Assembly (NCBI RefSeq): GCF_036203305.1
Contig: NZ_CP108132.1
Span: forward strand, 62,001 to 126,000
DNA from: Streptomyces sp. NBC_00190
Lineage (GTDB): Bacteria > Actinomycetota > Actinomycetes > Streptomycetales > Streptomycetaceae
Direction of reading: 5' to 3'
DNA length: 64,000 nt
Positions 1 to 64,000 of the stretch are shown piece by piece. Below the pieces are notes generated by a model, which did no database searches, was not told the origin of the DNA, and saw only the letters and a program-made list of their open reading frames with translations. The stretch's first letter is position 1. Each line of letters starts with the position of its first letter. The translations under genes were made by a program, and so were the position numbers.

Positions 1-1
1 G

Positions 2-592
2 TCATCCGGCTCGGTAGCCGAGGTGTCCGTCGAGCAGGCTCCGCAGGCGCCTGCGCCCACGGTGCAGACGGGAGTTGACGGTGCCGTACGGAATGCCGAC
101 CCGCTCGGCGATCTCCTCGTACGCCAGGCCTTCGACATCGGCGAGGTAGACGACGGTCCGGAAGTCGCCCGGTATCGCCCGGAACGCCTCGACGATCACG
201 GGGTCGGGGATCCGGTCCATGACCTGGGACTCCGGCGTGGGCAGACCCACGGACGTGTGGGAGGCGGCGCCGGCGAGCTGCCAGTCCTCGATGTCCGAGG
301 TGTGCGTGACGCGCGGCTCCGCCTGCTGCTTCCGGTAGTCCGTGAGGAAGGCGTTGGTGAGGATCCGCAGCAGCCAGGCCCTCAGGTTGGTGCCGGGGCG
401 GAACTGGTGGAAGCTGCGGTAGGCCCTGGCGTACGTCTCCTGGACCAGATCCTCCGCGTCGGCGAAGTTGCAGGTCAGCCGGATGGCGCGGGCGTTCAGC
501 AGGGTTCGGTGGCAGGCGGCGTCCCGCTCGAAGCGGGCCGAGCGCTGCTCGTCCGTCTCCGCGGCGAGGAGGACCGCAGTCGTGTCCGTCAT
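2..592 (-). CDS. SigR-like ECF RNA polymerase sigma factor
   Basis: A 196-residue group IV (ECF) sigma-70 factor that would direct RNA polymerase to stress or cell-state promoters. Region 2 lies around residues 28-95, with the [11 protein letters not shown] and [14 protein letters not shown] blocks. Region 4 lies around 135-188, with a helix-turn-helix ([21 protein letters not shown]). The order and wording of these blocks, including the IEDWQLA stretch between them, resemble Streptomyces SigR, the thiol-oxidative-stress sigma. The N-terminus lacks the 15-20 extra residues of classical SigR. The TGA stop at 4-2 overlaps a leftward ATG at 5-3 (ATGA), so a translationally coupled gene, possibly an RsrA-type anti-sigma factor, probably starts there and continues outside the window; that partner is inferred. 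Family is certain; SigR orthology is likely but could be a paralogue. Confidence 0.9.
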
Positions 593-680
593 GAGTGTTT
601 CCGCGCTCCTGTACCGCCCGCCGCACCTCGGATGGTCCGTCAGATCCGCGGGACGACTGTGGGGTTACGTCCTCGGCAAG

Positions 681-686
681 ATTATA
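681..686 (-). promoter_or_regulatory. Possible -10 element of the sigma-factor gene
   Basis: A TATAAT hexamer on the minus strand lies about 90 nt upstream of the sigma-factor start codon, in an AT-rich patch unusual for this region. No convincing -35 hexamer is visible 16-19 nt further upstream, so this is only a candidate. The rest of 593-715 shows no other gene or element. Confidence 0.25.
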
Positions 687-715
687 TAGCTAGCGTTCGT
701 TTTTCTTCTTCGGGC

Positions 716-760
716 AAAAAAGGGGCGGCCGGACGCCGCCCTGGTGGGCGTCCGGCCGCC
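716..760 (-). terminator. Rho-independent terminator of the SDR gene
   Basis: A perfect 14-bp GC-rich stem (arms 724-737 and 747-760, 9-nt loop) is followed on the minus strand by a run of six T (721-716). It starts 16 nt past the stop of the leftward short-chain dehydrogenase gene, so it fits intrinsic termination of that operon before the sigma-factor gene. Confidence 0.8.
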
Positions 761-775
761 ATGCGGGTCCTGCGG

Positions 776-1555
776 TTACCTGGCGGTCCAGCCGCCGTCG
801 ACGGGCACCGCGGCGCCCGTGAGGAAGGAGGACCGGCCGCTGAGGAGCCAGGCCGCGGCCTGGGCGATCTCCACGGGCCGGGCCATCCGCTTCTGCGCGG
901 AACGGGAGACGAAGGGCTCCTCCAATGCGGGGGTGTCGTGGAGCACCTGCTGCATGAGTTCGGTGAGCGTGCTCCCCACCACCAGCGAGTTCACTCGAAT
1001 GCCCTGGTCGCCGTATTCGTCGGCCGCGGCCTTCGTCAGACCGACCACCCCGTGCTTGGCCGCGATGTAGGAGGCGGTGGCTCCCGTCGCGAGCACTCCC
1101 GCCACACTGGCCGTGTTCACGATGGAGCCGCCGGAGCCGGCGGCCAGCATGGCGCGTATCTGATGCTTGAGACAGTTCCAGACCCCGCGCAGGTTCACGT
1201 CGATGACACGGTCGAACACCTCGTCGTCGGTCTCGTGCAGCGGGGTCCCCGCCGTGGCCCAGCCCGCGTTGTTGAACGCTCCGTCCAGACGGCCGTACGC
1301 CCCGACCGTGGCGGCCACGGCGCGCTCGACGTCCCCGGGGTCGGTGACATCGCCGACGACCGCCGTCGCCCGTCCTCCCCCTTCCTCGATCTCCTTTGCC
1401 AATAAGGTCAGTTGGTCTTCCCTGCGCGCCATCAGGACGACGTCGGCGCCCTCTTGAGCGAACAGTCGCGCCGCAGCGGCCCCGATTCCGCTCGACGCAC
1501 CTGTGATCATGACGGCCTTGCCCTGGAGCAACCCCTCGTATCGCATGGACCTCAT
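776..1555 (-). CDS. SDR-family NAD(P)-dependent oxidoreductase
   Basis: A 259-residue classical short-chain dehydrogenase/reductase. The Rossmann cofactor motif TGASSGIG lies near residues 18-25, NNAG follows at about 95, and the catalytic Tyr and Lys sit in ASYIAAKHG. The C-terminal part ends in the typical VDGGW strand. Substrate is unknown. It is the last gene of a leftward group with the NmrA-like reductase and the butyrolactone receptor. Known butyrolactone loci (BarS1-like) carry SDR ketoreductases that finish the autoregulator, so a role in signal synthesis is an inference from position. Two ATGs are possible (1555 or 1546); the second has an AGG close upstream. A strong terminator follows at 716-760. 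Confidence 0.88.
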   Translation of the reverse strand: MRSMRYEGLLQGKAVMITGASSGIGAAAARLFAQEGADVVLMARREDQLTLLAKEIEEGGGRATAVVGDVTDPGDVERAVAATVGAYGRLDGAFNNAGWATAGTPLHETDDEVFDRVIDVNLRGVWNCLKHQIRAMLAAGSGGSIVNTASVAGVLATGATASYIAAKHGVVGLTKAAADEYGDQGIRVNSLVVGSTLTELMQQVLHDTPALEEPFVSRSAQKRMARPVEIAQAAAWLLSGRSSFLTGAAVPVDGGWTAR

Positions 1556-1593
1556 TCAATCCCGGCTGGGGTTGCCGAACCCGGTGATCCTCC

Positions 1594-2496
1594 TCACGGC
1601 CTGACGGACCGCCGGAAGTCGGCCACGTGGCTCTTGGCCCACTGCCCGAACGTGCGCGCCGGGCGGGAGACCAGGCGCTCCAGGTCATGGGTGACCTGGA
1701 GTTTGGCACCGGCCGCCTGCCGGGCGGCGCTCTCGGTCAGGGCCTGCACCATCTGCTCGGAAAAGCGTCGCCTCCATGCCTCGCGCGCCTGGTCGAGCGT
1801 CAGCTCCACGAATCGCAGGGGCAGCTCCAGCGCGGATGCCAGCCGGTCGGTCTGATCCCGTGCGGAGAGTGCCTCCGGGCCGGTCAGGGCGTAGGCACCC
1901 CGGTGGTGTCCGGGTGTGGTCAGCACCACCGCGGCCGCCTTCGCCACGTCCTCGGGATCGACGCAGGCGTTGCGCGATGTTCCGTACAGCGCCCGCACCG
2001 CCCCGTCGCGCCGGACGCCCGGCGCCCAGCCGAGCGCGTTGGACATGAACGCGCGCGGGCGCAGCAGGGTCCAGTCCATGCCCGAAGTCCGCACCATCTC
2101 CTCGCACTCGCGCTGCCGCCGCGTCATCGCGTCCGTGGCCCGCGGGTCGGTGACGGCGAGCGCGGACAGTTTGACGACGTGGCGGACGCCGGCGGTGCGC
2201 GCCGCCGCCAGGAGGTTCTCGTCGTGGGACAGCCGGAGCGGATCGCCGGTGATCACGAACAGGGCGTCCGCTCCCACGCAGGCCCGGACGAGACCCGGGC
2301 GGTCGTCGTTGTCGGCGCCCACGATCCGGCCCGCCAGGCCCGCCCGCGCCGCCCGGGCGGGATCCCTCGTCAATGCCGAGACCTCGTGGCGGGCGGCCAG
2401 CAGGCTGACGGTCCGTCTTCCGACGGTGCCGGTCGCGCCCGCCACCACGATGCGCCGGCGTCTGTCGCCGCCGGTGGGGGCGCCGGCGCTCAGCAC
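1594..2496 (-). CDS. NmrA-like NAD(P)-binding reductase (atypical SDR)
   Basis: About 300 residues. An N-terminal GATGTVGRRTV glycine-rich nucleotide-binding motif lies near residues 16-26, followed by a Rossmann-like fold with KLSALAVTDP and a C-terminal helical part, as in the NmrA/YtfG atypical SDR group. The catalytic YxxxK of classical SDRs is not apparent. The chosen GTG start (2496) makes a 7-nt overlap with the upstream TetR gene, implying translational coupling; longer in-frame reading would run back through the receptor gene and is rejected. Members act as redox sensors or reductases; here co-transcription with a butyrolactone receptor suggests a role in autoregulator metabolism, which is inference. 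Confidence 0.83.
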   Translation of the reverse strand: MLSAGAPTGGDRRRRIVVAGATGTVGRRTVSLLAARHEVSALTRDPARAARAGLAGRIVGADNDDRPGLVRACVGADALFVITGDPLRLSHDENLLAAARTAGVRHVVKLSALAVTDPRATDAMTRRQRECEEMVRTSGMDWTLLRPRAFMSNALGWAPGVRRDGAVRALYGTSRNACVDPEDVAKAAAVVLTTPGHHRGAYALTGPEALSARDQTDRLASALELPLRFVELTLDQAREAWRRRFSEQMVQALTESAARQAAGAKLQVTHDLERLVSRPARTFGQWAKSHVADFRRSVRP

Positions 2497-3125
2497 GCGA
2501 TCGACTCCCCCTTCCCACGGTTCGGGTCGAGGTCGATGGAGGCCGCGACCGCGGCCGGGGCCAGGCCCGGGAGCAGGAACCGCCACATCCTGACCACGCG
2601 GTCGGTGAGGTCCGCCCGCCCGCACATCAGCTGCGAGTGCAACTGGGTGCCGGTACACGTACCGACGATGAACTGGGCCACTTCGGCCGGGTCGATCCCG
2701 TCCAGGAGCTCGCCACCCGCCTGCGCGTCCTTCAGGCAGGCCTCCATGATCTCCTCCCAGTCGCGGAACGAGGTGTCGTCCTGGACGCCGAGGGCCCGCT
2801 GCTCGACGGCGAGCTGGACGCCGGCGCGCAGGAGCAGGTCCGTCCGAAGGCGCCAGGACCACACCAGCGTGATGTCGACCAGGCGCTGGAGGCCCGCGGA
2901 TCCCAGGTACGGCACGATCGTGTCGGGCTGCGCGTTGATGACGGCACGCGCGAGCTCTTCCTTGTTGGGGAAGTGGAAGTACACGGCTCCCAGCGTGACT
3001 CCGGCCTGCTGAGCCAGCGCCCGCATCGAGGTGCCGCGGTACCCGTACTCCTCGATCAGAGTTGCTGCTGCTCGCAGGATCTGCTCCCGCGTCCTGGCTG
3101 CGCGTTCCTGCTTCGGTTCGTGCAC
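2490..3125 (-). CDS. TetR-family gamma-butyrolactone receptor homologue
   Basis: A 211-residue TetR-type repressor. The N-terminal helix-turn-helix (residues about 13-55) contains SMRALAQQAGVTLGAVYFHFPNKEELARAV, abbreviated here to the diagnostic VYFHFPNKEELA signature of the ArpA/ScbR receptor group. The C-terminal ligand domain has Trp residues in the region where these receptors hold their ligand-contacting Trp. Such proteins sit on AT-rich operators in front of their own gene and the afsA-type gene and leave when the butyrolactone or butenolide binds. The gene is divergent from an AfsA homologue 119 bp away, the classic receptor/synthase arrangement. It could be a pseudo-receptor rather than a true ligand receptor; sequence alone does not decide. 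Confidence 0.88.
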   Translation of the reverse strand: MHEPKQERAARTREQILRAAATLIEEYGYRGTSMRALAQQAGVTLGAVYFHFPNKEELARAVINAQPDTIVPYLGSAGLQRLVDITLVWSWRLRTDLLLRAGVQLAVEQRALGVQDDTSFRDWEEIMEACLKDAQAGGELLDGIDPAEVAQFIVGTCTGTQLHSQLMCGRADLTDRVVRMWRFLLPGLAPAAVAASIDLDPNRGKGESIAC

Positions 3126-3142
3126 CGGCCCTCAACTCCCTC

Positions 3143-3170
3143 GACAAACAAAAAGAACACACGTTATGTT
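3143..3170. promoter_or_regulatory. Candidate autoregulatory element (ARE-like) in the receptor/afsA divergent promoter
   Basis: The 119-bp gap between receptor and synthase contains the only AT-rich stretch nearby, with ACAAAC at 3144-3149 and GTTATGTT at 3163-3170. These form a degenerate inverted pair, as in ARE sites bound by ArpA-type receptors, and lie just upstream of the receptor start codon. The match is loose; the call rests mostly on position. Confidence 0.4.
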
Positions 3171-3244
3171 ACGGCCCTCGGTCCCCCCACCGCCAGCGAC
3201 TGAGGTCACTACGAGGCTTGCTCGGCCGTATCTGGAGTGAATCG

Positions 3245-4285
3245 ATGATCAGCATCCAGTCTGCGCATGTCCGTTCCAGTGCCTTACCTGACCGGCTCGA
3301 CCGTCCCGTCCTTCCTCTCCGTTCTACCGTTCCCGCCGTTCCCGCCGTTCCTGAACAGCAGTCACGCCGACTCGCCTCGGCAGACCTGCTCCAACTGCTC
3401 GTGCACAAGCGGAGACCGGCGGAGGTACTCCTGACCGGCTGGGAGCGACGCGGATCGAACACCTTCACCGTGAGAGCCCACTGGCCCGTGGCGCACACCT
3501 TCTACGAGCCGCGCTGCGGCGTCTTCGATCCGCTGCTGTTCGCGGAGACCGTGCGGCAGAGCATCCCGCTCCTCTCGCACGCCGCCTACGACGTCCCGCT
3601 CGGACACCAGCTGATCTGGGAGTACTTCACGTACGCGGTCGAGCCGGCGGCGATGCGGGTCCAGCACCGCCCGGCCGTCGTCGAACTGCGCATCACCTGC
3701 TCGGACATCGTGCGGCGCGCCGCACGCATGGCCGCGATCACCATGGACGTCGAGGCGTTCGCGAACGGCGCGCCGATCGGTACGGCCCGCGCCCGCTTCA
3801 CCAGCAACCCGCCCGCGATCTACAAGCGGCTGCGCGCCGGCTACGCGGACCCCGTGGCCGCCATGGCCGCGGCCGGGCCGGCCGCCCTCCCGATACCGGC
3901 AGCCGTCGTGGCGCGCGAGCGGCACGCGGACGTGGTGCTGTCCGCCTGCGACGAACCCGCCCGCTGGCTGCTGCGCACCGACACCTCGCACCCGATCCTC
4001 TTCGACCACCCGGTGGACCACGTGCCGGGCATGCTGCTGCTGGAAGCCGCCCGCCAGTCGGCGCTGGCCCGGGTTTCCCCGGCCCACGCGAGGGCGGTCG
4101 CCTTCGACTCGACGTTCTTCCAGTACGTCGAGTTCCATGCCCCGTGCTCGATCGCGGCGGAGCCGACGCTGCCCGACGAACAGGGCCGGCCGCGCGTCGA
4201 CGTGGTCGCGCTGCAGCGGGGGACGGTCGCCTTTTCCTGCATCGTGACCCTTGAGACGCACGACCACTTACCGGCAGCCGCGTGA
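3245..4285 (+). CDS. afsA-like: AfsA-family gamma-butyrolactone biosynthesis protein
   Basis: A 346-residue protein with two AfsA repeats. The first spans roughly residues 95-190 (THTFYEPR-like and FDPLLFAETVRQ segments). The second spans about 235-335 (HPILFDHPVDHVPGMLLLEAARQ). AfsA-type enzymes condense a beta-ketoacyl-ACP with dihydroxyacetone phosphate to begin A-factor-type signals. The ATG at 3245 is chosen because GGAG lies 7 nt upstream; an in-frame ATG at 3062 would run over the divergent promoter. Two TTA codons occur (3284-3286 and 4268-4270), so translation should need the bldA leucyl tRNA, placing signal synthesis under developmental control. Divergent from the receptor gene. Confidence 0.92.
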   Translation: MISIQSAHVRSSALPDRLDRPVLPLRSTVPAVPAVPEQQSRRLASADLLQLLVHKRRPAEVLLTGWERRGSNTFTVRAHWPVAHTFYEPRCGVFDPLLFAETVRQSIPLLSHAAYDVPLGHQLIWEYFTYAVEPAAMRVQHRPAVVELRITCSDIVRRAARMAAITMDVEAFANGAPIGTARARFTSNPPAIYKRLRAGYADPVAAMAAAGPAALPIPAAVVARERHADVVLSACDEPARWLLRTDTSHPILFDHPVDHVPGMLLLEAARQSALARVSPAHARAVAFDSTFFQYVEFHAPCSIAAEPTLPDEQGRPRVDVVALQRGTVAFSCIVTLETHDHLPAAA

Positions 4286-4611
4286 CCTCCCGCCCCGGCG
4301 TCCGCGGCACCAGCGCCCCAAGGGGCAATTCGGTAAATTTTCTCCATATGCCATAAATACGACGCACAGAACGGGGCCCTGGGCGTCCGATCACGGAGCC
4401 TCCGGTATGGCGGGGGCATTCGCCCGCTCCGAGGCGCCCAGCTGGCCACACAGCGATTCCGGTCCTCTCGCCGCGGAGTCCGGTACGCCGCGCGGCACCC
4501 GTCGAGGGGTGTCGCGCGGCCGGGGCCGGCCGCTCTCCCGCGAGCGGACCGGTCCGTGGAAGTCCGGGGCGCTGATCAACCGTTCAACGGCTTCTGATAC
4601 CACTTCAAGCC
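4286..4611. other. Non-coding gap between afsA-like and melC1
   Basis: 326 bases with no convincing gene on either strand. A short GCCCC-AA-GGGGC hairpin (4314-4325) followed by an AT-rich patch may end afsA transcription. The small palindrome CCGTTCAACGG (4581-4591) lies about 20 nt before melC1 and could be part of its promoter or an operator. No clear Shine-Dalgarno precedes melC1. Confidence 0.5.
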
Positions 4612-5004
4612 ATGAAGAAGATCACTCGCCGTCATGCCTTGGGCATCACCGCCGGCGCAGCCACCGCCTTCGGGCTGACCGCCTGCTCGTCGTCGGGCGC
4701 CAAACCCGCGGCGGGCTCCTCCGGGTCCCCCGCTTCCATACCCACCGGCACCATCGACGAGGTCTACGAAGGCCGCCGCATCCAGATCACCCTCGGCGCG
4801 GGCGGCCACCACGGCGTCGGCATGCCGGTCATCAAGATCGACGGCAACGAGCTGCACCTGATGGCCAACGCCGACAACAGCTGGGTCACCGTCGTCAACC
4901 ACTACGAGACGTTTCCGGACCCCATCTCGGCCGCCCGCGCCGCCATCCGCGACCTCCAGGGCGCCGCCCTCGTCCCGTTCACGCCGAAGGGCGACACGCT
5001 GTGA
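4612..5004 (+). CDS. melC1: Tyrosinase copper chaperone / secretion partner MelC1
   Basis: A 130-residue MelC1-type protein. MelC1 binds apo-tyrosinase, delivers copper and, through its own twin-arginine signal, carries tyrosinase out of the cell. The N-terminus shows a Tat motif (TRRHALG at about 5-11), a hydrophobic stretch, then LTAC at about 22-25. The rest has the MelC1 pattern ending in FPDPISAARAAIRDLQGA. A conserved His-rich GGHHGVGM patch sits near residue 65. Unusually, LTAC followed by SSSG looks like a lipobox, suggesting a Tat-exported lipoprotein instead of a freely released chaperone. Its stop overlaps the melC2 GTG start by 4 nt. Confidence 0.93.
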   Translation: MKKITRRHALGITAGAATAFGLTACSSSGAKPAAGSSGSPASIPTGTIDEVYEGRRIQITLGAGGHHGVGMPVIKIDGNELHLMANADNSWVTVVNHYETFPDPISAARAAIRDLQGAALVPFTPKGDTL

Positions 5005-5843
5005 CCGTCCGCAAGAATCAGGCCAAGCTCACCGCCGACGAGAAGCGCGCCTTCACCAACGCGGTGCTCGAACTCAAGCGGACGGGCGTCTACGACCGGT
5101 ACGTCAACGCCCACAACGCGTTCCTCATGAGCGACTCCGACTTCGGCGACCGGGTCGGCCACCGCGCCCCCTCCTTCCTCCCCTGGCACCGCCGCTTCCT
5201 GCTGGACTTCGAAGCGGCGTTGCAGAAGGTGGATCCGAAGGTCTCGCTCCCGTACTGGGACTGGACCGCCGACCGGACCCCCGGATCCTCCCTCTGGGCC
5301 GCGGACTTCATGGGCGGCACCAGCCGCGCCCGGGACGGGCAGGTACTGGACGGGCCCTTCGCCTACCCGGCGGGCAAGTGGGCCATCACCGTGGGGGTGG
5401 ACCAGCGCCAGTACCTGCGGCGCACCCTCGGCACGGGCACACCCGAGCTGCCGACCAAGGCCGAGGTGAACGCCGTCCTCGCCATGCCCGAGTACGACAT
5501 GGCCCCCTGGAACAGCTCCTCCGGCGGCTTCCGCAATCACCTGGAGGGATGGCGCGGGGCCAATCTCCACAACCGCGTCCACGTGTGGATCGGCGGCCAC
5601 ATGGCCACCGCGGCGTCTCCCAACGACCCGGTCTTCTGGATGCACCACGCCTTCATCGACATGCTCTGGGCCGAGTGGCAGTCCCGGCACCCGCAGTCCA
5701 CCTACGTGCCCGCCACCCCGACGCCGAACGTGGTCGACCTGCGCGGCACCATGCGGCCGTGGAACAACGTGACCCCGGCCGACATGCTGGACCACCGCAA
5801 GTTCTACACCTTCGACACCGAAGGGGCCCCCGCCGCCCGTTAG
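5001..5843 (+). CDS. melC2: Tyrosinase MelC2
   Basis: A 280-residue type 3 binuclear copper enzyme that oxidises tyrosine and o-diphenols to quinones, giving melanin. All six copper ligands are present at the standard Streptomyces numbering: His38, His54 and His63 (CuA; GHRAPSFLPWHR) and His190, His194 and His216 (CuB; NLHNRVHVW and DPVFWMHH). There is no own signal peptide, in keeping with piggy-back export by MelC1. Starts with GTG within the GTGA overlap with melC1, so the two are translationally coupled. Length fits the family (about 275). Complete and probably active. Confidence 0.96.
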   Translation: MTVRKNQAKLTADEKRAFTNAVLELKRTGVYDRYVNAHNAFLMSDSDFGDRVGHRAPSFLPWHRRFLLDFEAALQKVDPKVSLPYWDWTADRTPGSSLWAADFMGGTSRARDGQVLDGPFAYPAGKWAITVGVDQRQYLRRTLGTGTPELPTKAEVNAVLAMPEYDMAPWNSSSGGFRNHLEGWRGANLHNRVHVWIGGHMATAASPNDPVFWMHHAFIDMLWAEWQSRHPQSTYVPATPTPNVVDLRGTMRPWNNVTPADMLDHRKFYTFDTEGAPAAR

Positions 5844-5928
5844 GCGGAGGTGGTCCGTTCGACCAGCTGGACAGCCACTCCGCTGGGGGGCGGCCCGGAC
5901 CCGGCGGCGGCTCACGTCTTCGGGCCGC

Positions 5929-6834
5929 TCACCACCGGTCTCGACGGGTGACGGCGAAGGACTCGCCCTCCCTGCGGACCTCCACCGCGCCCGCCCCGCC
6001 GAAGTGCGCGGGGACCACCAGCTCGCAGGTGTCCGCGGCCCGTTCGAGGATCCGCCGGCGGGTGGCCACGGCCTGGTCCGCGTCCAGGCAGAAACAGCTG
6101 TTGCAGGAGGGCCGCAGGATCTGTACGGGGCTGTGCAGGATGTCGCCGACGAAGACCGCCCGGTCGTCGCCGGAGTCGAGGCGCAGGACGCTGGAGCCGG
6201 GGGTGTGGCCGGGTGCGGACTCCAGGGTGAGGTGTTCGTCGATGCGGTGCGTGCCCTCCCAGAGCACGGCCTGCCCGGAGCGGTGGACGGGCGCGATGCT
6301 GTCCTCGTAGATGAGCCGGTCGTCCTGGTTCAGCCCCTTGCCGTAGGCGTTGCCGGGTCCGAAGTGGAAGTCGTCGGCCGCCGGGATGAGGTACTGGGCG
6401 CCCGGGAAGGTGGGTATCCACTGCCCGTCGACGTCGTGGGTGTTCCAGCCGACGTGGTCGCCGTGGACGTGGGTGTTGACGACGGTGTCGACGTCCTGCG
6501 GGCGGATTCCGGCCCGGGCCAGTCGTTCGAGGAACTCACCCTGCCAGTGGTGGAACTGCGGCGAGCCCGGACGTTCGCGCCCGTTGCCCACTCCGGTGTC
6601 GACGAGGACCGTCCGTCCGGCGCTGCGCAGGACCCAGGTCTGCAGGGCCACCACCGTCAGGTCCTCGTCCGGTTGCCAGTGGTCCGGGGCCAGCCAGTCC
6701 TCGTTGTCCTTCCACACGTCCGTCCCGGACTGCGGGACGAGGTCGCGGGCGGGGACGAACGGACCCGCCCATTCGACGATCCGGATGACCTCTACGTCTC
6801 CCAGCACGGTGCGCTGTACGTTCTCACTGTTCAT
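5929..6834 (-). CDS. MBL-fold metallo-hydrolase
   Basis: A 301-residue metallo-beta-lactamase-fold protein. The metal-binding signature THVHGDHVG sits around residues 138-146, followed by a downstream His (APGHTPGS), an Asp (FVGDILHSP) and a late His (PAHFGG), so both zinc sites can be built. The family includes lactonases, glyoxalase II-like enzymes and other hydrolases; the substrate here is unknown. Quorum-quenching lactonases belong to this fold, so activity on the local butyrolactone is possible but only speculative. ATG 6834 is preferred over an in-frame TTG at 6870. It is divergent from an AraC regulator and converges on melC2. Confidence 0.88.
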   Translation of the reverse strand: MNSENVQRTVLGDVEVIRIVEWAGPFVPARDLVPQSGTDVWKDNEDWLAPDHWQPDEDLTVVALQTWVLRSAGRTVLVDTGVGNGRERPGSPQFHHWQGEFLERLARAGIRPQDVDTVVNTHVHGDHVGWNTHDVDGQWIPTFPGAQYLIPAADDFHFGPGNAYGKGLNQDDRLIYEDSIAPVHRSGQAVLWEGTHRIDEHLTLESAPGHTPGSSVLRLDSGDDRAVFVGDILHSPVQILRPSCNSCFCLDADQAVATRRRILERAADTCELVVPAHFGGAGAVEVRREGESFAVTRRDRW

Positions 6835-6854
6835 GGCTTCGACCCTAGAAAGAG

Positions 6855-6889
6855 CCGGTGAGGCTCTCAATGCCTGCTCGGCTCACCGG
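6855..6889. promoter_or_regulatory. Inverted repeat between the MBL hydrolase and AraC regulator
   Basis: CCGGTGAG (6855-6862) and its exact complement CTCACCGG (6882-6889) are spaced 27 bp centre to centre, inside the 86-bp divergent promoter. This places the arms on nearby faces of the helix, as expected for an operator serving both genes, plausibly bound by the adjacent AraC protein. Confidence 0.5.
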
Positions 6890-6920
6890 AATACGAGGGC
6901 GTCTCATCTAGTCTGGCCCG

Positions 6921-7832
6921 ATGGACGTGGTGAGCGATGCGATCTCGGCCGTGCGGATCGGGCGGCCCTCCTCGGACCGGATCCGGGCGGGGGGCCGCTG
7001 GTGCACGCGGCTCGCCCCGTACGACGGCGCCGGCTTCCATGTCGTACTGGAGGGAAGCTGCTGGCTGCTGCCCGACGGGGGCTCCCCCGTCCTGCTGGGG
7101 CCCGGTGACGCGGTGCTGCTGCCGCACGGGACGGGGCACGTGATGGCCGACCGCCCCGCGGACGCGGCGGCAGTGGAACGGGCCGTGCCCTTCGAGCGGG
7201 TGGCCGGCGGGGCGGCGGGGCTGCCGCAGGACGGCTCCGGTGCGGTGGAGGTGCTGTGCGGGAAGTACCGGCTCGACCGCAGCCGGGTGCACCCGCTGAT
7301 GGCGGAGCTGCCGCAGGTCGTGCACCTGCCGAACCGGGCGGGCACCCATCCAGAACTCCGCGCCGCCATCGACCTGCTGGGCCGGGAGCTGGACGGGCGG
7401 CGGCCGGGCGCCTGCATCGCGGTGCCCAGCCTGCTCGACCTCCTGCTCGTCTACATGATCCGCTCCTGGATGGCCGAGGGCCGCACCGGGGCGTGGCCGG
7501 CCGTACTGGGCGATCCGGTGGCGGCCGCCGCCCTGCGCGCGCTGCACTCGGACCCGGCGGCCCCGTGGACCAACCAGCTCCTGGCGGCCGAGGCGGGGGT
7601 GTCGCGGCCGACCCTGGCCCGGCGGTTCACCGCTCTGGTCGGCCGTCCGCCGATGGCGTACCTCACCTGGTGGCGGCTGAACCTCGCCGCCACCTTGCTC
7701 AGGGACACCGGGGACCCGCTGTCGGCGGTGGCCCGCCGGGTCGGGTACGGCACCCCGTACGCCCTGTCGCACGCCTTCAGCCGCGAGTTCGGCATCACGC
7801 CGGGGCGGTACCGGGCGCAGGCGGCGGCCTAG
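6921..7832 (+). CDS. AraC-family transcriptional regulator with cupin domain
   Basis: A 303-residue regulator. The N-terminal half (about 20-170) reads as a cupin ligand pocket of the cupin_6 kind (LAPYDGAGFHVVLEGSCWLL, then GPGDAVLLPHGTGHVM). The C-terminal AraC DNA-binding domain (about 200-300) holds two helix-turn-helices: NQLLAAEAGVSRPTLARRF and DPLSAVARRVGYGTPYALSHAF. Such proteins commonly activate a divergent or adjacent oxidoreductase or hydrolase gene in response to a small molecule. Here the likely target is the divergent MBL hydrolase. No good ribosome-binding site precedes the ATG, so a short-leader or leaderless message is possible. Confidence 0.9.
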   Translation: MDVVSDAISAVRIGRPSSDRIRAGGRWCTRLAPYDGAGFHVVLEGSCWLLPDGGSPVLLGPGDAVLLPHGTGHVMADRPADAAAVERAVPFERVAGGAAGLPQDGSGAVEVLCGKYRLDRSRVHPLMAELPQVVHLPNRAGTHPELRAAIDLLGRELDGRRPGACIAVPSLLDLLLVYMIRSWMAEGRTGAWPAVLGDPVAAAALRALHSDPAAPWTNQLLAAEAGVSRPTLARRFTALVGRPPMAYLTWWRLNLAATLLRDTGDPLSAVARRVGYGTPYALSHAFSREFGITPGRYRAQAAA

Positions 7833-7901
7833 GTGTGTTGTCCGGCCAGGCCTGGCGGAGGGCCTGGACGTCATCGCCCTGCGGCTTGATAGGTGTTGGG
7901 C

Positions 7902-8678
7902 ATGCATGACAACCAGGTAGTCAGGCTCGAAGACGTCAGCCGGTGCTACGCGGCCGGGTCGTCGGCGCAGGTGCGCGCCCTCGACGGGATCTCCGTGACC
8001 TTCGAACGCAGCACCTTCACCGCCGTGATGGGCCCCTCGGGCTCGGGCAAGAGCACCCTGCTGCAGTGCGCGGCGGGGATCGACCGGCCCGACTCGGGCC
8101 GGGTCGTCGTGGACGGCGTCGATCTGGGCCCGCTCGGTGAGAAGGCCCTCACCGAACTGCGCCGGGACCGGATCGGATTCATCTTCCAGGCGTCCAACCT
8201 GATCGGCGCGCTCACCGCGGAGCAGAACGTGGGGCTGCCGCTGCGGCTGGCCGGCCGCCGGCCGGACCCCGCCCAGGTACGGGCAGCGCTCGCGCAGGTC
8301 GGGCTCGGCGAGCGGGGCGGGCACCTGCCCTCCCAGCTGTCCGGCGGCCAGCAGCAGCGTGTGGCCGTCGCCCGGGCCCTGATCAGCCGCCCGAAGGTGC
8401 TGTTCGCCGACGAACCGACCGGGGCCCTGGACAGCGGCTCCAGCCGGACCGTGCTGAGGCTGCTGCGCGGTCTGGTCGACGAGCAGGGGCAGACCACGAT
8501 CATGGTCACTCACGACCCGGTGGCGGCCTCGTACGCGGACCGCGTCATCTTCCTCGTCGACGGCCGCGTGACCGACGAGATGCACGGGCCGACCGCGCAG
8601 CGGGTGGCCGAGCACCTGGCGCAGCTGGAGGCCGAACCGGAACCGGCCGCGGAGCCCGCTGCCTGCCCCCGTCAGTGA
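7902..8678 (+). CDS. ABC transporter ATP-binding protein (MacB/LolD type), orphan
   Basis: A 258-residue ATPase with Walker [10 protein letters not shown] (about 43-51), Q-loop FQASN, signature LSGGQQQR, Walker [13 protein letters not shown] and the switch His in MVTHD. The [11 protein letters not shown] wording is typical of the LolD/MacB branch, which works with FtsX-like permeases in efflux or peptide and lipoprotein handling. No permease gene follows: the next gene is convergent and overlaps by 7 bp. ATG 7902 is chosen because AGG lies 8 nt upstream; a GTG at 7893 is in frame. The C-terminus carries a short Glu/Pro/Ala tail. It must work with a permease encoded elsewhere, or the permease gene was lost. 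Confidence 0.9.
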
Positions 8679-9538
8679 GACGGGTGGTGGTCACCGGCGG
8701 CCGCACCTTCGGCGAGGAGCGCGTTGGCCTCGGCATAGGGGAGGGCGTCCGCGCCGAAGCCGAAGGTGCCGTACTCGGCGATCTCACGGGCGGCCCGGGT
8801 GAGGGCGCCGAGCGCCGCGCGGGACAGGGCCGATCCGGTGCTGATCCGGCGCACCCCGAGGGCGCCGAGCTCGGTGACGGACAGCTTGAGGGCGCCGCCC
8901 ATCAGGACGTTGACGGGCCGGGTCACCGAGGAGCAGACGGCCCGGATGGCGTCGGCGTCGGGCAGGGCCGGGGCGTAGAGCACGTGGGCGCCGGCCGCCT
9001 CGTACGCCTGGAGGCGGCGGATGGTGTCGTCGAGGTCGGGCCGGCCCAGGAAGAAGTTCTCGGCGCGGGCCGTGACGGTGAACGGGAAGTCCAGGCGCTC
9101 GGCGGCCTCCACGGCCGCGGCCACCCGCTCCACGGCTTCGGCGAGCGGGCGCACCGGCTCCTCGTCGCGTCCGGTGGAGTCCTCGATCGAGCCGCCGACC
9201 AGTCCCGTGGCGGCGGCGAGGCGGATGGTCTCGGCGACGTCCTCGGGCTCGTCCCCGAAGCCGCTCTCCAGGTCGGCGGTGACGGGCAGGGTGCAGGCCT
9301 CCACGATCCGGCGGGCGTTGTCGAGGATCTCGGCGCGGCCGGCCCGGCCGTCGGGGCGGCCGAAACTGTGGGCGAGGCCGGCGCCGGTGGTGGCGAGGGC
9401 GGCGAAGCCGAAGCCGGCCAGGATGCGCGCGCTGCCCGCGTCCCAGGGGTTGGGGACGACGAAGGGCCGGGGGCCGTGGTGCAGGTCCCGGAAGGCGACG
9501 GCCCGCCGGTGGCGGGCGTCGGCGGTGCGGTGGTCCAT
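8672..9538 (-). CDS. Isocitrate lyase / PEP mutase-family protein
   Basis: A 288-residue TIM-barrel enzyme of the PEP mutase/isocitrate lyase superfamily. It shows the early VVPNPWDAGSARIL segment, the metal-site stretch TADLESGFGD around residue 90, GGSIEDSTG and VTARAENFF. These enzymes make or break C-C or P-C bonds next to a 2-oxo acid (for example oxaloacetate or 2-methylisocitrate). The active-site Cys loop (KKCGH) of true isocitrate lyases is not evident, so this is the broad 'carboxyvinyl-phosphonate mutase-like' subgroup with unknown substrate. GAGGAA precedes the ATG at 9538. Its 3' end overlaps that of the ABC ATPase gene. Confidence 0.87.
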   Translation of the reverse strand: MDHRTADARHRRAVAFRDLHHGPRPFVVPNPWDAGSARILAGFGFAALATTGAGLAHSFGRPDGRAGRAEILDNARRIVEACTLPVTADLESGFGDEPEDVAETIRLAAATGLVGGSIEDSTGRDEEPVRPLAEAVERVAAAVEAAERLDFPFTVTARAENFFLGRPDLDDTIRRLQAYEAAGAHVLYAPALPDADAIRAVCSSVTRPVNVLMGGALKLSVTELGALGVRRISTGSALSRAALGALTRAAREIAEYGTFGFGADALPYAEANALLAEGAAAGDHHPSH

Positions 9539-9651
9539 GGGTTCCTCGCTGCGGTCCGTCGGCGTCGGCCCGGCTCCGGCTCCGGCCGGGGGCGCTCGGC
9601 TCAACGTACTCATCTGCGGCCGGTTTCACCCCACTTGGCGCGGTGGACCCC

Positions 9652-11187
9652 TCAGACCGCCGCGAGCGAGTCGTCCCCCTGGGGGATCCGGCCGTGGAGA
9701 CGGTCCAGGTAGGTGTGGGCCGGGGGCAGAGTCTCCAGCAGGATCCGCTGCTGCCGCTTGATCCGGGTGAAGTGGTCCTCGGCCGTACGGACGGCGTGGG
9801 GGTGGTGGGAGAGGGCCGGGGGCGGGGACGCGGTGTGCGGGGTGAGGGCGGTCAGGAGGGCGCGCAGCGGAGCCTCCGCGGGCGTGACGGACAGGCCGGC
9901 CCGGTGGGCTTCCACGGTTTCGTGCAGGGCGTCGGAGAGGGGCAGGGTGCGCTGCTGTGTCCAGAACGGGCCGTCCGTGCCCTGTGAAGCCGCGTAGCGG
10001 AGCTGGGCGAGGTCGAGGGCATCGCGGTAGTGGGCGGCGGCCGCCCGGTTGAAGCGGGGCGCGGGGACTTCACGGGTGCCGAGGGACGGGAGGTCCCGGA
10101 TCAGCCGGTCGAGCAGGTCGAGCGTCGCGCGCTGGTCGTCGGCCAAGGGGTCGGTGGACCAGGCGGCCGCGCCGAGGGCCACGCAGTTCTTGACCCAGGC
10201 GCGCCTGGTACGGCCGGCGCGGAGGGGGGTGTGGGTGAGCTCCGTGGGGTCGCGGGGCAGGCCCAGGGCCCTGCGCAGGCTCCGGGCGGCTTCGTCCGGG
10301 GTGGTCAGGGCGCTCGCGTAGACGAGGCCCGCGCCGTAGCGGCCGAGCAGGGGGCGGCGCCAGGTCCAGCCGTGCGCGAGGGCGGTGGCCGTGGTGTACG
10401 GCTCGACGCCGTGCGGGCCGCTGTCGTGCGGGACGGTGAGCGACATCATGCTGTCGGCGAGGAGGCGGTCGGCCGCGCTGAGGAAGGGTTCGCCGAGGAG
10501 GCCGGCCAGGAGGCCGCTCTCGTGGCCGGTGCAGTCCAGGAAGAAGTCGGCCGTCAGGTCTCCGCGGGTGGTGTGCACGGCCGTCAGCATGCCGCTCGCG
10601 TCGCGGTGGGCGCCGAGGAGCTCGCCGGTCACCATGCGCACGCCGCAGGTCTCCATCGCCTTTCTGCGCAGGAAATGGGTCAGCATGGCGGTGTCCGCGT
10701 GCCAGCCGTACGCGATCGCCGCCCGGCCGTCCAGCCAGCGGGGGGATTTCCGGGCGTCCATGAGCGGCGGCTCGCGGAAACAGGCGTGGTCGGCGGGTTC
10801 GACCGTCCGGCCGGTCCGGCGGCGGAGGAGCCAGAAATCGGACAGGGGGAATCCCTCGCAGTCCGGCGGCGTCCCGTCCTGCGGAATGTAGAAATGGTGT
10901 TCGCCCCAGTTCACATATTTGACGGCCGCGCTGAAGGACGCCGAACTCGCGTGCATCCATTCGTTCTCGGAAATTCCCAGGCGGTCGAAGAGATCGCGCT
11001 GCACCGTGGGCGCGAGGGCGGTGACCCGGCTCGCGGGGCGGTGGGGGGTTTCGAGAACCGTGACACGGACCGTCCCGCGGCAGGCCGAGGCCAGCCGGGC
11101 GGCGGCGATCCAGGCGGTGAGGGTGCCGCCGACGATCACCGCTTTCCTGATGTCGCCGGGTGCGGCCTCGGCCGTGTTCGTGTCCAT
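9652..11187 (-). CDS. Tryptophan-halogenase-like FAD-dependent protein, catalytic residues not conserved
   Basis: A 511-residue flavoprotein of the tryptophan halogenase family. The FAD-binding N-terminus reads VGGTLTAWIAAARLA, a relaxed form of the family GGGTAGW motif. The region FDRLGISENEWMHASSASF followed by KYVNW matches the block where PrnA/RebH carry their catalytic Lys79, but the aligned residue here is Ser (ASFSAAVKY). The WxWxIP flavin motif appears as GWTWRRP. The usual EPLEST block holding the second catalytic residue (Glu346) reads STDPLADD. So the fold and flavin site look intact but halogenation chemistry is doubtful; a monooxygenase or redox role is possible. Divergent from a 75-aa peptide gene. 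ATG 11187 is chosen to begin just before the family start. Confidence 0.82.
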   Translation of the reverse strand: MDTNTAEAAPGDIRKAVIVGGTLTAWIAAARLASACRGTVRVTVLETPHRPASRVTALAPTVQRDLFDRLGISENEWMHASSASFSAAVKYVNWGEHHFYIPQDGTPPDCEGFPLSDFWLLRRRTGRTVEPADHACFREPPLMDARKSPRWLDGRAAIAYGWHADTAMLTHFLRRKAMETCGVRMVTGELLGAHRDASGMLTAVHTTRGDLTADFFLDCTGHESGLLAGLLGEPFLSAADRLLADSMMSLTVPHDSGPHGVEPYTTATALAHGWTWRRPLLGRYGAGLVYASALTTPDEAARSLRRALGLPRDPTELTHTPLRAGRTRRAWVKNCVALGAAAWSTDPLADDQRATLDLLDRLIRDLPSLGTREVPAPRFNRAAAAHYRDALDLAQLRYAASQGTDGPFWTQQRTLPLSDALHETVEAHRAGLSVTPAEAPLRALLTALTPHTASPPPALSHHPHAVRTAEDHFTRIKRQQRILLETLPPAHTYLDRLHGRIPQGDDSLAAV

Positions 11188-11209
11188 GGGGGGAGTTTCG
11201 CCGCCACCT

Positions 11210-11238
11210 CTGTACCGGGTGTGTACGACGTCTGTATC
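11210..11238. promoter_or_regulatory. SARP-type direct heptamer repeats
   Basis: Three heptamers, CTGTACC (11210-11216), GTGTACG (11221-11227) and CTGTATC (11232-11238), are spaced exactly 11 bp apart with 4-bp gaps. Direct heptamers at one helical turn are the classic binding site of SARP activators. They lie between the halogenase-like gene and the small ORF, with a SARP gene next door at 11621-13498. Confidence 0.6.
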
Positions 11239-11288
11239 GAGGTATCCGAGGGGACCGGAGAACGCGTACAGGGGGCGAGCCGAATCTG

Positions 11289-11321
11289 TTGGTGCGGGAC
11301 CTGAACGGGGCCCGACACCAA
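11289..11321 (+). promoter_or_regulatory. Inverted repeat just before the small ORF
   Basis: TTGGTGCGGG (11289-11298) pairs with CCCGACACCAA (11311-11321) apart from one bulged base, with a 12-nt loop. It ends 2 nt before the AGGAGG ribosome-binding site (11323-11328), so it could act as an RNA stem-loop affecting translation or as an operator. Confidence 0.45.
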
Positions 11322-11332
11322 TAGGAGGAATG

Positions 11333-11560
11333 ATGTTCAAGAACCCCCAGGTCCAGCACCCTCTGGAAATTCTGACGGAGATCGAGCGCAGTGCGGCGGT
11401 GGATCAGGAACTGCTGCTACGGGACAGCGGAACGCCGTGGGCGGAGATCCTCTCGGAATACGTCGACGCTTTGAACGAGCTGGCCACTCGGGGCACCGCG
11501 GACAACGGGTACATCGCCACCTACGGCCTGGACGAGGGGCACGCCGGCGGCTGCGGGTGA
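11333..11560 (+). CDS. 75-aa hypothetical protein, candidate peptide precursor
   Basis: A small gene preceded by a perfect AGGAGG (11323-11328). The second of two tandem ATGs (11333) has the better spacing. The product is acidic and predicted helical in the middle (EIERSAAVDQELLLRDSG), with no signal peptide or membrane segment. Its C-terminus is glycine-rich and ends GHAGGCG with the only cysteine. It is divergent from the halogenase-like flavoprotein, under a SARP-type direct repeat, and followed by a terminator. A helical leader with a short Gly/Cys-rich tail next to a modifying-type enzyme resembles RiPP precursors, but it could equally be a small partner protein. I recognise no family. 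Confidence 0.7.
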   Translation: MFKNPQVQHPLEILTEIERSAAVDQELLLRDSGTPWAEILSEYVDALNELATRGTADNGYIATYGLDEGHAGGCG

Positions 11561-11576
11561 GTCCGCGCACGGGGAA

Positions 11577-11606
11577 GCGGCCCGGTGGCGGGAACCACCG
11601 GGCCGC
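11577..11606. terminator. Bidirectional stem-loop between small ORF and SARP 1
   Basis: A 12-bp GC-rich stem (11577-11588 with 11595-11606) and 6-nt loop, sitting in the 60-bp gap between two convergent genes. No T-run follows on either side, as is common for Streptomyces terminators. Confidence 0.65.
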
Positions 11607-11620
11607 CGGGGAGCGGGAGT

Positions 11621-13498
11621 TCAGACCGCCGTGAGGACGCTGGTCCGGCTGAACAGCCTGACCAGCGGCATCAGGCGGTAGTGCGGGACGAGGTTGTCGG
11701 TGGGCCGGGGTTCCAGAAGGCGGGCGTCGGCCAGCTGGTCCAGGACGTCCTCGGCCTCGTGGAGCGGCAGGTCGAGGAGGGCGGCCGCGTCCAGGGGCGT
11801 GAAGTGGGAGAGGTCGGTGGCGGTGAGGGCGGCGAACGCCGTGGCGGTGGACGGGTCGAGGTCGGTCAGGGCGTGCCGCAGTCCGGTGGTGACGTCGAGG
11901 CTGCCGATGCGCAGTTCGCCGAGCCGGCGGTCCTCCGCGGCGAGCCGGGCGGCGAGGCGGGCGGGCGGCCGGTCGGGGCGGTCGGCGAGGCGGGCCGCGG
12001 CGATGCGCAGGGCGAGCGGGAGGCGATCGCAGTATTCGGCGATGCGGGCGACCGCTTCGGGGTCGGCGGCCAGCCGGTCGGGGCCGGCGATCCGGGCGAG
12101 GAGACGGGTCGCCTCGGCGGGGGTCATCGGGCCCAGGCGGACCAGGCGGGTGCCTTCGAGAGAGGCGAGGGCCGGGCGGATGCCGGTGACGAGGGTGCGG
12201 GTGGCGCCGCCGCCGGGAAGCAGGGGCCGTACCTGGGCGTCGTCGGCCGCGTTGTCGAGGACGACCAGCATGCGGCGGCCGGCGAGGAGCGTGCGGTAGA
12301 GCTGGGCGCGCTCGTCGAGGCCGTCGGGGATCCGGCCGGGGGCGGTACCCAGGGCGTGCAGGAACCAGCCCAGGACCTGGGCGGGGGCGCGGGACGCGCC
12401 GTCGGGGGTGCGCAGATCGGCGTACAGCTGGCCGTCGGGGAAGTCGGGGCGGGCGTGTTCGGCGGCCCTGAGGGCGAGTGCGGACTTTCCGGTGCCGTGG
12501 GCTCCGGTGATGACGACGTCCTGGCGGCCGTCGAGGGCGTCCAGCACCTCACGGCACGGGGCCTCCCTGCCCGTGAAGTCGCCCGGCGCGGCCGGCAGCA
12601 GGGCCGGGACCGGGCCGGCGGCGGAGCCGGGGACGGCGGGGGCCTGACCGGCCGGGGCCGGGGCGGTGACGGTCCGGGCGGCCGGCGCCCGGCCGGCCGG
12701 GGCCGGACCCGGCGCGGGCGGCTCGGCCGTGAGGGCGGCCGTCCGGTGTTCGGGGGCGGCGGGGGCGGGCAGGGTGCCGGTGAGGATCTCCTGGTGCAGG
12801 GCGCGCAGCTCGGGGCCCGGGTCGATGCCGAGTTCGTCGGCGAGGACCCGGCGGCCCTCCTCGTACAGGCAGAGGGCATCGGCCTGCCGGCCGCAGCGGA
12901 ACAGTGCGGTCATCAGCTGGCCGCGCAGGCGCTCCCGTAGGGGGTGCTGGGTGACCTGCCGGGTGAGGCCCGGGACGAGTTCGCCGTGGCGGCCCAGGGC
13001 GAGGGCTGCCTCGGTGTGGTGTTCGGTCGCGGCGAGGTGTGCCTCGGTCAGGCGCGGACCCTCGGCGGCGGCGAGCTGTTCGGTGACGCCGCTGAGCGCC
13101 GGGCCGCTCCACAGGGCGAGCGCCTGGCCGAGGCGGCGTTCGGCGTCGGCGTAGCGGCCCGCCAGGAGGTCGGCGCGGCCGGTTTCGGCGAGTTCGCGGA
13201 AGCGGTCCCAGTCGAGGGCGGCTGGGGTGATGTCCATGCGGTAGCCGGCGCCGTGGCGTTCCAGGCCGTGGCCCGGGCCCAGCCGGGTGCGCAGCCGCGA
13301 GACGTACGTGTAGAGCTGGTGGGTGCTCGTGGCGGGCGGGTTCCAGCCCCAGAGCAGGGTGGTGAGCCGCTCGTCGGTGATGACCTGGCCGTGGGCGAGG
13401 AGCAGGGCGGCGAGCGCGGTGCGCTGTTTGGAGCCGTCGAGGGGAACCGGGCTGCCGTCGAGCTCGGCGGACACGGGCCCGAGGATCTTGAAGTCCAT
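11621..13498 (-). CDS. SARP-family transcriptional activator with NB-ARC ATPase (no TPR)
   Basis: A 625-residue SARP (SARP 1). An OmpR-type winged helix (about 1-95, starting MDFKILGPV) is followed by a bacterial transcriptional activator domain (about 96-250, ending ELGIDPGPELRALH). A Pro/Ala-rich linker precedes an NB-ARC/AAA-like ATPase (Walker A GAHGTGKS near 333; LVVLDNAADD as Walker B region; DRLPLALRIAAARL as the GLPL-type motif). The protein stops shortly after the winged-helix part that follows NB-ARC and lacks the TPR array of full AfsR proteins. SARPs activate antibiotic operons by binding heptamer direct repeats next to the -10; the repeat at 11210-11238 is a natural target. GGAGGGG lies before ATG 13498. 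Confidence 0.92.
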   Translation of the reverse strand: MDFKILGPVSAELDGSPVPLDGSKQRTALAALLLAHGQVITDERLTTLLWGWNPPATSTHQLYTYVSRLRTRLGPGHGLERHGAGYRMDITPAALDWDRFRELAETGRADLLAGRYADAERRLGQALALWSGPALSGVTEQLAAAEGPRLTEAHLAATEHHTEAALALGRHGELVPGLTRQVTQHPLRERLRGQLMTALFRCGRQADALCLYEEGRRVLADELGIDPGPELRALHQEILTGTLPAPAAPEHRTAALTAEPPAPGPAPAGRAPAARTVTAPAPAGQAPAVPGSAAGPVPALLPAAPGDFTGREAPCREVLDALDGRQDVVITGAHGTGKSALALRAAEHARPDFPDGQLYADLRTPDGASRAPAQVLGWFLHALGTAPGRIPDGLDERAQLYRTLLAGRRMLVVLDNAADDAQVRPLLPGGGATRTLVTGIRPALASLEGTRLVRLGPMTPAEATRLLARIAGPDRLAADPEAVARIAEYCDRLPLALRIAAARLADRPDRPPARLAARLAAEDRRLGELRIGSLDVTTGLRHALTDLDPSTATAFAALTATDLSHFTPLDAAALLDLPLHEAEDVLDQLADARLLEPRPTDNLVPHYRLMPLVRLFSRTSVLTAV

Positions 13499-13510
13499 GG
13501 AGTCCCCTCC

Positions 13511-13554
13511 GTTTCGCGAGCCCGCGTCTGCTCGCGGGCCAACCACCGCGAAAC
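13511..13554 (-). promoter_or_regulatory. Nested palindrome in the leader of SARP 1
   Basis: Outer arms GTTTCGCG (13511-13518) and CGCGAAAC (13547-13554) enclose inner arms GCCCGCG (13520-13526) and CGCGGGC (13533-13539). It lies 13-56 nt upstream of the SARP 1 start codon, so it could fold in the mRNA leader or serve as an operator in autoregulation. Confidence 0.45.
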
Positions 13555-13704
13555 GCTAGTGACCTGGGGTTTTCCATCGCTCTCGGATCGATTTTGGTGA
13601 GCCGAAAGGGTTTTGAAAGCGCACGAAAACGGGGGCTCCGTAGCGTTCATGGCGTACCGCAGGGCACCGGCCCACGGCGGACGACGAGGGTCCAGGAGGA
13701 CACC

Positions 13705-13908
13705 ATGAACCGCGCCATTCTCTCCGCTCGCAAGACCGCCCGGACCGCGACGGCCGCCCCGCTGGGACAGCTGGCGGCGACGGCGGCCCTGCTGCTCGCG
13801 GCGGTCGGGGGGATCGCCGCGAACCAGGGTGTGACGCCATTCGTCGACAGCGCGGCCTCGGACCTCTCCGTCTCCCAGGCCGCCACGGCGGACGACCCGT
13901 GGGTGTGA
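13705..13908 (+). CDS. 67-aa probably exported peptide of unknown function
   Basis: A small gene with a strong AGGAGG 5-6 nt before the ATG. The product has a basic N-terminus (NRAILSARKTARTA), one hydrophobic segment (about 20-40: LAATAALLLAAVGGIAA), and a short polar, acidic tail ending ATADDPWV, consistent with a signal peptide or membrane anchor followed by a roughly 25-30-residue exported peptide. No family recognised. It lies between two SARP genes, divergent from SARP 1 and convergent with SARP 2. A signalling role with the TPR-bearing SARP 2 is an idea only; it might equally be a small membrane protein. Confidence 0.65.
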   Translation: MNRAILSARKTARTATAAPLGQLAATAALLLAAVGGIAANQGVTPFVDSAASDLSVSQAATADDPWV

Positions 13909-13911
13909 ACC

Positions 13912-13929
13912 CGGTCCCCGCGGGGACCG
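13912..13929. terminator. Palindromic hairpin between the small exported peptide and SARP 2
   Basis: A perfect 18-bp palindrome (CGGTCCCCGCGGGGACCG) fills the 24-bp gap between the two convergent stop codons and can fold from either strand, so it likely terminates both genes. Confidence 0.6.
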
Positions 13930-13932
13930 CCG

Positions 13933-16920
13933 TCAGGGCTGGCCGCTCGCGAACAGCTGCCGCAAGCCGGCCGGTTCGCCTCCCGCGAGCGCCACCAGGA
14001 ACTGCTCCACACGCTCCCGCCACGCCCGTGCGCCGACCTCGGTGAAGAGGTCCACCGCGCTCTTGAACGTACCCGCGGCGCCGCTCACGTCCGAGCGCAG
14101 TGCCTGCGCACATCCGAGGACGACCGCTGCCCGCGCCCGGAGGTAGGCGTCCGTCACCTGTTCCGCGGCCTGCAGGGCACTGCGGGCGACCGCCTCGGCC
14201 TCCTCGAGCTTTCCCTGGCGCCACAGCGCCTCTCCCAGAGCACGCAGCACATGCGTCTCGCCCCTGCGGTCACCACTGCCGAGCACCAGCTCCAGCGCAC
14301 GCCGGCAGGCCTCCTCGGCGCGCGCCGCGTCGCCCTGGTGGAGCAGCGCCTTCGCCAGCCGGAGCATGCTCTGCGCCTCGCCCCGCACCGACCCGAGCCC
14401 TCTGCTCCTGGCCACGGCCTCCGAAGACAGCACCAGGCTCGCCTGGGCGTCCCCCCGTTCCAGTTCGATCTGCGCCAGCAGACCCAGTACATGGGCCTCG
14501 GCGTAGGGGTCGTCGACCGCGCGGAAGATCTCCAGCGAACGGCGGCCCGTCTCCACCGCCCGGCCCGTGTCTCCGCGATGGCGCTCGCACATCGCCAGGT
14601 TGCGCAGCACCAGGGCTCGCCCCTGGTCCTGGCCCTGCTCCTCGAACAGGGCCAGGGCCAGGCCGAGGCGCTCGTACGCGCTGTCGTGCTCGTACTGGAT
14701 GATCTCCAGGGTGCCGAGCGACTGCAGCATGGCCGCCTCGCCCAGCCGGTCGCCGGTGCGGCGGGCCGCGTCCAGGGCCGCTTCGCCGCATTCCCGCCAG
14801 TCCTCCAGGTAGTTGCGGCTCTGGAAGAGGGTGACGCTGGTCATCGTCAGCTCCCACGCGTAGCCGGACTCGCCCTCGCGGGCCGCCTGCTGCACGAGGC
14901 CCGTGATGGAGGAGCGCTCGGCCTCGAACCACTCCATGGGGTTCTCCACGAGGGAGTCCACCAGGTGGGCGGGGAGGTCCCGCAGGGGAGCGGCCCCGGG
15001 GACGACGGTGTAGTCGCCGCCGTAGAGCCGCCGGTGTGCCACCTTGGCGAGCCCCAGCCACACCCCGCAGGCGCGCCGCAAGGCCGCCCTCAGTTCCCCT
15101 TCTCCGTCCTCGGCAAGCGCGCATTCGCGAGCGAAGAGGCGGAGAAGGTCCTGAAACCGGTAGCGGACGTGGCCGGCGCTGGCGCTGAGGGGTTCGAGGA
15201 GCTGGGCGTCGACGAGCTGTTCGATGAGGTCCTCGGCGTCGACCGGGCCGATGTCGAGCAGGGCGGCGCCGGCCCACGCGGAGAACTCGGTGACGTTCAG
15301 CGAACCGAGCAGCCGGAACATGCGGGCGGTGTCGGCCGGCAGGTCACGGTAGCTCAGCCGCAGACCGGCCCGCACCCCGCGCGCGTCCAGGCTCAGTTCG
15401 TCGAGCCTGCGGTGCTGGTCCTCCAGGCGGGAGACGAGTGTGCGGACGGTCCAGTGCGGTTTCGCCGCGAGCCGGGCGGCCGCGATGCGCAGCGCGAGGG
15501 GAAGGCGGTCGCACAGTTCGCTGAGCCGGGCGGCGGCCACCGGGTCGCCGGCCAGCCGGTCGTCGCCGGCCACCCGGGAGAGCAGGGTGATCGACTCGTC
15601 CTGTTCGAGGGAACCGAGGTTCAGCGGTACGAGGGCGTAGTCGCCGGCGAGCCGGCTGCTCATGCTGTCGCGGCTGGTGACCAGGACGCAGCAGCCGGAC
15701 GTGCCGGGCAGGAGGGGGCGTATCTGCTGGAAGGAGCGGGCGTTGTCGAGGACGATCAGGACCCGGCGGCCGTCCAGGACGCTGCGGAAGAGCGCGGTCC
15801 GTTCGACCTGGTCGGCGGGGATCTGCGGGCCGGGCACGCCGAGGGCGCGCAGGAAGCGGTCGAGGACGGCGGCGGGCCTGCGGGGTTCCTCCTCCTCGTC
15901 GTAGCCGCGCAGGTCGGCGAAGAGCTGCCCGTCGGGGAAGCGGGAGGCGACCTGGTGGGACCAGTGCACGGCGAGCGCGGTCTTGCCGACGCCGCCGGTG
16001 CCGGTGATGGAGCCGACGGGCGGGGAGGCACCGTCGAGGAGGTCCAGCAGCCGGTCGAGGGTGGCCAGGTCCTGGTTGCGGCCGGTGAAGGACGCGGCGG
16101 CCGGGGGGAGATGGGCGGGCACCGTGGTGACCTGGGCGGGCAGGGGGTTTGCGGTGGGGAGGGTGAGCTTCGGGGAGTCGGCGAGGATGTCTCCGTGCAG
16201 TTCCTGGACCGCGGGCCCGGGGTCGATGCCGAGCTCCTCGGAGAGCAGGCGTGCGCCGTCGCGGTACGCCTCCAGGGCCTCGGCGCGGCGGCCGGAGCGG
16301 TAGTGGGCCAGCATCAGCTGGGCGAGGGCCTGTTCGCGCAGCGGGTTCGTCCGTACGAAGCCGGTGAGCTCCCCGATCAGTTCGCGGTGCTGGCCGCGAT
16401 CCAGGCGCAGGGCGGTGAGCTGTTCGTACACGTCGAGGCGGAGCTCGGTCAGGCGCTCGGCCTCCGCTTCGACCCGTTCGGCGGTGATGCCGGCGAGGGC
16501 GGGGCCGCGCCACATCGCGAGGGCTTCCTCGAAGTGTGCACAGGCCTCCTCGGTACGACCGCGGCGCGCGGCCTCGCGTCCTTCGGCGGCCCGTTCCTCG
16601 AACTCGACGGCGTCGATGCGGTGTTCGCCGGCGTAGAGCATGTAGCCGGGGTGGCTGGTGACGAGCAGGTCGTCGATGCCGACGGCGGTCTTGAGGGTCT
16701 TGCGCAGCGCGGAGACGCAGATGGCGATCTGGTTGCGCGCGGTGGCGGGCGGGTTGCCGTGCCAGACGGCGTCGGCGAGGGTGTCGACGGAGACGACCCG
16801 GCCGGGCGCGAGCAGCAGCATCGACATGATGGTGCGCTGCCGGGCGCCCTGGAGGGCGACCGGGCGCCCGTCGGCGCTGATGTCCAATGGCCCCAGGATC
16901 CGGAACACCACCTGAAGCAC
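13933..16920 (-). CDS. AfsR-like SARP regulator with NB-ARC and TPR domains
   Basis: A 995-residue regulator (SARP 2). Domains: winged-helix DNA-binding (about 1-98, VVFRILGPLDISADGRP), BTAD (about 100-250, ending ELGIDPGPAVQELHGDI), NB-ARC ATPase (about 280-560; Walker A GTGGVGKTALA near 307, LIVLDNA, DRLPLALRIAAARLA), winged helix, then a long TPR array (about 640-980) with repeated ALALFEEQGQ- and GRALVLRNLA-type helices. This is the AfsR architecture, in which ATPase and TPRs sense a signal or partner and the BTAD part activates promoters. GTG 16920 is chosen because GGGAGGG lies 6-7 nt upstream. A copy of the shared 16-bp box lies 94 nt upstream, suggesting autoregulation or common control. 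Confidence 0.93.
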   Translation of the reverse strand: MLQVVFRILGPLDISADGRPVALQGARQRTIMSMLLLAPGRVVSVDTLADAVWHGNPPATARNQIAICVSALRKTLKTAVGIDDLLVTSHPGYMLYAGEHRIDAVEFEERAAEGREAARRGRTEEACAHFEEALAMWRGPALAGITAERVEAEAERLTELRLDVYEQLTALRLDRGQHRELIGELTGFVRTNPLREQALAQLMLAHYRSGRRAEALEAYRDGARLLSEELGIDPGPAVQELHGDILADSPKLTLPTANPLPAQVTTVPAHLPPAAASFTGRNQDLATLDRLLDLLDGASPPVGSITGTGGVGKTALAVHWSHQVASRFPDGQLFADLRGYDEEEEPRRPAAVLDRFLRALGVPGPQIPADQVERTALFRSVLDGRRVLIVLDNARSFQQIRPLLPGTSGCCVLVTSRDSMSSRLAGDYALVPLNLGSLEQDESITLLSRVAGDDRLAGDPVAAARLSELCDRLPLALRIAAARLAAKPHWTVRTLVSRLEDQHRRLDELSLDARGVRAGLRLSYRDLPADTARMFRLLGSLNVTEFSAWAGAALLDIGPVDAEDLIEQLVDAQLLEPLSASAGHVRYRFQDLLRLFARECALAEDGEGELRAALRRACGVWLGLAKVAHRRLYGGDYTVVPGAAPLRDLPAHLVDSLVENPMEWFEAERSSITGLVQQAAREGESGYAWELTMTSVTLFQSRNYLEDWRECGEAALDAARRTGDRLGEAAMLQSLGTLEIIQYEHDSAYERLGLALALFEEQGQDQGRALVLRNLAMCERHRGDTGRAVETGRRSLEIFRAVDDPYAEAHVLGLLAQIELERGDAQASLVLSSEAVARSRGLGSVRGEAQSMLRLAKALLHQGDAARAEEACRRALELVLGSGDRRGETHVLRALGEALWRQGKLEEAEAVARSALQAAEQVTDAYLRARAAVVLGCAQALRSDVSGAAGTFKSAVDLFTEVGARAWRERVEQFLVALAGGEPAGLRQLFASGQP

Positions 16921-17014
16921 GACTGCCCTCCCTTGCTCCGGCCACGGTCGTACCCGAACGACCGGTTCGCCTTCACTCTGGGTTACAGGCCGTGGTGGGG
17001 CCCCGCAACGAAGG

Positions 17015-17030
17015 CGGCAGCAAACTGCCA
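17015..17030 (-). promoter_or_regulatory. Shared 16-bp box upstream of SARP 2
   Basis: CGGCAG-CAAA-CTGCCA: a 5-bp inverted repeat core (GGCAG/CTGCC) around a 4-nt spacer, 94 nt before the SARP 2 start. Same 6-4-6 layout as the boxes at 20050, 20868, 20932, 23318 and 26286. Confidence 0.6.
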
Positions 17031-17043
17031 GACGGGCCGCTGA

Positions 17044-17259
17044 TCAGGTACGGGCCGCCCACGAGGAGGGGGGCAGCAGCTCGCTGCGGTCCCAGCGGGC
17101 GGCCTGCTCGGTCGGGGCGGGTTCGGGGGCGCGGGCGGTGAGGACCGTCACGAGGGCCGCGACGACGGCGAGTTCCTCCGGGGTGGGACGGCCATTGATG
17201 ATCTTGAACAGGGACGGTGCCAGGGGTCCGTCGAGGGCGGGTGCGGTGGTGCCGGACAT
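17044..17259 (-). CDS. Acyl-CoA carboxylase epsilon subunit
   Basis: A 71-residue AccE/PccE-type protein. The diagnostic stretch is FKIINGRPTPEELAVVAALV (about 18-37) followed by a Pro/Ala-rich linker and a C-terminal Trp (PSSWAAR). Epsilon subunits are found only in actinomycetes and stimulate the carboxylase holo-complex by binding the beta subunit. It starts 12 nt after the beta-subunit stop, with AAGGAG placed over the end of that gene, so the pair is co-translated. Short but well supported by context. Confidence 0.9.
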   Translation of the reverse strand: MSGTTAPALDGPLAPSLFKIINGRPTPEELAVVAALVTVLTARAPEPAPTEQAARWDRSELLPPSSWAART

Positions 17260-17271
17260 GGCTCTCACTCC

Positions 17272-18819
17272 TTACATCGGGGGGTTGCCGTGCTTGCGGG
17301 CGGGCGTCGCGGCGTGCTTGGTGCGGAGCATGGCGAGGGCGCCGATCAGGGTGGCGCGGGTGTCGGCGGGGTCGATGACGTCGTCGACGAGGCCGCGCTC
17401 GGCCGCGTAGTACGGGTGCATCAGCTCGGCCTTGTACTCCTTGACGAGCTGCTGCCGGGTGGCCTCGGGGTCCTCGGAGGCGGCGATCTGGCGGCGGAAG
17501 ACCACGTTGGCCGCGCCCTCGGCGCCCATGACGGCGATCTCGTTGGCCGGCCAGGCGAAGGTGAGGTCGGCGCCGATGGACTGGGAGTCCATGACGATGT
17601 AGGCGCCGCCGTAGGCCTTGCGCAGGATGAGGGAGATCCGCGGGACGGTGGCGTTGCAGTAGGCGTAGAGGAGTTTGGCGCCGTGCCGGATGATGCCACC
17701 GTGTTCCTGGTCGACGCCCGGGAGGAAGCCGGGTACGTCGACCAGCGTGACGAGCGGGACGGAGAACGCGTCGCAGAGCTGGACGAAGCGCGCCGCCTTC
17801 TCCGAGGAGTGGATGTCCAGGACACCGGCCAGGGACTGGGGCTGGCTGGCGACGATGCCGACGACCTGGCCGCCGATCCGGGCGAGGGTGGTGATGACGC
17901 TGGTGGCCCAGCGCTCGTGGACCTCCATGTGCTCGCCGTCGTCGACGATCTCCGTGATGACCTCGCGCATGTCGTACGGGCGGCTGCCGTCGAGGGGGAC
18001 GAGGTCGAGGAGGCGCTCGCAGCGGCGGTCGACGGGGTCGTCGCAGGAGACGGCGGGCGGGGTGGCCCGGTTGTTGGCGGGCAGCATCGACAGCAGGTAG
18101 CGGACCTCGGAGATGCAGGTCTCCTCGTCGTCGTACGCGAAGTGCGCGACGCCCGAGGTCTCGGCGTGCACGTCCGCGCCGCCGAGCCCGTTCTGGGTGA
18201 TCTCCTCGCCGGTCACCGCGCGGACCACGTCCGGGCCGGTGATGAACATCTGCGAGGTCTCGCGGACCATGAACACGAAGTCCGTCAGCGCCGGGGAGTA
18301 CGCGGCGCCGCCCGCGCACGGGCCCAGCATCACCGAGATCTGCGGGATGACGCCCGAGGCCCGGGTGTTGCGCTGGAAGATGCCGCCGTAGCCGGCGAGG
18401 GCGGAGACGCCCTCCTGGATACGGGCGCCGGCGCCGTCGTTGAGGGAGACCAGCGGAGCGCCGGCCGCGATGGCCATGTCCATGATCTTGTGGATCTTCG
18501 TGGCGTGGGCCTCGCCCAGGGCACCGCCGAAGATGCGGAAGTCGTGCGCGTAGACGAAGACCGTACGGCCCTCGACCGTGCCCCAGCCGGTGATGACACC
18601 GTCGGTGTAGGGCTTCTTGGCCTCCAGGCCGAAGCCCGTCGCCCGGTGGCGGCGCAGCTGCTCGACCTCCTTGAAGGAACCCTCGTCGAGCAGGAGGGCT
18701 ATGCGCTCACGGGCGGTCAGCTTGCCCTTGGCGTGCTGCGCCTCGGTCGCGGCGGGCATGCCGTCGAGGACGTCCTGCCGGATGCGGACGAGTTCGGCGA
18801 CGCGTTCGGCCATGGTCAT
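17272..18819 (-). CDS. pccB-like: Acyl-CoA carboxylase beta subunit (propionyl-CoA carboxylase type)
   Basis: A 515-residue carboxyltransferase subunit. It has two crotonase-like halves: the first with the biotin/CoA oxyanion Gly-rich loops (GGALGEAHATKI, GPCAGGAAYSPALTDF), the second with VDVPGFLPG and RKAYGGAYIVM. The specificity region IGADLTFAWPANEIAVMGAEGA carries the Asp associated with PccB-type propionyl-CoA preference rather than acetyl-CoA. It transfers CO2 from carboxybiotin (on an alpha subunit not encoded here) to an acyl-CoA, giving methylmalonyl-CoA. Second gene of a leftward operon: polyprenyl synthetase, this gene, epsilon subunit. Why it sits between a SARP and a lasso operon is unclear; precursor supply is one possibility. 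Confidence 0.93.
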   Translation of the reverse strand: MTMAERVAELVRIRQDVLDGMPAATEAQHAKGKLTARERIALLLDEGSFKEVEQLRRHRATGFGLEAKKPYTDGVITGWGTVEGRTVFVYAHDFRIFGGALGEAHATKIHKIMDMAIAAGAPLVSLNDGAGARIQEGVSALAGYGGIFQRNTRASGVIPQISVMLGPCAGGAAYSPALTDFVFMVRETSQMFITGPDVVRAVTGEEITQNGLGGADVHAETSGVAHFAYDDEETCISEVRYLLSMLPANNRATPPAVSCDDPVDRRCERLLDLVPLDGSRPYDMREVITEIVDDGEHMEVHERWATSVITTLARIGGQVVGIVASQPQSLAGVLDIHSSEKAARFVQLCDAFSVPLVTLVDVPGFLPGVDQEHGGIIRHGAKLLYAYCNATVPRISLILRKAYGGAYIVMDSQSIGADLTFAWPANEIAVMGAEGAANVVFRRQIAASEDPEATRQQLVKEYKAELMHPYYAAERGLVDDVIDPADTRATLIGALAMLRTKHAATPARKHGNPPM

Positions 18820-18855
18820 GGGGGCTCCCTTGCCGGTCTACCGGTTGTGCCGGTG

Positions 18856-19911
18856 TCAGCTGGTGCGGAGGGCGATGTAGTCGCAGAGGGCGAGCAGGGC
18901 GCGGCGGGCCGGCAGCGGGGGCAGCCCGGCGAGGGCCGCGCGGGCCCGGTCGAGGCGGCGGTGCATCACGGCCTCGGTCTCTTCGAGCGCGGTGGAGCGC
19001 TCGAAGAGTTCCAGGGCGCGCGGCACGTCGGCGGCCGGGACGGGGCCGGCGGCGAGGAGGCCGCGCAGTTCGGCGTCGGCGGGGTCGCCGCCTTCGCGGG
19101 CGAGCAGGACGGGCAGGCTCTGGACTCCGGCCAGCAGGTCCTTGCCGCGTTCCTTGCCGGTGACGTCGGCCGGGGAGCGCAGGTCGAGGAGGTCGTCGGC
19201 TATCTGGAAGGCGATGCCGAGCTCTCGGCCGCACTCGGTGAGGGCGGCCACGTCGCCCGTCCGGGCCGCGGCCTGGATGGCTCCGATGCCCAGAGACATC
19301 GAGAGCAGGGCCGCCGTCTTGCCCTCGGCCACCTTGAAGTAGTGGGTGACCGGGTCCTCGTCGGGGCCGGGGCCGGTCAGTTCGCGCAGCTGGCCCGCGA
19401 CCAGGCGGCCGGCCGCCTGGGCGTTGAGGTGGACGGCGGCGGGGCCGAGTTCGGCGGCGAGCTGGGCGGCACGGGCGAGCAGCCAGTCCCCGCCGAGGAC
19501 GGCGGCGCGCTCGCCCCAGCGGGCGTGGGCGCTGGGGACGCCGTGCCGGGTGGCGGCGCCGTCCATCACGTCGTCGTGGTAGAGGGAGGCGATGTGCACG
19601 AGTTCGGCGATGGCGGCGGCCTGGGTGACGCCGTGGGCCCAGGGGTCGCCGAATTCGGCGCCGAGGAGGACGAGGAGGGGGCGCAGGCGTTTGCCGCCTG
19701 CGTCGGCGAGGTGGCCGGTGAGCGCGGCGACCCGCGGGTCGAGGGCGTCGTGGGCGCTGGCCTGGAGCCATTTCTCGGCGCGGGAAAGGGATTCCCGCAT
19801 TCGGACCTCGAACTCCGGTTCTTCAAGGGCGAGTTGGGTGAGCAGCCGGGCGGCGGGCAGATCAGTCGACACGGATGCCGTCCCGGCTCCGTACGTTTGT
19901 CCAGCACCCAT
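18856..19911 (-). CDS. Polyprenyl (isoprenyl) diphosphate synthetase
   Basis: A 351-residue trans-isoprenyl diphosphate synthase. The first Asp-rich motif is HDDVMD (in LVHIASLYHDDVMDGA), the second is DDLLD (in AFQIADDLLDLRSP), and GGKRLRPLLVLL is present. These bind the Mg-diphosphate of the allylic substrate and IPP. The residues before the first motif (Leu-Tyr-His) are small-to-medium, as in long-chain (C30-C50) heptaprenyl/octaprenyl-type enzymes. The chain length is not decided by inspection. GGAGGGG lies before ATG 19911. Head of the operon with pccB-like and epsilon genes (37 and 12 nt gaps). Confidence 0.92.
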   Translation of the reverse strand: MGAGQTYGAGTASVSTDLPAARLLTQLALEEPEFEVRMRESLSRAEKWLQASAHDALDPRVAALTGHLADAGGKRLRPLLVLLGAEFGDPWAHGVTQAAAIAELVHIASLYHDDVMDGAATRHGVPSAHARWGERAAVLGGDWLLARAAQLAAELGPAAVHLNAQAAGRLVAGQLRELTGPGPDEDPVTHYFKVAEGKTAALLSMSLGIGAIQAAARTGDVAALTECGRELGIAFQIADDLLDLRSPADVTGKERGKDLLAGVQSLPVLLAREGGDPADAELRGLLAAGPVPAADVPRALELFERSTALEETEAVMHRRLDRARAALAGLPPLPARRALLALCDYIALRTS

Positions 19912-20049
19912 GGGGAATCCCCTCCGCGACACGGCGAACCTATCGATTTCACCTATTCGCACGACAGCTTTCAGCCCCGGCGGACTGCCCTACAACAGCG
20001 CTGACATGAAGGTGCCACTACGACCTCAGCGCACGGCCGACCAGGAGAT

Positions 20050-20065
20050 CGTCAGCTTCCTGCCA
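20050..20065 (+). promoter_or_regulatory. Shared 16-bp box upstream of the cysteine-rich secreted protein
   Basis: CGTCAG-CTTC-CTGCCA, ending 78 nt before the TTG start at 20144. In the direction of transcription it matches the lasA box (TGTCAG-CTTG-CTGCCA) at 13 of 16 positions or better. Confidence 0.6.
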
Positions 20066-20143
20066 AGTTTTCGGCGGTCCGGTCGGCCCCGAATGGCCGC
20101 CGTTACGCTCCCTCACGAAATCTTCGAGGGAAGGCTCAAGGAA

Positions 20144-20845
20144 TTGCGAAACCGAATCACGCTCGCCGCTGTACTCGTCGCCGTCGCACTGTCCCTGACG
20201 GTCGTTCCGGCCACGGCGGCCGAGACCACCGCGACGCCTGCCGCACCGGCCGCGCAGACCTGCGGTGAGATACGGCTGACCGGGTCGCTCCCCGCGCCGC
20301 CGGCCGGTATGGCCGTCCAGCAGCAGATCACGATCGGGGCGGACTGCGAGCCCCGGCTCGGGGAAGCGCGGCTGGTACCGGTGGCGTCCGAGGGCGCGGC
20401 GAAGACCGCCGTGAGCCCGGCCGCCGCGCCGGCGGCCGGTGTCGCCGCCGTTCGCCAGTTCAAGAGCTGGAACGAGATGTACGACTGCTGCAACATCCGG
20501 ATGACCGGCCTCTACACGACGTCGCAGTGGACGACGGACGGCGGCCGGATCACGACGGCGGCCACCGACGCGACGCAGGCGTGGAACCGGGAGCCCTGGA
20601 ATGCCGGCTGGTCACTGAAGTCCGCCACGAAGAACACCGACTGCTTCAGCGACTGCGGTGTCTCGCGGACCGAGGCGCACGCCGACTTCACGTACAAGGG
20701 AATCTTCGACATTTCCGGGAACGTGTACGCGAACACGCACCACTCCTCCGTGGACCTGAACGCCGACGGCTCCGCCACCTGCCGTTTCGACGTGTCGCTG
20801 CGGAACACCTTCATCGGGTGGAACTGGCAGCGCGGCTGCGCGTGA
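20144..20845 (+). CDS. Secreted cysteine-rich protein of unknown function
   Basis: About 233 residues from a TTG start (20144) preceded by GAGGGAAGG. An ATG at 20093 is in frame but would put non-signal-like residues before the basic start. From TTG the N-terminus is a clean Sec signal peptide: RNR, hydrophobic TLAAVLVAVALSLTVV, then ATAA. The mature part has a Pro/Ala-rich first half, then a domain with eight cysteines overall (including a DCC pair and DCFSDCG) and aromatic/Asn-rich segments, ending GWNWQRGCA. No family recognised; disulfide-rich and extracellular is the safe description. A truncated, diverged copy with a similar promoter lies at 23318-23519. It lies under the same box as the lasso precursor. 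Confidence 0.75.
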   Translation: MRNRITLAAVLVAVALSLTVVPATAAETTATPAAPAAQTCGEIRLTGSLPAPPAGMAVQQQITIGADCEPRLGEARLVPVASEGAAKTAVSPAAAPAAGVAAVRQFKSWNEMYDCCNIRMTGLYTTSQWTTDGGRITTAATDATQAWNREPWNAGWSLKSATKNTDCFSDCGVSRTEAHADFTYKGIFDISGNVYANTHHSSVDLNADGSATCRFDVSLRNTFIGWNWQRGCA

Positions 20846-20867
20846 GGCGGCCCCGCAAAACGGCGTC

Positions 20868-20883
20868 TGGCAGCTTTTGACCA
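20868..20883 (+). promoter_or_regulatory. Shared 16-bp box 1 upstream of the MMPL exporter
   Basis: TGGCAG-CTTT-TGACCA: the left arm is exact and the right arm is degenerate. It ends 140 nt before the MMPL start codon, just past the stop of the secreted-protein gene. Confidence 0.5.
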
Positions 20884-20931
20884 ACCGCGGGGGTGCCGTG
20901 TGACGTGCGGCGCCACGTCAAGGGCGTGCGC

Positions 20932-20947
20932 TGTCAACAAGCTGTCA
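20932..20947 (+). promoter_or_regulatory. Shared 16-bp box 2 upstream of the MMPL exporter
   Basis: TGTCAA-CAAG-CTGTCA. Its reverse complement TGACAG-CTTG-TTGACA keeps the CTTG spacer. It ends 76 nt before the MMPL start, close to the spacing seen for the other boxes. Confidence 0.5.
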
Positions 20948-21023
20948 TCGGAAGGAATTCCGGAGTCCGGGTTTTCTAAACTCGCCGGGATTCCCCCATC
21001 CGAGTCCGCTGAAGGAGTCCGCA

Positions 21024-23186
21024 ATGTTACGAGGGATTGGGCGGCTTGCCGTACGCCGCCCATGGCTCACCATCGCCGCCTGGATCGTCGCCACATTGGC
21101 CACGGTGATGCTGGCTCCGCAACTACCGTCGACGACCGATCAGGCCGAGTTCCTCCCGTCGCATTACGAGACGGTGCAGGTCATGAAGGTGGAGGAGCGC
21201 GCTTTCCCGCGCGAGGAGCAGCCGGCGGCCACCATCGTCTTCAAACGTACCGACGGCGGAAGTCTTTCGGCGGAGGATCAGGCCACCGTCTCGAAAGTGG
21301 CGGCCGATCTGACGGGAAGGAAATACAAGGAGATCAAGGAGGTCCTAACCGGTCCGCAGATGCTCTCGCCGAACGGCACGATCATGCTGGCCTCGGTCAG
21401 TACCTCGGCGGAGAACGTCTTCACCGAGGACGTGTACGAGTCCGTCAGGCAGATGCGCGTCGACGCCAAGGAGCAGCTCTCCGGCGGAGCGCTGTCGATG
21501 GGCATCACCGGGCAGGCGGCCTCGGCGGTGGATTCGATGGAGTCGGCCGGTGACACCGACTCCATGATCATGATGGCCACGCTGGGCCTCATCGTCGTAC
21601 TGCTCCTGATCATCTTCCGCAGCCCGCTGATCGCCCTGATGCCGGTGGTCATCATCAGCCTGGTCTTCGCCGTGGCCACCGGGCTGATCGCCACCGCGAG
21701 CAAGATCGGCGGGCTGAAGGCCGACGCCTCCGTCACCTCGATCCTCATCGTGGTGCTGTTCGGCGTCGGCACCGACTACATGCTGTTCCTGCTCTTCCGT
21801 TACCGGGAACAGCTGCGCACCGGCGTGCCGGCGCGACAGGCCATGGCGCAGGCCGTGGAACGGGTCGGCGAGACCATCGCCTCCGCCGCGGGCGCGGTGA
21901 TCGTGGCCTTCCTCGCGCTGCTGCTCTCGTCCATGGGCATGCTGCGGACCATGGGCCCGGCGCTCGCCATCTCCGTGGGCGTCACCGCGGTCGCCTCGCT
22001 CACCCTCGTGCCCGCGGTGTTCGCCCTGCTGGGCACCAAGGCGTTCTGGCCGTCCAAGGCGTGGCAGCGCGAGCCGAAGAACGCCCTGTCGCACCGCACC
22101 GCCCGGCTCGTCTCCCAGCGTCCCGGCGTGGTCGCGGCGGTGTCCGGCGGCATCCTGATCGCCCTGACCGTCGGCCTGTTCGGCTTCCGGGCCGAGTACG
22201 ACTCCAACAGCTCGCTGCCCAAGCACCTGGAGTCCGTGCGGGCCCAGGACGACCTCGCGCGCGGTTTCGCCGCGGGTGCCACCGAGCCGACGCTGGTCTA
22301 CGTGGAGGACCGGGCCGGCAAGGCGATCCCCGAGGCGGCGCTGAAGACCTTCGGTGAGCGGATCGGGCAGGTCGAGGGTGTCGGGCCGGTCTCCCCGCCC
22401 CGGGTAAGCCCGGACGGCTCGGTGGCCCAGTTCAGCGTGGTGCTCGACCACAAGCCGGCCGCGGACGAGGCGCTCGCCCTGGTCGAGGGGCCGCTCCGGG
22501 ACGCCGCCCACAGTGCGGCGCCCGAGGGCACCAGGGCTCTGGTCGGCGGTTCGACCGCGCTGCTCGCCGACATCAGGGACGCCGTCAACCGCGACTACTC
22601 CGTGGTGTTCCCGGCGGCCGGCATCGCCATCATGATCATCCTGGGTCTGCTGCTGCGCAGCGCGGTGGCGCCCTGGTACCTGATGGCCGCGGTCGGCCTC
22701 GGGTTCAGCGCCACCCTCGGTGCGACGGTGGTGCTCTTCCAGAACGTGCAGGGCCAGCACGGCCTGCTGTTCATGCTGCCGGTGATGGTCTACCTGTTCG
22801 TGGTGGCCATCGGCACCGACTACAACATCCTGATGGTGGCCCGGCTGCGGGAGGAGGCCGCCCGGGGCCGGGACCCGAAGGAGGCCACCCGGCTCGCGGT
22901 CGCCCACTCGATGCCGACCGTCGCCACCGCCGGCCTCATCCTGGCGGGCACCTTCGGCGTGCTGATGCTGGCGCAGAACTCGATGCTGCAGCAGATGGGC
23001 TTCGCCGTCTCCTTCGGCATACTGCTCACCGCCTTCGTGATGGCGGTGCTGCTGGTGCCGGCGGTGACCACGCTGCTGGGCCACCGGGCCTGGCTGCCGG
23101 GCCGCCCGAAGAGCGGCCACGGGGAGCCGGCCGCCGACGGCGTCACCGTGCGGGCGCCGGAGCGAGAGTCGGCCGGCAGCAGGTAG
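21024..23186 (+). CDS. MMPL-family RND transporter
   Basis: A 720-residue integral membrane protein of the MMPL/RND superfamily, which exports lipids or hydrophobic compounds using the proton gradient. Layout: TM1 (about 13-31), an external loop domain, a bundle of TMs (about 175-340), a second external domain, and a second bundle (about 530-700). The paired proton-relay motifs GVGTDYMLF and AIGTDYNIL are both intact. GAAGGAG precedes the ATG. Codon 2 is TTA (21027-21029), so expression should depend on bldA. It lies downstream of the cysteine-rich protein and upstream of the lasso genes, shares their box, and is the nearest exporter for either product; cargo is inferred only. Confidence 0.92.
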   Translation: MLRGIGRLAVRRPWLTIAAWIVATLATVMLAPQLPSTTDQAEFLPSHYETVQVMKVEERAFPREEQPAATIVFKRTDGGSLSAEDQATVSKVAADLTGRKYKEIKEVLTGPQMLSPNGTIMLASVSTSAENVFTEDVYESVRQMRVDAKEQLSGGALSMGITGQAASAVDSMESAGDTDSMIMMATLGLIVVLLLIIFRSPLIALMPVVIISLVFAVATGLIATASKIGGLKADASVTSILIVVLFGVGTDYMLFLLFRYREQLRTGVPARQAMAQAVERVGETIASAAGAVIVAFLALLLSSMGMLRTMGPALAISVGVTAVASLTLVPAVFALLGTKAFWPSKAWQREPKNALSHRTARLVSQRPGVVAAVSGGILIALTVGLFGFRAEYDSNSSLPKHLESVRAQDDLARGFAAGATEPTLVYVEDRAGKAIPEAALKTFGERIGQVEGVGPVSPPRVSPDGSVAQFSVVLDHKPAADEALALVEGPLRDAAHSAAPEGTRALVGGSTALLADIRDAVNRDYSVVFPAAGIAIMIILGLLLRSAVAPWYLMAAVGLGFSATLGATVVLFQNVQGQHGLLFMLPVMVYLFVVAIGTDYNILMVARLREEAARGRDPKEATRLAVAHSMPTVATAGLILAGTFGVLMLAQNSMLQQMGFAVSFGILLTAFVMAVLLVPAVTTLLGHRAWLPGRPKSGHGEPAADGVTVRAPERESAGSR

Positions 23187-23190
23187 ACAC

Positions 23191-23223
23191 CCTTCCGGCG
23201 CGGCCCTCGGCCGCGCCGGAAGG
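23191..23223 (+). terminator. Stem-loop terminator after the MMPL gene
   Basis: A perfect 15-bp stem (23191-23205 with 23209-23223) with a 3-nt loop begins 4 nt after the MMPL stop codon. No T-run follows. Confidence 0.75.
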
Positions 23224-23242
23224 CAGTACGGGAGTCCGGGCG

Positions 23243-23276
23243 GCGCGCCCACCGGCACGACGGCCGGTGGGCGCGC
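23243..23276. terminator. Second GC-rich stem-loop downstream of MMPL
   Basis: A 13-bp stem (23243-23255 with 23264-23276) and 8-nt loop, 19 nt past the first hairpin. It could be a tandem terminator for MMPL or stop leftward lasso transcription. Confidence 0.55.
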
Positions 23277-23317
23277 GGGTGCCCCTACGACGCCATGACC
23301 CGCTGCGACCAGTGTTT

Positions 23318-23333
23318 TGGCAGCTTCCTGCCA
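23318..23333 (+). promoter_or_regulatory. Shared 16-bp box, best copy, in front of a gene relic
   Basis: TGGCAG-CTTC-CTGCCA, perfect 6-bp arms (7 bp counting the flanking T and A). It ends 75 nt before the TTG of the relic gene, nearly the same spacing as in the intact secreted-protein gene (78 nt). Confidence 0.65.
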
Positions 23334-23408
23334 ACGGTGCAGCCGATCGGCCGACGGCGAATACCCGGCGCTCCACTCCGTCCCGAAACCACGGGGAAAG
23401 GCTGTGAA

Positions 23409-23519
23409 TTGCCGGGCCATTCATGCTCGGCGCCGTACTCACGGAACCGGACCTGCCGTTTCGACGGTCGGCTGCGCGGCGCCTTCAGCGGGTGGAACCG
23501 GCGGCGCGGCTTCCGGTGA
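23409..23519 (+). pseudogene. Truncated relic of the cysteine-rich secreted-protein gene
   Basis: From a TTG at 23409 the reading frame encodes only 36 residues, ending RTCRFDGRLRGAFSGWN followed by a few residues and a stop at 23517-23519. This matches the C-terminus of the intact protein at 20144-20845 (TCRFDVSLRNTFIGWN). At DNA level ACCTGCCGTTTCGACG is shared exactly, as are stretches around GCGGGTGGAAC. Upstream, the box, the spacing and the GAATTG start context also match. The signal peptide and central domain are missing, so this is an internally deleted duplicate. Its last 35 nt overlap the 3' end of the convergent lasB2 gene. Confidence 0.7.
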
Positions 23520-23946
23520 CCGGGCCCGGCGCGGCCACCGAGATCAGCCGCGCCCAGTTCGCGTGATCACCCTTCTCACCGATGAGCCTGCCTTCGGCCT
23601 CCACCCACGCGTGGGGGCTGAACGGCGGGATCATCAGCGTGCCCACGCACCACGTGGGCCAGGTGCCGCCCAGCCGGCAGGTCAGCGCGACGGCCACGGA
23701 CCGGGGCAGACAGCTGCGCTGCCCGTTCATCCGCAGGCTGGAGGTCAGCACCAGTTCCCGCGCCCGCGTCGCCTGCGCCTCGGTCGCCGGGACCGCGCCG
23801 CGCGCGAGCCGGGTCAGGGCCCGTTCGAGCCGGTGCGGGGCGAGGCGGGCGAGCAGCCGGGCGGCTCCGACCGCCGTACGGGCCGCCAGCCGACGGCGCA
23901 GCGGGAAGCTGCCGCGGTCGGCCGGCAGGGCGGTGGTGACGCTCAC
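23485..23946 (-). CDS. lasB2: Lasso peptide B2 leader peptidase
   Basis: A 153-residue transglutaminase-like cysteine protease that removes the leader from the lasso precursor. The core block holds the catalytic Cys79 in GQRSCLPRSVAVALTCRLGG and His112 in SPHAWVEAEGR; the acidic third residue is probably among Glu118, Glu124 and Asp127. The WPTWCVGTLMIPPFSPHAW spacing is typical of actinobacterial B2 proteins. It starts in a 4-nt ATGA overlap with lasB1. Its last dozen residues (PGPVTGSRAAGSTR) are encoded antisense to the relic gene and look non-native, so the 3' end may have been reshaped by that duplication. Confidence 0.9.
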   Translation of the reverse strand: MSVTTALPADRGSFPLRRRLAARTAVGAARLLARLAPHRLERALTRLARGAVPATEAQATRARELVLTSSLRMNGQRSCLPRSVAVALTCRLGGTWPTWCVGTLMIPPFSPHAWVEAEGRLIGEKGDHANWARLISVAAPGPVTGSRAAGSTR

Positions 23947-24200
23947 GCCGCCACCACTCCCGCCTCGGCCATGGCCGCCAGCACCGCGTGGACGTCCGCC
24001 GCGGCGCGTTCCGCGTCGACGTCGTACTCCTCGGTGAGGCGGCGGGTGGCGTCCTCGGCCTGCCCGCCGTCGAGCAGGGCGCCCACGATCGTCGCGGAGG
24101 TGGGGTTCAGCTCCCAGTAGGCGCCCGACTTGGTGTCGAGCAGCACGGCGCCGTACTCGGTGGTGGCGAGCTTGAGGTACTCGCGGTGGACGAGTTTCAT
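23943..24200 (-). CDS. lasB1: Lasso peptide B1 / RRE (PqqD-like) protein
   Basis: An 85-residue RiPP recognition element of the PqqD fold. It holds the precursor leader (its YxxP region) and presents the peptide to B2. Sequence features: KLATTEYGAVLLDTKSGAYW, ELNPTSATIVGALL and ADVHAVLAAMAEAGVV, the usual beta-strand/winged-helix order of lasso B1. Starts in an ATGA overlap with lasC and ends in an ATGA overlap with lasB2, so translation of all three is coupled. Confidence 0.92.
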   Translation of the reverse strand: MKLVHREYLKLATTEYGAVLLDTKSGAYWELNPTSATIVGALLDGGQAEDATRRLTEEYDVDAERAAADVHAVLAAMAEAGVVAA

Positions 24201-26023
24201 GCCAGGGCTCCTTGGGCGTTCACGGTCGTACGCAGCCACATCTCGGCGGCGAGGGTGGACAGGAAGCGGTCGTCGCGCAGCTGCGGTGAGGAGGGCACGG
24301 CGCACAGGCGGCGCAGCTCGGCCTCGTCCACGAGGCCGGCGCGGCCGAGCATGCTGTCCTCCCACAGTCCGGTCAGCGCCTCGCGGTTGCGGTAGAGGCC
24401 GGCTGCCACGTCCTGGGTGCCCTCGCCCTTGGTGGTGCGGGAGAGGGAGCGGCGGGGCACTAGCCCGTCCATCGCGCGGACCAGCAGCGGCTTGTACGCC
24501 CAGGGGTCGACCCGGTCCAGGGCGCGGACCGAGAAGGCCGCGTCCACCACCCGGTCGTCCAGGAAGGGGGCGGACATCGGCACTCCGGCCGCCCGGCCAG
24601 CGTCCTCGATGTCCTGGTTGCCGCGGACCAGCCCGCGCAGGGCCGCCAGTTCCGTGTGGCGGCCGGGCGTTCGCCCGTACGGCACGGCGGTGGGGGCGGC
24701 GGCGGCCAGCTCCCGCTCCAGCAGGCGCAGGCAGTCCTCGGTCAGCCAGGAGGCCACGGAGGGCTGCCCCAGCCAGCCGAGAGCCGGACTGCCGGGCACC
24801 GGCTCGGGTACGTCGCGCAGTGAAACGGCCGCCAGGGCCGCACGGTAGCCGCGGCGGTCGGCGAGCTGGCGGGCGACGGGGGCCAGCGGCCAGGAGAGCA
24901 GCGCGCGGAAGCCGCTGAGGCGGCGCAGGGCGGGCAGCGGGTGGCGGACGAGAAGTGTGTGCAGGTGGTGGGGGAGACCGACGAACAGGTTGTCCCCGCC
25001 GTTCCCGGTCAGGTGGAGCCGGGAGCCGCGGGCGGCCATCTTGGCGGTGAGGACGGTCACGCGGCGGCGGGAGGCGACCAGCGGGGTGGGGGCGTCGAGC
25101 CTCAGGCCCGGGTCGTCGAACCCGTCGTAGAACTTCGGCAGTTCCTCGTTGGGCAGGATGTAGTGCTCGACACCGGGCAGGTCCTCGGCGGCCCAGCGTG
25201 CCCACCGGCCGTCCTCGTTGAAGGCCTCGTCGCCGGTGGAGGTGGCCGCGATGAGCCGTGCGCGGGAGTCACGGGCGGCGAGGAAGCACACGGTGGTGGA
25301 GTCCAGGCCGCCGGAGAGGTCGGAGCTGATCAGCCCGCCGGGGGCGGTACGGACCTCCACCGCGTCCAGCAGTGCATCCCGGACGGCGGCGGCGCCGCGG
25401 TCCAGAGGTGTGACGGGCTCCGGTGGCCGGTGCCAGCGCCGCTCGGACAAGACGCCGTCGGGGGAGGCCAGCAGGGCCGCGCCCGGAGGGACGGCGGTGA
25501 CGGCCGACCACATCGGGCGCTCGTCGAGCGGGGCGGGCGCCGCGCCCAGAAGGCGGAGCGCCACGGCGGCCGGGTCGGGTTCCAGGCCCGCCAGCCGGGC
25601 CAGTTCGGCGGCCCGGTCGCCGGCCACCAGGGTCCCGCCGGTGCGGGTGTGGAAGACGCGCCGGGCTCCGTACGCGGAACCCTGTACGCGCAGGGCTCCG
25701 TCCACGGAGGCGAGCAGGTGGAACTGGCCGGACAGGGTGAGCGCCAGGTCGTCCAGCTCGGCGGGGTCGCGCAGGACGCCGGCGCGGCGCGTGAGCGCGC
25801 CGGCGGCGGACTGCGAGAAGGTGCCGATCAGGGCGATGGCGTTACGGCCCGCCCGCGCCACGAGGAGATCGGCCGGCTCCCACCGGCCGACGATCCAGTC
25901 CCGCCCGGAGGCATGGGCCGCGGACGACAGGCCGGGCACGTCCTCGCGCAGGTGCCGGGCCGCGGCGGACCCCGCCTCGTTGTCAGGGAATACGAAGAAG
26001 AACGGTGCGCCGCGGTCCGGCAT
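24197..26023 (-). CDS. lasC: Lasso peptide macrolactam synthetase (asparagine synthetase-like)
   Basis: A 608-residue ATP-dependent ring-closing enzyme that adenylates the Asp/Glu side chain of the core and joins it to the N-terminal amine. The N-terminal part resembles a glutaminase fold (about 1-200) but has no N-terminal Cys2, as expected for lasso cyclases. The synthetase half has the PP-loop SGGLDSTTV (about 243-251) and the downstream TGNGGDNLF and GNQDIEDAG segments. AGGAGCTGACA precedes the ATG at 26023, 29 nt after the precursor stop. Complete length for the family (about 600). Confidence 0.93.
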   Translation of the reverse strand: MPDRGAPFFFVFPDNEAGSAAARHLREDVPGLSSAAHASGRDWIVGRWEPADLLVARAGRNAIALIGTFSQSAAGALTRRAGVLRDPAELDDLALTLSGQFHLLASVDGALRVQGSAYGARRVFHTRTGGTLVAGDRAAELARLAGLEPDPAAVALRLLGAAPAPLDERPMWSAVTAVPPGAALLASPDGVLSERRWHRPPEPVTPLDRGAAAVRDALLDAVEVRTAPGGLISSDLSGGLDSTTVCFLAARDSRARLIAATSTGDEAFNEDGRWARWAAEDLPGVEHYILPNEELPKFYDGFDDPGLRLDAPTPLVASRRRVTVLTAKMAARGSRLHLTGNGGDNLFVGLPHHLHTLLVRHPLPALRRLSGFRALLSWPLAPVARQLADRRGYRAALAAVSLRDVPEPVPGSPALGWLGQPSVASWLTEDCLRLLERELAAAAPTAVPYGRTPGRHTELAALRGLVRGNQDIEDAGRAAGVPMSAPFLDDRVVDAAFSVRALDRVDPWAYKPLLVRAMDGLVPRRSLSRTTKGEGTQDVAAGLYRNREALTGLWEDSMLGRAGLVDEAELRRLCAVPSSPQLRDDRFLSTLAAEMWLRTTVNAQGALA

Positions 26024-26052
26024 TGTCAGCTCCTGCGCAGAGAACCGGAAAT

Positions 26053-26172
26053 TTAGAACCAGCCGCCGCGGTGGTTCCAGTCCCAGCTGCCGACCGGGAG
26101 ACCCATTCCGGTGTCGGCGCGGAAGGAGCCGGCGGCGGCGAAAACGGGGGCTGTGTAAGCCTTCTTCATCAT
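26053..26172 (-). CDS. lasA: Lasso peptide precursor (leader plus Trp-rich core)
   Basis: A 39-residue precursor, too short for most gene callers. After tandem start Met codons (26172 or 26169; AAAGG upstream) the leader carries YTAPVFAAAGSFRADT, matching the actinobacterial lasso leader rule YxxPx(L/F)xxxGx5T read by B1. The conserved Thr at position -2 predicts cleavage after TG, giving the 17-residue core MGLPVGSWDWNHRGGWF with a Met1-Asp9 ring. Cleavage one residue later gives a 16-mer with Gly1-Asp8. Either way the Asp closes the ring, the tail is WNHRGGWF, and there are no cysteines (class II type). It heads the lasC-B1-B2 operon under a copy of the shared box. I do not recognise this core among lasso peptides I know. 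Confidence 0.9.
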   Translation of the reverse strand: MMKKAYTAPVFAAAGSFRADTGMGLPVGSWDWNHRGGWF

Positions 26173-26285
26173 GACCTTTTTCCTTTCGGTGGGCCGGAAA
26201 CAATTCCGGCAGCCTTTGTGCTTGCCCCAAAACCTTCACAGCGGGAGACCGCCAACTCAACGCACTTGTCCGGTTCGGGCCGTGG

Positions 26286-26301
26286 TGGCAGCAAGCTGAC
26301 A
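26286..26301 (-). promoter_or_regulatory. Shared 16-bp box upstream of the lasso precursor
   Basis: TGGCAG-CAAG-CTGACA; read toward lasA it is TGTCAG-CTTG-CTGCCA. It lies 113 nt before the lasA start, and 85 nt before the divergent membrane-protein gene. A half site TTGGCAG (26369-26375) lies 11 nt before that second gene. Confidence 0.6.
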
Positions 26302-26385
26302 GCGCGGGGGGGAATGGACCGCTTCGTTCCATAGAATTCCGGGTCCGGTTGCGCACGTTACGATCAGATTGGCAGCCTTACAGAC

Positions 26386-26928
26386 ATGACGACACACGTC
26401 AGCTCCCCGGCCCGTTCGGCGGCCCTGGCCACGCCGCCGCCACCGAGGTGGGCGGTCTGGGCCGCCCATGCCGTCCCCCTGATCGCGTTGCCGTCCACCC
26501 TGTGGCGCCTGGCCATGACCGTCGGCGTCCCCGTCGGGTTCAGCGAGGAGGTGCTGCGCACCGACTACGGGCTGCCCGGCACCGGGTATCTGATCCTGCC
26601 GGCGATCTCGCTGGCGCAGGAGGGCGCGGCACTGCTGACGCTCGGTCTGGTGCGGGACTGGGGGCTGGTGGCGCCGCGCCGGCTGCCGTTCATCGGCGGA
26701 CGCCCGGTGCGCACCGGGGCGGCCGTGACCGCGGCGCTGCTCGGGGCATTGGTGATGACCGCGGTGACGGTCAGCCAGCTGATGCTCTGGGACACCGTCG
26801 ACGACGGCAACCTGACGGGCACTCACCGAGCCGTCATGGGCTGGCTGTACGCGCCGCTGCTGCTGTGGGGGCCGCTGCTGGCGCTGGTGACGCTCTCGTA
26901 CGCCCTGCGGCGCCGACGGCAGCGATGA
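26386..26928 (+). CDS. Four-helix membrane protein of unknown function
   Basis: A 180-residue hydrophobic protein. Membrane segments are suggested around residues 28-48 (HAVPLIALPSTLWRLAMTVG), 66-88 (GYLILPAISLAQEGAALLTLGL), 110-132 (TGAAVTAALLGALVMTAVTV) and 150-172. The C-terminus is basic (RRRRQR), probably cytoplasmic. No family assigned; Streptomyces carry many such proteins. It is divergent from lasA and its stop overlaps the start of the next gene (ATGA), so it is translationally coupled to the UbiB-like kinase. No clear Shine-Dalgarno; the TTGGCAG half site lies just upstream. Confidence 0.75.
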   Translation: MTTHVSSPARSAALATPPPPRWAVWAAHAVPLIALPSTLWRLAMTVGVPVGFSEEVLRTDYGLPGTGYLILPAISLAQEGAALLTLGLVRDWGLVAPRRLPFIGGRPVRTGAAVTAALLGALVMTAVTVSQLMLWDTVDDGNLTGTHRAVMGWLYAPLLLWGPLLALVTLSYALRRRRQR

Positions 26929-28883
26929 ACACGGCCGTCCTCGTCCTGCTGGCCGCGCTCTCCCTGACCGTCTTCGTCGCCGGGCTCGCCTCCGGGGCCA
27001 GGCGGCTGCTCGGCGTCCGGCTGGGCAAGGGGCGCGCGGTGATCACGGGCTGCGTCGGGCTCGCTTCCGGCACGCTGGTCAGTTATCCGCTGCGGAACGT
27101 GCAGCCGCTGGCGCTGATCACCCTGGAGATCGGGGTGTCGCTGGTGGTCGCCATGCTGTTCCTGGCGGCCACCGAAGTGCTGGTTCCCTCGGGCGCGGTG
27201 CGCGGGCTGGTGCGGCTGCCGGGTTCGCTGCGCCGCCAGTTCGCCCGGACCCGGCGCTACGTCCGGCTCAGCCGGATCTTCGTACGGCACGGTCTGGGCC
27301 GGTTCCTCAGCGGCAGATCGCGGCGCGGTCCGGGCGCGGCCGCCGAACGCGCCGTACTGGCCCCCTCGCTGCGGCTGGCGCTGGAGGAGGCCGGGGTCAC
27401 CTTCGTCAAGCTGGGGCAGGTGATGTCCACCCGGTACGACCTGCTGCCGGCGGAGTTCATCGCGGAGCTGAGCACCCTGCAGGACCAGGCGTCGCCCGAG
27501 CCGTGGGAGGCGGTCGAGCAGGTGCTGCACGAGGAGCTGGGGGCGCCGCCGGACGAGGTGTTCGCCGAGTTCGACCCGAAGCCGCTCGCGGCGGGTTCGA
27601 TCGCCCAGGTGCACCGGGCGCGGCTGCAGGACGGTCGGCAGGTCGCGGTGAAGGTGCAGCGGCCGAGCGCCCGCGACATCGTCGTGGACGACCTGGACAT
27701 CCTGTACCGGTTCGCGGCCCGGCTGGAGCAGCACACGGAGTGGGGGCGCAGCGTCGGCGCGCTGGCGCTGGCCCAGGGCTTCGCCGTGTCGGTCCAGGAG
27801 GAGCTCGACTTCCGCATCGAGGCCCGCAACACCCTGTCCGTGGCGGCGGCCATCGAGGAGGCCGGCGGCGGCTCGGTGATCCGGGTGCCCGAGGTGCACG
27901 AGAAGCTCACCGGCAAGCGCGTCCTGGTCACCGAGTGGATGTCCGGCATACCGCTGCACAGCGTCTCGCGGGTGCTGGACGAACGGGGCCTGGACCGGAA
28001 GGCGCTGGCCACCGCGATGCTGGAGTGCCTGCTGGGGCAGATCATGACGACGGGGGTGTTCCACGCCGATCCGCACCCCGGCAATCTGCTGCTGCTCGAC
28101 GACGGGCAGCTCGGCATGCTCGACTTCGGTTCGGTGGGCCGCATCGACCGGTCGCTGCGGGCGACCCTGCGCGGGATGCTGCTGGCCCTGCACCGCGGCG
28201 ACCCGGCCGGCCTGTGCGACGCGCTGATCGCCCTGGTCGTGCATCCGGAGCACATAGACGAGCGGAAACTGGAGCGGGCCCTGGGGCAGTTCCTGGCCCG
28301 GCACTTCGCGCCCGGCATCAAGCCGGACCGGGAGATGTTCGCCGACCTCTTCTCGATCGTCTCCCGGCACGGGATCAGCGTGCCGCCGGAGATAGCTGCC
28401 GTCTTCCGGGCGCTGGCCACGATGGAGGGCTCACTGGACCGGCTGGTGCCCGGCTTCGACATCGTCACCGAGGCCCGCTCCTTCGCCGTCACCCAGCACC
28501 TGCGCAAGCTGAAGCCGGAGGCGCTCGGTCGTTCGCTGACCGAGGAGCTGCTGGGGCTGGTGCCGATGCTGCGCAGGCTCCCGCGCCGCATCGAGCGCAT
28601 CGGCTCGGCCGTGGAGAACGGCCAGCTCACGGTCGGCGTACGGATGTTCGCCGACCCGAACGACCGCCGGTTCCTGCGCTCGCTCGTACACGAGGTGCTG
28701 CTGGCCTTCCTGGGCGGGGTCATCGGCCTGGTCGGCGTACAGCTGCTGCGCATCAGCGGCGGCCCGATGCTCAGCGAGGGCCTCGGGCTGTTCGAGCTGT
28801 TCGGCTACAACCTGCTGGTGATCAGCTCGGTGCTGGTCCTGCGGGTGCTGTTCATGATGATCGGGCCCGGGCACAGACGCTGA
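26925..28883 (+). CDS. AarF/UbiB (ABC1/ADCK)-family atypical kinase
   Basis: A 652-residue protein. Two N-terminal hydrophobic segments (about 1-25 and 55-80) precede the ADCK kinase-like domain: KLGQVMSTR (the KxGQ motif), GSIAQVHRA (Ala-rich loop), VKVQRP (ATP-site Lys), HADPHPGN (catalytic loop) and DFGSVG (metal site). Two further TMs close the C-terminus. UbiB-family members support isoprenoid-quinone metabolism or lipid homeostasis as ATPases or kinases. Interestingly a polyprenyl synthetase is also in the window, but they are not adjacent. Begins in an ATGA overlap with the upstream membrane-protein gene. Confidence 0.9.
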   Translation: MNTAVLVLLAALSLTVFVAGLASGARRLLGVRLGKGRAVITGCVGLASGTLVSYPLRNVQPLALITLEIGVSLVVAMLFLAATEVLVPSGAVRGLVRLPGSLRRQFARTRRYVRLSRIFVRHGLGRFLSGRSRRGPGAAAERAVLAPSLRLALEEAGVTFVKLGQVMSTRYDLLPAEFIAELSTLQDQASPEPWEAVEQVLHEELGAPPDEVFAEFDPKPLAAGSIAQVHRARLQDGRQVAVKVQRPSARDIVVDDLDILYRFAARLEQHTEWGRSVGALALAQGFAVSVQEELDFRIEARNTLSVAAAIEEAGGGSVIRVPEVHEKLTGKRVLVTEWMSGIPLHSVSRVLDERGLDRKALATAMLECLLGQIMTTGVFHADPHPGNLLLLDDGQLGMLDFGSVGRIDRSLRATLRGMLLALHRGDPAGLCDALIALVVHPEHIDERKLERALGQFLARHFAPGIKPDREMFADLFSIVSRHGISVPPEIAAVFRALATMEGSLDRLVPGFDIVTEARSFAVTQHLRKLKPEALGRSLTEELLGLVPMLRRLPRRIERIGSAVENGQLTVGVRMFADPNDRRFLRSLVHEVLLAFLGGVIGLVGVQLLRISGGPMLSEGLGLFELFGYNLLVISSVLVLRVLFMMIGPGHRR

Positions 28884-28898
28884 CCGTGCGGTGGGGCC

Positions 28899-28937
28899 GA
28901 CGGGGCCCGGCTCCTCCCGAGGGGGCCGGGCCCCGTC
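28899..28937. terminator. Bidirectional stem-loop between kinase gene and ABC permease
   Basis: A 13-bp perfect stem (28899-28911 with 28925-28937), 13-nt loop, in the 69-bp gap between convergent genes. Expected to end both the rightward kinase mRNA and the long leftward NRPS-exporter mRNA. Confidence 0.7.
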
Positions 28938-28952
28938 GCGCGTACGGGGTGT

Positions 28953-29747
28953 TCAGCGCTTGGCGGCGGCCCGCTGGTACGCCCGGCCGGCGAGCGGCAC
29001 GACCACCGCAAGCAGGACGAGCAGCACCACGAGCGCGGCGGTGACGGGGTGTTCGGAGGGGAAGGCGCCGCTGGAGGGGCCGCGCTCGTTGCCGAACAGG
29101 TCGCGGGCGGCGGAGACCACCGCACTGACCGGGTTCCACTCGACGACCACGCGCATCCAGCCGGGCAGGCCTTCCGGCGGCACGAAGGCGTTGGAGAGGA
29201 AGGCCAGCGGCATCATCACCACACCGGAGAGCGCGCTGACCGCCTCCGGGCTGCGCAGGCTCAGGCCCACCAGGGCGCCCAGCCAGGACATCGCGAAGCC
29301 CATCAGGAGCAGCAGCCCGAAGCCGGCGAGCGTCTGGAGCACGCCGTTGTGCGCACGCCAGCCCATGAAGTAGCCGACGACGGCCATCACGGCGCTGGTC
29401 CAGCCGACGAGGACGAGGTCGGCGGTGGTCCGGCCGAGAAGGACCGAGGAGCGGGAGATGGGCAGCGCGCGGAAGCGGTCCACCAGGCCGTTGTTGAGGT
29501 CCTCGACCACACCGATCGCCGTGGTGGTGAGGTTGGCGAGCATCACCTGCGCGAAGATGCCGGCCATGATGTATTCCTTGTAGCCGCCCTGGCCCGGCGC
29601 CTGCATGGCGCTGCCGAAGAGGTAGCCGAAGACGAGCACGAACGCCACCGGCATGATGGTGATGCCGAGGAGCTGCTCCGGCATCCGCCGGATGTGCCGC
29701 ATCTGGCGGCCCGCGAGTGCGAACGAGTCGCTGATCACCTCGGTCAT
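28953..29747 (-). CDS. ABC-2 type permease (DrrB-like)
   Basis: A 264-residue ABC-2 membrane protein with about six TMs (for example LLGITIMPVAFVLVFGYLFG, VLANLTTTAIGVV, LLLLMGFAMSWLGALVGLSL, LVVLLVLLAVVVPLAG) and the NGLVDRFRALPISRSSVL coupling helix typical of DrrB drug-resistance permeases. It works with the ATPase encoded just upstream (4-nt ATGA overlap). As the last genes of the leftward NRPS operon, the pair probably exports or gives resistance to the nonribosomal peptide. Confidence 0.92.
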   Translation of the reverse strand: MTEVISDSFALAGRQMRHIRRMPEQLLGITIMPVAFVLVFGYLFGSAMQAPGQGGYKEYIMAGIFAQVMLANLTTTAIGVVEDLNNGLVDRFRALPISRSSVLLGRTTADLVLVGWTSAVMAVVGYFMGWRAHNGVLQTLAGFGLLLLMGFAMSWLGALVGLSLRSPEAVSALSGVVMMPLAFLSNAFVPPEGLPGWMRVVVEWNPVSAVVSAARDLFGNERGPSSGAFPSEHPVTAALVVLLVLLAVVVPLAGRAYQRAAAKR

Positions 29748-30760
29748 GCCGCCTGCATCTCCTTCGTGTCCGTGTCCGTGTCCGTGTGCGTGTTGCCGTC
29801 CTCGGCCTCCGCGGCGCGGCCGCCGCCCTTCTGGCCGGTGAGGGAGAGGAAGACGTCGTCGAGCGAGGAGCGGCGAACGGCGAAGTCCTGCGGCTCGATG
29901 CCCAGGCGCTCCAGGCCCGACGCGGCGGCGGCGATGGTGTTCACCCCGCCGGTCAGCGGCACCGAGACGGTGCGGGCCGCGCGGTCGACGACGGGCTCGC
30001 CCGGGGAGACGTCGGCCAGCACCCGGGTCGCGGCGGCCAGGTCGGCGACCGAGGCGACCGAGACCTCCAGGCGCTCGCCGCCGACCTTGCGCTTGAGCTC
30101 GTCGGGGGTGCCGTCGGCGATGACCACGCCCTTGTCGATGACCGCGATCCGGTCGGCGAGCTGGTCGGCCTCCTCCAGGTACTGGGTGGTCAGCAGCACG
30201 GTCACACCGCCGTCCACCTGCTCCTTGATCATCTCCCAGAGGGCGAGCCGGCTCGTGAGGTCCAGACCCGTGGTGGGCTCGTCCAGGAAGAGCACGGGTG
30301 GGCGGGCCACGAGGCTGGCGGCAAGGTCGAGGCGGCGGCGCATGCCGCCCGAGTACGTCTTGGCCATGCGGTCGGCGGCGTCCACCAGGCCGAACTTCTC
30401 CAGGAGTTCGTCGGCGCGGGCCCGCGCGCCCTTGCGGCCCAGGCGCAACAGGGTGCCTATGAGCTGGAGGTTCTCCCGGCCGGTGAGCCGCTCGTCGACG
30501 GCCGCGTACTGGCCGGTGAGACCCACGTTGGCGCGGATCAGCTTGGCCTGCGTGGCCAGGTCGTAGCCCGCCACGGTGGCGCGGCCCTCGTCCGGGTCCA
30601 GCAGGGTCGCCAGGATGCGCACGGTGGTGGTTTTGCCCGCACCGTTGGGACCGAGTACGCCCAGGATGGTGCCCGCGGGCACTTCGAGGTCGATGCCGTT
30701 CAGCGCCTGGTGGTCGCCGTAGCGCTTGCGGAGGCCCTCCGCCGAGATTGCCGTTTCCAT
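29744..30760 (-). CDS. ABC transporter ATPase (DrrA-like)
   Basis: A 338-residue daunorubicin-resistance-type ATPase: Walker A GPNGAGKTTT (near 38), signature YSGGMRRRLDLA, Walker B VLFLDEPTTGLD, switch region LTTQYLEEADQLAD. The C-terminal extension of about 100 residues after the nucleotide domain is usual for DrrA. ATG 30760 is preferred over GTG 30769 because AAAGGAG lies 8 nt upstream. The end of the protein holds a short repeat encoded by tandem GTGTCC units (29766-29791; HTDTDTDTK). It starts 34 nt after the stop of the thioesterase-bearing NRPS gene, marking it as the cluster exporter. Confidence 0.93.
   Translation of the reverse strand: METAISAEGLRKRYGDHQALNGIDLEVPAGTILGVLGPNGAGKTTTVRILATLLDPDEGRATVAGYDLATQAKLIRANVGLTGQYAAVDERLTGRENLQLIGTLLRLGRKGARARADELLEKFGLVDAADRMAKTYSGGMRRRLDLAASLVARPPVLFLDEPTTGLDLTSRLALWEMIKEQVDGGVTVLLTTQYLEEADQLADRIAVIDKGVVIADGTPDELKRKVGGERLEVSVASVADLAAATRVLADVSPGEPVVDRAARTVSVPLTGGVNTIAAAASGLERLGIEPQDFAVRRSSLDDVFLSLTGQKGGGRAAEAEDGNTHTDTDTDTKEMQAA
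29766..29791 (-). repeat. GTGTCC tandem microrepeat in the ABC ATPase gene
   Basis: About four tandem GTGTCC-like units near the 3' end of the DrrA-like gene encode alternating Thr-Asp. The units are in frame (6 bp), so length changes would not break the protein. Confidence 0.6.
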
Positions 30761-30794
30761 GACGGCCACTCCTTTACGTCTGGTCGTGCGGGGG

Positions 30795-41039
<10,245 letters not shown>

Positions 41040-41054
41040 GTCGCTTCTCTCCAC

Positions 41055-64000
<22,946 letters not shown>

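Follow-up and report, generated by a model that had tools for sequence, protein, structure and literature searches.

Which protein reads a 16-bp inverted repeat that stands ahead of a regulator gene, a lasso peptide gene, a secreted-protein gene and an exporter gene in Streptomyces sp. NBC_00190, and which genes belong to the set that it marks? The window, the whole stretch of DNA analyzed, comprises 64,000 nucleotides (positions 62,001 to 126,000 of the plasmid-like contig NZ_CP108132.1, here C2), and coordinates without a prefix refer to it. A first-pass annotation had reported six sites with a 6-4-6 inverted layout, all intergenic and 75–140 nt from a start codon. All six sequences are present at the coordinates claimed and all lie between called genes, the distance to the nearest start being about 70–140 nt. 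Mismatches were scored against TGGCAG-N4-CTGCCA. The site at 17015..17030 (minus strand; one mismatch) is 94 nt from the GTG, at 16920, of SARP2 (13933..16920, minus strand), which encodes a 995-aa AfsR-like protein with Pfam matches to BTAD (6.5e-45), NB-ARC (1e-12) and TPR_12 (1.1e-24). Read toward SARP2, it consists of TGGCAGTTTGCTGCCG, followed after 6 nt by the −35-like TTGCGG and, about 17 nt further on, by the −10-like TAACCC. Upstream of the second regulator gene, SARP1 (11621..13498, minus strand; 625 aa; Pfam BTAD, 1e-46), the matrix scan returned no site of at least 12 bits.

The box CGTCAGCTTCCTGCCA at 20050..20065 (plus strand; two mismatches) sits between the polyprenyl synthetase gene (minus strand) and secP (20144..20845, plus strand), 78 nt from the TTG of the latter at 20144; SecP is a secreted-type protein of 233 aa with eight cysteines and has no Pfam or NCBIfam match. 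Two sites precede the gene for an MMPL family RND-type exporter of 720 aa (21024..23186, plus strand; Pfam MMPL, 2.9e-111). One, TGTCAACAAGCTGTCA at 20932..20947 (plus strand; three mismatches), is 76 nt from the ATG at 21024; the other, at 20868..20883 (plus strand; three mismatches; 140 nt from the same ATG), is the weakest of the six, falls below 12 bits once left out of training, and is possibly, though doubtfully, a degenerate second site of MMPL. A perfect box, TGGCAGCTTCCTGCCA at 23318..23333 (plus strand; no mismatch), lies about 70 nt from the possible start of a relic of a secP copy (23404..23520, plus strand), which is recognizable only in its last 20 residues (65% identity, E 8.6e-5). 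The sixth box, at 26286..26301 (minus strand; one mismatch), reads TGTCAGCTTGCTGCCA toward the lasso precursor gene lasA, whose ATG at 26172 is 113 nt away, and a divergent gene at 26386 faces the same box. The consensus, TKKCAGS-WW-SCTGMMA, is a 7-2-7 palindrome.

The bare 6-4-6 pattern with up to three mismatches occurs 35 times in the window when 41.6 occurrences are expected; there being no excess, this loose count proves nothing alone. Our judgment that the box is real rests on out-of-sample sites: the matrix built from the six sites found four more outside the window but in the same cluster, at ranks 6–9 when the contig's first 240 kb were scanned. They precede the main NRPS gene, a thioesterase-like gene, a malonyltransferase-like gene and a divergent LuxR/PPTase promoter, and a retrained matrix added a box at an ACP gene. 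The NRPS gene (41055..64000, continuing to C2 127894, window 65894; minus strand), labeled from its counterpart cluster, has its box 84 nt upstream, at C2:127979 (window 65979), with TTG at +6. The NRPS is accompanied by type II PKS-like KS, KR, DH, ACP and isomerase-type genes, the content of a cinnamoyl-type nonribosomal peptide cluster. Genes for acyl-CoA carboxylase epsilon and beta subunits and a polyprenyl synthetase (17044..19872, minus strand), labeled from counterparts, are conserved with the cluster.

Genome-wide, the strict degenerate pattern NKKCARNWWNYTGMMN matched 53 times in 8.89 Mb and its reversed control 55 times, so that the strict pattern is not enriched overall, yet nine of the 53 matches fall inside the 70-kb cluster. 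Of these 53, 44 are listed on C1 and six on C2, and the other three were deduced to be C2:143646, 146350 and 148336, all of which match the pattern. Among 20 of the 44 C1 matches, chosen by eye for likeness (at L185 a better-scoring neighbor site was scored), 12 are coding and eight intergenic. Seven of the 20 reach at least 15 bits, four of them intergenic, the best being 20.7 bits (C1:863571); strong matches therefore exist elsewhere in the genome.

A −35-like TTG recurs at one distance from the box. In 100 pooled boxes (200 oriented flanks), many of which are orthologous and therefore not independent, TTG stands exactly 6 nt downstream 46 times, and at most eight times at any other offset up to 39. 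With similar flanks collapsed, the count at +6 is 34 of 80, with at most seven at other offsets, and boxes outside SARP2 genomes gave 15 of 41. TTG at +6 is lacking in about half of the boxes and in all 20 inspected C1 matches. Placement at the −35 region would suit an activator and agrees with activation of the cluster.

The first-pass annotation had linked SARP2, the lasso peptide, the eight-cysteine secreted protein and the MMPL exporter into one regulon and had named the promoters of orthologous lasA and MMPL genes as a check; boxes are present at the SARP2, SecP/MMPL and lasso counterparts, which bears the proposal out. Homologues of SecP with 55–68% identity lie in box-bearing regions of G178, G006, L108 and L116, and secP or MMPL promoters are boxed in these four and in NBC_00503. 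At the place that corresponds to the relic, a box and a complete SecP homologue are present in both L116 and NBC_00503. The lasso cluster is complete for A, B1, B2 and C: lasA (26053..26172, minus strand) encodes the precursor MMKKAYTAPVFAAAGSFRADTGMGLPVGSWDWNHRGGWF, and C (24197-26023), B1 (23943-24200) and B2 (23485-23946) occupy 23485..26023 on the minus strand, with matches to Transglut_core3 (1.7e-21) and Asn_synthase (2.4e-38) among the maturation genes. The A and B1 labels are taken from the counterpart plasmid NZ_CP108192, where the lasA counterpart is annotated as a keywimysin-related RiPP. In L224 and L225, the lasso clusters nearest to this one, the lasA box has exactly the same sequence, and lasso membership of the predicted regulon is conserved. 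Judged by its boxes, the regulon is also wider than first thought, since boxes also precede the cluster's NRPS, thioesterase-like, ACP and malonyltransferase-like genes.

To which regulator does the box belong? Of 29 SARP2-related loci found, 22 were scanned (13 at least 63% identical, three at 55–58% and six at 37% or less), seven of low identity being left out. Of the 14 other homologues with at least 63% identity to SARP2, 13 have a box by the matrix scan, and when 14 SARP2 promoters were aligned the conserved element was the inverted repeat. The exception is G204, whose SARP2 is 69% identical; this genome has no LuxR106 match (see below), and its SARP2 promoter shows only a degenerate palindrome of 13.3 bits at −141. 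All 14 genomes with a box of at least 15 bits at SARP2 (NBC_00190 and 13 others) encode a LuxR106 orthologue, with 53–80% identity in the 13. The box at SARP2 is missing or degenerate in all five SARP2-homologue genomes without such an orthologue, a comparison confounded by SARP2 divergence because four of the five homologues are only 55–58% identical, so that G204 alone breaks the confounding.

LuxR106 (C2:147322-148077, minus strand) and the adjacent LuxR105 (C2:146451-147236, minus strand) are encoded outside the window, about 70 kb from its boxes, among KS, KR-type, ACP, DsbA-type, PPTase and A-T-TE genes, with further neighbors labeled from the counterpart cluster. The GerE domain scores 26.3 bits in LuxR106, above the cut-off of 23.5, and 20.2 bits, below it, in LuxR105. 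The C-terminus matches GerE, VraR and NarL, and a profile of LuxR106 homologues searched against the PDB returned GerE and VraR; the C-terminal domain is also the more conserved part (0.83 vs 0.58 before the domain, in 18 aligned LuxR106 homologues). Both proteins share a putative recognition helix, S(L/V)RTYRRxVAxI. A fold search with the LuxR106 model ranked TrmB and phospholipase-D folds first, and no PAS domain was among the LuxR Pfam matches at E ≤ 0.01.

The box co-occurs with this pair. We scanned 3.7 kb at each of 26 LuxR106 loci outside SARP2 clusters, namely the best 30 matches in a longer list less L133, L134, L136 and L142, which lie in SARP2 clusters. A box of at least 13 bits was found at 23 of the 26 (at least 15 bits at 20), as against none of 25 control loci, an imperfect control since these are largely coding, and 4.7% of 360 Markov sequences. 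Removal of near-identical loci left 18 of 21, and a matrix trained on the window alone gave 22 of 26, compared with 0 of 25 control loci and 12 of 312 Markov sequences. The three loci without a box at 13 bits (L143/G127, L154/G287 and L144/G090, the last just under the threshold) all keep the helix. Over longer distances, LuxR-pair regions that lie outside SARP2 clusters contain 40 boxes of at least 15 bits in a total of 538 kb, and the 372 kb surrounding ten SARP2-like genes of 48–55% identity contain none. Some boxed LuxR-pair regions, such as the second locus of G227 and that of G058, show no cinnamoyl genes in the 20–40 kb read. Unaided palindrome searches upstream of and around the LuxR genes failed to bring up the box, their output being dominated by GC-rich and coding palindromes. 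Co-occurrence with the LuxR genes is established, as are the box itself, its conservation and, in about half of cases, its fixed spacing to TTG; the co-occurrence points to the pair jointly and does not separate LuxR105 from LuxR106.

How do other readers of the box compare? The initial suggestion had been that SARP2 binds it, both ahead of its own gene and at the remaining boxed promoters, and the near-constant presence of the box at close SARP2 homologues and the position of an AfsR-like regulator within the cluster speak for it; the three boxless homologues at 55–58% identity could have shifted specificity. We nevertheless regard SARP2 as a quite improbable reader. The box follows the LuxR pair and persists at 23 of the 26 LuxR loci that lie apart from SARP2 clusters, and at SARP2 homologues it is missing or degenerate where LuxR106 has no orthologue, even in G204 with its 69% identical SARP2; moreover, SARP and AfsR sites are heptameric direct repeats according to a review (PMC10972967), in which a term search did not return "inverted repeat". 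Like the operators of AfsR, ActII-ORF4 and PimR described there, the box would be an activator site at or near −35 in a Streptomyces cluster, but unlike them it is an inverted repeat. SARP2 is probably a target of the regulon and not the reader of the box.

An IclR-like regulator of the cluster (C2:143677-144408), acting on the box as repressor or activator, is also unlikely. Its gene is close to the LuxR pair in many clusters, and it has a genus-wide paralogue, which we take to be NdgR. Against it, the clusters of G037, G156 and G089 have the LuxR pair and boxes of 18–23 bits, and list no SARP1, SARP2 or IclR homologue within 40 kb (three of the ten regions compared were chosen for showing no IclR paralogue); each of these genomes has one IclR match, 48% identical and of the genus-wide kind. 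The inspected promoters of the genus-wide gene carry no box, apart from a single match of 14.5 bits (L257). NdgR and other IclR proteins do bind a known 15-bp palindrome, a likeness to the present case given the paralogue in the cluster, but the NdgR ChIP-seq motif, [GT]T[CT]CAC...GGAC, is a different sequence (PMC4340878). A global regulator encoded elsewhere in the chromosome might account for the four strong intergenic C1 matches, but the lack of boxes in the 372 kb of control sequence, their loss or decay at SARP2 in the five genomes that lack a LuxR106 orthologue and the absence of TTG at +6 from all 20 inspected C1 matches make it very unlikely. Chance, in the form of GC-rich intergenic palindromes mistaken for a motif, would agree with the lack of excess of both the loose and the strict pattern; it is hardly credible in view of the four out-of-sample sites, the 14 aligned SARP2 promoters and the fixed spacing to TTG.

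We therefore consider it likely, on sequence grounds, that the cluster's own adjacent LuxR-type pair, LuxR106 and LuxR105, uses the box as its operator and activates the regulon through it. LuxR105/LuxR106 would bind just upstream of the −35 element and turn on not only the NRPS, thioesterase-like, ACP and malonyltransferase-like genes but also those for the MMPL exporter, the secreted protein and the embedded lasso peptide, with the AfsR-like activator SARP2 as a target one step down. We infer that binding by the pair is direct, as homo- or heterodimer, that it activates, and that the sensor part senses a signal. More tentatively, and with rather less than even confidence, we propose that the two LuxR paralogues, whose recognition helices are almost alike and whose sensor parts are TrmB/phospholipase-D-like, work as partners, perhaps in a heterodimer, at a single 16-bp operator. 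This operator would be a mark of cinnamoyl-lipid clusters in Streptomyces and Kitasatospora, and clusters would use it to recruit foreign modules (here the lasso cluster and the AfsR-like SARP), so that one signal would lead to the joint release of two chemically unrelated products.

The closest parallel is the gla cinnamoyl cluster of Streptomyces globisporus C-1027, the transcription of which was raised by overexpression of LuxR1 and LuxR2, with homologues stated to occur in the skyllamycin, cinnapeptin and atratumycin clusters (PMC9381841). As there, a cinnamoyl type II PKS cluster contains two adjacent LuxR-family regulators along with an EchA-type NRPS, a PPTase and an acyltransferase, the C-1027 proteins being compared by description. 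What differs is that an operator is proposed here, one whose regulon counts a lasso peptide and a SARP among its members; a term search of the main text of that report returned no binding site, palindrome, consensus, inverted repeat or SARP. The operator of PAS-LuxR regulators such as PimM, given as CTVGGGAWWTCCCBAG (PMC9774167), is likewise a 16-bp palindrome with a WW center in the −35 region of cluster promoters and has a LuxR-family reader, as predicted here, but the present half-site is TKKCAGS. Unlike PAS-LuxR proteins, LuxR106 resembles TrmB/phospholipase D in its N-terminal part. Searches of the open-licence literature found no paper joining cinnamoyl, SARP, LuxR, gene cluster and Streptomyces and, in titles and abstract openings, no description of the box as an operator.

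The box thus offers a concrete candidate operator for a regulator pair reported to activate cinnamoyl clusters, for which the term search of the main text of PMC9381841 returned no binding site. It may be used to draw the borders of cinnamoyl clusters by sequence, could group an exporter, an uncharacterized secreted protein and a lasso peptide in a single regulon, and could predict silent clusters that respond to the LuxR pair. The proposed order, with a SARP placed below a LuxR regulator, is the reverse of the PimR–PimM order, where the SARP PimR acts on pimM (PMC10972967). The arrangement also suggests joint control over the production of a ribosomal and a nonribosomal peptide.

The first-pass annotation had described six copies of a 16-bp palindrome (the box; our consensus, TKKCAGS-WW-SCTGMMA), and we found all six where it had placed them, between genes, at window positions 17015, 20050, 20868, 20932, 23318 and 26286. 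With three mismatches allowed, the bare 6-4-6 palindrome was no commoner than expected for so GC-rich a window (35 copies vs 41.6 expected), and the claim therefore depends on other tests. When a symmetric matrix built from the six sites was used to scan the initial 240 kb of C2 (contig NZ_CP108132.1), four new sites ranked directly after five of the six and above 20868: C2:127979, 84 nt before the gene for an 8279-aa NRPS; C2:132926, 62 nt before a thioesterase-like gene; C2:146350, which precedes a malonyltransferase-like gene by about 200 nt; and C2:148336, in the region separating a LuxR gene from a divergently oriented phosphopantetheinyl transferase (PPTase) gene. A retrained matrix added C2:143646, about 95 nt before an acyl-carrier-protein (ACP) gene, and a 14.0-bit match within the PPTase gene, which we took for chance. 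In the remaining 140 kb of C2 scanned, no score reached 12 bits. Site 20868 failed outside the training set. The strict pattern was not enriched genome-wide (53 matches vs 55 for the reversed control), and the chromosome, C1, has a few strong intergenic matches; the case for the box rests on clustering, position, spacing and conservation. One box-like sequence occurs at both C1:50354 and C1:8583493 with the same genes on its flanks. The two positions mirror each other close to the chromosome ends, as terminal inverted repeats would produce.

The box-bearing genes belong to a single cluster, in which Pfam matches identify NRPS, KS, KR-type, ACP, DsbA-type, PPTase and A-T-TE products; the counterpart cluster of strain NBC_00503 supplied the names thioesterase-like (alpha/beta fold hydrolase), malonyltransferase, MbtH and dehydratase. 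The cluster matches the gene make-up described for cinnamoyl-moiety clusters (PMC9381841). The regulators encoded are SARP1, SARP2 (13933-16920, minus strand), an IclR-like protein and a pair of LuxR-type proteins encoded side by side, LuxR105 (C2:146451-147236) and LuxR106 (C2:147322-148077), both on the minus strand. The malonyltransferase-like gene (C2:145230-146146, or 83230-84146 in window numbering, outside the window) is apparently split between frames, possibly by an assembly error; its NZ_CP107856 counterpart is annotated as a single gene. The cluster product may be halogenated, since the counterparts of the gene at 9652-11187 in NZ_CP108192 and NZ_CP107856 are annotated as tryptophan 7-halogenase; an NCBIfam search with its protein gave no match. 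C2 comprises 260,073 bases of an 8.89-Mb genome in two contigs, and the window spans its positions 62001-126000. It is probably a plasmid of the NZ_CP108192 kind, resembling a linear plasmid, because three recorded Streptomyces plasmids (255.9-260.1 kb) carry a LuxR106 gene of 99.6% identity. Among them, the linear NZ_CP108192 (strain NBC_00122) has the same gene order across the 30 kb covered and five of the six boxes unchanged, the counterpart of 20868 scoring below 12 bits.

SARP2 has a box in its own promoter and had been proposed as a candidate for the binding protein. A search for its homologues gave 29 named loci, 22 of which were scanned: all 13 of at least 63% identity had a box of at least 15 bits 92-130 nt before the start (15.7-22.2 bits by a window-only matrix), and the three of 55-58% and six of at most 37% identity had none. 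In most of the aligned promoters of SARP2 and these 13 homologues, 6 nt separated the box from TTG, and a TAAC-/TTAC-like element came about 17-18 nt later. Draft contigs L104-L107, L110, L115, L117 and L122 stop about 0.3-1.4 kb upstream of SARP2, several of them within the acyl-CoA carboxylase gene, as would happen if another, nearly identical carboxylase gene broke the assemblies. All 13 box-bearing SARP2 genomes also have a LuxR106 orthologue (53-80% identity). Where SARP2 homologues occurred with no match to LuxR106 or only 29-35% partial matches (loci L113, L114 and L118, genomes G074 and G204), the box was absent or degenerate: the best score in G074 was 2.6 bits, and G204, additional to the 22 scanned, had only GTGCAGGAACTTGCAA (13.3 bits, at -141). 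The SARP2 of four of these five negatives is itself only 55-58% identical, a confounder that G204 alone (69%) breaks.

A LuxR106 search over 295 Streptomyces genomes provided the best 30 loci of a longer list, and omission of four that were part of SARP2 clusters left 26. Boxes reached at least 13 bits in 23/26 and at least 15 bits in 20/26, three loci being without a box; 0/25 control loci had one, although these were largely coding and an imperfect control, and 4.7% of Markov sequences (n=360) reached 13 bits. Boxes of at least 15 bits numbered 40 in 538 kb of LuxR-pair regions, and the 372 kb surrounding ten SARP2-like genes had none. In G037, G156 and G089 the clusters retain both the LuxR pair and boxes, and no homologue of SARP1, SARP2 or IclR was among the matches listed over 40 kb. 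Some box-bearing LuxR regions had no cinnamoyl genes within the stretch covered, and unaided motif searches did not recover the box. The IclR-like protein has a 48% paralogue of a type matched in 295/295 genomes, and this genus-wide protein we take to be NdgR. Among the loci inspected, promoters of this genus-wide gene lacked the box except at L257 (14.5 bits). At L252, L258, L264 and similar loci, a conserved inverted-repeat-like element, TTGCGTTTCAC...GAGACG, immediately precedes the start of the genus-wide gene, presumably ndgR. The NdgR motif as given in the available text of PMC4340878 differs in sequence from the box.

The AlphaFold2 model of LuxR106 (mean pLDDT 79.5) had TrmB-family and phospholipase-D-fold chains as top Foldseek matches, with modest TM-scores of at most 0.41 by query length; LuxR105 had a Pfam TrmB match slightly below cut-off, and the C-terminus is by sequence a GerE/NarL-type HTH. 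Because a putative recognition helix is common to LuxR105 and LuxR106, the palindrome may have one of them or both as its reader; the two cannot be told apart as reader by comparative sequence evidence, which carries the whole case for the box and its reader. In S. globisporus C-1027, overexpression of two adjacent LuxR genes raised transcription of the cinnamoyl cluster, and the skyllamycin, cinnapeptin and atratumycin clusters contain homologues of these genes (PMC9381841); a term search of the main text of that paper returned no binding site, palindrome, consensus, inverted repeat or SARP.

Orthologous promoters bore out the box: relatives carry it before the genes for SecP (a secreted eight-cysteine protein, 20144-20845, plus strand), the MMPL exporter (21024-23186, plus strand), the malonyltransferase-like protein, ACP or DsbA, and the thioesterase-like protein. 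Plasmid NZ_CP107856 of NBC_00503 has boxes at counterpart promoters, five strong ones having TTG at +6 both there and here (SARP2, NRPS, TE, ACP and MAT); it additionally has a 12.5-bit site and, as an extra, a 16.7-bit site at the cluster edge. The box assigned to lasA (lasso precursor, 26053-26172, minus strand) has an identical counterpart in L224 and L225, the two lasso clusters closest to this one. The more distant L226 (55%, in a SARP2-cluster genome) has four box-like sites and L227 one box of 16.3 bits; L228 had none of at least 13 bits, and six other lasso loci of these genomes had none. In NBC_00503 (L277:20756-21776, NZ_CP107856), lasA and its box are kept, and the lasso genes look decayed because lasC and lasB2 persist only as pieces and lasB1 was not found. 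At 23404-23520, downstream of a perfect box, lies a SecP relic where S. bambusae (L116) and NBC_00503 have a full homologue (75% identity in NBC_00503); a move or a duplication of SecP seems to have left its promoter box behind.

Among 100 distinct boxes of at least 15 bits, TTG stood exactly 6 nt past the box in 46/200 oriented flanks and in at most 8 at every other offset up to 39, a spacing that had no part in finding the boxes. TTG was at +6 in 31/59 boxes in SARP2-cluster genomes vs 15/41 elsewhere, and in 34/80 once similar flanks were collapsed; at least half of the boxes are without it. These pooled, split and collapsed counts suggest that between about two-fifths and half of the boxes adjoin a -35-like element, which would be an activator's place. 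Close pairs lay 94-103 bp apart in 6/9 cases. Boxes paired at about this distance, near nine or ten helical turns, lie in LuxR106 upstream regions, for example at positions 2551 and 2645 of L136; cooperative binding or looping is possible. SARP operators are described as direct repeats in passages of PMC10972967. Closest to the box among known operators is that of the PAS-LuxR regulators, which in passages of PMC9774167 likewise spans 16 bp, is palindromic, has a WW centre and sits at -35, and the box would appear to work like that operator, outside the PAS-LuxR family.
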